A stretch of DNA of 64,000 nt from NCBI RefSeq assembly GCF_028291725.1, contig NZ_JAQGNT010000022.1, positions 62,001 through 126,000 on the forward strand. Reading direction: 5' to 3'. Made by a program: the position numbers and the translations under genes. How positions within the stretch are numbered: the stretch's first letter is position 1; the number at the start of each line of letters is the position of its first letter. Under the pieces are notes generated by a model. The model had not been told where the DNA came from, ran no database searches, and worked only from the letters and a program-made list of their open reading frames with translations. Below are positions 1-64,000 of this stretch, piece after piece. The stretch is from Hydrocarboniphaga sp. GTDB lineage: Bacteria > Pseudomonadota > Gammaproteobacteria > Nevskiales > Nevskiaceae.

Positions 1-302
1 GCGGCGCAGCCGAACACGTTCGGTGCCCAGGAGCAGCGGCCGATGATCTCGTTCATCAGCGTCAGCTTGAGCTGGCCGTAACCGGGGCCGCCTAGCGAGG
101 GATCGAGATGGCAGGCCCACAGGCCCTGCTCGCGCACCCGCTGCTGTAGCGGCCGCAGAATTTTCAGCGCCCTGGTGTTCTTCTTGTCATAAGGCGCGCC
201 GGATTGAGGGAACAGCAGGTCGAGCGGCTCGACTTCCTCGCGGACGAACTGGTTCATCCAATCGAGCTTTTGCTGAAACTCCGGGTCGATGCTGAAATCC
301 AT
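1..302 (-). CDS. Acyl-CoA dehydrogenase, N-terminal part (cut by window edge)
   Basis: Only the first 100 residues are present; the gene runs off the left edge. The protein begins MDFSIDPEFQQKLDWM and contains GLWACHLDPSLGGPGYGQ, the pattern of the N-terminal helical domain of acyl-CoA dehydrogenases of the ACAD10/11 type. Such flavoproteins oxidise acyl-CoA thioesters to enoyl-CoA. The catalytic base and FAD-binding parts lie outside the window. The start is supported by AGGAG eight bases upstream. It sits 20 bases after the phosphotransferase-family gene on the same strand, a pairing common for this subfamily, so the two are probably one operon. Confidence 0.85.
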   Translation of the reverse strand, partial: MDFSIDPEFQQKLDWMNQFVREEVEPLDLLFPQSGAPYDKKNTRALKILRPLQQRVREQGLWACHLDPSLGGPGYGQLKLTLMNEIIGRCSWAPNVFGCA

Positions 303-322
303 GATGCTTACTCCTGTATCGA

Positions 323-1408
323 TCAGCCTGCAGTGATTTGTATGGCCTTGTTCATCAGCCACACCGCATAGGCGTGTACCGAGGCGCCGACGTTGGCCGG
401 CACCTGGCCGGTGAGCGATCGCGCGTAGGTGCCTTCGAGCAGGCAGGCCAGCTTGTAGCAGGCCAGTGCGAAGTACCACGGCATGGCGCTCATGTCGCGA
501 CCGCTGAGTTCGCCGTACAGGCCTACGAGTTCAGCGCGCGTGAGGAAGCCGTCCCAGGGACGCACCATCGGCTTCTTGCCTTCGGGATCGCCTTCCTCAT
601 ACCAGCTGCTCAGTATCCAGCCGAGATCCAGCAGCGGATCACCCAGCGACGCCAGTTCCCAGTCCAGGATTCCTGAGACGCGCGGTGCCTTTAGCGAGAA
701 CATCACGTTCGGAAACTGCAGGTCGCCGTGCACGATGCCGATGCGGCGGTCGCTCGGCAGCTTATCGGTCAGCCAACGGCCGACTTCATCGACATGCGGC
801 AGCGCGGCGGCTTCATAGCCGGGCGTTGCGCGATAGCCGTCGAGCTGTTTGCGCCAGCGCGATACCTGGCGCGAGTGCCAGTCGTCGGGCTTGCCGAGAT
901 CGGCCAGGCCCACGTCCTTGGGATCGACCGAGGCCAGCGATACTGCGGCGCGCACCAGGTCTTCGCCCATCGCGCGGCGCCAGGCCCGGTCGGTGGCGTA
1001 CTGGCCCGGCAGGTCGCCGCTCTGCGCGAAGCCTTCGAGCGGCTGCATCAGATAGAAGCAGGTGCCGATCACTGATTGATCGTCGCAGGACGCGATGAAG
1101 TGTGGATGCGGCACGGCAGTGCCGTCGAGTGCCTTGAGGATGCGCGCTTCGCGCAACATGGTCTCGTTGCTGCCCTCGCGCACATGTTTGGACGGCCGTC
1201 GCAGCACGAAGGATGCGTTGCCACGCTCCACCAGGAACACGGCATTCTGCAGGCCGCCCGCGAGCTTGCGCGCGCCGGTCACGGGGCCGGAGCCGGGGAT
1301 AGCCGCTGTCGTGCCCGCAGCTTTTCCCGCGATCCAATCGCTGAAACGTGTCCAGTCGATCAGGCCGCCGAAGTTGTCGAGTGCGGTGCTTTCCGCATCT
1401 GTAGACAT
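323..1408 (-). CDS. Phosphotransferase-family (APH-fold) protein, ACAD-associated
   Basis: A 361-residue kinase-like protein of the aminoglycoside phosphotransferase fold. The catalytic loop HGDLQFPN lies near residue 227 and the metal-binding DWE near residue 249. Members next to an acyl-CoA dehydrogenase resemble the kinase half of eukaryotic ACAD10/11, which phosphorylates hydroxyacyl groups before elimination, so a role in acyl-CoA catabolism fits better than drug resistance. The start at 1408 (MSTDAES) is preferred because GGAGG lies just before it; a longer frame opens at a TTG at 1423. The acyl-CoA dehydrogenase gene follows after 20 bases. Confidence 0.85.
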   Translation of the reverse strand: MSTDAESTALDNFGGLIDWTRFSDWIAGKAAGTTAAIPGSGPVTGARKLAGGLQNAVFLVERGNASFVLRRPSKHVREGSNETMLREARILKALDGTAVPHPHFIASCDDQSVIGTCFYLMQPLEGFAQSGDLPGQYATDRAWRRAMGEDLVRAAVSLASVDPKDVGLADLGKPDDWHSRQVSRWRKQLDGYRATPGYEAAALPHVDEVGRWLTDKLPSDRRIGIVHGDLQFPNVMFSLKAPRVSGILDWELASLGDPLLDLGWILSSWYEEGDPEGKKPMVRPWDGFLTRAELVGLYGELSGRDMSAMPWYFALACYKLACLLEGTYARSLTGQVPANVGASVHAYAVWLMNKAIQITAG

Positions 1409-1476
1409 TGAGTCCTCCATCAAGGCCGCGCCACGGTACTAGTTTCAGCGAGCGCCAAAGAGGTCCACAATGCACA

Positions 1477-1491
1477 ACAATGTCGAATTGT
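1477..1491. promoter_or_regulatory. Operator-like dyad in divergent intergenic region
   Basis: ACAAT and ATTGT face each other across GTCGA. The dyad lies between the minus-strand phosphotransferase/acyl-CoA dehydrogenase pair and the plus-strand AraC gene, where a site could serve either direction. No promoter hexamers were clear. Only the symmetry is seen; function is inferred. Confidence 0.3.
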
Positions 1492-1604
1492 AGACGCGGC
1501 AGATGAATCGGGACGCAGCAGCACCTGCAAGCTGACCAGTCCGGAAAGGCGATATTATGCCCAGACAGGTCATAAGGCCGGCTGAGCAGGAGGAGACAAC
1601 GGTG

Positions 1605-2477
1605 ATGGCACAGCAGCAGTCCGCCCGGATGACGATCGACGCCGAAATTCGCGTGCCGCTGGCGACGGCGCAGCTGGTGCGTTTTGATGTCTATGGTCCG
1701 ATTGCCGGCGTTCTGAATTCGATGGACGACTACCGCGTCGACCTCGCTCTCACGCCGCGGCCGAGCAATGCGAGAGCCTGTTACAACAGCCGCTGGAGTC
1801 CGCACCGCTTCGAGCGTCTCGGCAAGGTTTACATCGTGCCGCCGCACGAAACCGTGCAGGCCTGCAGCGACGGCAGCTCCTCGCAGATGTCGATCCTGTG
1901 CCATATCAAGCCGGAGGCGATGCCGGCCGAGATGCAGTGGACGGATCGCCGTCTCGAGGCCAGCCTCGATGTTCGCGATTCCAACGTCCGCGGATTGCTA
2001 TTGCGGCTGGCGCACGAGATGCGCCACCCCGGTTTTGCCAGTGAGATGCTGGTGGAACTCATCGTGGCCCAGTTGGGGATCGACCTCGCGCGCTATTGCA
2101 CGCGCGTCCACGATGTTCCGGTCAGCGGCGGGCTCTCGCCCTGGCGCCTGCGGCTGATCGACGAGCGCCTGCGCGAAGTACAGGCTGCACCGACGCTCAA
2201 CGAACTGGCGGGCCTGTGCAAGCTCTCGGTGCGGCAGCTGACGCGGGGCTTCAGCGCCAGCCGCGGCTGCTCCATCGGCAGCTACGTCGCCAACGCCCGT
2301 ATCGATCACGCCAAGCGCATGCTTCTGTGCGACGAAAGCGTCAAGGCGATTTCCTACTCGCTGGGCTTCTCGTCGCCGTCGGGCTTCTGCTACGCCTTCC
2401 GTCGCGCCACCGGGGTGACGCCGCGCGAGTTCAGGCAGCGTGTTCCGCGCGCTCCCGCGGTAGCCGTCTGCGCCTGA
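1605..2477 (+). CDS. AraC-family transcriptional regulator
   Basis: A 290-residue regulator. The last 100 residues carry the double helix-turn-helix of the AraC/XylS family, including LNELAGLCKLSVRQLTRGF and the second-helix signature SLGFSSPSGFCYAFRRATG followed by TPREFRQ. The N-terminal 180 residues would bind an effector or dimerise; no ligand can be named. The start at 1605 is chosen because AGGAGGA sits about 10 bases upstream; a longer frame opens at 1557. It is divergent from the phosphotransferase gene and upstream of an SDR and the aldehyde dehydrogenase operon, any of which it may control. Confidence 0.9.
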   Translation: MAQQQSARMTIDAEIRVPLATAQLVRFDVYGPIAGVLNSMDDYRVDLALTPRPSNARACYNSRWSPHRFERLGKVYIVPPHETVQACSDGSSSQMSILCHIKPEAMPAEMQWTDRRLEASLDVRDSNVRGLLLRLAHEMRHPGFASEMLVELIVAQLGIDLARYCTRVHDVPVSGGLSPWRLRLIDERLREVQAAPTLNELAGLCKLSVRQLTRGFSASRGCSIGSYVANARIDHAKRMLLCDESVKAISYSLGFSSPSGFCYAFRRATGVTPREFRQRVPRAPAVAVCA

Positions 2478-2742
2478 TCGCGGTCCGGGCTGTCATCGAG
2501 CCCTGGTCCGCAAGCAGGTATCGATGTCGCGGACGGCCGATTCGATGTCGAACCGGCGCCAGCATTTTCGAAAAGAGACGGTGTCGTTGGGAAGCGGCTG
2601 TCTGCCGACACTGCGGCCGGTGTTCGCAACCGAAACTCTTTGCCAGGCGTGCCCGGTGTCCACCAGCATCGCGCTGGGCAGCGGCAGGGCTCGCCGCGCC
2701 CGAGCCTCGGGCCCGCAACCGGAATTCATCTAGGAGTCTCAA

Positions 2743-3504
2743 ATGAGCAAGCGCTTTACCGATCGCCTCGTCCTCGTCACCGGTGCCGGAGGAGGGCTGG
2801 GCCGCGCCTTTGCTCAACGGTTTGCGTCAGAAGGTGCGTCCCTGATCCTGACCGATGTCGACGTACCGCTACTGGAGGAAACGGCCGCGCTGCTGCGAGC
2901 GCAGGGAACTGTCTGCTCCACGCATAAATTCGATCTGGCGTCCGAGAGCGAGACGCTGCAGTTCGCAGCGGAGATCTGCAGCCAGCATCCGCGGCTCGAC
3001 GTGCTGATCAACAACGCTGGTCTCGCCTATGGCGAAATCTCGCATTCCTTCGCGGCGCTGAGCCAGCAGAAGTGGCTGCGCTATTTCGCGATCAATTCGA
3101 TCGCGCCGCTGATCCTGGCCCAGGCGCTGCGTCCCTCGCTGGCTGAGGCCAAGGGTGTTGTGCTCAACGTATCGTCGATGGCGGCCTTCATGCCTGCGAC
3201 GGCCTATGGCGTTACCAAGTCAAGCTTGAACGCGATGACCTACGGTATGGCGAATACCTTCGGCGCCGACGGCATCCGCGTCAATGCGATCGCCCCGGGC
3301 CTGATGGAGACGCCCGCCTCGACGGCGCAGTTGCCGCCCGGCACCCATGAGCGCATCCAGAGCCAGCAGGCCTTGAAGCTGCATGGCACCGCCGAGGACA
3401 TCTCGGCGCTGGCAGCCTTCCTTGCATCGGACGATGCACGCTTCATCACTGCCGAAATCATGAGCTGCGACGCCGGCAACCGGCTCAGAGGCTGGCGCTC
3501 CTAG
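2743..3504 (+). CDS. Short-chain dehydrogenase/reductase (SDR)
   Basis: A 253-residue classical SDR, the usual family length. It shows the NAD(P) motif TGAGGGLG near residue 14, NNAG near residue 90, and a catalytic Ser with YGVTK (Tyr and Lys) near residue 152. RVNAIAPGLMETP is the usual substrate-loop region. TAGGAG precedes the ATG. Such enzymes interconvert alcohols and ketones; the substrate is not evident. It stands alone between the AraC gene and the aldehyde dehydrogenase operon and ends in a hairpin. Confidence 0.92.
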   Translation: MSKRFTDRLVLVTGAGGGLGRAFAQRFASEGASLILTDVDVPLLEETAALLRAQGTVCSTHKFDLASESETLQFAAEICSQHPRLDVLINNAGLAYGEISHSFAALSQQKWLRYFAINSIAPLILAQALRPSLAEAKGVVLNVSSMAAFMPATAYGVTKSSLNAMTYGMANTFGADGIRVNAIAPGLMETPASTAQLPPGTHERIQSQQALKLHGTAEDISALAAFLASDDARFITAEIMSCDAGNRLRGWRS

Positions 3505-3523
3505 GGCTGATCCTGATCAGCCC
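3504..3523 (+). terminator. Hairpin at the end of the SDR gene
   Basis: GGGCTGATC and GATCAGCCC form a perfect 9-bp stem with a 2-base centre, starting on the last base of the SDR stop codon. There is no T-run, so termination is likely but not proven; it could also be a protein-binding palindrome. Confidence 0.45.
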
Positions 3524-3786
3524 CGGCCAGGTCGCCTGGGAATGGTCAGAGGCCTGGCGCAGGCTCTGGACGCCGATCGTCGCGCAGGCTCGCCTCGGCG
3601 ACATGGCCGAAGCCGGGCACCTCTGGTGGCAGCCTTGAAGACTTCCGGCTGATCGCCGATCTCATCGGGGCGAGCGCTGGCGACATCGAGCGTATCGATG
3701 ATCCGGCGGCAGCACATCTGCTGCATCTGGAGGCTCCGCCGCGATGCGCGGCCGCAATCCCGACTTTCCTGGGCAACGCACAATAA
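3505..3786 (+). other. Gene-free stretch with possible gene remnant
   Basis: No intact gene is visible here. Two adjoining plus-strand frames read like ordinary protein: one (about 3507-3636) gives WSEAWRRLWTPIVAQARLGD and ends AEAGHLWWQP, and the next frame (about 3628-3786) gives LEDFRLIADLIGASAGDIER and ends IPTFLGNAQ before a stop. The switch between frames near 3630 suggests the decayed C-terminus of a gene, perhaps a hydrolase, with one frameshift. No family was recognised, and chance coding in GC-rich DNA is possible. Confidence 0.25.
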
Positions 3787-3799
3787 TGTGCATATTATT
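3782..3799. promoter_or_regulatory. Operator-like palindrome upstream of the aldehyde dehydrogenase operon
   Basis: AATAAT and ATTATT flank GTGCAT in an unusually AT-rich island of otherwise GC-rich DNA. It lies about 190 bases before the aldehyde dehydrogenase start and 37 bases before a TTGACA hexamer, a plausible activator or repressor position. Which regulator would bind is unknown. Confidence 0.35.
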
Positions 3800-3835
3800 T
3801 GCTGTATATGGGCATGGTTTGGCCGAAATTCCAGC

Positions 3836-3862
3836 TTGACATGGCAAAAAGAGGCATACTAA
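3836..3862 (+). promoter_or_regulatory. Candidate sigma70 promoter for the 3989-8861 operon
   Basis: A perfect -35 hexamer TTGACA (3836-3841) is followed after 15 bases by TACTAA (3857-3862). The spacer is shorter than the optimal 17, so the promoter may be weak or activator-dependent. It is correctly oriented and about 130 bases upstream of the aldehyde dehydrogenase start. Confidence 0.35.
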
Positions 3863-3988
3863 CCTAGCGTACGATCGCCGCTGCGGACTGGAGAGTTCCG
3901 TTCGCGGCGTTCCTCCCAGGTCCACTGCGCAGTGCGATCCCATCACACAGAAGGGCAGGGTACCGATCTGCCTCCGGAGCCCATCAGC

Positions 3989-5482
3989 ATGAGCTTTCAG
4001 GCACCCAACCGGGACATTCTTCCGCGGCGGCCGGTCATCATCGGCGACCAGCTGAAGCAGCGCGGCTCCGGCCAGCTGCAGACGCATGTGTATCCCGCGA
4101 CCGGCCAGGCCACCTGCGAGATCACGATGGCAGGGCCGCAGGATGTTGACGAGGCGGTGAAGGCCGCACGCGCCGCCTTCCCGGCCTGGCGCGCGCTGCC
4201 GGGCGACAAGCGCCGCGACCTGATGCTGAAGCTGGCCTCGCTGATCGAGCAGAACCTCCAGCCGCTGGCCGAGCTGCTGACGATCGAGAACGGTGCGCCG
4301 ATGATCGCCGGCCCGTTCATGGTCATGGATGCGGTGCAGAAATTCCGCTACTACGGCGGCTGGGCGGACAAGATCCAGGGCCAGACCATCGCCACCTGGG
4401 GCAGCCCTTCACACAACTACGTTGTCTACGAGCCCTACGGTGTGATCGGCGCGATCGTGCCGTGGAACGGCCCGCTGTACGCGGCGACCATGGTGCTCGC
4501 GCCGGCGCTGGCGGCCGGCAATTGCGTGGTGGTCAAGTCGCCGGAGCTCGCGCCTTTTTCGGTGATGCGCCTGGGCGAGTTGTTCCTCGAAGCCGGCTTC
4601 CCGCCCGGCGTGGTCAACACACTGGTCGGCGGGCCGGATGTCGGCGAGGCCATCGTCAGCCACAAGGGTGTCGACAAGGTTCAGTTCGTCGGCAGCGGCG
4701 CCACCGCGAAGAAAGTGCTGCGCAGCGCGTCCGAGAGCCTGAAGCCCTGCGGCCTGGAACTCGGCGGCAAATCGGCAGTGCTGGTGTTCGCCGACGCGGA
4801 TCTGCAGCAGGCTGCGCGTCGCGGTCTGTCCGGCGCCATCAGCGCGAGCGGCCAGGGCTGTGTCAACGGTACGCGCCTGCTGGTCGAGCGGCCGATCTAC
4901 GAACAGTACCTGCAGATGCTGGCCGGCGTCGCGCCGCACATCAAGGTCGGCGATCCCTACGACAAGAGCACGATCATGGGCCCGATCATCACCGAGGCCG
5001 CGGTTACACGTATTCTCGGCGTGGTCGAGACCGCGAAGCAGGAAGGTGGGCGCGTGCTGGTGGGCGGTGGTCGCCTGGGTGGCGACTATGCTTCCGGCTA
5101 CTACCTGCCGATCACGCTGATCGCCGATGTAAAAAGCGACAGCTCGCTGGCGCAGAACGAGGTGTTCGGCCCGGTGCTGGCGGTGACGCCGTTCGACAGC
5201 GAGGACGAGGCCATCGCACTTGCCAACGCTTCCGACTATGGCCTTGGTGCCTACGTCCACACCGAGAACCTGCGGCGCGCGCATTACCTGGCCAGCCAGA
5301 TGCAGGCCGGCCTGGTGCAGGTCAACGGTTCCGGCGAAGGCATGCAGCCCAACCTGCCGTTCGGAGGCATGAAGCACAGCGGCCACGGACGCCTCGGCGG
5401 CGAGCAGGGGCTGCATGAATTCCTGCAAGTGAAGAACGTGTGGATGGGCATTGCCAGGCAGCCGCCGCAGGCCGCCAAATGA
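3989..5482 (+). CDS. Aldehyde dehydrogenase (NAD(P)-dependent)
   Basis: A 497-residue member of the aldehyde dehydrogenase superfamily, full family length. Landmarks are the oxyanion-hole Asn in VPWNGPL (about 160), the catalytic Glu in LELGGK (257), the nucleophile Cys in GQGCVNGTRL (291), and the cofactor region VVKSPELAPFS. It oxidises an aldehyde to a carboxylate in the cytoplasm. The start at 3989 is preferred (CGGAG upstream); an in-frame GTG at 3932 would add 19 poorly conserved residues. Its stop overlaps the next start (ATGA), so the two are translationally coupled. It opens a five-gene plus-strand operon. Confidence 0.95.
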   Translation: MSFQAPNRDILPRRPVIIGDQLKQRGSGQLQTHVYPATGQATCEITMAGPQDVDEAVKAARAAFPAWRALPGDKRRDLMLKLASLIEQNLQPLAELLTIENGAPMIAGPFMVMDAVQKFRYYGGWADKIQGQTIATWGSPSHNYVVYEPYGVIGAIVPWNGPLYAATMVLAPALAAGNCVVVKSPELAPFSVMRLGELFLEAGFPPGVVNTLVGGPDVGEAIVSHKGVDKVQFVGSGATAKKVLRSASESLKPCGLELGGKSAVLVFADADLQQAARRGLSGAISASGQGCVNGTRLLVERPIYEQYLQMLAGVAPHIKVGDPYDKSTIMGPIITEAAVTRILGVVETAKQEGGRVLVGGGRLGGDYASGYYLPITLIADVKSDSSLAQNEVFGPVLAVTPFDSEDEAIALANASDYGLGAYVHTENLRRAHYLASQMQAGLVQVNGSGEGMQPNLPFGGMKHSGHGRLGGEQGLHEFLQVKNVWMGIARQPPQAAK

Positions 5483-6261
5483 GCCTGCTCGACCCAGCGG
5501 AACGCAGGCGCACCGGCATTCGCAACCAGGCCGAGCTGCTGGCCGCGGCGGCGCCCGAACCGCACACGCTGCTCGATGCGTCATGGCGCGATTTCATCTT
5601 CGCGGAAGTGTGGTCACGGCCTCAGCTGGATCGCCGCTCGCGCTACCTCATTTCGATGTCGGGCTCCGCGCGCTCGCAGGACACGCAGGCGCTCGACGGC
5701 TATGTGCGCGGTGCGCTGAGCGGCGGCGAGCTGAGCCTGGCGGAACTGCGCGAGGCCGCGCTGCACGTCGCCGTGTACTCCGGCTGGTCGGTCGGCGGCT
5801 GCCTGGATGCTGCTATCACGCGCGTTGCGGCTGCCATGGGCCTGCCGCCGGCGCCGATCCCGCCGATTCGCGCCGAGCCCTGGGACCCGCAAGCCCGCAT
5901 CGCGGACGGCGCCGCCGGCTTCAAGAACGTCATGGTATTCGGCGGTCCGCCGCCGGCGACTGCGTATTTCGAAGCGGGAATCCTCAACTTCGTATTCGGC
6001 GAAATGTGGATGCGGACGGGCCTGGATCAGCGCTCGCGACGCTGGCTGACACTGGTCGGTGTCTCCGATTCAGCGGCCAGCATTCCGATCCGTTCGCACG
6101 TCCATGCGGCGATGGCGAGCGGCAACACCAACCGCGCCGAGATGAACGAGTTCGTGCTGCAGTACGCGATTCACGCCGGCTGGCCGAAGGCCTCGGTGGT
6201 GCAGGGCGCTGTGCTGGAACAGGCCGCCCGCGTGGAAAAGGGCCTGCCTTTCGAGGCCTGA
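5479..6261 (+). CDS. Carboxymuconolactone decarboxylase-family protein, two-domain
   Basis: A 260-residue protein built from two related halves. Each has the helical pattern of the CMD/AhpD family: FAEVWSRPQLDRRSRYLISM with LHVAVYSGWS in the first, FGEMWMRTGLDQRSRRWLTL with LQYAIHAGWP in the second. No CxxC redox pair is seen, which argues against an AhpD-type peroxidase and for a decarboxylase, lactonase-like or unknown role in ring-derived acid breakdown. Translation is coupled to the aldehyde dehydrogenase by an ATGA overlap. The tandem fusion is known in the family; the substrate is unknown. Confidence 0.85.
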   Translation: MSLLDPAERRRTGIRNQAELLAAAAPEPHTLLDASWRDFIFAEVWSRPQLDRRSRYLISMSGSARSQDTQALDGYVRGALSGGELSLAELREAALHVAVYSGWSVGGCLDAAITRVAAAMGLPPAPIPPIRAEPWDPQARIADGAAGFKNVMVFGGPPPATAYFEAGILNFVFGEMWMRTGLDQRSRRWLTLVGVSDSAASIPIRSHVHAAMASGNTNRAEMNEFVLQYAIHAGWPKASVVQGAVLEQAARVEKGLPFEA

Positions 6262-6283
6262 TCCCAGCTGTCTCCGCAAGGCT

Positions 6284-6363
6284 GTCATTCCCGCGAAGGC
6301 GGGAATCCAGTGACGGATAGCGCGGTACTTGAAGCTCTGGATTCCCGCCTTCGCGGGAATGAC
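6284..6363. repeat. Palindromic repeat element, copy 1 (27-bp inverted arms)
   Basis: Two perfectly complementary 27-base arms (6284-6310 and 6337-6363), beginning GTCATTCCCGCGAAGGCGGG, enclose 26 unrelated bases. Each arm contains its own small palindrome, CCCGC/GCGGG around GAAG. The same arms recur at 19070-19149 with a different spacer. It sits within the operon between the CMD-family gene and the next SDR. This looks like a REP/MITE-like dispersed intergenic element; no coding potential. Confidence 0.85.
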
Positions 6364-6398
6364 AAACCAAGAAGGTCGCAACCGATGGGAGAGCAAAC

Positions 6399-7157
6399 TT
6401 GAACGCAAGCAACATGAGCGGCAAATCCGCAGTCGTCACCGGCGCCGCATCGGGCCTGGGCCGCGCCACCGCGCTGAAACTGGCGCATGCCGGTGCCGAT
6501 GTCTGCATCGTCGATCTGAACGCGGCCGGACTCGAAGAGACGGCCACGCAGCTGCGTGCGCTCGGTGTGCGTGTGCTGGTGCATGCCGCCGACCTGTCGC
6601 TGCGCGACAACTGCGCGCCGGTGATCGCCGCCGCGGCGGCCGAATTCGGCCGGCTCGATGCGCTGTGCAACGTTGCCGGCATCATCGTCATGTGCAACGC
6701 GCACGAGATGCGCGCGGTGGACTACGAGAAGACCATCGCGGTCAATCTGAACGCACCGTTTTTCCTGATTCAGGCGGCGATTCCGCATCTGCTCGACGTC
6801 AACGGTGCGGTGGTCAACGTCACCTCATCCGCAGCCTTCGTCGGCGAAGCCTACGCGGTGGCCTATTGTGCGAGCAAGGCCGGCCTCACGCACATGACCA
6901 AGGCGCTGGCCATGGAATACGTGAACCAGCCGATCCGCTTCAACGCGGTGGCACCGGGCGGCATGATGACCAACATCGCCGCCAATCTGAAGATGCCGGA
7001 AGGGGTCGATTACACGCTGATCAAGCGCTATTCCGGCCTGCGCGGCCTGGTCGAGGTCGATGAGGTCGCCGACATGATCGCCTTCCTCGCATCCGACGCG
7101 GCGCATGGCTATCACGGCGCCTGTATTTCCATCGACAAGGGCATCACGGCGGGCTGA
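6399..7157 (+). CDS. Short-chain dehydrogenase/reductase (SDR)
   Basis: A 252-residue classical SDR: NAD(P) motif TGAASGLG, DLNAAG after beta-2 suggesting NAD preference, NVAGI in place of NNAG, catalytic Ser and YCASK (Tyr, Lys), then RFNAVAPGGMMT. GGGAGAG lies five bases before a TTG at 6399 and 20 before an ATG at 6414, so the TTG is the better-placed start, with the ATG as alternative. The next gene may begin at an ATG overlapping its TGA. It probably oxidises a hydroxy intermediate in the same pathway as the aldehyde dehydrogenase. Confidence 0.9.
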   Translation: MNASNMSGKSAVVTGAASGLGRATALKLAHAGADVCIVDLNAAGLEETATQLRALGVRVLVHAADLSLRDNCAPVIAAAAAEFGRLDALCNVAGIIVMCNAHEMRAVDYEKTIAVNLNAPFFLIQAAIPHLLDVNGAVVNVTSSAAFVGEAYAVAYCASKAGLTHMTKALAMEYVNQPIRFNAVAPGGMMTNIAANLKMPEGVDYTLIKRYSGLRGLVEVDEVADMIAFLASDAAHGYHGACISIDKGITAG

Positions 7158-7201
7158 TGAGCGATCGCGAACGCAAGCAGGAACGCAAGCAGGAACGCAG
7201 C

Positions 7202-7999
7202 ATGAAATGTGGATTCATCGGTCTGGGCAGCCAAGGCGGGTCGATGGCGCGCCGCATGATCGATGCGGGTTATCCGGTCACGCTGTGGGCGCGGCGCCCC
7301 GAGTCGCTGCAGCCTTACGCCGACACGTCTGCAAAGACCGCGGCGAGCATCGCCGAACTTGGCGCGCAGGCCGAGCACGTCGGCATCTGCGTGGTCGATG
7401 ATGCCGGGGTTCAGCAGGTCTGCGATGAGCTGATTCCGGCGATGCAGCCGGGCGGGTGCATCGTGATCCATTCCACCGTGCATCCGCAGCGGTGCATCAA
7501 GCTCGCGGAGCAGGCTGCCGCACGCGGCCTGGCGCTGATCGACGCGCCCGTGAGCGGCGGTGGCGGCGGCGCCGCGGCCGGCACGCTGACGGTGATGGTC
7601 GGCGGCGACAAGGCCGCGGTGGAAGCGGCGCGGCCGGTGTTCGAAACCTTCGCCGGCCTGATCGTGCACCTGGGTGGAGTCGGCGCCGGCCAGATCGCCA
7701 AGCTGGTCAACAACGCGATGATGGCAGCGAATCTCGCCGTCGCGCATTTCGGGCTCGCCGCCGGCACCACGCTGGGCGTGGATCGCAAGGAGCTGGCCGA
7801 ACTGATCAAGGTCAGTAGCGGCCGCAGCTACGGCTTCGAGGTCTACGCCAGGCTGCCGACGCCTTCCGCTTTCGCGCACGGCGCCAAGCTGCTCGCCAAG
7901 GACCTTCGCCTGCTCGGCGAAACCATGGGTGACGATCCCTCGTTCAAGGCTTTCCGCGATCTCACTATGCCGGTGCTCGAGCTCGCACTCAAGCCGTAA
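7202..7999 (+). CDS. 3-Hydroxyisobutyrate dehydrogenase-family NAD(P) oxidoreductase
   Basis: A 265-residue beta-hydroxyacid dehydrogenase. It shows the N-terminal dinucleotide motif GFIGLGSQGGSMARR, the substrate motif DAPVSGGGGGAAAGTLTVM and the catalytic-Lys segment GQIAKLVNN. The family oxidises 3-hydroxyacids to semialdehydes, or reduces them; an aldehyde dehydrogenase in the same operon is a natural partner. The start at 7202 fits the family N-terminus and has AGGAA upstream. An in-frame ATG at 7157, overlapping the previous stop, would add a 15-residue charged leader encoded by a 12-base tandem repeat. Confidence 0.88.
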   Translation: MKCGFIGLGSQGGSMARRMIDAGYPVTLWARRPESLQPYADTSAKTAASIAELGAQAEHVGICVVDDAGVQQVCDELIPAMQPGGCIVIHSTVHPQRCIKLAEQAAARGLALIDAPVSGGGGGAAAGTLTVMVGGDKAAVEAARPVFETFAGLIVHLGGVGAGQIAKLVNNAMMAANLAVAHFGLAAGTTLGVDRKELAELIKVSSGRSYGFEVYARLPTPSAFAHGAKLLAKDLRLLGETMGDDPSFKAFRDLTMPVLELALKP

Positions 8000-8075
8000 A
8001 ACGCAGGCGCCAGTTGCGCAAGCCCATCAATCCAAAATCAGCAGACGCCGCCGCTGCGGCATTCAGGAGCAAGGC

Positions 8076-8861
8076 ATGAGTTTCTCCATTGATCAGTTCC
8101 AACTGGCCGGCAAGGTCGCCATCGTCACCGGAGCCGGCGGTCGCGGAAACAGCATCGGCCGCGCCTATGCATTCGGCCTCGCCAATGCCGGTGCTTCGGT
8201 GGTCGTGGCCGATATCAACGGTGAAGGCGCCAAGCTCGTTGCCGACGAAATCGCCGCCGCCGGCGGCAAGGCGATCAGCGCGCAGGTCGACATCACCAAG
8301 CCGGAGTCTGCGGCCGCCATGGTCAAGACCGCGGTCGATGCTTTCGGCGGCGTCGACATCCTGGTCAACAACGCCGCGCTGATGGCGGAACTGGGCTCGC
8401 TCCAGGCGGCGACCATTTCGCTTGACGACTGGAACCGCATCTTCAACGTCAACCTCACCGGCGCGCTGATCTGTTCGCAGGCGGTGGTGCCCGAAATGCG
8501 CAAGCGCGGCGGCGGCAAGATCATCAACCAAACCTCCGGCGGCGCTTTCCCGGCCGCGTCGGTCTACGGCATCAGCAAGCTCGCGCTGGTGGGCCTGACG
8601 ACCACGCTGGCGCGCCAGTTGGGCCGCGAGAAGATCAACGTCAACGCCATCGCGCCCGGCAACGTCACCAGTGATGCCGGACGCGCGCTGACGCCGGACG
8701 ATTCGCCGTTCATCAAGTTCCTCGAAATGAGCGTGGCGATGCGCGTGCGCGGCGCGCCGGATGAACTCGTCGGCTCATTGCTGCTGTTGTGCTCTGCCGC
8801 AGGCGACTGGATTACCGGCCAGGTGCTTCACGTCGATGGCGGCTGGGTGTTGCGGCCCTGA
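8076..8861 (+). CDS. Short-chain dehydrogenase/reductase (SDR)
   Basis: A 261-residue classical SDR: TGAGGRGNSIGRAYA is an extended glycine motif with an insertion, followed by DIN after beta-2, VNNAAL, and a catalytic Ser with YGISK. INVNAIAPGNVTSD and ITGQVLHVDGGW are typical of the C-terminal half. AGGAG lies seven bases before the ATG at 8076, clearly better than the in-frame upstream ATG at 7929, which lies inside the preceding gene. It is the last gene of the 3989-8861 operon. Substrate unknown. Confidence 0.92.
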   Translation: MSFSIDQFQLAGKVAIVTGAGGRGNSIGRAYAFGLANAGASVVVADINGEGAKLVADEIAAAGGKAISAQVDITKPESAAAMVKTAVDAFGGVDILVNNAALMAELGSLQAATISLDDWNRIFNVNLTGALICSQAVVPEMRKRGGGKIINQTSGGAFPAASVYGISKLALVGLTTTLARQLGREKINVNAIAPGNVTSDAGRALTPDDSPFIKFLEMSVAMRVRGAPDELVGSLLLLCSAAGDWITGQVLHVDGGWVLRP

Positions 8862-8906
8862 GGGATCTCGGGCCGAGTCGCCGGTTCAGCGATGCAGCCT
8901 GAGGTG

Positions 8907-9611
8907 CTATTCGGTGCTGGCGCGCAGTCGCACCAGCACCTGCTGCCGATAGCGTTCTGCCTCGAAGCGAGATAGCTCGGCGTCGCCGGCGAGAATCGCC
9001 TGCACGATGCGGCGTTTGCTGGTCTTCCACGCGGCAACGCCTTCGTCGCCAGGGAAAATGGGGTCGCTGGCCTCGCGCTTGTACAGATTGCCGGTGACAC
9101 CGGTCAGAAATTCGACCAGTGGCCGAGAGACCATTTTGTAGAGCAGCTTTCGCAGCTCGGTCTCGCAGGCAATGCGCTGCTCGTCGGTGTCGCAGTGATC
9201 GAGACGCTTGCTCAAGGCCTCCATGGCCTTGCGCAAGTCCGGGTCCCGGCAAAGCGCAGCGGCAGGGATGATTTCGCAATCCAGAAGCGAGATCATCTCG
9301 AGCGCTTCGCGGTAGCCGAAACCGTGCACACGCATATACGCGGCAAGCGATCTTTGCAACGCGGCTTCGTCAGGGCGGATGCCGTAGTAGCCGCCACCCG
9401 GGCCGCGCCGCACCGCCAGCAGCCCTTCGTGTTCGAGGATGCGCGCCGCCTGCTGCACGGTGACGATGCCGACACCCAGCATCTGCGCCACTTCGTTCAG
9501 TGAGCCGATCTGGGTCTCCGGCTCGCGCGTGAGTATCAATTCGCGCAGCTTCGCCGTGGCTTCCTGTACCAGCGCAGGCTTCTGCCGTTTTGCTACTCGG
9601 CCGTCTTTCAT
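8907..9611 (-). CDS. GntR/FadR-family transcriptional regulator
   Basis: A 234-residue regulator with an N-terminal winged helix. The recognition region reads LNEVAQMLGVGIVTVQQAAR, and the wing LAVRRGPGGGYYGIRP is typical of GntR proteins. The all-helical C-terminal half (YREALEMISLLDCEIIPAAA onward) fits a FadR/FCD-type effector domain, usually sensing an organic acid or acyl-CoA. The start at 9611 (MKDGRVAKR) is chosen because the longer frame to 9845 runs through the TetR gene. It is convergent with the SDR operon and may repress it. Confidence 0.88.
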   Translation of the reverse strand: MKDGRVAKRQKPALVQEATAKLRELILTREPETQIGSLNEVAQMLGVGIVTVQQAARILEHEGLLAVRRGPGGGYYGIRPDEAALQRSLAAYMRVHGFGYREALEMISLLDCEIIPAAALCRDPDLRKAMEALSKRLDHCDTDEQRIACETELRKLLYKMVSRPLVEFLTGVTGNLYKREASDPIFPGDEGVAAWKTSKRRIVQAILAGDAELSRFEAERYRQQVLVRLRASTE

Positions 9612-9664
9612 CGAGTGGAACGCCCCGCGTGAATATATGGCAGTGTCATCATAAGTCGCGCGGG

Positions 9665-10240
9665 CTATGTCGGGTGCGGCTGGTTGACGATTGACTGTAT
9701 GGTCGTGGCCAGCCACGCTGCGAGTTTCTTGTCGGCGCCGCGGCGTGCCGGAATCAGCGGGAATTGTCGGCTGAACAGCACGAAGCTGATCGACAGCATG
9801 ACGATTTCGAGCGCGCGCACCTGCGCGTCGGGCGGCCCTAGCCATTTGGCGAGCGGCGCGATGATGTGCTCGGCGGTGACGCGCGTGGCGATGTCGCGGG
9901 CATCGGCGTCGCCGGTCGACAACGCGATGATCGACGGCGGCTTGATGTCGAGATCGGGGTTCATGAACGTCGCCGCGAGCACTTCGCCGAACCGCTCCCG
10001 TTCGGTGCCGGCGAGCAGGCCGGTGAGTGGCATCGCGTCGATCAGCGCGGCCTCGAACAGCGCCGTTTTGGAGCCGTAGTAACGCAGCAGCAGCGTCGAA
10101 CTGACGTCGGCGATCGCCGCGATGTCGCGTATGCCGGACTGCGAATAGCCATGTTCGGAAAAAGCCTGCTGTGCCGCGGCGAGGATCTTCGCCTTGGTCT
10201 GCGGGGCATTACGGCGCTTCGGCGTCGTGCGTCTGTTCAT
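9665..10240 (-). CDS. TetR/AcrR-family transcriptional regulator
   Basis: A 191-residue repressor. The N-terminal DNA-binding domain contains ILAAAQQAFSEHGYSQSGIR and SSTLLLRYYGSKTALFEAAL, the TetR helix-turn-helix signature. The C-terminal ligand domain includes IIAPLAKWLGPPDAQVRALE. The start at 10240 gives the usual TetR length; the frame upstream of it does not resemble protein. It lies in tandem with the GntR gene, and a truncated aldo/keto reductase follows on the other strand, perhaps its former target. Confidence 0.88.
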   Translation of the reverse strand: MNRRTTPKRRNAPQTKAKILAAAQQAFSEHGYSQSGIRDIAAIADVSSTLLLRYYGSKTALFEAALIDAMPLTGLLAGTERERFGEVLAATFMNPDLDIKPPSIIALSTGDADARDIATRVTAEHIIAPLAKWLGPPDAQVRALEIVMLSISFVLFSRQFPLIPARRGADKKLAAWLATTIQSIVNQPHPT

Positions 10241-10464
10241 GTCGGCGAAGTATAAGTCGCCCGGATGCTCGACACCGTTTGTTGCCAAAGCGCTGCAGGA
10301 GCTGGTGGTCCGCTGATCGCCGGTGCCGCAACACGACTTGACGCTGCGCGCCAATGGGCGGGCGGCGTCCAGCCTGGTCCCATTATAGTGGGCCACCGAT
10401 GACGCAGGCGCCGCATCGCGCGCGACCCGTGTCAGCACAGACCCGCATTGGCGGAGGAGAAACG

Positions 10465-11226
10465 ATGATGGTCCAGTCCGTCGACGAGAGTCTGCGGCGG
10501 CTGGGCACCGACTACATCGATCTGCTGTACCTGCATGTCTGGGACAGCCGCACGCCGGTCGACGAGATCCTGCGCGCGTTCGACGATCTCGTGCGTGCCG
10601 GCAAGATCGTGTATGCGGGCCTGTCGGACACGCCGGCCTGGCAGGCCTCACGCATGCAGGCGATTGCCGAACTGCGCGGCTGGAGCCCCTTCGTCGCGCT
10701 GCAGATTCCCTACAACCTGACGGAGCGCACCGTCGAGCGCGAGCTGATGCCGATGGCGCTGGAAATGGGTCTGGGCGTGTTGCCGTGGTCGCCGCTGGCC
10801 GGCGGCGTGCTGTCGGGCAAGTACCAGGCGTCGGATCTGAAGCAGGCCGTCGGCGAGGTTAATCCGCGCTTCGATTCGCGTAAGGAAATCAATCTGTCGA
10901 CCGGCCGCTTGAGCGAACGCAATCTCGCGATCGCCGCGGTCGCCAGGACGATGTCCGAGGAAATCGGCTGCACGCCGGCGCAGGTCGCGCTCGCGTGGAC
11001 GCTGCTGAACCCGGCGGTCGCGTCGCCGATCCTCGGCGCGCGCACGCTCGCACAGTTGCAGGACAATCTCGGCGCGCTCGAGGTGACGCTGGCCGCCGAG
11101 CAGATTACGCGCCTCGACGCCGTAAGCCGCATCGACCTCGGGTTCCCTCACGAATTTCTCGCGTCCGGCGCAGCGATGCGCACGATGTTCGGCGGCGTCA
11201 AGGTGGCGACGCGGCGCGCGCTGTAG
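10465..11226 (+). pseudogene. Aldo/keto reductase, 5'-truncated
   Basis: About 253 residues match the C-terminal two-thirds of an aldo/keto reductase: QSVDESLRRLGTDYIDLLYL, VLPWSPLAGGVLSGKY, TLLNPAVASPILGARTLAQL. The intact homologue in this window (34435-35385) has about 95 residues before the equivalent point. Those hold the catalytic Asp and Tyr (DTADRYG) and Lys (LLTKFG), so only the His in LYLHVWD survives here. Nothing upstream in any frame restores them. A Shine-Dalgarno-like GGAGGAG precedes ATGATG at 10465, so a truncated protein could be made, but it should not be a working reductase. Confidence 0.8.
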
Positions 11227-11277
11227 CCAGCTGTCTCGGCACCACTGTCGCGAGCTGATGCAGCGCTCGTAGTGCCC

Positions 11278-12294
11278 CTACGGCGCAGGCCGATCGTCCA
11301 GATGCTTCAGCAGCGCCGGCACTTCGGCCAGTGCCCGCATCGCATCGTTCAAGTGTGTGCAGCCGGCGGTTCCGCGCAGCTCGGCCAGCACTTTCTCGCG
11401 CAGCGCCGGCAGCGGCGAGCCGAGTAGGCGCGACAGGTTCGCCGCTGCCGCCGTGCATTCCGGATGCGGCAGCACGCGGGCGTCGGCCTCGGCCGACAGC
11501 AGCCACAGCGATCGCGGATCGGCCGTCACATGCAGGCGATATTCATGTACGGCCATGCGTCCGCCCGCGGGCGTCGTGGCGCTGTCCTGAAACGCGGAAT
11601 CGATGACGATGACTCCCTGCTCCCGCCATACATCGATGCGGCGCGCGCGGCGCATGCCGACAGCGCCGTCCTGCACGGTGAAGGCGTGCCAGCCTTCCGG
11701 ATCATCGGGGTTGCGCAACTCGGGCACCGGCGTCGGGTCTCGCTCCCGGTGCGGATCGAAGGCGCTGGAACCCGGCACCATGCCGATGCAGACGCCTTCC
11801 ATGGTCCGGACGGTTTGCGATGTACCACTGTTCGAGAACGCGGCGCGAACCTCGGCGAGCCAGTTCGGATTCCAATGCGACCAGGCCCAACTGGACACCA
11901 GGCTGGTGCCGGCGATGTCGTCGAGAATCAGGTACAGCGGAGTCGCCAGGCGCCGTTCCTCTGGCGCGGCCTGCGCCAGTGCCTGACGCAGGCCACTGCC
12001 GACGCGCGTACCGGCCAGACGCGCCAAGGCCGGCCGCGGCGGCTGAGCCTCGATGGCGACGATCGTGAGATCCAGTTTGAGCCAGGCTTCAAAAGCGTCT
12101 TCCGCGCACGTCAGCGGAGAGCCTCCCGAGTCGGGCGTGACGATATCGCGCGCCCGGCCGATCAGGCGCGCGTTACCCGCCCGCCCCTCGGGCCAGGACA
12201 CATCGATGCTCGACGTTCGCCGAACGGAACCCGGAACCCGCAAGGGAGCGGCCCCAGCGGTGCTACGCGGCCGTGCGGGCCGTGCGTCATCCAT
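11278..12294 (-). CDS. DUF2889-family protein, copy A
   Basis: About 338 residues, matching the uncharacterised DUF2889 family. The conserved N-terminal stretch is RRTSSIDVSWPEGRAGNAR, the middle carries LRNPDDPEGWHAFT and VIDSAFQDSATTP, and the C-terminus has CTHLNDAMRALAEVPALL. No signal peptide or membrane segment is seen. A paralogue with the same blocks lies at 18039-19049. GAGGAG precedes ATGATG; 12294 is chosen for its seven-base spacing. The biochemical role is unknown. Confidence 0.85.
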   Translation of the reverse strand: MDDARPARPRSTAGAAPLRVPGSVRRTSSIDVSWPEGRAGNARLIGRARDIVTPDSGGSPLTCAEDAFEAWLKLDLTIVAIEAQPPRPALARLAGTRVGSGLRQALAQAAPEERRLATPLYLILDDIAGTSLVSSWAWSHWNPNWLAEVRAAFSNSGTSQTVRTMEGVCIGMVPGSSAFDPHRERDPTPVPELRNPDDPEGWHAFTVQDGAVGMRRARRIDVWREQGVIVIDSAFQDSATTPAGGRMAVHEYRLHVTADPRSLWLLSAEADARVLPHPECTAAAANLSRLLGSPLPALREKVLAELRGTAGCTHLNDAMRALAEVPALLKHLDDRPAP

Positions 12295-12490
12295 CATCAA
12301 TCTCCTCGCGGCGGCGTCTCGGCGCCTGAGGCACAGAGTTGCACGTCTTGCCTGTGTTGCTCAATGAAGCGCGGCCCTGCTGTTGCACGCGCCAGTGGCG
12401 GTCGTCATGCTGGGTCACCCGTAAGCATGCACAACTCTGCCGTACGAGCTTCGCTGCTGAGCGGGACTCTTCGGGCCTCCGCCGGCGACG

Positions 12491-12769
12491 CCGGCATATG
12501 ACTATGCGCAGTTGCAGGACGCCGTTGCACAAGCCAGTGCCAGGCTCAAGGCATACACACCGGACGAAGTGAACGCGCTGCAGGGCCGCGAGCTGGTCTT
12601 CAGTCCCGGCGGCAACACCAAGATAAACTTCGGCGTCGAAGACTTCCTGATGTCGTTCTCGATACCGAATCTGCACTTCCACGCCACCACCGCCTACGAC
12701 ATCCTGCGTCACAGGGGCGTGCCGGTAGGCAAGTGCGACTACCTCGGCCGCATGCGCATCAAGAGCTGA
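12491..12769 (+). pseudogene. DUF1993-family protein, C-terminal fragment
   Basis: About 90 codons resemble the C-terminal half of DUF1993 proteins (usual length about 170): PAYDYAQLQDAVAQA, then LHFHATTAYDILRHRGVPVG and a final YLGRMRIKS. The N-terminal half is missing; the upstream sequence in this frame is short, Pro-rich and lacks a ribosome-binding site or sensible start. A TTG at 12512 could open a short protein, but a remnant is more likely. It lies next to copy A of DUF2889 and not far from the truncated aldo/keto reductase. Confidence 0.7.
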
Positions 12770-12922
12770 TCCGCGCCACGGTAAGGCGGGCGCCGGCTCG
12801 AAGCCGCGTTTCCGCTTCCCAAGACGAAGCGGGTATCCTGCCCGTATAGCGGCCTGTCGAGCCCGACTTCCGATCGAATGCTGTTTGAGATTCCGGTCGG
12901 GTGGGTCAAAGGAGAATAGAAG

Positions 12923-13804
12923 ATGCCCCAAGAGGCCTCTAAAGCAGTGGCCGTCTCGGCGCCAGGGGGCAGGTTATGGCCGGATGGCGAGTTTCCATCG
13001 GCCAGTTCGCCGCAAGGAGCCGATCTGATGCCGATACAGGCGCCGGGCAGGCTCGCCAGAGCGGGATCGCTGTATCGCGACGGCATGCACGTCGACTTGC
13101 AGTGGCACTACCACGACCTGCACAAGTTGCTGTACGCATTCGAGGGTGCGATCGAGGTGGAGAGCACGCGCGGGCGCAACCTTGTTCCGCGCCAGCTCGC
13201 CGCGTGGATTCCCGCGGGCGTGCCGCATTGCACCAGCATTCACGGCATACGCTGGGTGTCGGTGTTCTTCACCACCGGGATGCTGACCGACAACGAGCGG
13301 CGCGTGCGCACCGTCATGGTGTCGCCGCTGATGCGCGAGATGATGCGGGAAGCGATGCGTTGGCCGGTCGACGGGCCCGACTCGCCGCTGCGCACGGCAT
13401 TCTTCGACACCACGGCCATGCTCTGCGGCGAGTGGATCACACGCGAAGCCGACCTGTTTCTGCCCACGAGCACCGACCCGCGCGTCGCCCGCGTACTCGA
13501 CTACACCGCCCGCCGCATGGATCTGAAGCTGGAGGACATCTGCCAGCATGCGGGCATGTCGGTGCGATCACTGCGCCGGCATCTGAAGGCGGAGACGGGC
13601 ATGACCTGGGAGGTCTTTCGCCACCGCAGCCGTCTGCTGCAAGCGATCTCGCTGCTAGGCGAGACCGACGAGCCGGTCGGCGAGATCGCAGCACGCTGCG
13701 GCTTCGAAAGTCCGTCCGCTTTTGCCAAGGTGTTTCGCGCCGAGATGGGCGAAACGCCGCGCGACTATCGCAGCCGCGTCAGTGACTCGGGGCCGAGCCA
13801 CTAG
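12923..13804 (+). CDS. AraC-family transcriptional regulator with cupin-like sensor
   Basis: A 293-residue regulator. Residues about 40-110 (WHYHDLHKLLYAFEGAIEVE and PRQLAAWIPAGVPHC) fit the AraC_binding cupin fold. The last 100 residues hold the double helix-turn-helix, with LEDICQHAGMSVRSLRRHLK and EIAARCGFESPSAFAKVFRA followed by TPRDYRSR. GGAG lies eight bases before the ATG. It is immediately upstream of, and co-oriented with, the TonB-dependent receptor, so it is a good candidate to control substrate uptake. Confidence 0.92.
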   Translation: MPQEASKAVAVSAPGGRLWPDGEFPSASSPQGADLMPIQAPGRLARAGSLYRDGMHVDLQWHYHDLHKLLYAFEGAIEVESTRGRNLVPRQLAAWIPAGVPHCTSIHGIRWVSVFFTTGMLTDNERRVRTVMVSPLMREMMREAMRWPVDGPDSPLRTAFFDTTAMLCGEWITREADLFLPTSTDPRVARVLDYTARRMDLKLEDICQHAGMSVRSLRRHLKAETGMTWEVFRHRSRLLQAISLLGETDEPVGEIAARCGFESPSAFAKVFRAEMGETPRDYRSRVSDSGPSH

Positions 13805-14247
13805 GTAGTTAGCCGAGGCCAGCTGGGCCTTCGCGGCTGTTGCGAGTTGGCCCGTTCGAACGGAAGTTTGGCCGCTTCCCGCGCGCCGGCCCAGGCCCTG
13901 TGACCCATAGTGGGCTGCGACTGGGGGGAGGCCCCAAGCAGAACGAAGACTCTCGTATTCAGAGAGTCCATGCCGGGGATCAGGTATCGAGGATGCGCGA
14001 CAGATGCGTCGTGCGCCACTCCAAGGCAACACCAGAACTTACCGCGGAAAAAGTCGGGGTTTCCCGAGCTGCCGAGCGATGCCCATCGCATTCGGCCCAG
14101 GTGGCTGCTGACCGCAATCCGCGATCGGGTGCTTTGCTGGCGCGTCTGCGGGGCGGGGATTGAGTGCGTTGACGGCTGCCCTCGTGTGCAAGGCGGGCCT
14201 CGGCGCGGCTACAAAAAAACGAAAGAAAAACTGATGAGGAGAGGACG
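13805..14247 (+). other. Gene-free region upstream of the TonB receptor
   Basis: No convincing gene is present in these 443 bases. The left part holds a dispersed repeat also found near 30224-30288 in the opposite orientation. An imperfect dyad ACTCTCGTATTCAGAGAGT lies near 13950, followed by mixed sequence. An A-rich stretch precedes the GAGGAGAGG ribosome-binding site (about 14234) of the receptor gene. The receptor promoter must be here, but no good hexamer pair was found, consistent with activation by the adjacent AraC protein. Confidence 0.5.
13849..13913 (+). repeat. Dispersed intergenic repeat, copy A
   Basis: The core GGCCCGTTCGAACG followed by TTGGCCGC, and downstream GACCCATAGTGG, align with the reverse complement of 30224-30288 at most positions over about 65 bases. 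Both copies are intergenic. The core contains the palindrome CGTTCGAACG. The origin is unknown; it may be a degenerate member of a genome-wide repeat family. Confidence 0.5.
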
Positions 14248-16878
14248 ATGAGCATAAAAAATTGCAGGCTGGGCTTGTATGTTGCGGTGATGCTGGGCTT
14301 GAGTAGCACGGGGCCGGTGGCCGCACAGAACGCAGAACCCGCGCCAGCAGCGGCACCCGCAGTACCGGACCCGGCAGTACCCGCTGCCGAAGTCACGCCA
14401 GCTGCTGAAGCCGCGCCCGCCAGGAACATCGCATCGACGCCGCGTAGCGCGCCATCCGACGACATATCCGAAGTCATCGTGACAGCGCGCCGCGTGGAAG
14501 AGCGCATGCAGGATGTGCCGATCTCGATGACGGTGTTCAACCAGGATCAGTTGACCAACCGCAACGTACTGTCGGGCCGCGATCTGGCCACGTACACGCC
14601 GTCGCTGGCCGTCAACGGACGTTACGGCACGGAAAACGCCGCGTTTTCGCTGAGAGGCTTCAGCCAGGAAATCCGTACGACGCCCTCAGTCGCGGTCTAT
14701 TTTGCCGACGTCGTGGCACCGCGTGGCAGCGGTGCGGGCACACCCAGCGGCGATGGCGCCGGCCCCGGCTCCTTCTTCGACCTGCAGAACGTGCAGGTGC
14801 TGAAAGGCCCGCAGGGCACCTTGTTCGGCCGCAATACCACCGGCGGTGCCATCCTGCTCGTGCCACAGAAACCGACTGCCGAGGTTGGAGGCTATGCCGA
14901 GCAGTCGTTCGGCAACTACGGAATGATGCGCAGTCAGGCGGTCATGAACACGCCGATCAGCGACAAGCTGCGCTTCCGTTTCGGCATCGACCACAACGAG
15001 CGTGACGGCTATCTCAACAACACCAGTGGTATAGGTCCCGACAAATTCCAGGACGTCAACTACACGGCAGCGCGCGCCAGCCTGGTGTGGGACGTCACGC
15101 CATCGCTGGAAAACTACACCATCGGTACCTACAGCGTGTCGGATACCAATGGTCAGGTGCCGCGGCTTTTTGTCTGCAATCCCAAATTCGATCCGCGGCG
15201 CGGTCCCACAGGTGCACTCGGCTGTGCCCAGCTCGCGTCGATGCAGGCATCCGGTTCTGATGGCCGCTTCGACATCCAGAGCGACAACCCCAACGCGCAA
15301 TCGCGTACCGACCGTTCGCAGCTGATCAACACCAGCACCTGGCTTGCCAGCGACGCGCTGACGGTCAAGAACATCATCAGCTATGCCGAGCTGGTGAACG
15401 ACTTGCGCGGCGACCTGTTCGGCACTGATTTCTTCACGACGGGAACGGACGGCAATCAGTATCAGGTGGCCTCGAATACCTCGTCGGTGCCGCCGGGTTA
15501 TCACTCCACCGCTCAAAACACGTTCACCGAAGAACTGCAGTTGCAGGGCACGCAGCTGGACGGGCGCTGGGTGTGGCAGGCGGGCGCTTACTATGAATCG
15601 AGCAAGGGCATGGAACCGGCAGGCGCGCAGTCTCCGGCCAACATCAATTGCACCAATTCCGGCACGCTGGATTGCTACGACGTACTGGGGCAAAAGGCCG
15701 ACGCAGCGGCGCAGCTGGCCGGCAGACCCAACGGCATCGGCGTCGGCAGCGTGAACTGGCTGATCGGCACGATCGACTTTCGCAATCTGGGTATTTACGC
15801 GCAGTCGACGTACAGCCTGACCGATCAGCTCAAGGCCACGGGCGGCATCCGCTACACCAAGGACCATGCGGAAAGCGTTGCCGAAACCGCGCTGCGGCGT
15901 TTCCCGGCTCCGAGCTACCGTACACCCGTGGTGTATTGCGCAGACCCGAGTTCCGGTCACGGCGTCAGGGAGATCGTGGCCAGCGTGGACGACTGCCGCG
16001 TGGAGTATTCCCAGGACAGCGATGCCCCGACCTGGGTGTTGGGCCTGGACTATCAGCCGATCAACGACGTGCTGCTCTATGGCAAGTACTCGCGCGGCTA
16101 TCGCCAGGGCAGTGTCCAGCCGTTCTCGGCCGCCGGGCACAATACCTACGATCCTGAGAAGGTCGATACCTACGAGCTGGGTTTCAAGAGCAGCTTCCGT
16201 GCTCCGGTGCGAGGCACTTTCAACGCGGCGCTGTTCTACAACAACTTCACGGATCAGCAGCTGCTGTTCGGTTTCGGCAGCACCAACGGTGCGTCGGGTA
16301 ACGCGGCCATCATCAATGCGGGCAAGTCGGAAATTAAGGGTGCGGAAGTCGAGCTCACGCTGGTGCCTTTCCATGGCATGAACTTCAGCATCAGCTACGC
16401 CTATCTGGACACCGAAGTGAAGAAGCTGATCGCGCCGGTGCCGGCGCCGACCGATCTCTACAACATCGCGAGCCAATCGACTTTCGAGGGTGACCCGCTG
16501 CCGTATTCGACGAAGCACAAGCTGTCGTCGACCGCGAGCTACACCCTGCCGTTGGATGCCAGCATCGGCCAGATATCGATCGGCGCGACTTACAGCTATC
16601 AGAGCCCGCAGTTCATCGCCCACACCACGTCCGACTTCTCCAGCACAACGGCCAACCCATACGGTGAGATCCCGGCCTACTCGCTGGTGAACATGAACCT
16701 GGGCTGGAATGCGATTGCCGGCAGCAACGTCGATGCGGCTCTGTTCGCAACCAATGTGCTCGACAGGGAATACCGCGCCGGCATCACCAACAGCTGGACG
16801 TCCTTCGGCTTCGAAACCGAGATTCCCGGCGAGCCGCGGATGCTGGGCGCCCGGGTACGGGTGAACTTCGGCAGCTGA
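14248..16878 (+). CDS. TonB-dependent outer-membrane receptor
   Basis: An 876-residue outer-membrane receptor. Residues 1-26 form a signal peptide (VAVMLGLSSTGPVAAQ), followed by an Ala/Pro-rich periplasmic stretch to about 70. EVIVTARRVEERMQDVPISM starts the plug domain, which includes NVQVLKGPQGTLFGRNTTGG. The remainder is a 22-strand beta-barrel rich in alternating aromatic residues, ending GARVRVNFGS. This class (CirA/FecA-like, common in hydrocarbon and steroid degraders) imports large or poorly soluble compounds using TonB energy. GAGGAGAGG precedes the ATG. The upstream AraC gene probably regulates it. Confidence 0.95.
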   Translation: MSIKNCRLGLYVAVMLGLSSTGPVAAQNAEPAPAAAPAVPDPAVPAAEVTPAAEAAPARNIASTPRSAPSDDISEVIVTARRVEERMQDVPISMTVFNQDQLTNRNVLSGRDLATYTPSLAVNGRYGTENAAFSLRGFSQEIRTTPSVAVYFADVVAPRGSGAGTPSGDGAGPGSFFDLQNVQVLKGPQGTLFGRNTTGGAILLVPQKPTAEVGGYAEQSFGNYGMMRSQAVMNTPISDKLRFRFGIDHNERDGYLNNTSGIGPDKFQDVNYTAARASLVWDVTPSLENYTIGTYSVSDTNGQVPRLFVCNPKFDPRRGPTGALGCAQLASMQASGSDGRFDIQSDNPNAQSRTDRSQLINTSTWLASDALTVKNIISYAELVNDLRGDLFGTDFFTTGTDGNQYQVASNTSSVPPGYHSTAQNTFTEELQLQGTQLDGRWVWQAGAYYESSKGMEPAGAQSPANINCTNSGTLDCYDVLGQKADAAAQLAGRPNGIGVGSVNWLIGTIDFRNLGIYAQSTYSLTDQLKATGGIRYTKDHAESVAETALRRFPAPSYRTPVVYCADPSSGHGVREIVASVDDCRVEYSQDSDAPTWVLGLDYQPINDVLLYGKYSRGYRQGSVQPFSAAGHNTYDPEKVDTYELGFKSSFRAPVRGTFNAALFYNNFTDQQLLFGFGSTNGASGNAAIINAGKSEIKGAEVELTLVPFHGMNFSISYAYLDTEVKKLIAPVPAPTDLYNIASQSTFEGDPLPYSTKHKLSSTASYTLPLDASIGQISIGATYSYQSPQFIAHTTSDFSSTTANPYGEIPAYSLVNMNLGWNAIAGSNVDAALFATNVLDREYRAGITNSWTSFGFETEIPGEPRMLGARVRVNFGS

Positions 16879-16888
16879 TGCAGTGGTG

Positions 16889-16928
16889 GATCGGGGCGAG
16901 TCCGGCCTTGCTGCCGCTCGCCCCGATC
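16889..16928 (+). terminator. Hairpin after the TonB receptor gene
   Basis: GATCGGGGCGAG and CTCGCCCCGATC form a perfect 12-bp stem with a 16-base loop, ten bases after the receptor stop. No T-run follows. A strong hairpin in this position is the likely transcription end. Confidence 0.6.
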
Positions 16929-16955
16929 GGCTGCCAGAGGCGAGTATTACCGTAG

Positions 16956-16972
16956 GGCGGGAGCATCCCGCC
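16956..16972. repeat. REP-like palindrome (GGCGGGA / TCCCGCC)
   Basis: GGCGGGA and TCCCGCC are separated by GCA, preceded by CGTAG. The same 7-base arms occur at 30310-30377 and, shortened, at 40944-40958, always intergenic. It resembles the REP-type short palindromes scattered through proteobacterial genomes. Confidence 0.6.
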
Positions 16973-17043
16973 TTCCGGTGATTTCCGTGGATAGCTACGC
17001 TGTCACATCGAACGACAGGGCGATGTACCCCAAGACTTCGGTC

Positions 17044-17764
17044 TTACAGGTTGGCGATGCGTACGACGCTGCGCCCATGCGCGCTTCCGGCCACCAGCTC
17101 TGCGCATATGCGCGGCACCTCGTCGAGTTCGATGACGCGCGTCGCGATCAGCGTGCTCAGACTGGTCGGCGCCGAGCTGCTGCAGGTATTCGGCCTGGTG
17201 TTTCTTGCCGGTAATCGCCGCGGTGCTGAAGCCGGCGCGCTTCAACAAGCCCAGCGCGATGCCGCCGACACCGCCGGTCGCGCCTGTAACCGCAATGGGT
17301 CCCAGCTCCGGTGATTGGTGGTTATCCAGCATGCGGCGCAGCGCCAGCGCAGCAGTGAAGCCGGCGGTGCCGAATGCCATGGCTTCAAACAGGCTCAGGT
17401 TTTCCGGCAGCGGCACCACCGCTTCTGCCGGCACGCGCGCGAACTCGGCGAGGCCGCCGTCCAGCACTTCGCCGATGTAGCAGCCGGTGACCAGCACCGG
17501 GTCGCCCGGCTTGAACGCGGGCGAGTCGCTGGATTCCACCACGCCGGACAGATCGATGCCGGCGACACAGGGAAAGCGCCGCATGATGCGGCCCTTGCCG
17601 GTGACCGCCAGTGCATCCTTGTAGTTGAGACCGGAATACGCCACGCGGATGGTGACGGTGTTCTGCGAGTCGCCTGCGTGCAGATCATCGAGCGTGATCC
17701 GATCGAAGCGCGCGCTGGTGCTTTTACCAGCCTGATGAATGCGAAGCGCCTTGAAGCTCGTCAT
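17044..17764 (-). pseudogene. AcuI/YhdH-type quinone-reductase-like protein, internally deleted
   Basis: The first 200 residues are a good medium-chain reductase of the YhdH/acryloyl-CoA reductase group: SGLNYKDALAVTGKGRIMRR, GIDLSGVVE, VTGATGGVGGIALGLLKR. After LGAD (about 17165) the frame turns into low-quality sequence. In the neighbouring frame a family-like C-terminus, LIATRVIELDEVPRICAEL to VVRIANL, ends at 17044. The family is about 325 residues; only about 238 are accounted for, so roughly 85-90 residues around the end of the Rossmann fold are lost and the rest is out of frame. It should be non-functional. Confidence 0.75.
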
Positions 17765-17890
17765 GAGAACAATACCTGTGTGATCGGTGATGGATGTGTC
17801 GGTGATGGATGCCGGGTGATACGCTCCTGCCGGACTCGATCAGAGCTTCACGGATTGATCCTTTTCACCCATACCGCCCCGTATACGACT

Positions 17891-18004
17891 CCCCTCTCCC
17901 GCGTGCGGGAGAGCGGCAGGGGTGAGGGGCTTTTCTTGCGCGGCTCGAACCAAAGCCCCTCATCCGGCGCTTCGCGCCACCTTCTCCCGCAAGCGGGAGA
18001 AGGG
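17891..18004. repeat. Long palindromic intergenic repeat (CTCTCCCGC / GCGGGAGA type)
   Basis: CTCTCCCGCGTGCGGGAGAG forms one hairpin, CTTCTCCCGCAAGCGGGAGA a second, and GGCGCTTCGCGCC a third, while GGGGTGAGGGGC and GCCCCTCATCC pair over a longer distance. The whole can fold as a branched cruciform. It lies between the broken reductase and DUF2889 copy B and has no coding potential. The pattern matches a dispersed repeat type common in Gram-negative genomes. Confidence 0.7.
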
Positions 18005-18038
18005 ATTCATACGTCAGCGTCGTTATGAAATGGCGTAC

Positions 18039-19049
18039 TCAGCGCAGGATCTCCCGGAGCCGGTCTGCCAGTGCCGGCACTTCGGCCAGTGCGCGCAGTG
18101 CGTCGTTCAGATGCGTGCAGCCCACCGTGCCGCGCAGCTCTGCCAGCACTCTTTCACGCAACTCGGGCAATGGCACACCTAGCAGGCGCGGAAGACTCAG
18201 CGTGGCATTCGGGCATTCCACGAACGGCAGCACGTAGGGCTGCGCTTCGATCGACAGCAATTGCAGTGACTGCGCATCGGCGCTCGCGCTCAGGCCGTAT
18301 TCGTGTACCACGGCGCGTCCGCCCTGCGGCGTGGTGGCACTGTCCTGGAACGCGGAGTCGATCAGGATGCGGCCATCGTCGAGGCACACGTCGATGCGGC
18401 GTGCGCGCCGCAGGCCGACGGCGCCGGACTGATCGGTGTAGCGATGCCAGCCTTCGGGGTCGTCGGGGTTGCGCAGATCGGTGGTCGGCGTGCCGGAGCG
18501 GTCGGTGCCGACATCGAGGCCGCTGGAGCCTTCGGCAAAGCCGGCGCAGATACCGGCGCGGTCGCGAAAGGCTTTTTCGAGGTCGAAGTTTTTCAGCGCT
18601 ACGCGCGAGGTGGTGAGCCACTGCGGGTCCCACTGCGACCAGGCCCAGCCCGACACCAGGCTCGCACCCGAGAGATCGTCGAGAATCAGGTACAGCGGCG
18701 TGGCATTGCGGCGCTCCTCCGGTACGGTGGCTGCCAGGGCTTTGCGCAGGCCACCGCCGCCGCGTTCGCCGGTGAGGCCTGAAAGTGCAGGACGCGGCGG
18801 CTCCGCGATGATCGAAACGATCAGGCGATCGGGCTGCAGCCAGGCTTCGAAGGCATCTTCCGCCAGCACGATGGGTGCGCCGCCGGACGCGGGCGTGACG
18901 ATGTCGCGCGCGCGCCCGACGATGCGCGCATTGCCCGCGCGGCCCTCGGGCCAGCTGACGTCGATGCTGGAAGTGCGGCGCGCCGAGCCGGGCGTCCGTG
19001 GCGGAGCGGCGCCCGCGGACTGTCGCGGTGGAGAGGCCATCAGACCCAT
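18039..19049 (-). CDS. DUF2889-family protein, copy B
   Basis: A 336-residue paralogue of 11278-12294, sharing RRTSSIDVSWPEGRAGNAR, GRARDIVTPASGG, TPLYLILDDLSGASLVSGWA, DSATTPQGGR and GCTHLNDALRALAEVPALA. No signal peptide or membrane span is visible and the function is unknown. A second Met three codons in could also be the start. It is flanked by a long palindromic repeat on one side and by the 27-bp-arm repeat on the other. Confidence 0.85.
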   Translation of the reverse strand: MGLMASPPRQSAGAAPPRTPGSARRTSSIDVSWPEGRAGNARIVGRARDIVTPASGGAPIVLAEDAFEAWLQPDRLIVSIIAEPPRPALSGLTGERGGGGLRKALAATVPEERRNATPLYLILDDLSGASLVSGWAWSQWDPQWLTTSRVALKNFDLEKAFRDRAGICAGFAEGSSGLDVGTDRSGTPTTDLRNPDDPEGWHRYTDQSGAVGLRRARRIDVCLDDGRILIDSAFQDSATTPQGGRAVVHEYGLSASADAQSLQLLSIEAQPYVLPFVECPNATLSLPRLLGVPLPELRERVLAELRGTVGCTHLNDALRALAEVPALADRLREILR

Positions 19050-19069
19050 AACGAGTTTCCACCCAGGCC

Positions 19070-19149
19070 GTCATTCCCGCGAAGGCGGGAATCCAGAAAA
19101 TGAAGCGCCGCGCTGTCCGCCGCTGGATTCCCGCCTTCGCGGGAATGAC
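19070..19149. repeat. Palindromic repeat element, copy 2 (27-bp inverted arms)
   Basis: The same 27-base arms as at 6284-6363 (here 19070-19096 and 19123-19149) enclose an unrelated 26-base spacer. Arm sequence and spacer length are identical between the copies, so the element behaves as a fixed unit about 80 bases long. It lies between DUF2889 copy B and the MFS gene. Confidence 0.85.
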
Positions 19150-19190
19150 GGCAGGTGAAAAGGGCATTCATGGATAGCAGCATCACACTG

Positions 19191-20510
19191 TCATCGTACC
19201 GGACGCGCCGAAGTCCAGTCCGGATAAGGCCCGAGCCGCGCCAGCAGCAGGCCGCAGAGCAGGGCCGTGGGCACGCCGACGATCAACACCGGTGAATAGC
19301 TGCCGACGCGGTCGAACACCAGGCCGACCGCGACCGGCCCGATGCCGATGCCGAGCGCAGTAAGGCCGGACATCAGGCCGAAGATCTTGCCGAAGCTGAG
19401 CAGCCCGCCGTAGCGGCCGGTCAGATAGGCACACAGCTGCATCTGCGCTCCAGTGGTGTAGCCGAGCGCTATCACGGCGGCCATCGCCAGCATCGACGAG
19501 CCCGCGCTGTTGAGCAGCAGCAGGCAGGCCAATGCAGGCAAGGACAGGCTGATGCTGGCGATCCTGGCGCCGTGCCAGCGGTCCAGCAGCCAGCCGCTGA
19601 ACAGTTTGCCGCAGAGGCTGGCGATGCCGGCCGATCCGGCGACGGCCGCGGCGACGGTCGCGGTCAGCCCATGCTCCTTCAGCAGCGGCACCTGGTGAAT
19701 CAGGATGCCGCCGACCAGGATGTTGGTGGTCAGCGTGGCGACGGCGATGCGGATCAGCGCCGGGTTGCGCAGCGCCTCGCGCAGGCTCAGGCCGCGCAGC
19801 GCCACCGCCGCCGGAGCGGCGGCTCTCGCCGCGGCCGGTTGCTGTCGCAGCCGGTCGCGCGCGTCGAAGAAGAACAGCAGGATGAACACCAGCGCCACCG
19901 CGCCCCAGCCGAATCCCAGGCAGACGTAGGCGGTACGCCAGCCCTGCGTGCTGATCAGGTACTGCGTGATGATCGGCGACAGCGTCTGCGCGACGGCGGT
20001 GCCGCAGAGCGTTGCCGCCAGCGCCATGCCGCGTCCGGCGGAGAAGTTGCCGGTGACCGCGGTGGTCCACACCGGCGCCTTGATCGACACGGCTGCCAGC
20101 GCATACAGAGCCCACAGAATCAGCCACTGCGCGATGGAGCCGTTGGCGAGGCTGAACGCGGCGAGCATCGTGGCCGAGACGATCACGCCCGGAATCGCCA
20201 GCCGGCGTGAGCCCCAGCGGTCGATCAGGCCGCCGGCCACCGGTGCCAGCGGTACCGCGATCGCCGCGAACACCGACAGGCCGCCGGCGATCGACGCGCG
20301 GCTCCATCCGAACTCCTGGCTCAGCGGCTCCATGAACAGACCGAGCGAAGAGGCGGCCACCGAGGCGAACGACAGCCCCATCATCGCCGCTCCTACCAGG
20401 GGCCAGTGAGCGCGCCATTCCTGTGCCGCGGTAGGCCCTGCATGCGTCACGCTGAGCTCTTCTATGAGATTCGCCGGAGTGACCGCCAGGGTTTGCGCGG
20501 GAGTCGTCAT
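19191..20510 (-). CDS. MFS transporter
   Basis: A 439-residue major facilitator with about 12 hydrophobic segments after a 35-residue soluble N-terminus. The loop 2-3 signature reads GGLIDRWGSRRLAIPG, and its equivalent in the second half, GKLFSGWLLDRWHGAR, is visible. It fits the monocarboxylate/oxalate-formate type of uptake carriers and probably moves an acidic substrate or intermediate across the inner membrane. It is the last gene of the minus-strand core cluster; the amidohydrolase upstream ends eight bases before its start. Confidence 0.9.
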   Translation of the reverse strand: MTTPAQTLAVTPANLIEELSVTHAGPTAAQEWRAHWPLVGAAMMGLSFASVAASSLGLFMEPLSQEFGWSRASIAGGLSVFAAIAVPLAPVAGGLIDRWGSRRLAIPGVIVSATMLAAFSLANGSIAQWLILWALYALAAVSIKAPVWTTAVTGNFSAGRGMALAATLCGTAVAQTLSPIITQYLISTQGWRTAYVCLGFGWGAVALVFILLFFFDARDRLRQQPAAARAAAPAAVALRGLSLREALRNPALIRIAVATLTTNILVGGILIHQVPLLKEHGLTATVAAAVAGSAGIASLCGKLFSGWLLDRWHGARIASISLSLPALACLLLLNSAGSSMLAMAAVIALGYTTGAQMQLCAYLTGRYGGLLSFGKIFGLMSGLTALGIGIGPVAVGLVFDRVGSYSPVLIVGVPTALLCGLLLARLGPYPDWTSARPVR

Positions 20511-20518
20511 GGCAGTGC

Positions 20519-21706
20519 TCAGACCTTGATCTTGTAGAGCTTGGCAGCGTTGAGGCTCAGCACCTTGTCGCGTTCCTGCTCGGTCAGGCCGTTGAGTCGT
20601 GCCTCGATGTTCTCGATCGGGAACAGGCTGGTCGGATGCGGGAAGTCGGTTTCGAACAGCACGTTGTCGATGCCCGCGGCGCGCAGCGTGTGCGAGATGT
20701 CTTTCTGCTCGAACCAGAAGCAGGCGTAGAAGTTGCGCTGAAAATACTCCGACGGCTTCAGATCGAACTTCTTGCCTTCGGCGATTTCGGCCAACTGGTA
20801 GTCCAGTGCTTCCATCAGGAACGGTACCCAGCCCACGCCGCTTTCGACCGATACGAACTTGATCTTCGGAAAGCGATCGAGCATGCCGCTATAGATCAGG
20901 TTCGACACGACCTTGCCGTTATTGAAGAACAGCATCGCACCGCTGATGCCGCTGCGCAGATCGCGCGGCAGCGAGGGCCAGCCCTGCTGGCCCATCCAGT
21001 CGATCGAGGTTTCCGACGCGCCGATGTGGAAGTTCACCGGCAGGTCCTTGTCGACGCAGACTTCCCACAGCGGGTCCCAGTGCTTCGATCCCAGATCCTT
21101 GATCTGGGCACCGTTCTCGTCTTTCTGAAAGTGCGGATCGGAGTTGATGTTGATGCCGCGCAGGCCCATCGCCACGCAGCGCTCGGTTTCCTTGACCGCG
21201 GCTTTGACGTCCCACCACGGCAGCAGCGCCATCGGGAACAGGCGGCTTTTTGATTCTTCCTGCAACTCGGCCATCGCGTCGTTGTAGATCTGCGTGCAGA
21301 TCAGCCGCAGTGCCGGATCGACCTTGGCCGACGCCTGGCCGCCGAAACCGAGAATATTCGGATACACGATCTGCGCATGAATGCCGGCCGCGTCCATCAC
21401 CGCGATGCGCTCCTTGACCGACGACGAGCCCGGATGCACGTCGTCGAACTTCAGTTTCAGGAAGTTATCCAGCACGCGAATTTTGGTGCCGTCCTTGAGG
21501 ATGGAGCTGTTGGGATGCGCGCCGGTGCCGATCGACTTGTTGCCGTCGATGATCCAGGACATCTGGCCTTCGTGCATCATCACTTGCGGCACGCGGTCAC
21601 GCACCGAAGCCGGCGCGCGCCGGGTCCAGAGATCATGCGGTTCGGTCAGATGGGTGTCGGCGTCGATGATTTTGCGGCCGGCCGGCTTTACGATGGAGTC
21701 GTTCAT
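20519..21706 (-). CDS. Amidohydrolase-family (ACMSD-like) metal-dependent hydrolase/decarboxylase
   Basis: A 395-residue amidohydrolase-2 protein. Metal-ligand landmarks are DADTHLTEP (residues 17-25), the strand-5 His in LPVNFHIGASE and the Asp in LFETDFPHPTS. The group includes aminocarboxymuconate semialdehyde decarboxylase and aromatic-acid decarboxylases, which perform non-oxidative decarboxylation or C-C hydrolysis with one Zn. It is only distantly similar to the two paralogues at 21728 and 28162. It is tightly spaced with the MFS gene, suggesting a shared transcript. Substrate unknown. Confidence 0.88.
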   Translation of the reverse strand: MNDSIVKPAGRKIIDADTHLTEPHDLWTRRAPASVRDRVPQVMMHEGQMSWIIDGNKSIGTGAHPNSSILKDGTKIRVLDNFLKLKFDDVHPGSSSVKERIAVMDAAGIHAQIVYPNILGFGGQASAKVDPALRLICTQIYNDAMAELQEESKSRLFPMALLPWWDVKAAVKETERCVAMGLRGININSDPHFQKDENGAQIKDLGSKHWDPLWEVCVDKDLPVNFHIGASETSIDWMGQQGWPSLPRDLRSGISGAMLFFNNGKVVSNLIYSGMLDRFPKIKFVSVESGVGWVPFLMEALDYQLAEIAEGKKFDLKPSEYFQRNFYACFWFEQKDISHTLRAAGIDNVLFETDFPHPTSLFPIENIEARLNGLTEQERDKVLSLNAAKLYKIKV

Positions 21707-21727
21707 TGCTAGGTGTCCTGTGGATGC

Positions 21728-22849
21728 TCAAGCTGCGTTAATGAATTCGGGGTGCGGGACGCGGAACAAGCGTCCTGCGTTGGCGCCGACGATGTCGGCC
21801 TTGTCCTGCTCGCTGATGTCGATGCCATCGAACAGATGTGCGAGCACTTCGCGCGAGCGCGGGAAAGTGCCTTCGTGATGCGGATAATCCGAGCCCCACA
21901 TCAGCGACTGGGTGCCGGTGACGGAGCGCGACATGATGCCGGCACGGTCGGTCTGGAAGGAGCAGGCGACCTGGCGCGCAATGATTTCGCGCGGCGTCAG
22001 CGACAGCTTCGGGCGAACGAAGACGTGATGCGCTTCGTAGACCTCGTCCATGCGTTCGGCGAGCGCGGCCAGCCAGCTGGCGCCGCCTTCGATCACGCAG
22101 ACTTTCGCGCCCGGAAAGCGATCGAGCACGCCGCCGGCGACCAGCTGCATGATCGTCAGCATGCCGTCGCAGGCCTGCAGCGAGTAGTTGATCACTGCGC
22201 CGCCGGGGCCACGATGGCTGCGCACGTCGTCGCGGCCGGTGCCGGTGTGCAAGGCGAACACGATGCCGTGTTCCTGTGCCGCGGCGAACACCGGGTCCCA
22301 TTCCTCGCTGCTGTACAAGGGCAGCCCGGAATTCACCTCGATCAGGCTCGGCAGCATCGCCGAGGTGAAGCCCAGGCCGGCGAGCCGCTTGATCTCGGCC
22401 ACGGTGTTGCCGAAGTCGCGCACCGGCAGGATGCCGCAGCGCACGAACTTCTTCGGATACGGCGACAGCAGACCGTTGAGCCAATCGTTGTAGACCTGCG
22501 CCGTCGCCAGCTCCGCTTCCGCGTTCTTGATCAGAAAGGCGCTCAGGCCCAGCGACGGGAACATGATTTCGGCGTCGATGCCTTCCATCTCCATGTCGAG
22601 CAGGCGCCCGGCGATTTCGCGCCCGCCGCGGCGTTCGGCGCGGCCGAAAGTCTCGCCGTCCGGTCCCATTTTCGGAGCGGGCTTGTTCATCGCTTTCTGG
22701 CTGGTGATCTTGTCGCCGGCCATCAGCAGCATGAAACCGTCGCGCACTTCCATGCGCAGTCCGAGAGGACGCAGCGACGGCGGCAGGCCCTCGCTGAACA
22801 GCGTGGAGGGTTCGACGATATGGCCGTCGGCGCTGAAGACGAATGTCAT
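21728..22849 (-). CDS. Amidohydrolase-family (ACMSD-like) protein, mirror copy A
   Basis: A 373-residue amidohydrolase-2 protein beginning MTFVFSADGHIVEPSTLF, where DGH and E are the N-terminal metal ligands. HTGTG near residue 195 and WGSDYPHHEGTF near residue 320 carry the His and Asp. It is closely related to 28162-29277 throughout (shared VCVIEGGASWLAALAERMDE and DGIDISE). AGGAG precedes the ATG. It is directly downstream of a thiolase-fold gene, so it probably cleaves or decarboxylates a product of that enzyme. Confidence 0.88.
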   Translation of the reverse strand: MTFVFSADGHIVEPSTLFSEGLPPSLRPLGLRMEVRDGFMLLMAGDKITSQKAMNKPAPKMGPDGETFGRAERRGGREIAGRLLDMEMEGIDAEIMFPSLGLSAFLIKNAEAELATAQVYNDWLNGLLSPYPKKFVRCGILPVRDFGNTVAEIKRLAGLGFTSAMLPSLIEVNSGLPLYSSEEWDPVFAAAQEHGIVFALHTGTGRDDVRSHRGPGGAVINYSLQACDGMLTIMQLVAGGVLDRFPGAKVCVIEGGASWLAALAERMDEVYEAHHVFVRPKLSLTPREIIARQVACSFQTDRAGIMSRSVTGTQSLMWGSDYPHHEGTFPRSREVLAHLFDGIDISEQDKADIVGANAGRLFRVPHPEFINAA

Positions 22850-22862
22850 GTCTGACTCCTGA

Positions 22863-24068
22863 TCAATCGGTCCGCAACATCACGGCGGACGGGTCGTGGA
22901 AAAAGCTGCCGATGCAGACCAGTGCGTTTTTTGCACCGCCGATCTGGCGATCACCTTCAAAGCCGCGCAGCTGGCGCACGGCTTCGGTGTAGAAGTTGGC
23001 ACCGCCCGCGCGGCCCTGTGACAGGCCGCCGCCATGCGTGGTGACCAGGGTGCGTCCGCCGTTGAGCCTGAGAATGCTGTTGCGCGTATCCCATGAAGAC
23101 TTGAACAGCTCGCCGGCTTCACCCGGTTTGCAGAAACCCGCAGCCTCCGTCGTCGCAATCGCATCGATGGTGTAGCCGTCGTAGGGATAGAACAGATCGA
23201 CGTCCTCGACGGTCAGCGCGCTGCGCGCCCACAGGCCTTCCAGGCAGACCCAGAATGCGTTGTCGGTCCAGCCCAGTGTGTTCTCGTAGAACTCGCCGAC
23301 GCGCGAGCCGCCCAGCGACATGGAATCGACGTAGACAGATTTCTGCTTGAGATCGCGCGAGCGCTCGGTGGTGGTGATGATGAAGGCCTCGGCGCAATCC
23401 ACCGGCACGTCCATGTCCAGCATCTGCATCGGCGACCAGATCATGCGCGAGGCGTGGTAGTCGTCGAGCGTCATCGGCGTACGCAGCAAAGCGTTCGGGT
23501 TGCGCAGCGCGTGGCTGCGGTTGTTCACCGCCATCAGGCCGAAGGCATCCTTGTTGACGCCGAAGTCGTGCATGTAGCGGCCCATCCAGCCCGCATACGG
23601 CTCGCCGGAGTGAATCCAGCGGCGTGCGAAATCGTTCTCAGTGAACAGTCCGCTGCCCATCTTCTTCTGCGCCGCGCGCAGCCGGAACGGATCGCTGGCG
23701 GCCGAGCGCGACATCAGCACTTCGCGCATCGAAACCTGCACCACCAGCGCGATATCGCAGAGGCCGGAGAACACCGCCTCGGCGGCGAAGACGAAGCTGG
23801 AGCCGAGCCAGCCGTTCTTGCACCAGGTGGTTTTGTCGATGCCGAGCGCGCCCTGCAGCGACAGGAAGCCGGCGCCGCCCATCGCCAGCGGGTCCATGCC
23901 GGAGCCGCAGATGCCGTCGATTTCCTGCCGGTGGATGCCGGCGTCCTCGATCGCCTTGAGTGCGGCTTCGAGGCCGAGCGACAGTGCTGTGCGCTGCGAG
24001 TCGCGAGCATAGGGCGTGGAGCCGACGCCGACGACGGCGATCTGGTCTTTGAGTGGGTTCCTGGCCAT
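22863..24068 (-). CDS. Thiolase-fold protein (Ltp2/SCP-x-like, probable lyase), A
   Basis: A 401-residue thiolase-superfamily protein beginning KDQIAVVGVGSTPY. Where thiolases have NCASG, this protein reads NGWLGSS, placing Gly at the nucleophile; the nearby Cys in WCKNG is three residues off. The usual GHPLG His motif is replaced by GLSQGRAGG. This resembles Ltp2-type proteins that pair with DUF35 partners as retro-aldolases in steroid side-chain removal. A DUF35 gene lies just upstream, across a palindromic repeat. The alignment was made by eye. Confidence 0.85.
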   Translation of the reverse strand: MARNPLKDQIAVVGVGSTPYARDSQRTALSLGLEAALKAIEDAGIHRQEIDGICGSGMDPLAMGGAGFLSLQGALGIDKTTWCKNGWLGSSFVFAAEAVFSGLCDIALVVQVSMREVLMSRSAASDPFRLRAAQKKMGSGLFTENDFARRWIHSGEPYAGWMGRYMHDFGVNKDAFGLMAVNNRSHALRNPNALLRTPMTLDDYHASRMIWSPMQMLDMDVPVDCAEAFIITTTERSRDLKQKSVYVDSMSLGGSRVGEFYENTLGWTDNAFWVCLEGLWARSALTVEDVDLFYPYDGYTIDAIATTEAAGFCKPGEAGELFKSSWDTRNSILRLNGGRTLVTTHGGGLSQGRAGGANFYTEAVRQLRGFEGDRQIGGAKNALVCIGSFFHDPSAVMLRTD

Positions 24069-24102
24069 CGGTCAGCCCCGATCCAATGCGAGGGACGAGC
24101 AC

Positions 24103-24180
24103 CGTAGGGCGGGTCGCGACCCGCCGCTTTCGCTCCGCCGATGCGCGAAATCAAAACGGCGGGTCATGACCCGCCCTACG
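24103..24180. repeat. Paired palindromic repeat (GGCGGGTC / GACCCGCC)
   Basis: Two complementary copies, CGTAGGGCGGGTC with GACCCGCC (24103-24125) and GGCGGGTC with GACCCGCCCTACG (24158-24180), are each palindromic and together form a longer inverted repeat around 32 bases. The element lies between the thiolase-fold gene and its DUF35 partner, inside an otherwise compact run, and could form stable RNA hairpins that uncouple their expression. Confidence 0.75.
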
Positions 24181-24202
24181 AGAGGTATATACGCCATCGA
24201 CA

Positions 24203-24658
24203 TCAGCCCTCCCACGCCGGCATCGGCTCGAAGGCCGGCATGCTCACTTGTCCTTCGTGCGCTATCCACGTGAGCTGTACGGGCATGTCGGGCCTGACCT
24301 CGTCAGGCAGGCAGTTGACGATGCGCGCGAGGTAGCGCAAGCCGTTCTGTTCAACCAGCTCGACGGCCGCCGCGATGATCGGCTCGCGCAGACGGTTGTT
24401 GGGATCGCGCTGCTGCTGGATCAGCGTGAACATGAAGACCTTGCCACGGCCGCTGACTTCGGTGGCTTGCACGTCCCAGGACAGGCACTGCGGACACAAA
24501 GGTCTGTGTGGATACACCCAATAACCGCAGCCGCTGCAGCGATTGATCAGCAGCTTGCCGGCGATGATGCCGCGGTAGTGCGCGATGTTGTCGCGGTCGA
24601 TCAACACGCCGGGAAACGCGGCGAAAACGGCTTCGTCGGAGAGCGCTTCGGAAGTCAC
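24203..24658 (-). CDS. Zn-ribbon OB-fold protein (DUF35), A
   Basis: A 151-residue DUF35 protein. The rubredoxin-like zinc ribbon is CSGCGYWVYPHRPLCPQC (two CxxC pairs, about residues 41-58), and the OB-fold follows (VSGRGKVFMFTLIQQ to VQLTWIAHEGQ). Such proteins bind acyl-CoA and act as obligate partners of thiolase-fold lyases or dehydratases. The GTG start at 24658 overlaps the TGA of the acyl-CoA ligase gene (GTGA), indicating translational coupling. Its likely partner is the thiolase-fold protein at 22863-24068. Confidence 0.88.
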   Translation of the reverse strand: MTSEALSDEAVFAAFPGVLIDRDNIAHYRGIIAGKLLINRCSGCGYWVYPHRPLCPQCLSWDVQATEVSGRGKVFMFTLIQQQRDPNNRLREPIIAAAVELVEQNGLRYLARIVNCLPDEVRPDMPVQLTWIAHEGQVSMPAFEPMPAWEG

Positions 24659-26340
24659 GCCGCGATCTCCCGCTTGGCCCACTGTGACAGCGCGAGCCTA
24701 TCGAGCTTGCCGTTGGCGAGACGCGGCAGGTCGTCGACGAACAGGATTTCGCGCGGCATCTTGAAGTGCGCCAGACGCGGCTTCAGCCAGAGCTGCAAAT
24801 CCTTCTGGCAGATGCGCACGTCGGTGCGCTGGATGACGTAGACACGCACCGCCTCGACCTTGCGCGGATCGGCGACGCCGACTGCGGCGCAATGCGTCAC
24901 CGCCTCGTGGGCCTTGATGACGTTCTCGACCTCTTCCAGCGACACGTTTTCGCCGCCGACTTTCGCCATCAGCTTCAGGCGGCCGACGTAGCGGATGTAG
25001 CCTTCGGCATCGACGGTGACCAGATCCTCGCTGTGCAGCCAGCCTTCGGCGTCGATCGCGCGTGCCGACTCCTCGGGCTTGTTCCAATAGGCGGGCATGA
25101 TGTTGCCGCGTACCCAGGCTTCGCCGACTTCGCCGGGCGCGACGTCATGCCCGGTCTGCGGATCGACCACGCGGATTTCGTTGCCCGGCAGCGGGCGGCC
25201 GCCGGTTGTCAGCTGTTTTTCGAGCGGATCGTCCGGCCCGGTCAGCGAGGCCGGGCCGTAGGTTTCGGTGAGGCCGAAAGGCGAGAACGAAAATGTCGCG
25301 CTGGGTAAAACGACTTTCGCCGCCTCGTTGTGCGCATGCCCCAGTCGCACCGAGGGGAAGCGGATGCCGCGCTCGTGGGCCTCCATCACGACTTCCTTGC
25401 CGAGCACGCTGACGAAGATCGTCGGCTGCTCCTGCTGCATCAGACGAATCGCCAGCGCGATGTCGAAGGCCTCGGTGAACACCAGCGTGCCGCCGATGGG
25501 CAGCATGCTCATCTGCCCGTAGATACTGCCGCCGGCGTGGAAGAACGGCATCATCGAGAAGTAGATGTCCTCGCGGCGCATGTCGCAGCGCCGTCCGTGC
25601 AGCAGGCCGACGGCGACGAAGCCGCCCTGTTGCAGCATCACGCCCTTGGGAAAGCCGGTGCTGCCGGAGGTGTACTTGACCATCAGCAGGTCGTCGGGTG
25701 TCACGGCGCGGGCCATGTCGTCGGCGACCGCAAGCCATTCGCTATTGCCCACGGCACCGACCGCTTCCAGTTCGTCCCAATCGAAAGTGCCGGGATGTCG
25801 TGTGTTCTCACGTGCAAACATCACGACGTTGCGCAGATCCGGCAACTCGGGCGCGAACAGCGAGCCGGGCTCGGCCGTATCGGCAAAAGCCGGACCGATC
25901 TCCGCGAGCATCTGCGGCATGTCGAGCTTGCGAAAGCGGTCGAGCATGATCAGGTGACGCGCGCCCGATTGGGCGATGCAGTATTTGATCTCGACGGGTT
26001 TCAGGAAGGTGTTGATCGGCACCACCGCGGCGCCGAGTCGCTCTGCGGCGAACGCGGAGATGATCCATTCCAGCCGGTTGGTCATCCACAGCACCACGCG
26101 GTCGCCGCGCTGCACGCCGATGCTGGCGAGCCCGGCGGAGAAGTTGCGTGCGCGCGTCAGCAGCTGGCCATAAGTGAGCCGCTGGATGTTGCCCGCATCG
26201 TCCGCCGCCACCAGCGCGACACGGTCGGGGTCGAGCGCCGCTGCATCCGAAATCGCCTGCCACATCGTGCGCGAGCGTGCCGCCGCCAGCGCGCGCTTGC
26301 CTGCTTCGTCAGCCTTGATCCAGCTGATCTCGTTCGTCAT
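24655..26340 (-). CDS. Acyl-CoA ligase (class I adenylate-forming)
   Basis: A 561-residue AMP-forming ligase. Motifs are the P-loop YTSGSTGFPKGVML, the aromatic/ATP motif FGLTETYGP, the hinge region HSEDLVTVDAEGYIRYVGR, and the C-terminal catalytic Lys in LANGKLDR. It converts a carboxylic acid, ATP and CoA to acyl-CoA. It is the centre of the mirror-ordered block: a DUF35 gene starts in its stop codon and another ends at its start. It probably activates the pathway substrate before the thiolase-fold steps. Confidence 0.92.
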   Translation of the reverse strand: MTNEISWIKADEAGKRALAAARSRTMWQAISDAAALDPDRVALVAADDAGNIQRLTYGQLLTRARNFSAGLASIGVQRGDRVVLWMTNRLEWIISAFAAERLGAAVVPINTFLKPVEIKYCIAQSGARHLIMLDRFRKLDMPQMLAEIGPAFADTAEPGSLFAPELPDLRNVVMFARENTRHPGTFDWDELEAVGAVGNSEWLAVADDMARAVTPDDLLMVKYTSGSTGFPKGVMLQQGGFVAVGLLHGRRCDMRREDIYFSMMPFFHAGGSIYGQMSMLPIGGTLVFTEAFDIALAIRLMQQEQPTIFVSVLGKEVVMEAHERGIRFPSVRLGHAHNEAAKVVLPSATFSFSPFGLTETYGPASLTGPDDPLEKQLTTGGRPLPGNEIRVVDPQTGHDVAPGEVGEAWVRGNIMPAYWNKPEESARAIDAEGWLHSEDLVTVDAEGYIRYVGRLKLMAKVGGENVSLEEVENVIKAHEAVTHCAAVGVADPRKVEAVRVYVIQRTDVRICQKDLQLWLKPRLAHFKMPREILFVDDLPRLANGKLDRLALSQWAKREIAA

Positions 26341-26775
26341 TCAGGATTCTCCTCTGAGCCTGAACACCGGCACGGTGGTATTCGCGGCGGCGAGCCAGTC
26401 GACTTCCACCAGCGCGTCGATCGCCACCGCTGCGGCCGGCGCATCGACCAGCGAGGACACCAGGCGCACACCCGGCGCCTCGTCGAACACGACAAGCGCG
26501 GGAATGCGGAACTGCGGTGGCGCCGCTTCGCCGTCGCCACGCACCGGCAGCACCGTGAAGGAATAAATGCGCCCCTGTCCCGGCGGCAGCCATTCGACGT
26601 TCTGCGACTGGCATTGCGAACAAAACGGCCCGGACGGCCAGCGGAAAGTGCCGCAGGCACCGCAGCGCGGCACCAGCAGCCGGTGCTCCTCGGCGGCCCG
26701 CCAGAACGGCTCGCTCCAGTGGTCCATCGGCACTTCCAGCGCGGAAAAATCAGGGCAGATGCTGCGCGCGCTCAT
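26341..26775 (-). CDS. Zn-ribbon OB-fold protein (DUF35), B
   Basis: A 144-residue DUF35 protein with zinc ribbon CGACGTFRWPSGPFCSQC (about residues 38-55) and an OB-fold (PGQGRIYSFTVLP onward to VEVDW). GAGGAA precedes the ATG. Its stop codon directly abuts the ATG of the acyl-CoA ligase. By position it should partner the thiolase-fold protein at 26999-28165, from which it is separated by a large cruciform repeat. Confidence 0.88.
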   Translation of the reverse strand: MSARSICPDFSALEVPMDHWSEPFWRAAEEHRLLVPRCGACGTFRWPSGPFCSQCQSQNVEWLPPGQGRIYSFTVLPVRGDGEAAPPQFRIPALVVFDEAPGVRLVSSLVDAPAAAVAIDALVEVDWLAAANTTVPVFRLRGES

Positions 26776-26811
26776 CGCGGGTTCCTCGATGCAGTCGAGT
26801 CCAGTCCACTA

Positions 26812-26926
26812 CCCGTTCGTGTCGAGTAGCGACGCGAAGCGTCGCGTATCGAGACAGCCGAGCCGCCGGTGCGGACACCTCGATACGCCGCATCGCTGCG
26901 CGATGAGGCTACTCGGTGCGAACGGG
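26812..26926. repeat. Branched cruciform intergenic repeat
   Basis: The outer arms CCCGTTCG...GTCGAGTAGC and GGCTACTCGGTGCGAACGGG pair. Inside, CGTATCGAG pairs with CTCGATACG, and GCGACGCGAAGCGTCGC and CATCGCTGCGCGATG form two hairpins. The element can fold as a multi-branched structure of about 115 bases. It fills the gap between thiolase-fold B and DUF35 B and carries no gene. It resembles a dispersed palindromic family found in many proteobacteria. Confidence 0.75.
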
Positions 26927-26998
26927 AGGAGGGTGCGGCCGAAGCCATTCCGCATAGCCGTGTGCTTTCGCGGGAATGACGGCGCATGCCGAGCGATA

Positions 26999-28165
26999 TC
27001 ATCGTTCGTTCCTCAGGATCGCCGCCGTCATCGGAACCGGCGCAGGCCCGCCGGTGACCAGCGCGGTCTTCGCATTCTTGACCTGGTTAACCGCAGTGCC
27101 GCGCAGTTGCTCGACCGCTTCGCGGATATGCGTCATGCCGACCACATAGCCTTCCGACAGATGCCCGCCGTGCGGATTGACCGGAATGGAACCACCCTGC
27201 CGGATCGCGCCGCTTTCGACGAACGGGCCACCTTCGCCGCGCTTGCAGAAGCCGTAGTCCTCCAGTTGCATGATCACCAGTGGCGAGAAATGGTCGTAGA
27301 TCAGCGCGACGTCGATATCCTTCGGCCCGATTCCGCTCGTCTCGTAGAGACGCTGGGCCACGGCGGTCGCGCCGGCGGAAACGAACTCCGGCTCCGGCTG
27401 GTTGAGCCAGAAGAAGGCCCGGCCCCAGTTGCGCGTGGCGACCTGTGCGGCGCCGGCGATATAGACCGGACGCTGCCTCAGATCGGCAGCGCGTTCGCTG
27501 CTTGTGACGACGAAGGCCAGCGCGCCGTCGGTCTCCAGACAGAAATCGAGCCGGCACAGCGGATCGGCGAGCATCGGCGAGGCCATGTACTCATCCAGCG
27601 TCAGCGGCTTGCGGCGCAGCGCGGTTTCGCGCGTGGCAGCCGCAGCGCGCGAGGCCATCACCACTTCACCGAAAGCTTCGCGCCGGGTGCCGTAGAGATG
27701 CATGTGCCGCCGCACCGACAGCGCCAGCGCCTGCCCGGGCCCGGAGAGCCCGGCGAGCGCGTGGAACACGCCGTCGGGGTTTGCTCCCAGCATGTTCAGC
27801 GACTGCCCGACGCGGCGGCCGGTCTGCTGCATCGCGCCGATGCACAGGATGGTCTTGGCCCGGCCGGTTTCGATGCCCATCGAGGCTAGGTCCAGCACGC
27901 CGGCCATGCCGCCGCCGTAGCCCGAGACGATGTGCGAAAACGTCAGCTGCTCGATGCCGAGCTGTTCGATCAAGCTGCCCGGATCGAAGCCATAGGCGAA
28001 GAAGGCGAAGCCATCGACGTCTTTGATCGTCAGGCCCGCGTCGGCCAGTGCCGCGAACACTGCTTTGCCGATCAGCTCGGGCACCGTCTGCGGAGCAGAG
28101 GTGCCGCGATAGTAATAGGGCGTCGCGCCGACGCCGACGATCGCAGCTTCGCTTTTTGCACTCAT
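26999..28165 (-). CDS. Thiolase-fold protein (Ltp2/SCP-x-like, probable lyase), B
   Basis: A 388-residue thiolase-superfamily protein beginning SEAAIVGVGATPYY. The nucleophile region reads IVSGYGGGMAGVLDLASM, with no Cys, and the C-terminal His motif GHPLG is GYVVG here, within NPHGGHLSEGYVVGMTH. This fits a lyase or aldolase partner rather than a thiolytic enzyme. The start at 28165 overlaps the stop of the amidohydrolase gene (ATGA), so these two are coupled. It is similar in plan but not closely related to 22863-24068. Confidence 0.85.
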   Translation of the reverse strand: MSAKSEAAIVGVGATPYYYRGTSAPQTVPELIGKAVFAALADAGLTIKDVDGFAFFAYGFDPGSLIEQLGIEQLTFSHIVSGYGGGMAGVLDLASMGIETGRAKTILCIGAMQQTGRRVGQSLNMLGANPDGVFHALAGLSGPGQALALSVRRHMHLYGTRREAFGEVVMASRAAAATRETALRRKPLTLDEYMASPMLADPLCRLDFCLETDGALAFVVTSSERAADLRQRPVYIAGAAQVATRNWGRAFFWLNQPEPEFVSAGATAVAQRLYETSGIGPKDIDVALIYDHFSPLVIMQLEDYGFCKRGEGGPFVESGAIRQGGSIPVNPHGGHLSEGYVVGMTHIREAVEQLRGTAVNQVKNAKTALVTGGPAPVPMTAAILRNER

Positions 28166-29277
28166 TGCGCGAGAACCGCAGGATGCGGCAGGCGGAACAG
28201 GCGCGCGGCGTTGAGGCCGACGATGTCCGCCTTGTCGCGCTCGCTGATGTCGATACCGTCGAACAGATGCGCGAGCACCTGCCTGGAGCGCGGGAAGGTG
28301 CCCTCGTGGTGCGGATAGTCCGCGCCCCACAGCAGCGCCGCGCTGCCGGTGACTGAGCGCGCCATGATGCAGGCGCGGTCGTACTGAAAACTGCAATGCA
28401 CCTGGCGCGCGATGATCTCGCTGGGTTTCAGCGACAGCTTGGGTGACACGAAGCTCGCATGCGCTTCGTAGACTTCGTCCATGCGCTCGGCGAGTGCGGC
28501 GAGCCAGCTGGCGCCGCCTTCGATCACGCAGACCTGCACCTTGGGGAAGCGGTCCAGCAGCCCGCCCGAGACCATTGCCATGATCGTGACCATGCCGTCG
28601 CAGGACTGGATGGCGTGATTCATCACCGCACCGCCGGCGCCCTTGAAGCTGCGCACGTTGTAGCGGCCGGTGCCGGTGTGCAGGGCCATCACCATGCCCA
28701 GGCCCTGCGCGCAGGCGAACACCGGGTCCCAGGCTTCGCTGTTGTAGGTGGGCAGCCGGGATTCGGCGTCGATCAGGCTCGGCAGCATCGCCGCGGTGAA
28801 GCCCAGCGAGGCCAGCCGCTTCATTTCGGCGACGGTATTGGCGACATCGCGCACCGGCAGGATGCCGCAGCGCACGAAGTGCTCGCGATGGTCCTTCAGC
28901 AGGCCGTGATGCCAGTCGTTGTAGACCTGCGCGGTCGCCAGCTCGGCCTCGGGATTCTCGATCATGAACGCGGTCAGGCCCAGGCTCGGGAACACGATCT
29001 CCGCGTCCACACCGTCCAGCGCCATGTCGGCCAGGCGCGGTCCGACTTCGCGATTGCCGCGCCGGTCCGGGCGGCCGAAAGGCTCGCCGTCGGGGCCGAG
29101 GCGTGGCGGCATGTCGAGCGGACGCCGGCCGGTGATGTGCTCGCCGGCGTAGGACAGCAACAGGCCGTCGCGCTTTTCGGTGCGCAGGCCGTGGCGCAGC
29201 AGCGAGGGTGAAAGCTTCGTCTCGAACAGATCGCTCGGTTCGACGACGTGGCCGTCGGCGCTGAAGACAAAATTCAT
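28162..29277 (-). CDS. Amidohydrolase-family (ACMSD-like) protein, mirror copy B
   Basis: A 371-residue paralogue of 21728-22849 with the same landmarks: FVFSADGHVVEPSDLF at the start, HTGTG in the middle and WGADYPHHEGTF near the end. Shared blocks such as VCVIEGGASWLAALAERMDE show recent common ancestry. GAGGAG supports the start at 29277; the frame continues upstream without conservation. Its stop overlaps the thiolase-fold B start. It probably acts on the product of thiolase-fold B/DUF35 B by decarboxylation or C-C hydrolysis. Confidence 0.88.
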   Translation of the reverse strand: MNFVFSADGHVVEPSDLFETKLSPSLLRHGLRTEKRDGLLLSYAGEHITGRRPLDMPPRLGPDGEPFGRPDRRGNREVGPRLADMALDGVDAEIVFPSLGLTAFMIENPEAELATAQVYNDWHHGLLKDHREHFVRCGILPVRDVANTVAEMKRLASLGFTAAMLPSLIDAESRLPTYNSEAWDPVFACAQGLGMVMALHTGTGRYNVRSFKGAGGAVMNHAIQSCDGMVTIMAMVSGGLLDRFPKVQVCVIEGGASWLAALAERMDEVYEAHASFVSPKLSLKPSEIIARQVHCSFQYDRACIMARSVTGSAALLWGADYPHHEGTFPRSRQVLAHLFDGIDISERDKADIVGLNAARLFRLPHPAVLAQ

Positions 29278-29326
29278 GAAGCTCTCCTCACATCCGTGCG
29301 CAGGCATGGGTGCCCGCTGCTGTTTT

Positions 29327-30187
29327 TTATTCCGGCGTCTTGCGGCCGGGGCCGCCGCGCACGGCAACCGTCATTTCGCCGATGCGATCCATCTGCGCAT
29401 ACATCACGTCGCCGGGGCGCACCGGGCCCAGACTCTTGGGCGGTGTGCCTGAGAAGATCACGTCGCCGGGATACAAGGTCATGATCGAGGCCACGTGCTC
29501 GATCAGCTCCGGCACGCCGAGCACCAGCCGGCCGGTCGAATCCTGCGTGCGTACTTCGTCATTGACCTTGAGCAGGTAGGACAGCTGTGAGGGATCGGGA
29601 ATCTCGTCGGCCGTGACCATCCACGGCCCGATCACACCGTAGCTGTCGAAGGACTTGCCGAAGCTCGGGAACTCCTTGCCCTGCATCGTCATGTCCAGGC
29701 CGATGGCGTAGCCGGCGACGTAGTTCAGCGCTTCGGATGCCGGGATTTCGGTGCCTTGCTTGCCGATAATGATGGCCAGCTCGATCTCATGAAAAGTCAC
29801 GCGCTCGGGCCAGCGCAGCGTCACGCCATCCGACGCACCGGCCGCCGCACTGGTCATCTTGAACAGCAGGCCGAGCTTGCGTGGATGGCCGCCCATCGCC
29901 AGTACATCGGTGTGATTGCCGGCGCCGCAGGCAAACTTGCCGGGATTCGCCACCGGTGATTTCAGCAGCACGCTGGCCAGCGGCACCGGCTTGGCGCCGC
30001 GTGCGAGTTCGAGCATCTGCGGACGAAGTGCTCCGAGATGGGTGATGAACAGATCGCCCGGCGGCAGCGGCCAGCGCAGTGAGGGCAGCGTTTCGGCGAC
30101 GGCGGAGACGTCGCGCACGGTGTCGCCTTCGACGATGCCGATTCGGATCGGACCGCCCGAGACATCCTGATACCGGCAGATCTTCAT
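29327..30187 (-). CDS. Fumarylacetoacetate hydrolase-family protein
   Basis: A 286-residue FAH-family enzyme. Metal-ligand and signature regions are GAGNHTDV, FHEIELAIIIGKQG (two Glu), GLDMTMQGKEFPSFGKSFD, and the C-terminal GDVIFSGTPPKSLGPVRPGD. The family includes 2-hydroxyhepta-2,4-diene-1,7-dioate isomerases, oxaloacetate decarboxylases and acylpyruvases, which cleave or tautomerise beta-diketo and oxo acids made by ring cleavage. The start at 30187 (MKICRYQD) is the family N-terminus. It is transcribed toward amidohydrolase B, about 50 bases away. Confidence 0.9.
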   Translation of the reverse strand: MKICRYQDVSGGPIRIGIVEGDTVRDVSAVAETLPSLRWPLPPGDLFITHLGALRPQMLELARGAKPVPLASVLLKSPVANPGKFACGAGNHTDVLAMGGHPRKLGLLFKMTSAAAGASDGVTLRWPERVTFHEIELAIIIGKQGTEIPASEALNYVAGYAIGLDMTMQGKEFPSFGKSFDSYGVIGPWMVTADEIPDPSQLSYLLKVNDEVRTQDSTGRLVLGVPELIEHVASIMTLYPGDVIFSGTPPKSLGPVRPGDVMYAQMDRIGEMTVAVRGGPGRKTPE

Positions 30188-30223
30188 GAGTGTCGACCTC
30201 GTGGCCGCTTCTACTAAGGATCT

Positions 30224-30288
30224 CCACTGTGCGCCATGTGGGCGTCGGCGGCGCACCGGATGCGGCCAAGTTTGCGTTCGAACGGGCC
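30224..30288 (-). repeat. Dispersed intergenic repeat, copy B
   Basis: The reverse complement matches 13849-13913, sharing GGCCCGTTCGAACG, TTGGCCGC and the flanking CAGTGG-type end. It lies in the 283-base gap between the FAH-family gene and the TauD-family gene, next to REP-like palindromes. Confidence 0.5.
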
Positions 30289-30309
30289 AGCGGCCACAAC
30301 CATCTGTAC

Positions 30310-30377
30310 GGCGGGAGGAACGAAGCGCATCCCGCCTTTCGCGTGCCGGCATGCCGAAAGGCGGGATGCTCCCGCCC
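30310..30377. repeat. REP-like palindrome pair (GGCGGGA / TCCCGCC)
   Basis: GGCGGGA (30310-30316) pairs with TCCCGCC (30330-30336); immediately beyond, GGCGGGA-TGC-TCCCGCC forms a second palindrome (30360-30376), ending CCTAC. The arms equal those at 16956-16972. Two units in tandem resemble a small BIME-like cluster. Confidence 0.6.
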
Positions 30378-30470
30378 TACAAGCTCTGCTTGCCGCAGAT
30401 GCAAAAAAGCGCGGCATCGCTGTTCGACAGCGATGCCGCGCTTTACGGTCCGACGAGCCCGCGTTCGGGT

Positions 30471-31310
30471 TTACGCGAAAGCCTCTTCGCCGCGCAGCTT
30501 GGTGCGGTGCATCAATCGGCCGGAGTTCGGATCGTAGGGCGTGGCACGGTGCATCGTGCCGGTGTTGTCCCAGATCACCAGATCGCCCACTGTCCATTTG
30601 TGGGTGTAGACGAAGCGTGGCTGCGTCGCCCATTCGCGCAGGCGCACCAGCAGGGCGGTGCTGTTGCGCGCCTCCATGCCGATCACGCGATGCGCGGTGG
30701 CGCCGATGACCAGCGACTTGCGGCCCGAGCGGTGCTTCCACACCAGCGGCAGTTCCTGCTCGCCGATGCTCATCATCTGCTCGGTCATCGCCAGGCTCGG
30801 TTCCGGATCGTAGTAGAACAGCGTCGGCCAGGCGCCGTGCGCTGCGCGCAGGCCTTCGAGCTGTTGCTTGTCCTCTTCCGGCAGCTCGGTCCAGGCCGCG
30901 TAGGTATTCGAAAACTGGGTGTCGCCGCCGCTGGGGGAGAGCACCTTGCCCGAAAGCAGCGAGGCCAGGATAGGAATCTGGCTCATGGTGCCGTCGATGT
31001 GCCAGTACAGCGAGCCCTTCAGGTACTCGGCGCTCATCGCGTTGACCTTGGGGTCCAGGCTGATCTTGTGAATGTTTTCGCCATCGCCGCGTTCCGCGGC
31101 AAACTCGCCGAGGGTCTTGGTGAACGCGACCTGCTCTTCGTCGCTGAAGCCGATCTTCGGGAACACCAGCACGCCGCGCCGTTCCAGCAGTTCGCGAATG
31201 CCGCTGGCGTGTTCTCCGCTCAGCAGGGCGGCCTTGTCGAGGTGGATCGCGCTGCCGATCAGCGGCGTCAGATTGCTGGCTTTGAGCTCGTCAAGAACAT
31301 CGGTTGTCAT
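30471..31310 (-). CDS. TauD/TfdA-family 2-oxoglutarate- and Fe(II)-dependent dioxygenase, 1
   Basis: A 279-residue dioxygenase. The Fe(II) ligands are His104 and Asp106 in YWHIDGT and the distal His in NTGTMHRATPYD; the 2-oxoglutarate Arg is in GRLMHRTKL near the C-terminus. The family couples 2-oxoglutarate decarboxylation to hydroxylation, often releasing a side group from an ether, sulfonate or acid. It is a paralogue of 41777-42589. An operator-like palindrome lies about 130 bases upstream (31440-31457). Confidence 0.92.
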   Translation of the reverse strand: MTTDVLDELKASNLTPLIGSAIHLDKAALLSGEHASGIRELLERRGVLVFPKIGFSDEEQVAFTKTLGEFAAERGDGENIHKISLDPKVNAMSAEYLKGSLYWHIDGTMSQIPILASLLSGKVLSPSGGDTQFSNTYAAWTELPEEDKQQLEGLRAAHGAWPTLFYYDPEPSLAMTEQMMSIGEQELPLVWKHRSGRKSLVIGATAHRVIGMEARNSTALLVRLREWATQPRFVYTHKWTVGDLVIWDNTGTMHRATPYDPNSGRLMHRTKLRGEEAFA

Positions 31311-31439
31311 GGTTCTGTCCTGCTAACTGAAAGGGTACCCGCGGATATTCTAAAGCCGCGATGGAGGCCTCGATAGAAACCGGGCCGCCACAGTCGGTGG
31401 TGCCGACCGCCGGTTGCACCGGGCCGCCCGAGCGGGCTT

Positions 31440-31457
31440 CACTGTAACTCAACAGTG
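31440..31457. promoter_or_regulatory. Operator-like palindrome upstream of TauD-family gene 1
   Basis: CACTGT and ACAGTG flank AACTCA. The site lies between the end of the large orphan gene and the start of the TauD-family gene, both on the minus strand, so it could control the latter. The CACT/AGTG ends echo the larger palindrome at 33893-33920. Confidence 0.35.
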
Positions 31458-31552
31458 TTGTCGTGCGGAGTGCAGACGTAGCACGGGGTGCCGTCGGCCA
31501 TCGTGCGCGGCCGACTGCCGTCCGGGACAAGCCGTACGCCGCCTGCCCGGTG

Positions 31553-33817
31553 TCATCCGACAACCACGCGCACGCGAGCGATGTTCTGGACCCGGCCAAA
31601 CGGCGTCTGCGCATCGCCCTGACGCTGCGAGGTGGCGCGCAGCACGGCGAAATAGGTGCCCGGCCTGGAGTAGGCCTGCCCGGCCGATAGCTGCAGCCGC
31701 GGCAGCGGGGTGATCGGCTCGGCCGTCGGGTAAGTGCCGGCACCTTCGAAGTCCCACTCGGCTGCGACCACCATGCCGGCGCCGGCGGGCAGCTCGATGT
31801 TCGCTGTGAACCTGACCAGCTCACCCACGGCCACCTCGGCGCGCTCACCGCCATTGGCTTTCAGTTCGACGACTGCCTGTATACCCATGCGCTGATCGGC
31901 GCTGCCCGGTAACAGGACCTGGGTGTCGACCACCCGGTATTGCGTGCTCGAGGGTTTGACGCCTGTCTCGACCCAGGCGCTGAGGTCGCGCAACGCCTGC
32001 TGCAGCGCGCCTTCGAAGCTCACGGTATGCGCGCGGGCGGCTGCTGTCCGAGGGTTGTCGTGCTGGGCATGGTCGATGAACCAGAGCGCAAACTGCTGGT
32101 CGAAACCCGGGCCGAGCGCCTGCTTCACCTTCGAGCGATACCAGTCGGCCTGCCAGGCCAGCGCGTCGATATCCATCAGCGCTTCCAGCACCAGCATCTT
32201 GCCGTGAATCCGGCCATTGGGTACCGAGCCCGCGGTACCGGCGGTGCCGATCGGCCCGATCAGAATCTCGCGCTGCGGGTAGATCGGCTCGCCGTCGGCA
32301 CCGCGGAACTGGTTCCAGCCCACCATGTCGGGCGTCGGCACCTGGTGCCGATGGTAGGTCTGCAGAGCCAGCGCCCAGGCGTTGTCGATACGCACTGCGT
32401 CGCCAGCGCTGATGCCGTTGATCACCGACTGATCCGCGGCGAAAGCGAAGCCGATGGTCTTGCCATCGATGGACGCAATCGGAACGCTTCTGCCGGCGCT
32501 TTCGCCGCTGATGATCAGCAGATGCGCGTTGGCGAAATCCCGCTGCGGGACTTGCGCCAGTTCGACTTGCTTCGGAAAGCCGTCGATGACCCTGGCCACG
32601 GCGGTGTCGAACTGGAAACGCAGCGCGGCGAGACCCGATGCCGGATCGCTGCCCAGATAACCGGGCAGGGTCCAGAAATCGTCGACGTAACCGGGATCGA
32701 GCATCGGTACCAGCGGCGCGACCTGCATGAAGTAGCCGCTGCCCAGGGTTTCGTGATTCCACCAACCGCGCGGCGGATAACCCATCAGCGTCGCCTCTCT
32801 GAGCGCGGCACGTTCTTCGTTGTCCAGCGTGGCGTAGGGGTCGCCGCTGCCGCCCGGATTGGTGGCATCCATGATCGCCGGGAACTTGTTGCCTGCCTTC
32901 AACACGCGCAAGGCATGCATGCGGATGGTGAACATGCCGGGAATGGCGTTGGGCGTAGCCATCACGAACGGCACGAAGCCATCCCAGACGCCGCGCGTGT
33001 TCTCGGCGCTGCCGATCGTCTGATAGGAGCCGCCGCTGCCGCCGAACAGATAACCGTAGGGGCGGTGCGGGCCGTACAGCTCGGCCGCGATCACGCGCGA
33101 GTATTTCGCCGCAGCCGCATTGACCCGATAGGCGGCGATCGCCGGATCGGCCATGCCGCCTGCGCGATCGGCGCCGCCCAGATTGGTCTGCACGTAGTAG
33201 GCACCACTGTCGATTGTGAACGCGAGATTGCCGGTTGCTACCTCGAACTCGATCGGGAATGGCCCGATGTCTTCGCTGGTCGCCATCGGATAGGTGTTGT
33301 GGAAGAAGCGCCGCCGGTAGCGATCAGCCGGCGGAAAATAGAACGAAAAGCGCGCGCCGGTGCCGGTGAAACCGCCATGCACGTAGCGATGCGGCACCGG
33401 CTCCTTGCGCAGTTCGTTCACATCGACATAGGGCTGGTTGTATTGCGGATCGATGGAATCGCCGGTGATTTCGCCGCAGGGCGCAGCGTCCGCCGCGGGC
33501 GGCTCCATCGATGGCGATCCGGCCTTCAGCCGCTCGCCGCTGAGCTTGGACTTGCCGAACAGCCCGAGCTTGGCGCTGCCGCTCAGCGTGTCGCCGTCGA
33601 TTCTGGCGATGAAGCTCACGGTGATCGGGATCGGCCTGGTTGCTTTCATCTGCCAGCTCAGCGTGTCGGCGCTGACGCTGCCCGTGATGTCGTGCGTTCC
33701 CAGAGGGCTTTCGATGCGGCCGGTAAAAGTGTCGCTCAGCGTATCGATGCGCAGGTGCATCTGCTGCGGGCCAGCGGGGGTCGACATGGTGACTTTCCAG
33801 CTTCCGATTGCATCCAC
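31553..33817 (-). CDS. Large orphan protein with alpha/beta-hydrolase-like signature
   Basis: About 754 residues; no family could be named. The first 100 residues form a small beta-rich domain (GSWKVTMSTPAGPQQMHL, TGSVSADTLSWQMKATRP) resembling a lipocalin-like lead domain. The middle contains YLFGGSGGSYQTIGSAENT, a possible nucleophile elbow like that of tannase-type hydrolases, then HGKMLVLEALMDIDALAWQ and FIDHAQHDNP, which could carry the acid and His. The last 100 residues are beta-rich and PKD-like. No signal peptide is evident. The GTG at 33817 is chosen (GGAG eight bases before); the frame opens at a GTG at 33895, inside a palindrome. Confidence 0.65.
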   Translation of the reverse strand: MDAIGSWKVTMSTPAGPQQMHLRIDTLSDTFTGRIESPLGTHDITGSVSADTLSWQMKATRPIPITVSFIARIDGDTLSGSAKLGLFGKSKLSGERLKAGSPSMEPPAADAAPCGEITGDSIDPQYNQPYVDVNELRKEPVPHRYVHGGFTGTGARFSFYFPPADRYRRRFFHNTYPMATSEDIGPFPIEFEVATGNLAFTIDSGAYYVQTNLGGADRAGGMADPAIAAYRVNAAAAKYSRVIAAELYGPHRPYGYLFGGSGGSYQTIGSAENTRGVWDGFVPFVMATPNAIPGMFTIRMHALRVLKAGNKFPAIMDATNPGGSGDPYATLDNEERAALREATLMGYPPRGWWNHETLGSGYFMQVAPLVPMLDPGYVDDFWTLPGYLGSDPASGLAALRFQFDTAVARVIDGFPKQVELAQVPQRDFANAHLLIISGESAGRSVPIASIDGKTIGFAFAADQSVINGISAGDAVRIDNAWALALQTYHRHQVPTPDMVGWNQFRGADGEPIYPQREILIGPIGTAGTAGSVPNGRIHGKMLVLEALMDIDALAWQADWYRSKVKQALGPGFDQQFALWFIDHAQHDNPRTAAARAHTVSFEGALQQALRDLSAWVETGVKPSSTQYRVVDTQVLLPGSADQRMGIQAVVELKANGGERAEVAVGELVRFTANIELPAGAGMVVAAEWDFEGAGTYPTAEPITPLPRLQLSAGQAYSRPGTYFAVLRATSQRQGDAQTPFGRVQNIARVRVVVG

Positions 33818-33892
33818 GAGCCGTTCTCCGCCGTTGTCGGCGCTGCAGGAGTCTCGCGAGCCGCCGTTACGGGTGCGGATGATCAGCAGCGC

Positions 33893-33920
33893 CACTAAGT
33901 TATCAGCTGGTAACTTAGTG
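33893..33920. promoter_or_regulatory. 28-bp near-perfect palindrome, probable repressor operator
   Basis: CACTAAGTTA and TAACTTAGTG are perfect 10-base arms; the 8-base centre TCAGCTGG has one mismatched pair, so 26 of 28 positions are symmetric. It is about 75 bases before the preferred start of the large orphan gene and just after the VOC gene stop. Size and symmetry fit a TetR- or MarR-type operator. It contains the most upstream GTG of the orphan frame, one reason to prefer the downstream start. Confidence 0.6.
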
Positions 33921-33937
33921 ACGCTGCCTGCGGCTTG

Positions 33938-34423
33938 TCAATTTGCTGCGCTGTCGACGATGCCGAACGCCGGCCGCACCGGGCTGCCCGGATGGATTTC
34001 CTGCAGCTCGACGATGTTGCCGTCCGGGTCGTAGAAGTAGCAGGAGGTGACGCCGCCCAGCGTGAGGTGCTGAGGGGGCGAGATGAACTCCACTCCGGCC
34101 GCGACGAGGCGCTCGTATTCGTGATGAATGTCTTTCACGTCGAAGGCGATATGGCGGATGCCGACGTCGCAAGCCGGGCGCCGCTCGCCCGGCTTGGGCG
34201 TCGGTGTCGTGTAGCAGAACACTTCCATCTGCATATTGCCGAGGTTGAATTGCGCAACCTGGCCCAGAACCGCGCGCATGCCGACGATGTTCTCGAACGG
34301 TTCGAAGCCCGACGGCACCGACGACACGCGGTCCCGCTGCATGCCGAGCAGGTCGCGATAAAAGTGCGTGAAACGGTCGAGGTCGATCGTCGCCAGCGAG
34401 ATATGGTGCATGCCACGGATCAT
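33938..34423 (-). CDS. VOC-family protein (glyoxalase/extradiol dioxygenase fold)
   Basis: A 161-residue vicinal-oxygen-chelate protein with two beta-alpha-beta-beta-beta modules. The first begins MHHISLATIDLDRFTHFY and the second HIAFDVKDIHHEYERLVAAG, ending YFYDPDGNIVELQEIHPG. The His of MHHI, His of RHIAF and Glu of VELQE are the likely metal ligands. Such proteins act as isomerases, epimerases or dioxygenases. GAGGAG precedes the ATG. It follows the aldo/keto reductase gene by 11 bases in a compact DUF3237-AKR-VOC module. Confidence 0.88.
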   Translation of the reverse strand: MIRGMHHISLATIDLDRFTHFYRDLLGMQRDRVSSVPSGFEPFENIVGMRAVLGQVAQFNLGNMQMEVFCYTTPTPKPGERRPACDVGIRHIAFDVKDIHHEYERLVAAGVEFISPPQHLTLGGVTSCYFYDPDGNIVELQEIHPGSPVRPAFGIVDSAAN

Positions 34424-34434
34424 CGGAGCGCTCC

Positions 34435-35385
34435 TCAGCCGGCCTTGGTCAGCTTGTCGACTTCAGCGAGTTCTTCGGCGCTCAGCGCCCAGCTCGCGGC
34501 CTTCACGTTCTGCTCGACCTGCTCGACCTGGGTCGCGCCGCAGATCACGCTGGCAACCCCAGGCTGCGCGGCGAGCCAGCTTACCGCCAGTTCGAGCAGT
34601 GTATGTCCGCGCTCGCGGCAGTAGGCGTCGAGCGCCTTGACGAGCTTCAGATTGCGCTCGGTCATGAAGGTGTCGCCGAGACGCAGGAAGTTGTCCTTCA
34701 GGCGGCCCTGCGCGCCCGGCGCCGAATACTTGCCGGTGAGCAGGCCGCTGGCCAGCGGGTAGTAGGGGATGAAGCCGAGGCCGTAGTGCTGCAGCGCCGG
34801 GATCACGTCCTTCTCTGCGCTGCGATTGAGCAGGTTGTATTCGGTCTGCGTGGCGATGAAGGTCTCCAAGCCCTGGTGCTTGGAGATCCACACGGCATCG
34901 GCCACGCGCCAGGTTTCGAGATTGGAACAGGCGATGTAGCGCAGCTTGCCGCTGCGCACCAGATCGTCGAGTGCGCGCAGCGTCTCATCCATCGGCGTGC
35001 CGTAGTCCGGCCAGTGGATCATGTAGCAGTCGATGTAGTCCGTGCCCAGGCGCTTCAGACTGGCCTCCACCGCACGCATGATGTAGTGGCGCGAGCTGTC
35101 GCGGATGCGCGCGTTGATCAGATCAACGCCGAACTTGGTCAGCAGCACGATGTCCTTGCGGCGCGCGCCCAGAGCCTTGCCGAGCACGACTTCGGAATCG
35201 CCGCCGGTAGCGCCGTAGCGATCCGCGGTATCGAACAGGTTGATGCCGAGGTCCAGGGCCTTGGCGACGACCTCGTTTGAAGCGTCCTGGCCGATCGTCC
35301 AGCCGAAGTTGTTGCAGCCCAGGCCGACAGTGGTGACGCGCAAGCCGCTGCGGCCGATCCGGCGTCTTTCCATGCATGATTCCAT
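34435..35385 (-). CDS. Aldo/keto reductase
   Basis: A 316-residue complete aldo/keto reductase. The catalytic tetrad is visible as Asp and Tyr in DTADRYG, Lys in LLTKFG and His in YMIHWPDYG; the NADPH region includes YYPLASGLLTGKY and SVICGATQVEQ. It probably reduces a ketone or aldehyde intermediate. The start at 35385 overlaps the DUF3237 stop (TAATG); a second Met four codons on is the alternative. It provides the reference for the truncated copy at 10465-11226. Confidence 0.92.
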   Translation of the reverse strand: MESCMERRRIGRSGLRVTTVGLGCNNFGWTIGQDASNEVVAKALDLGINLFDTADRYGATGGDSEVVLGKALGARRKDIVLLTKFGVDLINARIRDSSRHYIMRAVEASLKRLGTDYIDCYMIHWPDYGTPMDETLRALDDLVRSGKLRYIACSNLETWRVADAVWISKHQGLETFIATQTEYNLLNRSAEKDVIPALQHYGLGFIPYYPLASGLLTGKYSAPGAQGRLKDNFLRLGDTFMTERNLKLVKALDAYCRERGHTLLELAVSWLAAQPGVASVICGATQVEQVEQNVKAASWALSAEELAEVDKLTKAG

Positions 35386-35825
35386 TAGCGATCTCGTGTG
35401 AAACGGTAGAATTGGTAGCGCACGCCGTCCTGGGTCGGCGTGCCCAGGCCGAAGGCCTGTAGCGAGTTCAGCCAGGCATAGCGGCCCTGCGGAGCTTCGA
35501 AGCTGCCGGCCACCTCGATGCGGATCAGGCCGTCGGCACGCTGACTCGCCTTGCCTTGATAGCGCAGCAGGATCGTGATGCCGTCGTCGGTCTCCAGCAG
35601 CAGGCGCACGTCCTGTTGCGAGCCCGCAGCGGTACGCGTCACCCAATCGCCGCCGGAAGCGGGCACGCGGCCGCGCAGCTGCGGGCCTTCGAAGTGGCCA
35701 CCGTCGACATCGAACACGCTGCGGTCGCCGAGCGGCGTCCCGACCAGCGTGCTCACCAAATGGGTCCGCGCGCTGAGTATCAGCAGCAGCTCGATGGCCG
35801 CATCAACGTGAATGTCATCGCTCAT
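35385..35825 (-). CDS. DUF3237-family protein
   Basis: A 146-residue protein of the DUF3237 family, with the single beta-barrel pattern GGHFEGPQLRGRVPASGGDW, then LLLETDDGITILLRYQGK and RYAWLNSLQAFGLGT. DUF3237 proteins recur in catabolic clusters for terpenoids, steroids and aromatics; no activity is established. It is coupled to the aldo/keto reductase by a TAATG overlap and begins 30 bases after the Gfo/Idh/MocA gene stop. Confidence 0.85.
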   Translation of the reverse strand: MSDDIHVDAAIELLLILSARTHLVSTLVGTPLGDRSVFDVDGGHFEGPQLRGRVPASGGDWVTRTAAGSQQDVRLLLETDDGITILLRYQGKASQRADGLIRIEVAGSFEAPQGRYAWLNSLQAFGLGTPTQDGVRYQFYRFTRDR

Positions 35826-35855
35826 CGGTTCGGGCTCCGGACGAGCGGCCGCGGC

Positions 35856-36908
35856 TCAGCGCAGCCGGACGAGCGCACCGCCGCTCGCGGCCGAGGTGCG
35901 GACGGCATCGAGCACCTCCATGCCGGCAACGCCGTCGGCGAAGGTCGGCAAGGGTACGGCCGATGTCGCGCCGCCTTCCATCGCCGAGCGCAGCGCTTCG
36001 CAGAGCCGTATGAACGGCCCGAGCAGATACGGCATGCTCTGCCTGGGATCGTCGCTGGGCGGCGGCAACTGGAACTCCGGTGGCACCGGCAGTTCGCGCG
36101 TGCCGTCGCGGTCCGCGAGCCGCACCTTGCCGTCTTCGACCCACAGCGTGCCGCGAGTGCCGGCGACACGGGTCATCGAGGCCGACGGTCCCCAGGCACC
36201 CGCGGTCTGCTGCACCACGCCCTGAACGCCGTTGGCGAGCGCGAAGCTCAGCGAGTAGGAATCCTCGGCGCCATTCCTGCGCTCGGACACCATCGGCAGC
36301 GCCGCGCTCAGTGACGCGAACTCGCCGAGCCAGCAGCGCACCTGATCGATGATGTGCGCACCATGCGCGCCGAGCCAGCCGCCGCCGGATTGCGGATCGA
36401 ACCACCAGGGCGGCATCTTCGCCTCAAGGCTCGCCAACTGCGGACTGTAGCTGGTCATCGTCAGCAGTCGCGGCTCGCCGATCAGCCCCTCGGCAATCGC
36501 GCGTGCGACCAGTGCGCGGTCCGGGCCCCAGCGGAACTCATGTGCCACCAGATGCACGATGCGCGCGCGCTCGGCTGCTGCCAGCATGGCGCGCGCCTCG
36601 GCCAGGTTCATCGCGAAGGGCTTCTCGCAGATCACGTGGCAGCCGCGCGACAGCGCGGCCAGCGTCAGCGCTGCATGCGTGTCTGGCGGTGTCGCGATGC
36701 TGACCACCTTCGCACCGGTGCGCGTGATCGCCTCGTCGAGATCGGTGTAGGCCTGCGGCACGCCGCTGGTGTCGGCGCGCCGGCGCGTGCGCTCGGCGTC
36801 GGCACCGACCAGGCCCAGGACCTCGAAGCCGGCAGCGCGCAGCGCAGGCACGTGGATGCGGCAACCGAAGCCGGTGCCGACGACAACGGCGCTGATTCTG
36901 CCCGTCAT
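35856..36908 (-). CDS. Gfo/Idh/MocA-family oxidoreductase
   Basis: A 350-residue NAD(P) oxidoreductase. The N-terminal Rossmann fold starts ISAVVVGTGFGCRIHVPALR, and the signature CEKPFAMN with the catalytic Lys is intact near residue 95. The C-terminal domain includes GAHGAHIIDQVRCWLG. The family oxidises or reduces sugar-like and cyclic alcohols. GAGGAG precedes the ATG at 36908. The flavoprotein gene upstream ends ten bases before, so they are likely co-transcribed. Confidence 0.9.
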   Translation of the reverse strand: MTGRISAVVVGTGFGCRIHVPALRAAGFEVLGLVGADAERTRRRADTSGVPQAYTDLDEAITRTGAKVVSIATPPDTHAALTLAALSRGCHVICEKPFAMNLAEARAMLAAAERARIVHLVAHEFRWGPDRALVARAIAEGLIGEPRLLTMTSYSPQLASLEAKMPPWWFDPQSGGGWLGAHGAHIIDQVRCWLGEFASLSAALPMVSERRNGAEDSYSLSFALANGVQGVVQQTAGAWGPSASMTRVAGTRGTLWVEDGKVRLADRDGTRELPVPPEFQLPPPSDDPRQSMPYLLGPFIRLCEALRSAMEGGATSAVPLPTFADGVAGMEVLDAVRTSAASGGALVRLR

Positions 36909-36918
36909 GATGTTCTCC

Positions 36919-38610
36919 TCAGGGCGATGCGACTTGGGCGGCGTGCTGTGCGGCGACGAAGCCCCAGATGAAGGACGGCCCGACGCTGCTACCCGCTCCT
37001 GGATACTTGCGGCCCATGACCGACGCGGTCGAGACGCCGGTCGCATAAAGGCCGGCAATCACCGAGCCGTCCTCGCGCAGCACGCGCGCGTGGTCGTCGG
37101 TGACCACGCCGCCGTAGGTGCCGACGTCGCCGGGGATGATTTGCACGGCGTAGAACGGCGCCTGGGCGATGGTGCCGAGCGTCGCCGAGGGCTTGTTCAA
37201 GTCGTCGCCCAGCCAGCGGTCATAGGCGCGCTCGCCGCGATGGAAATCCTCGTCGTGGTTGCTGGCAACGAAGCCGTTGAAACGCTCGACCGTTGTCTTC
37301 AGCGTGGCCGGATCGATCCTGATCTGCTGCGCCAGCGCTTCGATGCTGTCGGCTCGTTTCAGGTAACCCGAGTCGTACCAGCTCTGCGGCTTCCTGCTGC
37401 CCGGCATCGTGCCGGCGAGCATGTACTTGGCGAGGTACTGGCTGTCGAACACGGCCCAGCTCGGCACCGCCGGCACGCTCCTGTTGCGTTCCAGCATCGC
37501 CTTGCAATAGGCCATGTAGGAGCCGCCCTCGTTCATGTAGCGCAGGCCGCTCTGGTCGACGAGGATACAGTGTGGTGACGCCGTCATCGCCTGCGCGGTC
37601 GGCTTGGCTTCGCTGTCCTCGGCTCCTGGCGGGTGCGTCTGCTGATTGCCGACACGCTCGTCCATCTGCGCGACGGCGGCACCGTGGCGCATCATTTCCT
37701 CGATCATCTCGCCGGTGTCGCCGGGCGTGGCCATGGTCCACTTCACCGAGGTGCCGGGCGTGTAGCGATCGCGCATCGCCTGGTTGCGTGCGAAGCCGCC
37801 GGCATTCACCAGCACGCCCAGCCGCGCGCCCACGCGCCAGGGGCGAGCGTTCCGGTTCGTCAGCACGCCTTTGACCTCGCCCGCTTCGACGATCAGCTCG
37901 CTGACCGGCGAATCGGTGCGAATGTCGATGCCGCTGCGCAAGGCCGCCTGCAGCATGCGGCCCTGCAGCGCGGCGCCGCCGGCGGTCCATTGCTTGCCGG
38001 TGAGCTTGGCCAGCAGGCCGCGCAGCACCAGTCTGACGATCAGCAATTTGACCCGCCAGGAGCGTTTGTAGGCGGGCAGCTCCATCATTTCTTCGAGTGT
38101 CGGCGGCAGCAGCGCGTAGGGCGCGCGGATGAAAGTCGGCCGCAGCTTCTGCTTCCAGGCGCCGAGCTCATTGACGTCGAACAACTCGGCGACGACGGCG
38201 CGCCCGCGCTCCGAGCCGCCCGGCAGCTCGTCGTGGTAGTCCGGCCAGTACTGCGCGCGCGTCAGCTTGATGCCCTGCCTGCCGAGAAAGTCGAGCATGC
38301 GCGGCACTTCGCTGATATAGCGCCTTCGCCGAGCCGGTGTGGAACCCGGCGCATCGCGGTCCTCGCCACAAAGGGCTTCCAGATACATCGACGCTTTCTC
38401 GAAGCTGTCTTCGACGCCATCGCGCTTCATGAAGGGATTGTTCGGCAACCACATCACGCCGCCGGAGCGTGCGGTGGTGCCGCCCACCACTTCGGTCTTT
38501 TCGAGTATGAGCACACTGTTGCCCACGGAACGCATCACCAGGCCCGCGCACATCGAACCGCCACCGCTGCCGACGACGACGAAGTCGTGGATCTCGTCGA
38601 ATGCCTCCAT
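36919..38610 (-). CDS. KstD-like FAD-dependent dehydrogenase (fumarate reductase flavoprotein superfamily)
   Basis: A 563-residue flavoprotein. The FAD dinucleotide motif is VVVGSGGGSMCAGLVM with the acidic end LILEKTE, then GGTTARSGGVMWLPNN. The C-terminal cofactor region reads GLYATGVSTASVMGRKYPGA and SSVGPSFIWGF. Length and layout match 3-ketosteroid delta-1-dehydrogenase-type enzymes, which desaturate a ring next to a ketone. A non-steroid alicyclic ketone is equally possible. CAGGAGGAG supports the start at 38610. It is downstream of the Rieske oxygenase gene in the same run. Confidence 0.85.
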   Translation of the reverse strand: MEAFDEIHDFVVVGSGGGSMCAGLVMRSVGNSVLILEKTEVVGGTTARSGGVMWLPNNPFMKRDGVEDSFEKASMYLEALCGEDRDAPGSTPARRRRYISEVPRMLDFLGRQGIKLTRAQYWPDYHDELPGGSERGRAVVAELFDVNELGAWKQKLRPTFIRAPYALLPPTLEEMMELPAYKRSWRVKLLIVRLVLRGLLAKLTGKQWTAGGAALQGRMLQAALRSGIDIRTDSPVSELIVEAGEVKGVLTNRNARPWRVGARLGVLVNAGGFARNQAMRDRYTPGTSVKWTMATPGDTGEMIEEMMRHGAAVAQMDERVGNQQTHPPGAEDSEAKPTAQAMTASPHCILVDQSGLRYMNEGGSYMAYCKAMLERNRSVPAVPSWAVFDSQYLAKYMLAGTMPGSRKPQSWYDSGYLKRADSIEALAQQIRIDPATLKTTVERFNGFVASNHDEDFHRGERAYDRWLGDDLNKPSATLGTIAQAPFYAVQIIPGDVGTYGGVVTDDHARVLREDGSVIAGLYATGVSTASVMGRKYPGAGSSVGPSFIWGFVAAQHAAQVASP

Positions 38611-38671
38611 GCTGTTCTCCTCCTGCAGGCTCGTAAGCAACAGAGCTGTTTATTTTAGGGCCGCAGGATGC

Positions 38672-40078
38672 TCAGGCTTGCAGATGGCGGTCAAGTTCGC
38701 GGTGCATGTTGAGAATGATCTGCTCCTGGTTGGCGGCGAGCCAGGTCTGGCGCATGCCGCGCGAGCGCAGGCCCTGCTGGATGCGCGGGATGTTGCTCAA
38801 GTCCTGGCGCGGGATCAGCAGCAGCTGCTCGGGATCGTCGAAATCGGTGACATGCTCCACCGTCGCGCGTGGCGGCCTGACCGCGGCGGGATAGGTTTTC
38901 GCCGAATAGATTTCGAAGATGCAGCGATTGGGGTCGTCGCCATCCGGCCGCGAGCGATACATCTCGGTGTTGCCGGCCTGCGGCAGGATCAGGAAATTGG
39001 GGAACAGGAAAATCTCGCCGCCCCACATGCCGAGTGTTTCGGGCTCGAGTTTGGGCATCGGCCTTTGCTGCTCGGCCGCGGTCGCGTACAGCGCGCGCAC
39101 GTACTCGGCGCCGAGATTGGAACCTTCCGGTATCGGCCTGCCGCGCAGGCTGCGCAGCACCTCGACGTCTTCCTTGAGCACCATGGCGTCCATGCCGTCC
39201 GCGATCAACGACAGGCGCTCGGCCATCTCTTCGAGCGGATCGCCCGTGGGCTCCTGCAGGTGGCCGGCCATCGGCGTCTTGTTGCCGCCGTAGAAGCGTG
39301 CGTGGCCCAGCGGCAGGGATTCGTACTGCACGTTGCGATACGCCAGGTCGCCTCCGACACGATCGCCATAGACGATGTCGCGGCCGACCTTTTCCAGCTG
39401 AGGATGCGTGGCCGACACATGATAGGCCTCGAAAAAGGCCTCCTGCGCAACTTTCCAGTTGGCCGGCACCGAAAGCGATTTCCACCAGTAATGATGCATG
39501 TCGCCGATCGCGAGATCCTCGATCCAGTGGCGCACCGGTGCGATGTAGTCGTCGAAGGAGCCGCACTTGGAATCGAGATTGATGAACACGAAGCCGGCAA
39601 ACACCGCCGACTTGAGCTCGCGCAGCGCGACGTCGCTGTCGCGCAGCTCGCCGCCGCGGAATTCCTCGCGCTCCAGCACGAGTTGGTTCTGGCCGGCGAG
39701 ATTCCAGCGCCAGCCGTGGAACGGGCAGACGATGCGCTTTTTCTCGAAGTTGCCGCAGCCCTGGGCGAGCGCGGTGCCGCGGTGCGGACAGAAGTTGTGG
39801 TAGGCCTTCACGGTGTCGGCATCGACGCGCACCAGCATCACCGACTGATCGCCGATGTTGTAGACCGTGTAGTCGCCGGCCTCCGGAATCTCGTCGAGCC
39901 TCGCAGCCACCTGCCAGACCCGGGTCCACATCTTCTCGAACTCCAGCTTGGCGAAGGCCGGATCGATGTAGCGGCCGACGCGGATGCCATGCGGCGCGCT
40001 CTGCCAGCTCGGTGGCCAGTCCCCACCGGAGTTGCCCGCAGTGTTGGAAGTAGTGCGGTCGATGGCTGCGAGACTCAT
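38672..40078 (-). CDS. Rieske [2Fe-2S] ring-hydroxylating oxygenase, large subunit
   Basis: A 468-residue oxygenase alpha-subunit. The Rieske cluster ligands are Cys97 and His99 in CPHRGTA and Cys118 and His121 in CPFHGWRWN. The mononuclear iron motif FEAYHVSATHP supplies two His; the bridging Asp should be about 150 residues later. It would hydroxylate an aromatic or alicyclic ring or demethylate. No beta-subunit, ferredoxin or reductase gene is near, so electron donors must be encoded elsewhere. GGAGAA precedes the ATG. Twin dyads lie 50-90 bases upstream, shared with the divergent TetR gene. Confidence 0.93.
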   Translation of the reverse strand: MSLAAIDRTTSNTAGNSGGDWPPSWQSAPHGIRVGRYIDPAFAKLEFEKMWTRVWQVAARLDEIPEAGDYTVYNIGDQSVMLVRVDADTVKAYHNFCPHRGTALAQGCGNFEKKRIVCPFHGWRWNLAGQNQLVLEREEFRGGELRDSDVALRELKSAVFAGFVFINLDSKCGSFDDYIAPVRHWIEDLAIGDMHHYWWKSLSVPANWKVAQEAFFEAYHVSATHPQLEKVGRDIVYGDRVGGDLAYRNVQYESLPLGHARFYGGNKTPMAGHLQEPTGDPLEEMAERLSLIADGMDAMVLKEDVEVLRSLRGRPIPEGSNLGAEYVRALYATAAEQQRPMPKLEPETLGMWGGEIFLFPNFLILPQAGNTEMYRSRPDGDDPNRCIFEIYSAKTYPAAVRPPRATVEHVTDFDDPEQLLLIPRQDLSNIPRIQQGLRSRGMRQTWLAANQEQIILNMHRELDRHLQA

Positions 40079-40126
40079 GGCGTGTTCTCCGAAGAACGGC
40101 TCCCGTGCTTCGTGGTGCCGTGTGTT

Positions 40127-40164
40127 GATAGTGCACACTACCGTAAATGATAGTAGGCACTATC
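40127..40164. promoter_or_regulatory. Twin operator-like dyads between the Rieske and TetR genes
   Basis: Dyad 1 (40127-40142) is GATAGTGCACACTACC, with arms TAGTG/CACTA. Dyad 2 (40149-40164) is GATAGTAGGCACTATC, with arms GATAGT/ACTATC. Their centres are 22 bases apart, two helical turns, so two repressor dimers could bind the same face. The site lies between the divergent Rieske and TetR genes, the classic position for TetR autoregulation. Confidence 0.6.
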
Positions 40165-40234
40165 TGCAAGTGCCGGCGCCCGGCGGTTATGATCCGGCCA
40201 TGCACGACTCCGGCTTCCCAATGACCGTTTCCCA

Positions 40235-40942
40235 ATGACCGCAAAAAAAACCACGCGGTCCGCCCCGCGTTCGTCGACCAAGAAGACGGCGGCGTCCGCC
40301 GCGACCCGAAAACGCGTCGTGCCCGCTGCGCGCAAGCGGCGCAGCGCGGAGGACATTCTCGACCGCATCGTCCAGGCGGCGGCCGAGGAGTTTGCGCGGG
40401 GCGGCTACAGCGGTACGACCACCGCGGCCATCGCGCGCCGGGCAGACGTGACCGAGGCCCAGCTGTTCCGCTGCTTCGGCTCGAAGTCCAATCTGTTTCT
40501 GGAAACCATCTTCAAGCCCCTGGATCAGCACTTCCTGAATTTCATCGACGCCCATCTGCCCGAGATCGAAGACCCGTCCACCGTCCGCGAGCGGACGCAT
40601 CTCTACACCTCGGAACTTCAGCACTTCATCCGCAAGCATTCGCGCATGCTGATCTCGCTGGTGGTGGCGCAGACCTATGACGAGGGCACCGCGCACGGCG
40701 TCGGCAGGATCAACAGCCTGAGCACCTACTTCGACCGCGCCGCGGGGATGATGGCGTCGAGACTCAAAGGTCAATCGGATACCGAAGTGCAAATGATGGC
40801 GAGGCTGGCCTTCGCGTCGGTGCTGGCCTCAGTGATGTTCCGCGACTGGATCTTCCCCGCCGGCCTTGCGCGCGACGAGGAGATCGAGGCCGCGGTCAAC
40901 GCCTTCGTGATGAAGGGTGTCGCAGCCGATCCGGCGCCGTAG
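40235..40942 (+). CDS. TetR-family transcriptional regulator
   Basis: A 235-residue repressor with an unusually long basic N-terminal tail (about 38 residues rich in Lys, Arg, Ser, Thr and Ala) before the DNA-binding domain ILDRIVQAAAEEFARGGYSG with AAIARRADVTEAQLFRCFGS. The C-terminal helices form the ligand domain. It is divergent from the Rieske/flavoprotein run and is the best candidate to bind the twin dyads at 40127-40164, repressing both itself and the core cluster until a pathway metabolite binds. Confidence 0.9.
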   Translation: MTAKKTTRSAPRSSTKKTAASAATRKRVVPAARKRRSAEDILDRIVQAAAEEFARGGYSGTTTAAIARRADVTEAQLFRCFGSKSNLFLETIFKPLDQHFLNFIDAHLPEIEDPSTVRERTHLYTSELQHFIRKHSRMLISLVVAQTYDEGTAHGVGRINSLSTYFDRAAGMMASRLKGQSDTEVQMMARLAFASVLASVMFRDWIFPAGLARDEEIEAAVNAFVMKGVAADPAP

Positions 40943-40943
40943 A

Positions 40944-40958
40944 GCGGGATGCTCCCGC
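40944..40958. repeat. REP-like palindrome after the TetR gene
   Basis: GCGGGA-TGC-TCCCGC followed by CCTACGG, the same unit type as at 16956 and 30360. It sits between the convergent TetR and SDR genes, where it may also serve as a bidirectional terminator. Confidence 0.55.
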
Positions 40959-40989
40959 CCTACGGGTCTGACTCGAAACGCGCGTGACC

Positions 40990-41739
40990 TCAACCCACCA
41001 CGTAACCGCCGTCCACCGGGATGGCGACGCCGGTGATATACGAGGCTTCGTCGCTGGCGAGGAACAGCGCTGCGTTTGCCTGCTCGGCGGCGAGACCCCA
41101 TCGGCCCATCGGAACATTGAACGGCGGTTTGGTGCCCGGCGGCGGGACCGGGTTTTCCAGCGAGGCTTTCACCAGGCCGGTCCAGACCATGCCCGGACAG
41201 ATGGCGTTGACGCGGATGCCGTTCTGCGCATAGTCCAGCGCCGCACACTTGGTCAGCTGCAACACGCCGGCCTTGGCGGCTGCGTAGATACTGTGGTCCT
41301 TCCAGCCGACCAGGCCGGTGGCGGACGCGGTGTTGACGATGGCGCCGCCGCCGGTACGCAGCATCGAGATGACGCCGTACTTGATGCCGAGGAACACGCC
41401 CTTGAGGTTCACCGCGTGCACGTTGTCGTAGGCCTCTTCGGTCTGCTCGTGCAGCGGCATCATCTTGCCGCCGAAGCCGGCGTTGTTGCACAGAATGTCG
41501 AGGCGGCCGAAACGATCTTCGGCGACCTTGATCATGTTCTGGATGTCGGCGCTCACGGAGACATCGGCATGCACCGCAACCGCCGCGTCGCCGATGCTCG
41601 CCGCGATTTGTTCCTGCATGCCGCTACGATCGGCGCAGACCACTTTTGCGCCTTCACGCGCGAACAGCAGCGCCATCTCCTTGCCCATGCCGGAGCCGGC
41701 CCCGGTGATTACAGCGACCTTACCTGCCAGACGTCCCAT
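40990..41739 (-). CDS. Short-chain dehydrogenase/reductase (SDR)
   Basis: A 249-residue classical SDR: TGAGSGMGKEMA, ADRSG after beta-2, CNNAGFGG, catalytic Ser, YAAAK (Tyr, Lys), RVNAICPGMVWT and ITGVAIPVDGGYVVG. GGAGGGG supports the start at 41739; the frame extends ten codons upstream without conservation. It follows the second TauD-family gene by about 40 bases and probably oxidises the alcohol made by it. Confidence 0.92.
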   Translation of the reverse strand: MGRLAGKVAVITGAGSGMGKEMALLFAREGAKVVCADRSGMQEQIAASIGDAAVAVHADVSVSADIQNMIKVAEDRFGRLDILCNNAGFGGKMMPLHEQTEEAYDNVHAVNLKGVFLGIKYGVISMLRTGGGAIVNTASATGLVGWKDHSIYAAAKAGVLQLTKCAALDYAQNGIRVNAICPGMVWTGLVKASLENPVPPPGTKPPFNVPMGRWGLAAEQANAALFLASDEASYITGVAIPVDGGYVVG

Positions 41740-41776
41740 CGCTTTCCCCTCCAATCCTTGTCGTAGCAAGCCAGCT

Positions 41777-42589
41777 TCAGACCAGCTGCTCTTCGGCGAC
41801 CAGCGTCGTGCGATGCATCATGCGGCCACTGTCGAGCGCATAGGGCACGACGCGGTGCATGGTGCCGGTGTTGTCCCAGATCAGCAGATCGCCCAGGGTC
41901 CACCGGTGCTGGTAGACGAACTGCGGCTGCGTGGACCAGGCCTCCAGTTCCGCGAGCAGCTTGCGGCCGGCGGCGATGTCCATGCCCTCGATATGCGAAG
42001 AAGTGGAGCCGAGCACCAGCGATTTGCGGCCTGACTGGTGGTTCCATACCAGAGGATGCGACTTGGGCGGGTAGAGGCGCCAGCTGGCCTCCTGCTCCGG
42101 GGTGGGGGCGGTGTGGATCTTCCGCTGGATAACCTCGACGTGATGCACCACCTTGAGCTTGGCCAGCGACTTTTTCTCTGACTCCGGAAGATCGTCGTAG
42201 GCCGCGTAGGTATTGGCGAACTCGGTCTGGCCGCCGCTGGGCGACAGGCGCCGCGCGCTCAGCAGCGAGGCGCGTGTGGGTACGTCGTCCGTGGTGCCGT
42301 CGATGTGCCAGTGGAAAGCGCCAAGCAGGTAGTCCGCGCGGTCGTTTTCCTTCTTGTCGAGCGTGACCTTGTAGATGCCCTTGTTGCCTTGCGCAATGAT
42401 CTCGCCGAGCGTTCCGGCAAAAGCCAGCTGCTGCTCGTCGTCGAAGTCGATCTTGCGGAACACGACGACGCCGCGCTGCTCCAGCAAGCGGCGGATCTCC
42501 TGCGCCTCGCTGCCGCTAAGCAGGGTCCCGCGGCTGGCGAGAATCTCGGTGCCGATGCGCGGCGCCAGATCGACGGTTTCGATGTTCAT
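41777..42589 (-). CDS. TauD/TfdA-family 2-oxoglutarate- and Fe(II)-dependent dioxygenase, 2
   Basis: A 270-residue paralogue of 30471-31310. Iron ligands are His95 and Asp97 in HWHIDGT and the His in NTGTMHRVVPYA; the 2-oxoglutarate Arg is in GRMMHRTTL. Shared stretches such as LSPSGGQTEFANTYAAYDDL and TLGDLLIWDNTGTMHR show close descent. The two lie in separate operons, so they may act on successive or related substrates. Confidence 0.92.
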   Translation of the reverse strand: MNIETVDLAPRIGTEILASRGTLLSGSEAQEIRRLLEQRGVVVFRKIDFDDEQQLAFAGTLGEIIAQGNKGIYKVTLDKKENDRADYLLGAFHWHIDGTTDDVPTRASLLSARRLSPSGGQTEFANTYAAYDDLPESEKKSLAKLKVVHHVEVIQRKIHTAPTPEQEASWRLYPPKSHPLVWNHQSGRKSLVLGSTSSHIEGMDIAAGRKLLAELEAWSTQPQFVYQHRWTLGDLLIWDNTGTMHRVVPYALDSGRMMHRTTLVAEEQLV

Positions 42590-42607
42590 GTGCAGCTCCT
42601 GGCGTCT

Positions 42608-43360
42608 TTATGCCGACGTATCGATGGTAGGCCGGATCGACAGCTCGGAAATGTTCGTGCGGCGCGGCATCGTGACCATGAGCATGATCGCGTCGGCGAC
42701 GTCGCCGGGCGCCATCGCGCCCTCCTTGCCGACATGAGACTTGATCGCTTCGCGGTACTTGGGATCGCTGATGTTGTTGGCGACTTCGGTACTGGTCGCG
42801 CCCGGCATGAGGATGCAGACGCGGATACCGTGAGCGCCGACTTCCTGCCGCATCGCGTCGGTCATCGAGTTGAGTGCGTGCTTGCTGGCCGCATAGGCGT
42901 TGAAGATCGGGCCCGACTTGCGCGCCGCCAGCGAAGAAATGTTGATGATGTCGCCGTTGCCCTGCGCCTTCATCGGCCCGAGCGCGGCCTTGCAGGTGTA
43001 GACCGTTGCCAGCAGGTTGATGTCGATCACGCGCCGGTATTCGGCCGTATCGGCATTCTCGACGCCGCCGGCCTGGATGATGCCCGCCGAGTTGACAAGG
43101 ATGTCGATCCTGCCGAAATGCGCGATCGTTTTCTCGACCGCGGCTGTCGCCACCGACTCAATGACGACATCGCCCGGCAAAGCCAGCGCCTTGCCGCCGC
43201 AGGCCTGGATGCGCATCACCAGATCATTGAGCCGGTCTGCACGCCGCGCGGATACCGCGACGCTCGCGCCGGCGGCGCCGAGGGCCAGCGCCGCCGCTTC
43301 GCCGATACCCGAGGATGCGCCGGTAACCAGGGCGACGCGCCCGGCGAGGATTCCTGACAT
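42608..43360 (-). CDS. Short-chain dehydrogenase/reductase (SDR)
   Basis: A 250-residue SDR: TGASSGIGEAAA, SARRADRL after beta-2 suggesting NADP preference, VNSAGI, INISSLAARKSG and YAASK (Tyr, Lys). The C-terminus (MVTMPRRTNISELSIRPT) is of the YdfG/serine-dehydrogenase-like type. AAGGAGAAG precedes the ATG at 43360. It is upstream of the TauD-family gene on the same strand, 18 bases apart. Confidence 0.92.
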   Translation of the reverse strand: MSGILAGRVALVTGASSGIGEAAALALGAAGASVAVSARRADRLNDLVMRIQACGGKALALPGDVVIESVATAAVEKTIAHFGRIDILVNSAGIIQAGGVENADTAEYRRVIDINLLATVYTCKAALGPMKAQGNGDIINISSLAARKSGPIFNAYAASKHALNSMTDAMRQEVGAHGIRVCILMPGATSTEVANNISDPKYREAIKSHVGKEGAMAPGDVADAIMLMVTMPRRTNISELSIRPTIDTSA

Positions 43361-43627
43361 GCTGGTTCTTCTCCTTGCTAAGCATGGCTGCCGGCGGCTC
43401 GCGCCGCGGCAGCTCTCATTGTGTAGTGAATTCGGTGCCACGCCGGTGTTTCATCGTGGCCGCCGAGCGTTCGCCACAGGCGCAAGCTCAGGCTCACCTA
43501 TTGCTGGAGCCTTGATCAACATGGTTGTTCAGTGGAGCCGCGGTGTCAACTGTGAGACGGGTCTGGGGCCGATGGATGTGCGGCAATCTGCGCAGCGAGT
43601 ATTTTCCGGAAATTGCCGAGCGCCCGA

Positions 43628-45127
43628 TCAGCTGTTGAACAGCTTCTTCACTTCGCGCCGCAGCAGCTTGCCCATTTCGTTGTAGGGCAGGGCATCGAGG
43701 AAGACGATGCGCTCGGGCACGCGCGAGGATCGCAGGCGATCCTTGATCAAGGCCTTGAGTTCCTGTTCGCTGGGCGCGGCATGGCCGGGCCTGGCCACGA
43801 CCGCGAGGCCGACGGCTTCGCCCCACTCGGCCGAAGGCACTGCTACGGCGGCGGATTCGGCGATCGCGGGATGGGAGGTCAGCACGTCTTCGATTTCGCC
43901 GGGCGAGATGTTCTCGCCGCCGCGGACGATGACGTCGTCGGCACGGCCGGCGAGGAACAGGTAGCCCTCGGCATCGAGCCAGCCCGCGTCGCGCGTCGGG
44001 AACCAGCCTTCGGCGTCGAGCGCGCTGCGCCCGCGATACTCGCCGGAAACCTGTTCGCCGCGCACGTAGATTTCGCCGCGCTCGCCGGCGGGCAGCAGCT
44101 TGCCCTCCTCGTCACGGATTTCGATCTCGACAGTGGGCAGCGGCCGGCCCACCGAGCCCAGGCGCGCGCGCACGACTGGATCGCCGGAGGACAGCGCCGC
44201 GCGATGATCCTCCGGCCCCAGCAGGGCGACGGTGGAGCTGGTCTCGGTGAGACCGTAAGCATTGGTGAAGCCGGTGTCCGGAAACAGAACCAGCGCGCGC
44301 TCGATCAGTTCCAGCGGCATGCGTCCGCCGCCATAGGCGACCGACTGCAATGACGACAGATCGAGTGTGTCGCCAATGGCGTCCATGCGCGGAATGATGC
44401 GCGACAGCATGGTCGGTACCACGAAGGCGTTGGTCGCGCGCTCGCTGGATGCGAGCTGCAGCCAGGCATCCGGCTCGAAAGCCGGTAGCAGCACGATGCG
44501 CCGCATCGCGTAGATCGAGCTCAGCAGCGCGGCGATGCCGGCGATGTGATACGGCGGCACGCAGACCAGCGCGGCTTCCTCCGGCGAGGCCGAGCCGAAT
44601 TCCACGGTGCCGAGGATGTAGGACAGCAGGTTGGAGTGACGCAGCAGCGCCGCCTTGGGCGCCGCCGTGGTGCCGCTGGTGAAGATCTGCGCGGCGATGC
44701 CTTCGCCGTCGTGCTCGTCGCCGGAGGCGGTTTCGCCCAGTTTCTCGGCCTCGGTCACAAAATCGGCACGCGCCAGCGTCTGGTGGCCGCTGTCCGGATT
44801 CAGGCGCTGCACGCGCTCGACATCGCCGATCAGGTAGGCCGGGTCGATACGCTTGAGCAGTGCGGCGAGATCGGCATCGGCGAGGCGGTAGTTGAGCGGC
44901 ACGTAGGGCACGCCGGCGATGGCGGCGCCGAACAACGCGATCGATGCGGCTTCGCTGCTTTCGTCGAGCAGGCCGACGTAGGAGCAACCGGCCCTGGCGA
45001 TGGCCTCGGCGGCGCCGCGCGCGGCCTTCATCAGGGCCGCATACGACCAGCGGCGTCCGTCACAGACCAGGCCGATGCGGCCCGGTTCGGCGTCGGCCGC
45101 CATCTGCAGAATCAGCGAAATATTCAT
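43628..45127 (-). CDS. Acyl-CoA ligase (class I adenylate-forming)
   Basis: A 499-residue AMP-forming ligase: P-loop IFTSGTTAAPKAALLRH, YGLTETSSTVAL, FPTRDAGWLDAEGYLFLAGR, and the C-terminal catalytic Lys in YNEMGKLLRR. The start at 45127 (MNISLIL) is the family N-terminus; the frame runs 31 codons further up through the next gene. It lies just after a small conserved protein and a CaiB-type CoA-transferase, giving two alternative routes to CoA-activate acids in one operon. Confidence 0.92.
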   Translation of the reverse strand: MNISLILQMAADAEPGRIGLVCDGRRWSYAALMKAARGAAEAIARAGCSYVGLLDESSEAASIALFGAAIAGVPYVPLNYRLADADLAALLKRIDPAYLIGDVERVQRLNPDSGHQTLARADFVTEAEKLGETASGDEHDGEGIAAQIFTSGTTAAPKAALLRHSNLLSYILGTVEFGSASPEEAALVCVPPYHIAGIAALLSSIYAMRRIVLLPAFEPDAWLQLASSERATNAFVVPTMLSRIIPRMDAIGDTLDLSSLQSVAYGGGRMPLELIERALVLFPDTGFTNAYGLTETSSTVALLGPEDHRAALSSGDPVVRARLGSVGRPLPTVEIEIRDEEGKLLPAGERGEIYVRGEQVSGEYRGRSALDAEGWFPTRDAGWLDAEGYLFLAGRADDVIVRGGENISPGEIEDVLTSHPAIAESAAVAVPSAEWGEAVGLAVVARPGHAAPSEQELKALIKDRLRSSRVPERIVFLDALPYNEMGKLLRREVKKLFNS

Positions 45128-45132
45128 CGGAC

Positions 45133-45423
45133 CTAATCGGACGAAGGCAGCGGCTTGGCATCCTTGGCCTGCAGCGCGACGCCGGCGAGCGACAGCGACC
45201 CCTGGCCGGCCTTCACGCACAGCAGTTCCACCGTGGCGGCGGCATCCACGTAGCGCTTGCCGATCTTGGTGCCTTCAGCGAAGGCCGGATTGATCGCCGC
45301 GCGCGTCGCCGGACGTTCCGCTGCCATCGGCGCGCCGCCGCATTCGACCACGACATCGCTGCCGCGAATGACCATTACCTCGGTGTCGCACACCGCACTC
45401 TTGAGCTTGCTTCCCGCTTTCAT
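45133..45423 (-). CDS. Small conserved Cys-containing protein of unknown function
   Basis: A 96-residue protein, MKAGSKLKSAVCDTEVMVIR, with Cys also in VECGGAP and ELLCVKAG and a terminal KDAKPLPSSD. The regular spacing of Cys-bearing beta segments suggests a small metal-binding or rubredoxin-like fold, but only three Cys are present. It lies between a CaiB/BaiF CoA-transferase and an acyl-CoA ligase, so a role in acyl-CoA metabolism is inferred from context alone. The start at 45423 is preferred; a longer frame reaches 45501 inside the neighbour. Confidence 0.7.
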   Translation of the reverse strand: MKAGSKLKSAVCDTEVMVIRGSDVVVECGGAPMAAERPATRAAINPAFAEGTKIGKRYVDAAATVELLCVKAGQGSLSLAGVALQAKDAKPLPSSD

Positions 45424-45455
45424 TGGTTTCTCTGTCGCTGGTCTTGGTCTTGATG

Positions 45456-46679
45456 CTAGGCGATCGCGCCTGCGGCTTTCAGGCTTTCGATGCGATCCCA
45501 TTCCAGGCCGAGTTCCATCAGGAAGGTTTCGGTGTGTTCCGAAGCCTGCGGAGCGCGGGTGGTCTTCAGCGGTTCATGATTGAATTGCACCGGGCCGCGC
45601 ACGACCTTGAATGGCTTGCCGTCGTCGCCTTCGAGTTCGACGAGCATGTCGTTGGACAGAGCCTGATCGTCCGTGGTCAGGTCCTGCAGGCTCTGAATCG
45701 GCGCCCATTGGCCCTTCATCGTCTTCAGATGCTGGCGCCAGTAGGCGAACGGCTTGGCGGCAAAGGCTTTGACGATCAGCTCGCTCGCCGGGCCCGAATG
45801 GTCGATCAGGCTTCTGACATCGGCGAAGCGCGGATCGTCCGCAGCTTCAGGGATGCCGAAATGCGCGAATGCGTCGCGGATCAGGCCCGTGGGGCTGACC
45901 ATGCACAGATTGATCGTGCCGCCGTCCGAGGTGCGGAAATTGCCCATCAGCGGGTTGCGCGCCGCTCCGCCCGAGGTCGGCATGGAGTTGCGCGTGGTCT
46001 TGCCGGTCTCAAGAACCTGCGTGATGTTGGCGCCGGCGGACCACCAGGCGGCGCTCAACAGCGAAACGTCCACTTCGACAGTTTCGCCAGTGCGCTCGCG
46101 ATTGAACAAGGCCGCGGAAATGCCGCCGGCGATGAACATGCCGCCGATGGAATCGCCGAACGCCATAATGCCCTGCGACAGCGGCCCTTCGAGTTCGGCG
46201 GGCGTCATCGCGTAGCCGACGCCGCTGCGCGACCAGAACGCGGTTCCGTCGAAGCCGCCGACTTCGCGCTCGGCCCCCTTGTCGCCGTAGGCGCTGCCGC
46301 GCGCGTAGATGATGTTCGGGTTCACGGCGCGGATATGTTCGATATCGAACTTGTTCTTCTGCCGCACGGACGGAAGGTAATTGGTCAGGAAGACGTCGGC
46401 GGTTTTGGCGATCTCGTAGAGCAGCTCCTGGCCTTCCTTGGTCGATACGTCGATGCCGACGCTGCGCTTGCCGCGATTGGGATGCTCGATCAGCGGATTG
46501 CGGTTCGGATCGACCGGGATGCCGCCCATGTTGATGAATCCGCGCTGCGTGTCGCCGCGCACCGGATGCTCGATCTTGATGACGTCGGCGCCCCAGTCAG
46601 CGAGGATCGCACCGGCGGCGGGTACGAAAGTGAACTGAGCAACTTCCAGTACACGCACGCCTTTCATTACTTGCGTCAT
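45456..46679 (-). CDS. CaiB/BaiF family (class III) CoA-transferase
   Basis: A 407-residue class III CoA-transferase. The N-terminal block VRVLEVAQFTFVPAAGAILA and the acidic motif ADVIKIEHPVRGD are typical. The catalytic Asp is Asp144 in GGFDGTAFWSRSG, and the Gly-rich SGGAARNPLMGNFRTSDG follows. Such enzymes move CoA between acids or act as alpha-methylacyl-CoA racemases; the length and intact Asp favour a transferase. It leads the operon that also contains the small Cys protein and an acyl-CoA ligase. Confidence 0.9.
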   Translation of the reverse strand: MTQVMKGVRVLEVAQFTFVPAAGAILADWGADVIKIEHPVRGDTQRGFINMGGIPVDPNRNPLIEHPNRGKRSVGIDVSTKEGQELLYEIAKTADVFLTNYLPSVRQKNKFDIEHIRAVNPNIIYARGSAYGDKGAEREVGGFDGTAFWSRSGVGYAMTPAELEGPLSQGIMAFGDSIGGMFIAGGISAALFNRERTGETVEVDVSLLSAAWWSAGANITQVLETGKTTRNSMPTSGGAARNPLMGNFRTSDGGTINLCMVSPTGLIRDAFAHFGIPEAADDPRFADVRSLIDHSGPASELIVKAFAAKPFAYWRQHLKTMKGQWAPIQSLQDLTTDDQALSNDMLVELEGDDGKPFKVVRGPVQFNHEPLKTTRAPQASEHTETFLMELGLEWDRIESLKAAGAIA

Positions 46680-46845
46680 ACACTCTCCATCCGCCTAATC
46701 TTTGATTTAATCTCTGACGGGCTATTGAACACCGCTGTTGCCCGAAATGATATATCGTTTGGGGGCCGTCCGCCGACTTTGGCAGCGGTGCGTGATGCAC
46801 CGTCAAGCACGAGTGCTGTTCGGCGCCAGCGGACGCGGCCCCTGA

Positions 46846-47661
46846 TTACTCGAGCAGTTCCCGGCGAATACTGTTCAGATCCTGCTCGCCGATATCGAGC
46901 ACGTCACGCAGGTAGTGCGCGATGCAACCGTGCCGCTCCTCGATCACGGCGAAAGCGGTTCGCAGGTACGCCGGGTCGGAGCCCATGACGGCGCGGATCA
47001 CATCCGGCGACAGGTGGCTCAGCAGGCTCGGTTTGCCGCCGCTGGAAAAGCGATGTCCGGCCAAAAGCTCGTTGGTCAGCGCATAGTCGTCGAGGATTAC
47101 CTCGCGCGGTACGCCGAGCACGTCCAGGATCAGCGCCGCGATGATGCCGGTACGGTCCTTACCTGCGGTGCAGTTGAAGACCATCGGCAGTTCACCGCCG
47201 GCGAGGCGCTTGAGCAGCTCGCGATAGGCCGGCGCCTGCTCGAAGGGCAACTGGCGATAAGCGGACAGCATCGTTTCGCGAACCTGCTCGGCGGTCGGCG
47301 GGCTGCTCTTGAGGAGGCCGCGCAGGTCGCCGAAGCTCATCGCGTAGTCGCGGCTCCAGTAGCGGCGTCCATCGGCATCCCGCCAGGGGCTCGGCATGGC
47401 TTCGCGCTCGCTGCTCGTGCGCAGATCGCAGATCAATCGAATGCCCAGGCCGGAGAGATATTCGCAATCCGCCTGCGTTAGCCCCGCCATGCTGCCGGAG
47501 CGGTAAAGCCGGCCCCAACGCACGCGACGTCCGTCCACGGTGAGATAGCCGCCCAGGTCACGGAAGTTGCGGCCGCCCTGCAGCGGCAGCACCCGCACGG
47601 CCCAAGGCGCCGCGGCGCGATTCACTTCACCCGCAGCGCTTTCGGATTCAGGCGATTTCAT
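46846..47661 (-). CDS. Tyrosine-phosphatase-like protein (Y_phosphatase3)
   Basis: A 271-residue protein-tyrosine/serine phosphatase-like protein. LQGGRNFRDLGGYLTVDGRR and LIDCLRT-like LICDLRTSSERE mark the family. The P-loop is NCTAGKDRTG: the nucleophile Cys and Arg are present, but the usual His before Cys is Asn. It may dephosphorylate protein or a small phosphoester. Its start overlaps the end of the Gfo/Idh/MocA gene by 14 bases, an unusual and tight pairing. Confidence 0.88.
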   Translation of the reverse strand: MKSPESESAAGEVNRAAAPWAVRVLPLQGGRNFRDLGGYLTVDGRRVRWGRLYRSGSMAGLTQADCEYLSGLGIRLICDLRTSSEREAMPSPWRDADGRRYWSRDYAMSFGDLRGLLKSSPPTAEQVRETMLSAYRQLPFEQAPAYRELLKRLAGGELPMVFNCTAGKDRTGIIAALILDVLGVPREVILDDYALTNELLAGHRFSSGGKPSLLSHLSPDVIRAVMGSDPAYLRTAFAVIEERHGCIAHYLRDVLDIGEQDLNSIRRELLE

Positions 47662-48757
47662 CGAGCGGCACCCAGCGCCGCTGATCGGACGAGCGGCGCG
47701 CGGCTTCGAGCACGCATTCGACGATCCAGGCCTGATCGAAATCCGGCGCAGCGGCTCCGTTGCCGCGAATCGCCTCGACCATGCGGTGCATGGCCAGTGC
47801 CATCGGATGCGAGGCATTCGGCTCGCTTTCGGAGTTCATCTGCACTTCCGGTGTCTTCAGCAGACGCTCGGGAATGCTGACTTTATCGAAGGCTGCGCCG
47901 CCCAGCGTGCCGGCGTGCAGCGTGGTGTCGCGGCTGGTGGGGAAGGTCGGCGCGCGCGCCACGAAACGTCCCTTGCTGCCGAAAGCTTCCAGCGTCCAGC
48001 CCGGCGTGAGCGTGGCATTCCACGAAACCTGCAGCTGCAGCGTCATGCCGCTCTTGAATCGCAGCAGCAGGTTGGCGAAGTCCTTGGTCTGCGGCTTGAT
48101 CAGCGTGCCGTCGGGAAAGCGCCATTCTTTCAGCAGCTGACGATCGATCGCGACGAGTTCTTCGATGTCCCCGAACAGGAACAGCAGCATGTGCAGCGCA
48201 TGGCTGCCGAGGTTGCGTAGTGCGGAGACGCCAAGCCCGCCTTGCCAGAACCAGTTATAAGGGAAGTGCGGATTGAGCTGATTGAACAGGCTGATGTTGA
48301 GGATGCAGGTGCCGCCGAAGAGTTCGCCGAGCGAGCCGTCTTCGATCATTTCCTTGGCCAGGCGGTGCGCCGGCAACCACTGCGAAAAGGCATCGACGAC
48401 CGCGACCTTGCCGCTGGCCTTCCATGCATTACGCAATTCGCGCGCTCTCTCGAAGTCGGCGGCGAACGGAATGCCGTTGTAGACATGCTTGCCGTTGCGC
48501 AGCGCGGCCAGCACCATCGCGTGACGGATGTTGGGGCGTGTGCCGCAATCGACGATGTCGATGTCCGGGTCAGCCGCCATCGCCTCGGCGTCCCAGTAGG
48601 GACGCTCGATGCGCAAGCGTGCCGCCGCGGCTTCAGCCGTTTCGCGCTTTGATGTGCAAATGCCGACGACTTCCACACCCGGAACGGCACGCCATCCTGG
48701 CAAGTGCGCGAATGCACCCCAATTGGCGCTGATAATTCCAACTTTCAGCGTCTTCAT
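47648..48757 (-). CDS. Gfo/Idh/MocA-family protein lacking the EKP motif
   Basis: A 369-residue protein with the family Rossmann start LKVGIISANWGAFAHLPGWR and the C-terminal domain containing GSHALHMLLFLFGDIEE. Where active members have EKP (as at 35856-36908, CEKPF), this protein reads VYNGIPFAAD, so the catalytic Lys appears absent. It may be a non-catalytic or altered-activity member. It overlaps the phosphatase gene, so both proteins are probably made together. Confidence 0.85.
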   Translation of the reverse strand: MKTLKVGIISANWGAFAHLPGWRAVPGVEVVGICTSKRETAEAAAARLRIERPYWDAEAMAADPDIDIVDCGTRPNIRHAMVLAALRNGKHVYNGIPFAADFERARELRNAWKASGKVAVVDAFSQWLPAHRLAKEMIEDGSLGELFGGTCILNISLFNQLNPHFPYNWFWQGGLGVSALRNLGSHALHMLLFLFGDIEELVAIDRQLLKEWRFPDGTLIKPQTKDFANLLLRFKSGMTLQLQVSWNATLTPGWTLEAFGSKGRFVARAPTFPTSRDTTLHAGTLGGAAFDKVSIPERLLKTPEVQMNSESEPNASHPMALAMHRMVEAIRGNGAAAPDFDQAWIVECVLEAARRSSDQRRWVPLDEIA

Positions 48758-48838
48758 CGCTCTCCTCCGCCGCGCCGATGAATCTTGGGGGCAGGCCTGT
48801 CAAGGCCGTGCCGTGGCGTCTGGGACCCCCGCTTACGC

Positions 48839-49129
48839 CTAGCGCAGCGAAATGACCTCGGCCTTCGACAGACTCGTCGTCAGCTTGCCATCCACCATGG
48901 CCAGCGTGCTGGCCGGTACCGTCTTCATGTTGCCGTCCAGAATCAGCTGAACGGAACCGTCACCCGCGACCCGATACACCGAACCCAGACGTCCACCGTT
49001 GGTGGCGTACAACATCTTGCCCTTGACTGCGGTAACGGAAACGGCAGCCGCGGACGACACCGCTTCCTGTGCACCGGCAGAAACGCTAACGAGCGCAAAC
49101 AGCGCAACAGCGAGCCACGACTTCTTCAC
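48839..49129 (-). CDS. Small exported protein, unknown function
   Basis: A 96-residue protein with a clear signal peptide, MKKSWLAVALFALVSVSAGA, probably cleaved near residue 20. The mature part (GKMLYATNGGRLGSVYRVAG, QLILDGNMKTVPASTLAM) resembles a PRC-barrel-like beta fold. It should be periplasmic. The start is a GTG with GGAG seven bases before it. It stands between the Gfo/Idh/MocA gene and a MarR regulator and may be unrelated to the catabolic genes. Confidence 0.75.
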   Translation of the reverse strand: MKKSWLAVALFALVSVSAGAQEAVSSAAAVSVTAVKGKMLYATNGGRLGSVYRVAGDGSVQLILDGNMKTVPASTLAMVDGKLTTSLSKAEVISLR

Positions 49130-49208
49130 TTTAAATCTCCAAGGTTTTTGGGGGAAATCTCGCGCGTGGCGAAATCATAAGCCACGTTAGTATTCGCCCC
49201 GGCCGATG

Positions 49209-49709
49209 TCAAGTGGCGTCATCGGATTTGCGACTCTCCTGGCGCTGTGCTGCCGCGGCAACGTTGCGCGCAATGATGTCGAGCAGCGTCTCGAGTTGCG
49301 CGAGATCGGCCTCACTCAGGCCGGCGAAGGCTTCGGCTTCGTAGATCGCGGCTGCCTCGCCGAGCCGGTCGAGCAAAGGCTTGGCAGCCGTCGTCAGGTA
49401 GAGGCAGTAACCGCGCCGATCCTGCGGGTTCTCGCGGCGCTCCAGCAGGCCGTCGTCGCAGAGACGGTCGATCATGCGGCCGGCAGTGACTTCGGTGACC
49501 TGGAGCATCGCCGCGATGGCGCGCTGGGTGGCGCCGGGGCGGCGCGCAACCGCCGCGATCAAACCCCACTTGGCCCGCGATACGCCAGCACTTTGTACGT
49601 TCTGGTCAAATTGCTGCCAGAGCTGTCGGGAGATCACCGCCAGCTTGCGCCCAATCGCCCGCTTCTGAACGTCCGGCGGACTGATGGCTTGCTCTCCCGT
49701 AGTTTTCAA
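49209..49709 (-). CDS. MarR-family transcriptional regulator
   Basis: A 166-residue winged-helix repressor: GATQRAIAAMLQVTEVTAGR is the recognition region and LLERRENPQDRRGYCLYLT the wing with its Asp-Arg-Arg. It starts at a TTG with AAGGAAAT before it. MarR proteins usually sense phenolic or acyl compounds. The closest target is the thiolase gene 41 bases upstream on the same strand, with which it may be co-transcribed. Confidence 0.9.
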   Translation of the reverse strand: MKTTGEQAISPPDVQKRAIGRKLAVISRQLWQQFDQNVQSAGVSRAKWGLIAAVARRPGATQRAIAAMLQVTEVTAGRMIDRLCDDGLLERRENPQDRRGYCLYLTTAAKPLLDRLGEAAAIYEAEAFAGLSEADLAQLETLLDIIARNVAAAAQRQESRKSDDAT

Positions 49710-49749
49710 GCCGATTTCCTTTTTGGGCGCCGCTGAGGGCGGCCTGTGC

Positions 49750-51003
49750 TCAAACGCGTTCGATGATGATGGCCGGCGCCATGCCGCCCGCCGCGCACAT
49801 GGTAACCAAGCCGCGCCTGAGACCGCGCCTTTCCAGTTCGTCGAGCACCGTGCCGATCAGGATCGCGCCGGTGGCGCCGATGGGATGGCCGAGCGCGATC
49901 GCGCCGCCGTTGACGTTGATCTTCTCGCGGTCGATGCGCAGGTCACGGATGAGCTTCTCCACCACCACGGCGAAAGCTTCGTTGACTTCCCAAAGGTCAA
50001 TGTCGTTCACGGTCAGGCCGGCGCGGGCGAGGATCTTCCTGACGGCCGGTACCGGCGCATTGAGCATCAGCGTCGGATCATCGCCGATGTTGGCCGTCGC
50101 AATCACGCGTGCGCGCGGCTTCAGGCCGTGCTTGCGCACATAGGCTTCGGACGCCAGCAGCAGCGCGGCGGCGCCGTCGACATTGCCGGACGAGGTGCCG
50201 GCGTGATGGAAGGCCTCGATCTTCAGATCGGGATAGACCTTGTTGATCAGCTTGCGGAAGCTCGTGCCGTTCTCGTCGATCGCCATGTCGGCGATCTGTG
50301 CGAAGGAGGGCTTCAGTGCCGCGAGGCCGGCGAGCGTGGTGTCCGGACGCGGGTGTTCGTCCTTGGCCAGCACCAGCTTGCCGTCTTCGTCGATGACCGG
50401 AACGATCGATTTGTCGAAATAGCCGTTCTGGACCGCATGTGCGGCACGCCGCTGGCTTTCGGCACCAAAGGCATCGAGCGCTTCGCGGCTGATGCCTTCC
50501 ATCGAGGCGATCGCGTCGGCGCTGACGCCCTGATGCGACTGCGGATACCGGGCCTGCAGCCGCGCATTGCCGGTGCCCAGGCCCGCCGACTTGAGTCCGG
50601 CTGCGGCCTCGGCCTGCTGCATCGCGGCGATCTGCGAGGTCATCTCGGTGCCGCCGGCGACGATCAGGTCTTCCATGCCCGATTTCACCTGGGCGGCGGC
50701 GAAGCTCACCGCGGTGAGGCCGCTGCCGCAGAAGCGGTCCAGCGTGACACCGCTCACGCTCATGTCGTAGCCGGCGTCGAGCGCGGCCATGCGCCCCATG
50801 TCGCCGCCCTGCTTGCCCTTCTGCGCGCTGGTGCCCCAGATGACGTCGTCGACATGGCGGGTGTCGAAGCCATTGCGCTGCTGGATCGCCTTGAGCACGG
50901 TGGCGGCGAGATGTTGCGGATGCATGTGCGCCAGTGCGCCCTTGCCGATCTTGCCGACGCCGCGCGGCGTGCGCACGGCATCGATGATGAATGCTTCCGA
51001 CAT
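49750..51003 (-). CDS. Acetyl-CoA acetyltransferase (thiolase)
   Basis: A 417-residue thiolase with a full catalytic set: nucleophile Cys92 in DRFCGSGLTA, His in GGAIALGHPIGATGA, and second Cys in CAAGGMAPA. It cleaves 3-oxoacyl-CoA with CoA to release acetyl- or propionyl-CoA. It contrasts with the two thiolase-fold proteins at 22863 and 26999, which lack these residues. The start at 51003 (MSEAFIID) is the family N-terminus; the longer frame is not conserved. Confidence 0.95.
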   Translation of the reverse strand: MSEAFIIDAVRTPRGVGKIGKGALAHMHPQHLAATVLKAIQQRNGFDTRHVDDVIWGTSAQKGKQGGDMGRMAALDAGYDMSVSGVTLDRFCGSGLTAVSFAAAQVKSGMEDLIVAGGTEMTSQIAAMQQAEAAAGLKSAGLGTGNARLQARYPQSHQGVSADAIASMEGISREALDAFGAESQRRAAHAVQNGYFDKSIVPVIDEDGKLVLAKDEHPRPDTTLAGLAALKPSFAQIADMAIDENGTSFRKLINKVYPDLKIEAFHHAGTSSGNVDGAAALLLASEAYVRKHGLKPRARVIATANIGDDPTLMLNAPVPAVRKILARAGLTVNDIDLWEVNEAFAVVVEKLIRDLRIDREKINVNGGAIALGHPIGATGAILIGTVLDELERRGLRRGLVTMCAAGGMAPAIIIERV

Positions 51004-51131
51004 CGATGATTCTCCTGGTTGCGCGGTTTGTCGTTGAGTTTGTCGCAATGACGACCCGCGATAATTATCGCGCGTCTGTCGCGGGCGGGCGATAAGCAGG
51101 CCGGCGGAGCGGTCGTCTTTCACCGCGTATT

Positions 51132-52802
51132 TCATGGGGCATACACGCTGATGGTATCGCGCTGCGGATCAGGGACGTCCGCGCGCCAGCGTACCGATCC
51201 GAACGGCCGTTCGAGGCGCCTGCGCACGCGGGAGGCCGAATCCGCCGTGTTGAAGGCGCTGGCCTGCGCCTGCAACTCACGATCGGAATGCGTGAAGCGC
51301 TCCCGCTGCCGCAGATAGTCGCCCCAGGTCGCGCAGTAATAGCGCTCGGTCCACAGCGCGGGGTTTGCGATGTCGCGCGACAGCGACCAGTCGTAGGCGC
51401 CGTTGCGCAGGCGTGCATGCTGCAGCTTGAGCATGGCCGCGTAGAACTGGCGCGCCTGTTCCGGATCCACCGAGTAGTCGATCTCGATCACGATCGGCCC
51501 GCTGCGGGCAGTGAGTTGCAGTGCCACCTCCGGCTCGTTACCCATTTCGACCGTCTCCAGTCCGGACAGCGATACCCGCGGCATCGGCAGGACCAGGCCC
51601 AGCAAAGACGTCAGCAGCAGTGCGACGCCGGACGCGATCATCGCGACGTCGACGCCCCAGCCGGCCGTGACCTGGCCCCACAGCCAGGCACCCAGGGCAA
51701 TGCCGCCCGTCAGGGCCGATGAGTGCAGCGAAATGGCGCGCGCCGCAACCCAGCGCGGCGCGGACAATTGGACTCCGATGGAGAACAGCGATACCAGCAG
51801 CATGGACACCGCGCCGGAAATCAGCAGCAGCCCGGCCGTGAAGATCAAGTGGGTACTGAAACCGAGCAGCACGACCGCCGGGGCACCCACCAGGGCGCAC
51901 AGGCTGACGGCGCGTTCGGCGCTGAAGCGCTCGCGAACCTCACTGACCGCAAGGGCGCCGATCACCGCTCCGATGCCGGTAGCGCCCAGCAGCAGGCCGA
52001 AAGTGGCGGCATTGCCGTGCAACAGATCGCGCGCGATCAGGGGGGTCAGCGCAGCCGTCGACGCACTGCAGATGCCGAACAGGAAGGCGCGGATCAGAAC
52101 GATACGGATGGGCGGCGAATGCAGCGCATAGCGTGCCCCCGAGACGATGGCGCGATCGAGCCGTTCGGGTGGCAGCCGGTTCACCGGCTGCGCCCGCTTC
52201 CAGAAGAAGAACGTGATCAGCAGCGGCAGATAGAACACCGCGTTGATCGCGAATGCGCCCTGGGCGCCGACGGCCAGTACCACCGCGCCGCCGATCGCGG
52301 GGCCGAAGCTGCGGGCGAGGTTGTAGCTCACCGCCCCGAGAGCGACGGCCGCCGGCAGGTGTTCGGCTGGCACCTGCTCGATGATCGAGGCCTGCCAGGC
52401 CGGTGCATACAGCGCCACGCCGGCGCCGATCAGGCTGCAGAAGATCAGCAATATCCACGGCGTGGTCAGCCCCAGCATCGCGACCGTGGCGAGCACGGCG
52501 GCCGCCAGGCTGGCGAAGCCCAGGCCGGTCATGGCGGTTCTGCGCCGATCGAACATGTCGGCGATCGCCCCTGCGGGCACTGCCACCAGCATCATCGGCA
52601 GCATCAATGCCGACTGCACCAGGGCCACCATGCCGGGCGAAGGTGTCAGCCGCGTCATCTCCCAGGCGGCGCCGACACCCAGGACCAGCTGGCCGAAATT
52701 CGACAGCAGGCTCGCCGACCAGATGTTGCGGAACGTCCGATCGCGCAGTGGCGCGAACGCGTTCCAGGTTTCGCCGGACGGCTTGCTGTTTGTAGGGGTC
52801 AT
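51132..52802 (-). CDS. MFS transporter (EntS-like) with C-terminal soluble domain
   Basis: A 556-residue fusion. Residues 20-410 form a 12-helix MFS_3-type carrier (FRNIWSASLLSNFGQLVLGV, GAIADMFDRRRTAMTG), usually an exporter. The last 140 residues (IVIEIDYSVDPEQARQFYAA, WSLSRDIANPALWTERYYCA) form a ferredoxin-like domain of the antibiotic-monooxygenase/stress-response type, cytoplasmic and of unknown role. The fusion is known for some proteobacterial MFS proteins. The start codon region is duplicated in tandem (52790-52817). Confidence 0.88.
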   Translation of the reverse strand: MTPTNSKPSGETWNAFAPLRDRTFRNIWSASLLSNFGQLVLGVGAAWEMTRLTPSPGMVALVQSALMLPMMLVAVPAGAIADMFDRRRTAMTGLGFASLAAAVLATVAMLGLTTPWILLIFCSLIGAGVALYAPAWQASIIEQVPAEHLPAAVALGAVSYNLARSFGPAIGGAVVLAVGAQGAFAINAVFYLPLLITFFFWKRAQPVNRLPPERLDRAIVSGARYALHSPPIRIVLIRAFLFGICSASTAALTPLIARDLLHGNAATFGLLLGATGIGAVIGALAVSEVRERFSAERAVSLCALVGAPAVVLLGFSTHLIFTAGLLLISGAVSMLLVSLFSIGVQLSAPRWVAARAISLHSSALTGGIALGAWLWGQVTAGWGVDVAMIASGVALLLTSLLGLVLPMPRVSLSGLETVEMGNEPEVALQLTARSGPIVIEIDYSVDPEQARQFYAAMLKLQHARLRNGAYDWSLSRDIANPALWTERYYCATWGDYLRQRERFTHSDRELQAQASAFNTADSASRVRRRLERPFGSVRWRADVPDPQRDTISVYAP

Positions 52803-52817
52803 CTTGTAGGGGTCATC
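52790..52817 (-). repeat. 14-bp tandem duplication of a translation start
   Basis: TTGTAGGGGTCATC occurs twice head-to-tail. On the minus strand each copy gives an ATG followed by ACC CCT ACA. Because 14 is not a multiple of three, the upstream copy encodes a five-codon peptide MTPTR whose TGA overlaps the ATG of the MFS gene. It may be a recent slippage event that created a coupled leader. Confidence 0.8.
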
Positions 52818-53054
52818 GAAAACCTTATCTAGGGCGCTGACCGATGGTCAGAGAGCAGAGTATCGCGGTGCGCGTCCGGCCAGTTTGCCGGCAAAACTGA
52901 AAATGGCGTCGCCGAACAGGATCGGCGAGGCCTTTTCAAGCTTGATAGGCTGAGGTATTAGTGTACACAGCACTGCTGTTCACAAAGCCGCTCAAGGCCA
53001 GCATGCGCCTCGCGCAATGGCGTCTCGAGATCATAACAAGTAGAGGGGAAATGC

Positions 53055-54137
53055 ATGAGCCGTCCAAGCGCCGCCACTATTACCCTGCTGCCGGCAAAGC
53101 AGTACCGCGTCGTGCAGTGGGCCACCGGCAATGTCGGCACCCGTTCGCTGCGAGCGGTAATCGAGCATCCCAGCCTTTCGCTGGTCGGGCTCTATGTGTA
53201 CTCCGACGCCAAGCTCGGCCGCGATGCGGGCGAGATCTGCGGCCTGCCGCCGATCGGAGTCAAGGCCACGCGCAGTATCGACGACATCCTCACGCTCAAG
53301 GCCGACTGCGTGGTGTATATGCCGCAATACGTCAACGTCGACGATCTGTGCCGCTTGCTCGAATCCGGAAGCAATGTCGTGACCTCGCGTCCCGAATTCA
53401 GCCTGGCTTCCGCGGTGAATCCGGCGGCGCGCGAGCGCATCGAAGCCGCCTGCCGTCGCGGCGGAACCTCGATCCATAGCACCGGCAGCAGCCCAGGCTT
53501 CATCACCGAGCTGGTGCCGCTGACGCTGCTCTCGATCCAGCGCCGGCTCGATGGCCTGCACATCAACGAGTACGCCGACTGCAGTTCGCGCGACTCGCCG
53601 GAGATGTTGTTCGACATCATGGGATTCGGGCAGGCACCGAACCCGCAGGCCGAAGCGGGCCGCGTGAATCATCTGCGCAAGGAATTCGGGCCCGCGCTGC
53701 AGGTGGTGGCCGAAGCGGTGGGCCTGTCGTTCGACAGCATCGAGGCCAGCGGCAAGGTGGCGTTCGCGCGCAACACCATTGAGATCGCCGCAGGTGTGGT
53801 CAAGGCCGGCACTGTCGCTGCGCTGCGGACCACGGTCTCCGGCATGCGCAAGGGCAAGCCGCTGATGACTTTCACCGCCAACTGGTTCGTCAGTTACGAC
53901 ATCGACGCGAACTGGAAGCTGCGCGGCGACGGCTGGCAGGTGGAAGTCGAAGGTGACTGTCCGCTGGACATGCACCTGCATTTCACGGTCCCGGCCGAGC
54001 GCAAGGCCGCGACGACGCCAGGCTACACGGCGCACCCGGTGGTCAACTCGATACCTTGTGTCTGCGCCGCGGCGCCCGGTATCCGATCTTCGGCGGACCT
54101 GCCGCGTATCATCCCCGATCTAAGCGGGCAGGCGTAG
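53055..54137 (+). CDS. DapB-like NAD(P)-binding dehydrogenase
   Basis: A 360-residue protein with an N-terminal Rossmann fold, QYRVVQWATGNVGTRSLRAV, like dihydrodipicolinate reductase and 2,4-diaminopentanoate dehydrogenase, and a large C-terminal domain (STGSSPGFITELVPLTLLSI). Proteins of this kind recur in actinobacterial and proteobacterial degradation clusters; no activity is assigned. AGGGGAA precedes the ATG. It is convergent with the MFS gene that follows. A TAGTGTACACAG site about 95 bases upstream resembles dyad 1 at 40127. Confidence 0.75.
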   Translation: MSRPSAATITLLPAKQYRVVQWATGNVGTRSLRAVIEHPSLSLVGLYVYSDAKLGRDAGEICGLPPIGVKATRSIDDILTLKADCVVYMPQYVNVDDLCRLLESGSNVVTSRPEFSLASAVNPAARERIEAACRRGGTSIHSTGSSPGFITELVPLTLLSIQRRLDGLHINEYADCSSRDSPEMLFDIMGFGQAPNPQAEAGRVNHLRKEFGPALQVVAEAVGLSFDSIEASGKVAFARNTIEIAAGVVKAGTVAALRTTVSGMRKGKPLMTFTANWFVSYDIDANWKLRGDGWQVEVEGDCPLDMHLHFTVPAERKAATTPGYTAHPVVNSIPCVCAAAPGIRSSADLPRIIPDLSGQA

Positions 54138-54153
54138 CGACCACCGCCCGCCG

Positions 54154-55434
54154 CTACGGCTGGGACGCGGTCGCGGCGGGCTGCCGATACCCGGACGCAT
54201 CGTTCACATCCGGCGCGGCTTGAACCGCGGCCGCCATCCTGGCGATCGACGCTCGCCCCAGCAGCATGAACAGCGAGGCGCCGATCAGCACGCTCACTCC
54301 GCAAAACAGGATGAATGGCGTGAAGCTGTCGCTCAGCTTGAGCGAAAGACTCAGCAAGGCCGAGCCCAGGCCCGAGGCAATACCGAGCCCCGCCACGGTG
54401 AGGCCGAGCACACTGCTGTAGACCTGCACGCCGAAGTAGCGCATGACCAGAAAGCCCATGATGTCGCCTTCCGCGCCCATCGAAAGCCCCATCAGCATGA
54501 CGCCTGCCGCCAGCACCGGCGTTGAATCGAAGCCCGATGCGATCATGAACAGACCGATGCTCGGCAGGCCCATGCTGATGGCCGCCACCGCGTGTGCCGG
54601 CAAGCGATCCAGCGCCAGGCCGCAGGCGAAACGGCCGACGATCACGCCGATGGCATAGCTGGAAATCATCAGTGCCGCAGCAGAGGAGCTGGCGCCGTTG
54701 TCGAGCAGCATCAGCTTCATCTGCTGGTTGTGCAGCGCGAGCGTCGGGCTGCACAGGAAGATGCCGCCGAACAGGATCCAGAACGCCGGCTGGCGAATGA
54801 TCAGCGCATAGTCCCGCGCGGCCGGCCGTTGCGCCGAGGCCCGCTTTGCGTCGGCCTTCGGCAGGTTCGGAACCAGCATCAGCGCGATCACGCCGGTGGT
54901 AGTCGAGAACAGGGCCAGCGCCTGGTAGCCGGCGCGCCAGCCGTGCGCTTCGATAAAACTGTTGAGCAGCGGGCTGCCGATGGCGCCGACCAGCGCCGGG
55001 CCGCAGCTGACAATGGCGAGCGCGATGCCGCGGGTGAGGTCGAAGCGCTCGGCCACCAGCCGGCTGTAGACGGTTGCCGATGTCGCCGTGCCGAACACGA
55101 TCTGCAAGCCGTAGATGACGACGAAGCCGCCGATGCCGCCGTGATAGGCGCTGAACGCCAGAAACGACAGCGGCATGGCAATGACGCCGACGGTGGCCAT
55201 GCGGCGCACGCCGAACCGGTCCGTCAGCCGGCCAATGACCGGCATGCAGAACAGCGTCAGCATGGTCATCGAGCCCACCAGAGCGAACTCTGATTTGGAC
55301 CAGCCGAAATCGGCCAGCAGATACGGCGCAAAGATGCTGGTGATGTACAGGTTCAGCGACAGTCCGGAACCCAGCCCGACCGCCGCTGCCAGCAAAGGCC
55401 GCCAATGGGCGCGCAACTCGCCTAGATAAGTCAT
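54154..55434 (-). CDS. MFS transporter, paralogue 1
   Basis: A 426-residue 12-helix carrier beginning MTYLGELRAHWRPLLAAA. The loop motif is GRLTDRFGVRRMATVG and its second-half equivalent GRFACGLALDRLPAH. It is a close paralogue of 57045-58322 (shared GLGSGLS, LDNGASS, GLSMGAEGD). It belongs with monocarboxylate-type uptake carriers. It lies downstream of an acyl-CoA ligase, suggesting import and activation of an organic acid. Confidence 0.9.
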   Translation of the reverse strand: MTYLGELRAHWRPLLAAAVGLGSGLSLNLYITSIFAPYLLADFGWSKSEFALVGSMTMLTLFCMPVIGRLTDRFGVRRMATVGVIAMPLSFLAFSAYHGGIGGFVVIYGLQIVFGTATSATVYSRLVAERFDLTRGIALAIVSCGPALVGAIGSPLLNSFIEAHGWRAGYQALALFSTTTGVIALMLVPNLPKADAKRASAQRPAARDYALIIRQPAFWILFGGIFLCSPTLALHNQQMKLMLLDNGASSSAAALMISSYAIGVIVGRFACGLALDRLPAHAVAAISMGLPSIGLFMIASGFDSTPVLAAGVMLMGLSMGAEGDIMGFLVMRYFGVQVYSSVLGLTVAGLGIASGLGSALLSLSLKLSDSFTPFILFCGVSVLIGASLFMLLGRASIARMAAAVQAAPDVNDASGYRQPAATASQP

Positions 55435-55496
55435 TCGCCAGTTCTCTCTCGCACGGTGTGCGTCTGTAGCAGTCGATGAAGCCCTGCGGCTGCGGC

Positions 55497-56987
55497 TTAT
55501 GTGCTGGCGAACAACGCCTTCACTGCGGGCCGGTCCACCTTGAATGACGGCGTGCGCGGCAAGGTCTCCACGAAGCGCCACTGCACCGGAATGTGCGTAG
55601 ACGGCAGGTGATCGCGCAGGTGCGCTTCCAGGTCCGCGGTGCCGGGCGCATCGACGCCGGGCTTGAGCTGGACGGCCACCGCAGGCACCTGCCCCAGCCG
55701 ATGGTCCGGAATGCCCGTCGCAGCCGCAGCCGAAACGGCCGGATGCAGCAGCAGCGCACGCTCGATGGTCTCGGGCAGCAGCTTGAAGCCACCGCGCATG
55801 ATCGCGCCGTCGGCGCGGCCGCGATGGAACAGGAAGCCGTCCTCGTCGATCAGCGCGATGTCCGAGGTGCGTATCCACGCAGGCCCGATACGCGGCGACA
55901 CCGCTTCGAGTATGCCTTCGTGGTTCTGCGGCAACACTGCGCCGGTGTCGGCATCGATCACGCGCAGCGCCGCGCCCGGCATCGCGCGGCCAACGCTGCC
56001 GAACTTGTTCTGGCCCCATTCCGCGTGCAGCTCCGCGGTCATTGCCGCCACCGGGCCGCCGAACTCGGTGGCGCCATAAGACAGCAGGATCGGGATGCCA
56101 TAGCGCTCTTCGAAAGCGCGGTGCACGACCGGGTCCAGCGGCGCCGCGCCGGTGCCCATGTAGCGAATGCTGGCCAGGTCCTCGTTGGGAATGTTCGCGT
56201 CCAGCACCATCTGCACGCCGGCCGGTGGCAGGCCCGTCATGGTCGGGCGGAAGCGCTTCACATAGTCGTGCCAGCCGGCCACGCTGAAGCGGTCCAGCAG
56301 AATGCCGCGCTGGCCCTTCACCATCGGCGGTAGAGTCGAGTAAACACCGGTGATGTTGCCCAGCGGGAAACACAGCAAGGCGGGCGTTTCCTGCGACAAG
56401 TCTTTCATCTCGCCGATGTGATGCTTCGCGATCAGCTCGTAACTCACCGTGAACTGCTTGGGCGGGCCGGTGGTGCCGCTGGTGAGGATTTCGATGCGCG
56501 GATAGCCAGAGGCTTCGTCGTCGTGTTTGCGCCGCGACTGCTCCAGTCCGGGGACTGCCGCCGCGTCCATCTCGCTGAGTGCTATGCCGGCGATGCCGTT
56601 GGCGCGCAGCACCGCCTGCACTTCCTCCGGGAAATCCTCGGCCGCGGCCACCACCACGCTGGGCATGAGCTTGTCGATGTCGCGCGCGATCGCGGCCGGC
56701 GACTGGAAGGCGTAGATCATGCGCAGGTAGCTGCCGCGGGCCAGCAGGCCCAGCAGCGCCGCGACGGCCGAGGGTCGATTGCGTGGCACGAAGGCAATAG
56801 GAGCGCCTGCAGCAGCGCCGCTGGCCTCAATCAGCGCCGCTAGACGCTCGGCCACGCGGCGCATATCGCCCCAGCCGATCCAACGCTTCTGGAATTCGAT
56901 GGCCTGCTGCGCGGCAGGGCGGGCGAGAGCCCGTGCTGTGAATTCCTGGAGCCCGCCGTCTGCGCGGGCCTGCGTATCCGTCGACAT
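55497..56987 (-). CDS. Acyl-CoA ligase (class I adenylate-forming)
   Basis: A 496-residue AMP-forming ligase. The P-loop is ILTSGTTGPPKQFTV, then LLSYGATEFGGP, IRTSDIALIDEDGFLFHRGR and the C-terminal catalytic Lys in TPSFKVDRPA. It is the most divergent of the three ligases: FGGP replaces the usual TETYGP block. AAGGAGAG precedes the ATG. It sits between two paralogous MFS genes on the same strand. Confidence 0.9.
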   Translation of the reverse strand: MSTDTQARADGGLQEFTARALARPAAQQAIEFQKRWIGWGDMRRVAERLAALIEASGAAAGAPIAFVPRNRPSAVAALLGLLARGSYLRMIYAFQSPAAIARDIDKLMPSVVVAAAEDFPEEVQAVLRANGIAGIALSEMDAAAVPGLEQSRRKHDDEASGYPRIEILTSGTTGPPKQFTVSYELIAKHHIGEMKDLSQETPALLCFPLGNITGVYSTLPPMVKGQRGILLDRFSVAGWHDYVKRFRPTMTGLPPAGVQMVLDANIPNEDLASIRYMGTGAAPLDPVVHRAFEERYGIPILLSYGATEFGGPVAAMTAELHAEWGQNKFGSVGRAMPGAALRVIDADTGAVLPQNHEGILEAVSPRIGPAWIRTSDIALIDEDGFLFHRGRADGAIMRGGFKLLPETIERALLLHPAVSAAAATGIPDHRLGQVPAVAVQLKPGVDAPGTADLEAHLRDHLPSTHIPVQWRFVETLPRTPSFKVDRPAVKALFAST

Positions 56988-57044
56988 CCTCTCTCCTTGT
57001 GTGTCGCCCGCGGTCCGGGTCGCGGTCCTGTCGACTCTGCTGTC

Positions 57045-58322
57045 TTAGCCAGCCGGTTCCCGCAATGTGGCCGCTTTGTTCGAGGCGGCAGACTCATCCG
57101 GGCCGGGCTCGCCCAGCGCGGTCCCGACAATCGATGGAATCCCCAGCAGCATGAACATCGCGCCGCCCACGAGCACGGCGATCGCGGTCATGAAGACGTA
57201 GAGCGTGTAGTTGTCGGCGAGCTTGAGCGTGTAGCTCAATAGCACCGAGCCCAGGGCCGACGCGATGCCCAGCGACGTGAACACCAGGCCGAGCACGCTG
57301 CTGTAGATCCGCAGGCCGAAGAAACGCACGACCAGAAAGCCGGCGAGATCGCCTTCGGCGCCCAGCGACAGCCCCATCAGTAAAGTGGACACCGCCAGCG
57401 CGGGTGTCGTGTCGATGCTGGATGCGAGCAGCAGCAGGCCCAGCCCTGGCAGTCCCATACTGACGGTGGCGACGATGTGCGCGGGCATGCGATCGAGTGC
57501 GAGGCCACAGGCGAATCGGCCGACGATCACGCCCGCGGCGAACATCGAGATCAGCAGGGACGCGGTCGCGGAGGACGCGCCGTTGTCGAGCAGTACCAGC
57601 TTCAGCTGCACGCCGGTGAGCGGATGCGAAAAGTTGCACAGCAGAAAGCCGAGCATGATCACCCAGAAGGCCGGGCTCTTTGCGATCAAGACATAGTCCT
57701 GCGACGCCGGGCGGCGTGCCCTGACGGCGCGGGCATCGGGGGTTTTGCGCCTCGGGATCAGGATCAGCGCCAGCGCGCCGAACACCGCGGAGAAAACCGC
57801 CATCGCCTGGTAGCCGGCTTTCCAGCCGTGCGCGTCGATGAAGGCGGTCAGCAGCGGCACGCCGATCCCGCCGACGAGCGGCGGCCCGCAGGTGACGATG
57901 GCCAGGGCCAGCCCGCGAGTGCGCTCGAAGGCCTCGGCGACCACCCGGCTATAGACCGCAGCTGTCGTCGATGCGCCCAGCAGAACCTGCGCGATGGCGA
58001 TCGCCAGGAACACGCGGATGTCGCCGGTCATCGCGCTCAGCGCCAGAAAGCTCAGTGGCAGGCTGACGACGCCGATCATGGCGACGCGGCGGGCACCGAA
58101 CAGGTCGGTCAGGCGCCCGACCAATGGCAGGCAGAACATCAGCATCACCGGGGTGATGCCGATCAGCGCGAACTGCGATTTGGACCAGCCGAAGGTTTGC
58201 AGCAGATGCGGCGCGAAAACGGCGGCGGAGTAGCCGAAGATCGACAACCCCGATCCCAGCCCTATGGACACCGCCAACAGCGCGCGCCAGTTGCTGCGCA
58301 GTTCCCCAAGGTACGTCGTCAC
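57045..58322 (-). CDS. MFS transporter, paralogue 2
   Basis: A 425-residue 12-helix carrier beginning TTYLGELRSNWRALLAVS, a close paralogue of 54154-55434. It shows GRLTDLFGARRVAMIG and GRFACGLALDRMPAH. The GTG at 58322 is chosen because it aligns with the paralogue start and lies two bases after the stop of the next MFS gene. Duplication around the ligase gene suggests adaptation to related substrates. Confidence 0.88.
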   Translation of the reverse strand: MTTYLGELRSNWRALLAVSIGLGSGLSIFGYSAAVFAPHLLQTFGWSKSQFALIGITPVMLMFCLPLVGRLTDLFGARRVAMIGVVSLPLSFLALSAMTGDIRVFLAIAIAQVLLGASTTAAVYSRVVAEAFERTRGLALAIVTCGPPLVGGIGVPLLTAFIDAHGWKAGYQAMAVFSAVFGALALILIPRRKTPDARAVRARRPASQDYVLIAKSPAFWVIMLGFLLCNFSHPLTGVQLKLVLLDNGASSATASLLISMFAAGVIVGRFACGLALDRMPAHIVATVSMGLPGLGLLLLASSIDTTPALAVSTLLMGLSLGAEGDLAGFLVVRFFGLRIYSSVLGLVFTSLGIASALGSVLLSYTLKLADNYTLYVFMTAIAVLVGGAMFMLLGIPSIVGTALGEPGPDESAASNKAATLREPAG

Positions 58323-58324
58323 CT

Positions 58325-59692
58325 CTATGCAGCCGCGACTTCCGCAGCCGCAACCGCCTTGCGCATGTGCCTGCGCCCGGTCAGCAGCATCAGCGCGGCC
58401 AGCGGAAAGCAGATCGCGATCATCACGGCCATGCCGTAGCCGATGGCGGCTTCGCTGTGAAACACATGATCCGAGATCACGCCCATCAACAGTGGCCCCA
58501 GGCTCACGCCCACGAGTCCGGCAGTCGCGGAGTAGAACGACACGCCCGCACCACGCAACGCGTTGGGCGTGACCAGGTTGAGGGCAGCGTTGGAGCAGGC
58601 GCTGATCGAGCTGGTCGTCAGCTGGAACACCAGGAGGAACGCGATGAACACCGTCGGCGACTTCGAGGTGAGCGCGATGATGCCGGCGGGCGCTGCGATG
58701 ATCAGACAACTGCCGTACCAGAGGAACTGCGCGTCGCGCTGACCGCGACGGACCATCGCGTCGATGGCGCGGCCGCTGATGAGCGGGCCAAGAATGCCGC
58801 TGGTGCCGATGACCAGGCCCAGCACCAGGCCGATCTTGCCGTAGTGCCAGCCGAAGCTGCGGCCCATGAATGCGGCGAGCCAGCTTCCGGTTCCGGTGAT
58901 GACGGCCGACACGAGGCCGAAGCCGACGTAATGGCTCAAGAAGAATCCCGGCTGCGTGCGGATGAACTTGATCAGGTCGCGATAGGCCGCAGCGACGAAG
59001 GCCCAGCTGTTGGTGACGGCGCGCTGGCCGCGGCGAAAGGGTTCGGGCACGGTGAACATCAGCAGCGACATGGCGGCGCCGGGAATGCCGACGATGAAGA
59101 ACACGGCCTGCCAGGAACGCATTTCGCCCAGCAGAGGCAGTGTCACGGTGCTGTGTTGCGACACCGCCTCGATGATCAGACCGCCGAACAGGTAGGCGCA
59201 GCCGGAGCCGATGGTGGAACCGAGCGCGTAGACCGCGATGGCCGTTGTCAGCCGGTCGCGCGGGAACAGGTCGGTGAGCATCGACGTGGCCGCCGGCGCC
59301 AGCGCGGCTTCACCGGCGCCGACACCTACGCGCGCAGTGAGCAGGTGCAGGAAATTCTGCGCCGTGCCGCAGAGCGCGGTCGAAATCGACCATATCGAGA
59401 CGCCGGTGAATATCACCCAGCGGCGGCTGAAGCGGTCGGCTACGGCGCCTGCAACCAGGCCGAACAGGCAGAAGGTCACGGCAAAGGCTGCACCGTTCAG
59501 AAGCCCGAACTGTGTGTCGGAGAGGCCGAGGTCGGCCTTGATGGGCCCGACCAGCAGCGAAATGATGAAGCGGTCGAGCACCGACAGCCAGTACATCACG
59601 GCCAGCACGAGCGTCGCGTACCACGCGACGGCTCTCGGAGGATAGGCAAGCTGGGTAGACGCGCTGACGGCTGGAGCGCTGGCTTCAAACAT
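58325..59692 (-). CDS. MFS transporter (spinster-like)
   Basis: A 455-residue MFS protein of a different subgroup. It has 12 hydrophobic segments, beginning WYATLVLAVMYWLSVLDRFI, with the loop motif GAVADRFSRRWVIFTG and the helix-4 stretch GVGAGEAALAPAATSMLTDL typical of spinster-like carriers. No Shine-Dalgarno is seen before the ATG at 59692. It leads the four-gene MFS-ligase run and is divergent from the plus-strand operon at 60058. Confidence 0.88.
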   Translation of the reverse strand: MFEASAPAVSASTQLAYPPRAVAWYATLVLAVMYWLSVLDRFIISLLVGPIKADLGLSDTQFGLLNGAAFAVTFCLFGLVAGAVADRFSRRWVIFTGVSIWSISTALCGTAQNFLHLLTARVGVGAGEAALAPAATSMLTDLFPRDRLTTAIAVYALGSTIGSGCAYLFGGLIIEAVSQHSTVTLPLLGEMRSWQAVFFIVGIPGAAMSLLMFTVPEPFRRGQRAVTNSWAFVAAAYRDLIKFIRTQPGFFLSHYVGFGLVSAVITGTGSWLAAFMGRSFGWHYGKIGLVLGLVIGTSGILGPLISGRAIDAMVRRGQRDAQFLWYGSCLIIAAPAGIIALTSKSPTVFIAFLLVFQLTTSSISACSNAALNLVTPNALRGAGVSFYSATAGLVGVSLGPLLMGVISDHVFHSEAAIGYGMAVMIAICFPLAALMLLTGRRHMRKAVAAAEVAAA

Positions 59693-60057
59693 GGGGGAGG
59701 CGACTTCCGTGTTGCACTGCGGGGCCAGGGGAGCCTACTCGCGCTGCATCGCAACAATCAACAACGGCGTTGGATAGCGACGAACAGTCGATATCCCAGA
59801 ATTGCATGGTCACGAACGCGTGGCCGGATTGCTACATTTTGGGTCGGCCTGCGTCCAGGTATCGACTCTCATCCTGCAGAATCGCTACGCGGATGCCGCC
59901 ATTGCCATGCCGGAAGGCCGTCGCTTACAATTAAGTCAACAACGCTGTCTATAATAAATGCCGTTAGTGAAGTCTCCTGCTTGAGTTGCAGAGTCCTGCA
60001 GAGTTGAAAACTTCCTCTGCGGCTCGACGCTCGCAATGACTTACGGAGGAGCTTTAC
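59693..60057. other. Divergent gene-free region between MFS and CMD-family genes
   Basis: No gene is recognised in these 365 bases. The right half is AT-richer than its surroundings and holds a candidate promoter (59925-59955) and the GGAGGA ribosome-binding site of the 60058 gene. The left half shows no clear structure. It must contain promoters for both divergent operons. Confidence 0.5.
59925..59955 (+). promoter_or_regulatory. Candidate promoter for the 60058-64000 operon
   Basis: TTACAA (59925-59930) and a perfect TATAAT (59950-59955) are separated by 19 bases, longer than ideal. TATAAT is rare in DNA of this composition. It lies about 100 bases before the first gene of the operon. Confidence 0.45.
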
Positions 60058-60708
60058 TTGACTACGGACCGGCAGCCCACCCCGCTGATTGTTCCCCAGA
60101 AGCCATCTGAGTGGGACGAGGCCGCAATGGATGCGCTGGCCGCCTTTCCGACCAGTCTCAATTTCGTTATGAAGGGATGGAGTTCGGGCGACCGTGCGGT
60201 GCGCGGCATGAATGTGCTGGGCACGTTCGCTCATTACCCTGCGCTGGCCAAAGCGTTCATGACATTCAACGCCCATGTCGCTGGCGCCAGCTCGCTGTTG
60301 TATCGCGACCGCGAGATCGTGATCCTGCGGTTGAGCTGGGTGATGCACTCGGAGTACGAGCTGGTCCAGCACATGATCCTGGGAAAGCGCGCCGGCCTCA
60401 GCGACGAGGAGATCGGGCGGCTGCAGCAGGGCCCCGATGCGCCGGGCTGGTCGGCCGAGGATGCGGATCTGGTGCGCGCCGTGGATCAATTGCACGAGCT
60501 GTCACGGATCACGCCGGCCACTTGGGAGCGGCTGGCGCAGCGCTACAATCAATCCCAGATGCTCGATCTGATTTTCCTGGTCGGTTGCTACGCCGCGCTG
60601 GCCCTGGCCATCAACAGCCTGGAAACCCCGATCGAAAGTGGGGCGCCACCGCTCGGTGAGGCCACACGCCAGCGCTTGCTCGCTTCGATCGCCACGCCCT
60701 TGTCTTGA
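60058..60708 (+). CDS. Carboxymuconolactone decarboxylase-family protein
   Basis: A 216-residue member of the CMD/AhpD family with core SSLLYRDREIVILRLSWVMH and EYELVQHMILGKRAGLSDEE. The conserved positions hold HSEYE in place of the CxxCxxH of peroxidase-type members, so it is not a thiol peroxidase. Such proteins occur in steroid and aromatic clusters with unknown activity. GGAGGA lies seven bases before a TTG, giving a well-supported TTG start. It is the first gene of the operon leading to E2 and E1. Confidence 0.85.
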   Translation: MTTDRQPTPLIVPQKPSEWDEAAMDALAAFPTSLNFVMKGWSSGDRAVRGMNVLGTFAHYPALAKAFMTFNAHVAGASSLLYRDREIVILRLSWVMHSEYELVQHMILGKRAGLSDEEIGRLQQGPDAPGWSAEDADLVRAVDQLHELSRITPATWERLAQRYNQSQMLDLIFLVGCYAALALAINSLETPIESGAPPLGEATRQRLLASIATPLS

Positions 60709-60785
60709 GCTTGCGCAGAAAGGCCTTGGCGTGATCGGGCTGAGTTGCCCCGAACCGACAGTACCCAGCTCGCGAGGGTCCATCC

Positions 60786-61133
60786 ATGTCTCGCTATTTA
60801 TTCGTGGTCCACAGCAACGCGGCGGAAGGCCGCGAGCAGGATTATCTCGACTTCATTGGCCGGCACGTCGATGACATCCTCGCACTCCCCGGCGTGATCT
60901 GGGGGCGTCGCGGCAAAGTGGCAGTTGCACAGGCTCGTCCGGCGCCGCATGCGCACCAGTACATCACCGTGTTCGAAGTCGAAACCGACGATCTGCAAGG
61001 CTTCATCGACGAGATGAATTCGCGCGTGATGTCAGGCCACATACCGCGCAGCACCTCGGTGGCGGGGGCGTCGCCGGTGTTCTGGGAAGTGCTGCAGATG
61101 GACCCCGCCAGCGCTGCTCAAGCGCGGGCTTGA
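60786..61133 (+). CDS. Small EthD-like (ferredoxin-like fold) protein, 1
   Basis: A 115-residue protein: MSRYLFVVHSNAAEGREQDY, then HQYITVFEVETDDLQGFIDE. The beta-alpha-beta pattern and length fit the dimeric alpha/beta-barrel proteins around EthD and DUF4286-like families, often found with ring-degradation enzymes. It is a paralogue of the next gene. No catalytic residue can be named. Confidence 0.75.
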   Translation: MSRYLFVVHSNAAEGREQDYLDFIGRHVDDILALPGVIWGRRGKVAVAQARPAPHAHQYITVFEVETDDLQGFIDEMNSRVMSGHIPRSTSVAGASPVFWEVLQMDPASAAQARA

Positions 61134-61166
61134 GACCCAACAGCGCCGCGAACCGACGAACTGCGC

Positions 61167-61484
61167 ATGCCACGCTATTCTTTTGTCGTCCATACCAACC
61201 CGGTGGAGGGGCGTGAAGATGAATACAATGCATGGTATTCAGGCCCTCATCTCACCGATCTGCTCAACTGCCCTGGCGTCTCGGCGCGGCGTTTCCGCTT
61301 GGCGGGTGCGCAAATACGCGACGAGGCGCAGCCGTACCACTATCTGGCCATCTATGAAGTCGAAACCGACGACCCACAACGCTTTGTCAGCGAACTGCTC
61401 GCCCGTGCGGGCACCGCGCTGCTGCCCTCGAGTGCAACACTGGCGCCCGGCAAGCTTGCCGTTCTTTGGGAGGCCATGACGTGA
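61167..61484 (+). CDS. Small EthD-like (ferredoxin-like fold) protein, 2
   Basis: A 105-residue paralogue of 60786-61133: MPRYSFVVHTNPVEGREDEY and YHYLAIYEVETDDPQRFVSE. It ends KLAVLWEAMT, parallel to VFWEVLQM in the first copy. Its TGA overlaps the GTG of the E2 gene, so it is translationally coupled to it. Tandem copies may form a heterodimer. Confidence 0.75.
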   Translation: MPRYSFVVHTNPVEGREDEYNAWYSGPHLTDLLNCPGVSARRFRLAGAQIRDEAQPYHYLAIYEVETDDPQRFVSELLARAGTALLPSSATLAPGKLAVLWEAMT

Positions 61485-62242
61485 GTGATATCAAGCCCGC
61501 CGCTCCGGCTCCTGCCGCGCCGCTGCCCTGGCCGACCGAGGATTTCTCCGTGCACGGTCCCGTTGAAGCCCGCGCCGTTGGCAAGATTCAGCATTACGTC
61601 GGTCGCGTGATGCAGCGCAACTGGACGTCGATTCCGCACGTCACACATAACGACGAGGCGGACGTCACCGGCTTCGAAACGCGCCGCAAGGAATGGAATG
61701 CCGCGCATCCCGATCAGAAGCGCAGCTTGCTGCCGGCCATGATCAAGGTTGCGGTTGCCTGCCTGCAACGCTTTCCGGTGTTCAATAGCTCGCTGAGCGC
61801 CGATGGCGCCACGATCTTCTCGAAGAAGTATTACCACATCGGCATCGCCGTCGACGTTCCCACCGGCCTGCTGGTGCCGGTGATCAAGAACGCCGATCAG
61901 AAGAGTCTCGGCGAGATCGCGGAAGAGGTCGCGCGAACCGCCGAGAAGGCCCGCACCAAGGGCCTGTCGATTGCCGAAATGTCGGGAGGCTGCTTCTCGC
62001 TGTCTTCGCTTGGTCATATCGGCGGCACCAGCTTCTCGCCGATCATCAATGCGCCGGAAGTGGCGATCCTCGGCATCACGCGCACGCAGGATCGATTCGT
62101 GCCGGACGCCGAGGGCCGCCCGGTAATCCGGCAGCTGCTGCCGCTGTCACTGAGCTACGACCACCGCGTGATCAACGGTGCGGATGCGGCGCGATTCACG
62201 CGCGCGTTCGCCGAGACGCTTGAGGCTTTCGAGTTCAGTTGA
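61481..62242 (+). CDS. 2-Oxoacid dehydrogenase E2 catalytic domain, stand-alone (no lipoyl domain)
   Basis: A 253-residue acyltransferase containing only the CAT-like E2 catalytic domain. It opens with a short Pro/Ala-rich leader and PWPTEDFSVHGPVEARA, continues IPHVTHNDEADVTGFE, and ends with the active-site motif LSYDHRVINGADAARFT. Normal E2 subunits carry one to three lipoyl domains and an E3-binding domain before this; none is present. Either a separate lipoyl protein serves it, or it works outside a standard complex. The GTG start overlaps the previous TGA. The fused E1 gene follows after 244 bases. Confidence 0.9.
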   Translation: MSDIKPAAPAPAAPLPWPTEDFSVHGPVEARAVGKIQHYVGRVMQRNWTSIPHVTHNDEADVTGFETRRKEWNAAHPDQKRSLLPAMIKVAVACLQRFPVFNSSLSADGATIFSKKYYHIGIAVDVPTGLLVPVIKNADQKSLGEIAEEVARTAEKARTKGLSIAEMSGGCFSLSSLGHIGGTSFSPIINAPEVAILGITRTQDRFVPDAEGRPVIRQLLPLSLSYDHRVINGADAARFTRAFAETLEAFEFS

Positions 62243-62248
62243 AGCAGG

Positions 62249-62272
62249 CCGGGCGCTCCGTCGTGCGCCCGG
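62249..62272 (+). terminator. Hairpin between the E2 and E1 genes
   Basis: CCGGGCGC and GCGCCCGG form an 8-bp GC-only stem with an 8-base loop just after the E2 stop. No T-run is seen. It may stabilise the upstream message or attenuate transcription into the E1 gene. Confidence 0.4.
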
Positions 62273-62486
62273 GATAGTGGAAGCCAAGTGGCCTTATCTT
62301 CTGCCTGTTGAATCGGTCCGCAGCAGGAAACTGCTTTGCCCCGGCTATTGAACTACACTGTTGACTGAGGAGTTCGCGACCGTTCTCGAACAGCAGTTCC
62401 GTTCACGAGATCGGCGCGTCTCGTGGCCAACCGGGCTGGCAACGCCCATCCGGTTCGTATCGACCAGAACAATTCAGGACAACAGC

Positions 62487-64000
62487 ATGCAATCAAATTC
62501 GGCAAACAGCCTGGGCATCGAGCCCGCGACCCTGGTCAACATTTATCGCCAGATGGCGCGCATCCGGGCGGTGGACAAGGGCATACAGGCGGGCCTGTCG
62601 GCTGGCAAGTTCCTGTTTTCCTATTGGCCGGCCACGGGTCAGGAGGTGATTCCGGCCACGGTCTCGCAGCTGACCAGCACGCGCGACTACATGGTGACCA
62701 CCTATCGCGGCATCCACGACCAGGTCGCCAAGGGACTGGATCTCGAAGGCTTGTTCGCCGAGGCCCTGGGCCGGTCCACCGGCGTCAACAAAGGCAAGGG
62801 TGGTGCGCCGCACATCTCCGATCCGGCGTCGGGTTCGATGCTGACGACGGCGATCGTCGGCGCGGGCGCGCCGATCGCCAACGGCCTTGCCTTCGCTGCC
62901 AAGTCGCGCGGTGAAGACCGCGTGACGATCGTCAATTTCGGTGATGGTGCAACCAGCATCGGCGCCGTGCACGAGGCGATGAACTTCGCCGGCTCCTGGA
63001 AGCTGCCGATCATCTTCCTGTGCCAGAACAATCAGTACGGCGAGTACACCAAGCTTGCGGATTACACCGCCAGCAAGGACTTCGCGTCCCGCGCCGCCGG
63101 TTACGGCTTCAAGGGCGTCAAGCTCGACGGCAATGATCCGGTCGCTTTCTACCAGGGCATGAAGACCGTGGTCGAGGAGATTCGCGCCGGCCAGGGGCCG
63201 ATCTTCGTCGAGGCCACGAGCTATCGCCTCGGCCCGCATGCCGGTGTCGGCGACAATCACAATGCGGCGCCCGAAGAACTGAAGGCGGGCAAGGAAGCCT
63301 GGCCGGTGCCGCGCACCCGCGCGCTGCTGCTCAAGTCCGGGATCTGCACCGAAGCGCAGCTCGTCGAGATCGAAGAGGCGGCGCGCATCGAGGTCGAGAC
63401 GGCAATGGACAAGGCGCTGGCCGCGCCGGTCACGCCGGCGTCGGAAACGCTGATCGACGTCTACGCCGACGTCAGCAATGTCCCGGTTCGCGGCCAGTAT
63501 CCGCGGCGCGAGGCCGAGGTGGAGCCGACCGGCGAGCGCAAGAATATGCTCATGCTCGAAGCGGTCATTCAGGCACAGGCCGCCGCCATGGAGCTGGACA
63601 AGGGCGTATTCGCGTTCGGTGAGGACGTCGGCAAACCCGGTGGCGTGTTCGGCACGTCCAAGGGATTGCAGGCAAAGTTCGGCAAGGATCGTGTGCTGGA
63701 TACCCCGATCGCCGAGCAGGCCATCATCGGCTGCGGCGTCGGTGCGGCCCTGGTCGGTATGCGCCCGATTGCGGAAATCATGTTCAACGACTTTGCCGGC
63801 GTCTGCATGGACCCGATCTTCAACCACGCGGCCAAGCAGCGCTTCATGTCCGGTGGCGCGACCCATGTGCCGATGGTGATCCGCATGATGGTCGGTGGCG
63901 GCATCGGCGGCTTCGGCGCCCAGCATTCGCAGTCTCTGGAAGCCTGGTTCGCGCATGTCCCGGGCCTGAAGGTCGTCATGCCGAGCACGCCGTTCGATGC
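62487..64000 (+). CDS. Fused E1 alpha-beta, thiamine-diphosphate 2-oxoacid dehydrogenase (cut by window edge)
   Basis: 504 residues are visible; the 3' end is outside. Residues 1-330 are an E1-alpha: TYRGIHDQVAKGL, and the thiamine-diphosphate motif GDGATSIGAVHEAMNF to QNN (about 152-182). From about 350 an E1-beta begins: MLMLEAVIQAQAAAMELDKG, FGEDVGKPGGVFG, DTPIAEQAIIGCGVGAALVG. Fusion of both subunits is found in a minority of branched-chain and acetoin-type dehydrogenases. It would decarboxylate a 2-oxoacid and pass the acyl group to a lipoyl group. It pairs with the lipoyl-less E2; an E3 and a lipoyl carrier are expected beyond the window. Confidence 0.9.
   Translation, partial: MQSNSANSLGIEPATLVNIYRQMARIRAVDKGIQAGLSAGKFLFSYWPATGQEVIPATVSQLTSTRDYMVTTYRGIHDQVAKGLDLEGLFAEALGRSTGVNKGKGGAPHISDPASGSMLTTAIVGAGAPIANGLAFAAKSRGEDRVTIVNFGDGATSIGAVHEAMNFAGSWKLPIIFLCQNNQYGEYTKLADYTASKDFASRAAGYGFKGVKLDGNDPVAFYQGMKTVVEEIRAGQGPIFVEATSYRLGPHAGVGDNHNAAPEELKAGKEAWPVPRTRALLLKSGICTEAQLVEIEEAARIEVETAMDKALAAPVTPASETLIDVYADVSNVPVRGQYPRREAEVEPTGERKNMLMLEAVIQAQAAAMELDKGVFAFGEDVGKPGGVFGTSKGLQAKFGKDRVLDTPIAEQAIIGCGVGAALVGMRPIAEIMFNDFAGVCMDPIFNHAAKQRFMSGGATHVPMVIRMMVGGGIGGFGAQHSQSLEAWFAHVPGLKVVMPSTPFD

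Follow-up and report, generated by a model that had tools for sequence, protein, structure and literature searches.

We propose that seven genes on the minus strand of a Hydrocarboniphaga contig (Table 1; positions refer to the window, the whole stretch of 64,000 nucleotides analysed) make up two cassettes with a single acyl-CoA ligase in common. With a probability of roughly 0.57, each cassette pairs an oxygenase with an aldolase, and hydroxylation would be followed by retro-aldol cleavage. The computed basis comprises protein families, fold, metal-site residues, the catalytic residues of ThioB and the recurrence of the association; the individual reactions, the sequence in which they occur and the type of substrate we infer as follows. 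The ligase would activate a carboxylic acid as a CoA thioester. At the expense of O2 and two electrons, AH-A and AH-B would then place a hydroxyl group on the beta-carbon of this acyl-CoA, and ThioB-DUF35B would split the C-alpha/C-beta bond of the resulting beta-hydroxyacyl-CoA by a retro-aldol reaction. The products would be a shortened acyl-CoA together with an aldehyde or ketone, or else an opened ring. In this scheme, the oxygenase would substitute for the acyl-CoA dehydrogenase and hydratase that act in steroid side-chain degradation, an arrangement that would be suitable for acids with a quaternary alpha-carbon.

Table 1. Genes and intergenic gaps of the block and its surroundings (window positions).
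Feature	Description	Position	Strand	Basis
TonB-dependent receptor		14494..16878	+	
MFS transporter	downstream of AH3	19191..20384	-	
AH3	third PF04909 protein	20519..21706	-	Pfam
AH-A	PF04909, PtmU3-like dinuclear oxygenase candidate, 373 aa	21728..22849	-	Pfam
ThioA	divergent thiolase-fold protein, 401 aa; YDGY motif, Arg replacing Ltp2 Tyr344	22863..24068	-	Pfam
ThioA/DUF35A gap	134 bp; 18-bp palindrome-type repeat, two copies (24108-24125, 24158-24175)	24069..24202		
DUF35A	ChsH2-type OB fold, C-x2-C-x10-C-x2-C motif, ThioA partner	24203..24658	-	Pfam
Acyl-CoA ligase	AMP-binding family, 561 aa, between both halves	24655..26340	-	Pfam
DUF35B	ChsH2-type OB fold, C4 zinc motif, ThioB partner	26341..26775	-	Pfam
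DUF35B/ThioB gap	223 bp; one repeat copy	26776..26998		
ThioB	Ltp2-like retro-aldolase candidate, 388 aa; YDHF Tyr and second Tyr	26999..28165	-	Pfam
AH-B	PF04909, PtmU3-like dinuclear oxygenase candidate, 371 aa	28162..29277	-	Pfam
FAH family protein	fumarylacetoacetate-hydrolase (FAH) family	29327..30187	-	Pfam

A previous sequence-only reading of this DNA had described seven same-strand genes in mirror order around the ligase gene, with closely paralogous outer amidohydrolases and more divergent inner pairs. The Pfam families agree with this layout, and the identities do as well (AH-A versus AH-B, 70%; ThioA versus ThioB, 29%; DUF35A versus DUF35B, 28% over 126 residues). The neighbours are all on the same strand as described, but the overlap also ascribed to them is found at only two of the six junctions (4 bp each, one joining AH-B and ThioB); one junction is abutting and the others are gaps of 13, 134 and 223 bp. 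Palindromic arrangements account for 6 of the 630 possible orders of three pairs and one single gene (about 1%), a value that applies to a pattern spotted post hoc. Since AH3 begins 21 bp beyond AH-A and the FAH-family gene lies 49 bp ahead of AH-B, both directly flanking, the block extends past its reported ends. DUF35A starts with GTG, and its frame could extend further, from 24682. NCBIfam holds no family for AH-A, AH-B, AH3 or DUF35B, and for the remaining block genes no model shown reached its cut-off (for the ligase, among the best 25 of 106). Claims about the ligase rest on BLAST results because the ligase profile also caught a frame without Pfam match (L030, 7893-9233).

The mirror symmetry itself was rejected as meaningful. 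When the same gene order was sought in relatives, both halves were found in four loci (L022, L023, L024 and L025), and the mirror order was kept in none of them. Relatives hold the halves as separate cassettes, either AH-ThioB-DUF35B-ligase or AH-ligase-DUF35A-ThioA; in the stretches read, L020 contains the A half without the B half, and L026, L108, L030 and L031 contain the B half without the A half. Because the mirror order is unconserved and the halves separate, we favor two cassettes with one ligase. In L022, the order is LysR-AH-ligase-TonB receptor-MFS-ThioB-DUF35B-DUF35A-ThioA, and a Pfam scan detected neither a dehydrogenase nor a hydratase among those genes. Likewise, among the Pfam matches of the block, neither an acyl-CoA dehydrogenase nor a MaoC-type hydratase neighbours the aldolase. 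A strict rule of one AH per half was discarded, as L022 and L024 combine a single AH with both thiolase/DUF35 pairs; two AHs per unit are therefore unnecessary.

ThioB contains both Ltp2 tyrosines (Tyr294 and Tyr344), the first within a YDHF motif; their roles are described in PMC12329534. In the ThioB clade, YDHF is present in all 20 rows and the second tyrosine in 19, the remaining row being unaligned there. The nucleophilic cysteine of SCP2-type thiolases was not found in the N-terminal half of ThioB (cysteines at 108, 204, 209 and 307), and the stretch aligned there is Gly-rich like Ltp2, in an alignment that included no SCP2 thiolase. By adjacency and motif, ThioB is accompanied by a DUF35 partner bearing C-x2-C-x10-C-x2-C. 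ThioB-DUF35B is thus a candidate Ltp2-type retro-aldolase as judged from its residues, similar to the Ltp2-ChsH2 and Sal-Shy aldolases in both tyrosines, the YDHF motif and a DUF35 protein with a C4 zinc motif. ThioA carries Arg for the second tyrosine and Gly for the YDHF histidine (6/6 ThioA rows), and ThioA/DUF35A may be a second lyase that has diverged and whose reaction is uncertain. DUF35A relatives accompany ThioA and DUF35B relatives accompany ThioB. Of the two parallel lyase modules fed by one ligase that had been suggested, two lyase-type modules and the shared ligase stand, but two equivalent lyases are unsupported because ThioA lacks one catalytic tyrosine.

In ibuprofen-CoA degradation (ipfABDEF), an oxygenase, in that case a Rieske dioxygenase, acts on the CoA thioester, and a thiolase-fold/DUF35 pair then removes the acyl part. 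For a PF04909 oxygenase paired with a thiolase-fold/DUF35 aldolase, we found no report in the open-access literature among the matches listed. The steroid side-chain routes of Ltp2-ChsH2 and Sal-Shy proceed by desaturation, after which a hydratase supplies the beta-hydroxyl (PMC12329534; see also PMC12502768); in contrast, no hydratase gene was found in the block, which has an oxygenase candidate instead.

To quantify the association, we used 92 of 185 locus entries (the window, L020-L033 and L108-L184; short genome-search loci omitted, duplicates collapsed) and grouped 103 of 104 PF04909 rows, dropping one without the N-terminal motif (L115, 4670-5959). The PtmU3-like group (54 rows) was defined by similarity alone and the other oxygenase-type group (33 rows) partly by presence of an acidic residue discussed below; the remaining group is mixed, with 11 of 16 rows lacking that residue. 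For rows flanked by 5 kb or more on each side, a thiolase-fold and a DUF35 gene lay within 5 kb of 20/43 PtmU3-like genes versus 2/20 other oxygenase-type genes (Fisher P = 0.005, P-values being too small because rows are related), and of 3/13 genes in the remaining group. Over all rows, the counts were 25/54, 2/33 and 3/16. Frames in the neighbour listing ran from stop to stop, and small distances are approximate. In a sample of 397 genomes, AH (E ≤ 1e-100) was found in 14 and ThioB (E ≤ 1e-95) in 17, with cut-offs picked after the lists were viewed; all 14 AH genomes also carried ThioB, within 6 kb in 11, while 3 of the 17 ThioB genomes had no close AH.

The AHs could also be oxygenases acting independently of the thiolase-fold/DUF35 pairs and close to them only because both are common in catabolic islands, which we consider unlikely. 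This genome has 14 DUF35 matches, the majority without a nearby PtmU3-like AH, and the pair is missing within 5 kb of 23 of the 43 PtmU3-like genes with full flanks. It is absent at L027 (a 71% relative); of five further PtmU3-like loci in the family of this genome, L159 has the pair, and L148, L150, L157 and L158 (the last with just 4.3 kb on one side) do not. Additionally, AH and ThioB lie on different strands in L165 and L168-L176, 42-45 kb apart in G770 and G819, and on separate contigs in G561. Against independence, however, stand the co-occurrence in 14/14 genomes, the contrast with other oxygenase-type PF04909 genes, the 4-bp overlap of AH-B and ThioB, and the recurrence of AH-ThioB-DUF35B in Actinobacterial MAGs (L030, L031). 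The sequence-only reading had counted separate occurrence of these genes against a joint function, and in part they do occur apart: each half is readily found without the other, and numerous PtmU3-like genes have no pair nearby. Its proposed link of an amidohydrolase to an Ltp2-type thiolase-fold/DUF35 pair does recur, including in the two Actinobacterial MAGs, but probably not under that label.

PtmU3, an amidohydrolase-related dinuclear oxygenase (ARO) of platensimycin/platencin biosynthesis, reportedly hydroxylates a diterpenoid-CoA at C-5. Among solved structures, this monooxygenase was the top sequence match of both AH-A (E = 3.1e-67) and AH-B (3.9e-64), followed by DitZ of Rhodococcus rhodochrous (PDB 8uyr; 2.4e-40 and 1.3e-30) and 5-carboxyvanillate decarboxylase (1.3e-15 and 2.4e-16). 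AH-A, the sole member modelled (pLDDT 88.6), gave the same ranking in Foldseek (PtmU3 4.9e-32, DitZ 5.8e-26, others 4.6e-17 or weaker) and in VIA-align, a second look that excludes nothing (PtmU3 Z 45.1 over 351 residues, DitZ 38.0, others at most 35.9). AH-A is 36-37% identical to PtmU3 and 25-26% to DitZ, whose name suggests a role in diterpenoid catabolism. PtmU3 is thus the nearest solved relative of both PF04909 proteins, by structure for AH-A only. Both contain the six metal ligands (3 His, 2 Asp, 1 Glu; metal-site residues from PMC7782822) and an acidic residue at PtmU3 E313, which is reported solely in binuclear members (PMC7782822, Discussion). In the alignment, the six ligands and the equivalent Glu are kept in 54/54 PtmU3-like rows; in DitZ the acidic residue is Asp. 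The six ligands alone fail to separate enzyme classes because AH3 and all 16 remaining-group rows keep them, and it is the seventh, acidic residue that distinguishes, being absent from the 11 rows mentioned above.

We conclude from sequence and model that the outer genes most likely encode PtmU3-type dinuclear monooxygenases, not hydrolases, and that the previous amidohydrolase label is probably wrong. PtmU3 is biosynthetic, whereas AH-A and AH-B have a ligase and Ltp2-type lyases as neighbours in an island of catabolic type. That they are instead mononuclear hydrolases, decarboxylases or hydratases processing the lyase products, e.g., by ring opening or decarboxylation, is improbable: most characterised PF04909 enzymes are of such kind (PMC10811679), decarboxylases align too in sequence and structure, and the six ligands are shared with AH3 and the remaining rows, but PtmU3 is ahead of all matches except DitZ by at least 15 orders of magnitude in E, and the binuclear-type acidic residue is invariably kept in the PtmU3-like rows.

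AibH1H2 and SfbO, also PF04909 dinuclear monooxygenases, came to light through the small Rieske ferredoxin encoded in their operons (PMC10811679, PMC7782822). No such operon gene accompanies AH-A, AH-B or AH3; as for an electron donor, we found no ferredoxin near the block and no Fer2 match on the contig. The nearest Rieske match belongs to an oxygenase alpha subunit (window 39683-39916). It was set aside as a substrate clue, and no substrate guess was made from it, because its PDB matches are mixed in function (best E = 7.8e-23) and cover mostly the N-terminal half.

The AH-A/AH3 pair resembles AibH2/AibH1. In addition to the oxygenase/aldolase reading, AH3 might therefore be a partner subunit of AH-A in a heteromeric oxygenase, an idea we regard as doubtful. 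AH3 is 23% identical to AH-A and has all six ligands with Thr at the acidic position, and by sequence it is not classed as an ARO; mononuclear AibH1 reportedly also lacks the acidic residue (PMC7782822). In the window, L151 and L144, an AH3-type frame lies next to an oxygenase-type one, but this evidence is biased because most loci were chosen for carrying an oxygenase-type gene. Further, PtmU3 reportedly forms no association of this kind (PMC10401708), no clear AH3-type gene was found in L020, L026 and L030, and the best structure match of AH3 is DitZ rather than AibH1. L022 contains an AH3 relative (78%) adjoined by an FAH-family relative (47%).

More generally, a PtmU3-like oxygenase with an Ltp2-like aldolase may form a recurring hydroxylate-then-retro-aldol catabolic unit for opening or shortening CoA-activated acids that resist beta-oxidation through a quaternary alpha-carbon, such as resin acids, a generalisation we advance tentatively. 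PtmU3-like genes are uncommon, occurring in 4/58 genomes of the same family and 2/398 of a phylum sample (E ≤ 1e-40), and in 21/397 of the family of the L022 genome (E ≤ 1e-45; centre genome counted throughout), which is consistent with a specialised substrate. If true, some "amidohydrolase" genes next to those for an OB-fold protein and a thiolase of the lipid-transfer-protein type would provide an O2-dependent way into acyl-CoA C-C cleavage rather than hydrolysis, giving a PF04909 group without NCBIfam model a testable function and DUF35-type aldolases a second feeding mode. It would provide a possible bacterial route for bulky acids refractory to ordinary beta-oxidation and a chemistry by which terpenoid acid rings might be opened, as a degradative counterpart of platensimycin A-ring cleavage. 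The PtmU3 substrate is a diterpenoid-CoA (PMC10127204). C5 of resin acids is beta to the carboxyl (PMC13063091), and the unit might account for the formation of 5-hydroxy resin acids in Pseudomonas abietaniphila.

A recent tandem duplication of AH-A and AH-B was rejected, as the tree places AH-B with L022, L023, L024, L028 and L108 (support 100/99) and AH-A outside that group (94/94). The repeat of the 223-bp gap was found again as inverted pairs at window 6283-6364 and 19069-19150.

Gene prediction placed all seven genes of the block on the minus strand (see table), within a 6.47-Mb draft genome. As the sequence-only reading had proposed, the outer PF04909 proteins, AH-A and AH-B, are close paralogues (70% identity), and the thiolase-fold (29%) and DUF35 (28%) pairs are more divergent. 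Its claim of partly overlapping neighbours holds for two junctions (4 bp each), but one junction abuts, one leaves 13 bp, and two are wider (ThioA-DUF35A, 134 bp; DUF35B-ThioB, 223 bp; repeats inside both). Of the 630 possible orders for a set made up of three pairs plus an unpaired gene, 6 are palindromic, but the pattern was spotted post hoc. The block has further neighbours: 21 bp past AH-A comes AH3, which makes a third PF04909 gene, and a gap of 49 bp separates AH-B from a preceding FAH-family gene. The genes around the block, which include those for a Rieske oxygenase, a pair of TauD-family enzymes, a CoA transferase and ligases, form a catabolic-type island.

Coordinates of the features discussed (window positions unless a contig or locus is named; the window is G000:C102:62001-126000, where G000 is the source genome)
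Feature	Position	Strand	Pfam
Weak dehydrogenase match	1-302
Repeat, two inverted pairs	6283-6364, 19069-19150
Frame with DUF2889-like N-terminus	11278-12201
DUF2889 gene	18039-19049		DUF2889
AH3	20519-21706		PF04909
AH-A	21728-22849	minus	PF04909
ThioA	22863-24068	minus	PF22691
DUF35A	24203-24658	minus	PF12172/PF01796
Acyl-CoA ligase	24655-26340	minus	PF00501/PF13193
DUF35B	26341-26775	minus	PF12172/PF01796
Repeat, single copy	26964-26981
ThioB	26999-28165	minus	PF22691
AH-B	28162-29277	minus	PF04909
FAH-family gene	29327-30187
780-aa frame	31553-33895		no match
Second set (L151)	G000:C102:39000-58500
PtmU3-like gene	G000:C46:47828-48889
ThioB-like gene	G000:C46:~62496-63695
AH3-type/ARO-type neighbours	L144:6228-8801, L136:5886-9915, L022:7551-11116

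The outer pair had been labelled amidohydrolases; they are probably oxygenases instead. In a PDB sequence search PtmU3 was the best match, far above all others (AH-A, E 3.1e-67; AH-B, E 3.9e-64), followed by DitZ (2.4e-40; 1.3e-30) and a decarboxylase (1.3e-15; 2.4e-16). The predicted AH-A structure (pLDDT 88.6) likewise matched PtmU3 (E 4.9e-32, TM 0.86-0.90; by VIA alignment to it, Z 45.1 with an rmsd of 2.5 across 351 residues), then DitZ (E 5.8e-26), with all remaining structures at 4.6e-17 or weaker. PtmU3 hydroxylates C-5 of a diterpenoid-CoA using two irons and O2 (PMC10127204); it is termed a beta-hydroxylase accepting CoA-ligated substrates (PMC7782822), and PF04909 members of its sort are called amidohydrolase-related dinuclear oxygenases, or AROs (PMC10811679). 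Aligned with PtmU3, AH-A, AH-B and 54/54 PtmU3-like rows keep the six metal ligands as well as a Glu at the position of E313. The ligands alone are weakly diagnostic, being kept also in AH3 and in 16/16 rows of the remaining group, and they do not separate the classes, which leaves some room for the outer proteins being mononuclear hydrolases, decarboxylases or hydratases. We consider this unlikely given the PtmU3 match and the discriminating seventh, acidic residue, which AH3 replaces by Thr and which, reportedly, only binuclear members conserve (PMC7782822).

ThioA and ThioB each fall into one clade (support 100/100, with a long-branch warning around ThioA). In the steroid side-chain aldolase Ltp2, catalysis involves Tyr294 of YDHF and Tyr344, and in Sal the Tyr and Cys of YDCY (PMC12329534). 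YDHF is present in 20/20 rows of the ThioB clade and the second Tyr in 19/20, the remaining row being unaligned there. ThioB is probably not a classical thiolase, since its first Cys is residue 108. ThioA rows (6/6) carry YDGY with Arg at the second-Tyr place; the ThioA model, although weaker (pLDDT 75.5), still best matches Ltp2 (E 6.8e-30). Thiolase-fold rows beside more distant AHs show YDHF plus Tyr (L159) or, as a further lyase variant, YENF with the second Tyr kept (L160, L183, L184), and those near other PF04909 genes show YDSF/His (L118), YDGF/Arg (L151) and YEAF/Tyr (L152). DUF35A relatives (52-67%) accompany ThioA and DUF35B relatives (55-71%) ThioB in L020, L022-L026 and L108; the DUF35 adjoining the distant ThioB of L025 is close to neither.

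Because PtmU3 makes and Ltp2 consumes beta-hydroxyacyl-CoA, we propose that the ligase would act first, the AH would then perform O2-dependent beta-hydroxylation, and ThioB-DUF35B would perform retro-aldol cleavage, with ThioA-DUF35A serving a second step of unspecified chemistry. To the reading that an AH oxygenase feeds beta-hydroxyacyl-CoA to a ThioB-DUF35B retro-aldolase we assign a probability of roughly 0.57. Neither the block nor those genes of L022's cluster that were scanned gave a Pfam match to an acyl-CoA dehydrogenase or hydratase; of the 58 genes predicted in the window, 39 were scanned, with a single, weak dehydrogenase match. As for an electron donor, the contig gave no Fer2 match, and no small Rieske protein is encoded close to the block.

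The link between AH and lyase was scored in 103 AH rows as thiolase-fold and DUF35 genes both within 5 kb. Both were found for 7/12 AHs of 70-100% identity to AH-A, 10/18 of ~46-58% and 8/24 of ~30-44%, and for 2/33 other oxygenase-type and 3/16 remaining rows. With full flanks, the pair lay near 20/43 PtmU3-like genes versus 2/20 other oxygenase-type genes (p = 0.005, ignoring relatedness), and was missing nearby in 23/43, including L027 (71%). In a sample of 397 genomes from the family to which L022's genome belongs, AH (E<=1e-100) is present in 14, ThioB (E<=1e-95) in 17 and both in 14 (hypergeometric p = 3e-23, uncorrected, with cut-offs picked afterwards); the genes lie within 6 kb in 11 of these, 42-45 kb apart on one contig in two, and on separate contigs in one. 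At five other PtmU3-like loci in the source genome and its family, the pair occurs only at L159. We hold the oxygenase-to-retro-aldolase reading less firmly because four of these five lack the pair nearby and the six ligands do not discriminate. In L148's genome a 57% ThioB lies ~14 kb distant. Contig C46 of the source genome holds a PtmU3-like gene (59%) with a ThioB-like one (57%) ~14 kb from it.

A scan of genome contigs for relatives yielded 14 loci. The order AH-ThioB-DUF35B-ligase occurs in L026 and, with divergent ThioA-DUF35A upstream, in L023; AH-ligase-DUF35A-ThioA occurs in L020 and, with a distant DUF35-ThioB pair (ThioB 53%), in L025. L022 and L024 read AH-ligase-TonB receptor-MFS-ThioB-DUF35B-DUF35A-ThioA (receptor and MFS Pfam-checked in L022 only of the two), and the Actinobacterial MAGs L030 and L031 AH-ThioB-DUF35B, followed in L030 by a distant ligase. 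No thiolase-fold/DUF35 pair is seen in L021, L027, L028, L029, L032 and L033, of which L021 and L028 are truncated by contig ends; ThioB, DUF35B and AH occur ~42 kb away on L021's contig (L108). Because these cassette orders are seen in relatives, the window is best read as a B cassette plus an A cassette with one common ligase. Two lyase modules sharing a ligase, as first suggested, thus find support, but the mirror order differs in L022-L025. The window ligase is closest to those of L023, L028, L024 and L022 (69-72%), versus 55-61% for L020, L025 and L026. In the AH tree, AH-B clusters with rows from ThioB-carrying loci (the L028 locus being incomplete) and AH-A falls just outside. L028, labelled Actinobacteria yet within Novosphingobium rows, may reflect a binning error.

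In resin acids, C5 lies beta to the C18 carboxyl. For Pseudomonas abietaniphila, PMC13063091 describes four 5-hydroxylated resin acids whose enzymes are unknown, its authors suggesting a P450 for one, and a requirement of the sterol-carrier-like ditF for growth. A PtmU3-like oxygenase with an Ltp2-like aldolase could tentatively form a recurring hydroxylate-then-retro-aldol catabolic unit, for example for resin acids, at somewhat less than even odds. Among the open-access matches listed, none was seen to join a PF04909 oxygenase to a thiolase-fold/DUF35 lyase, an absence that is weak evidence.

Two roles are conceivable for AH3, that of a subunit like AibH1 and that of an enzyme in its own right. 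At three loci AH3-type (non-acidic) genes lie <1.5 kb from an ARO-type gene, recalling AibH1/AibH2, an adjacency biased by picking loci for carrying AROs. Outside the window on the same contig, a second, non-orthologous set (L151) comprises DUF35, a thiolase-fold gene (YDGF, Arg), and ARO-type and AH3-type PF04909 genes in adjacent frames. The inverted-pair repeat with a single copy in the block was seen in 0/100 shuffles. The 780-aa frame, flanked by TauD and glyoxalase-family genes, may be a wrong gene call. The DUF2889 gene resembles a second frame at its N-terminus, and its relatives recur close to AH loci L020, L025 and L029.
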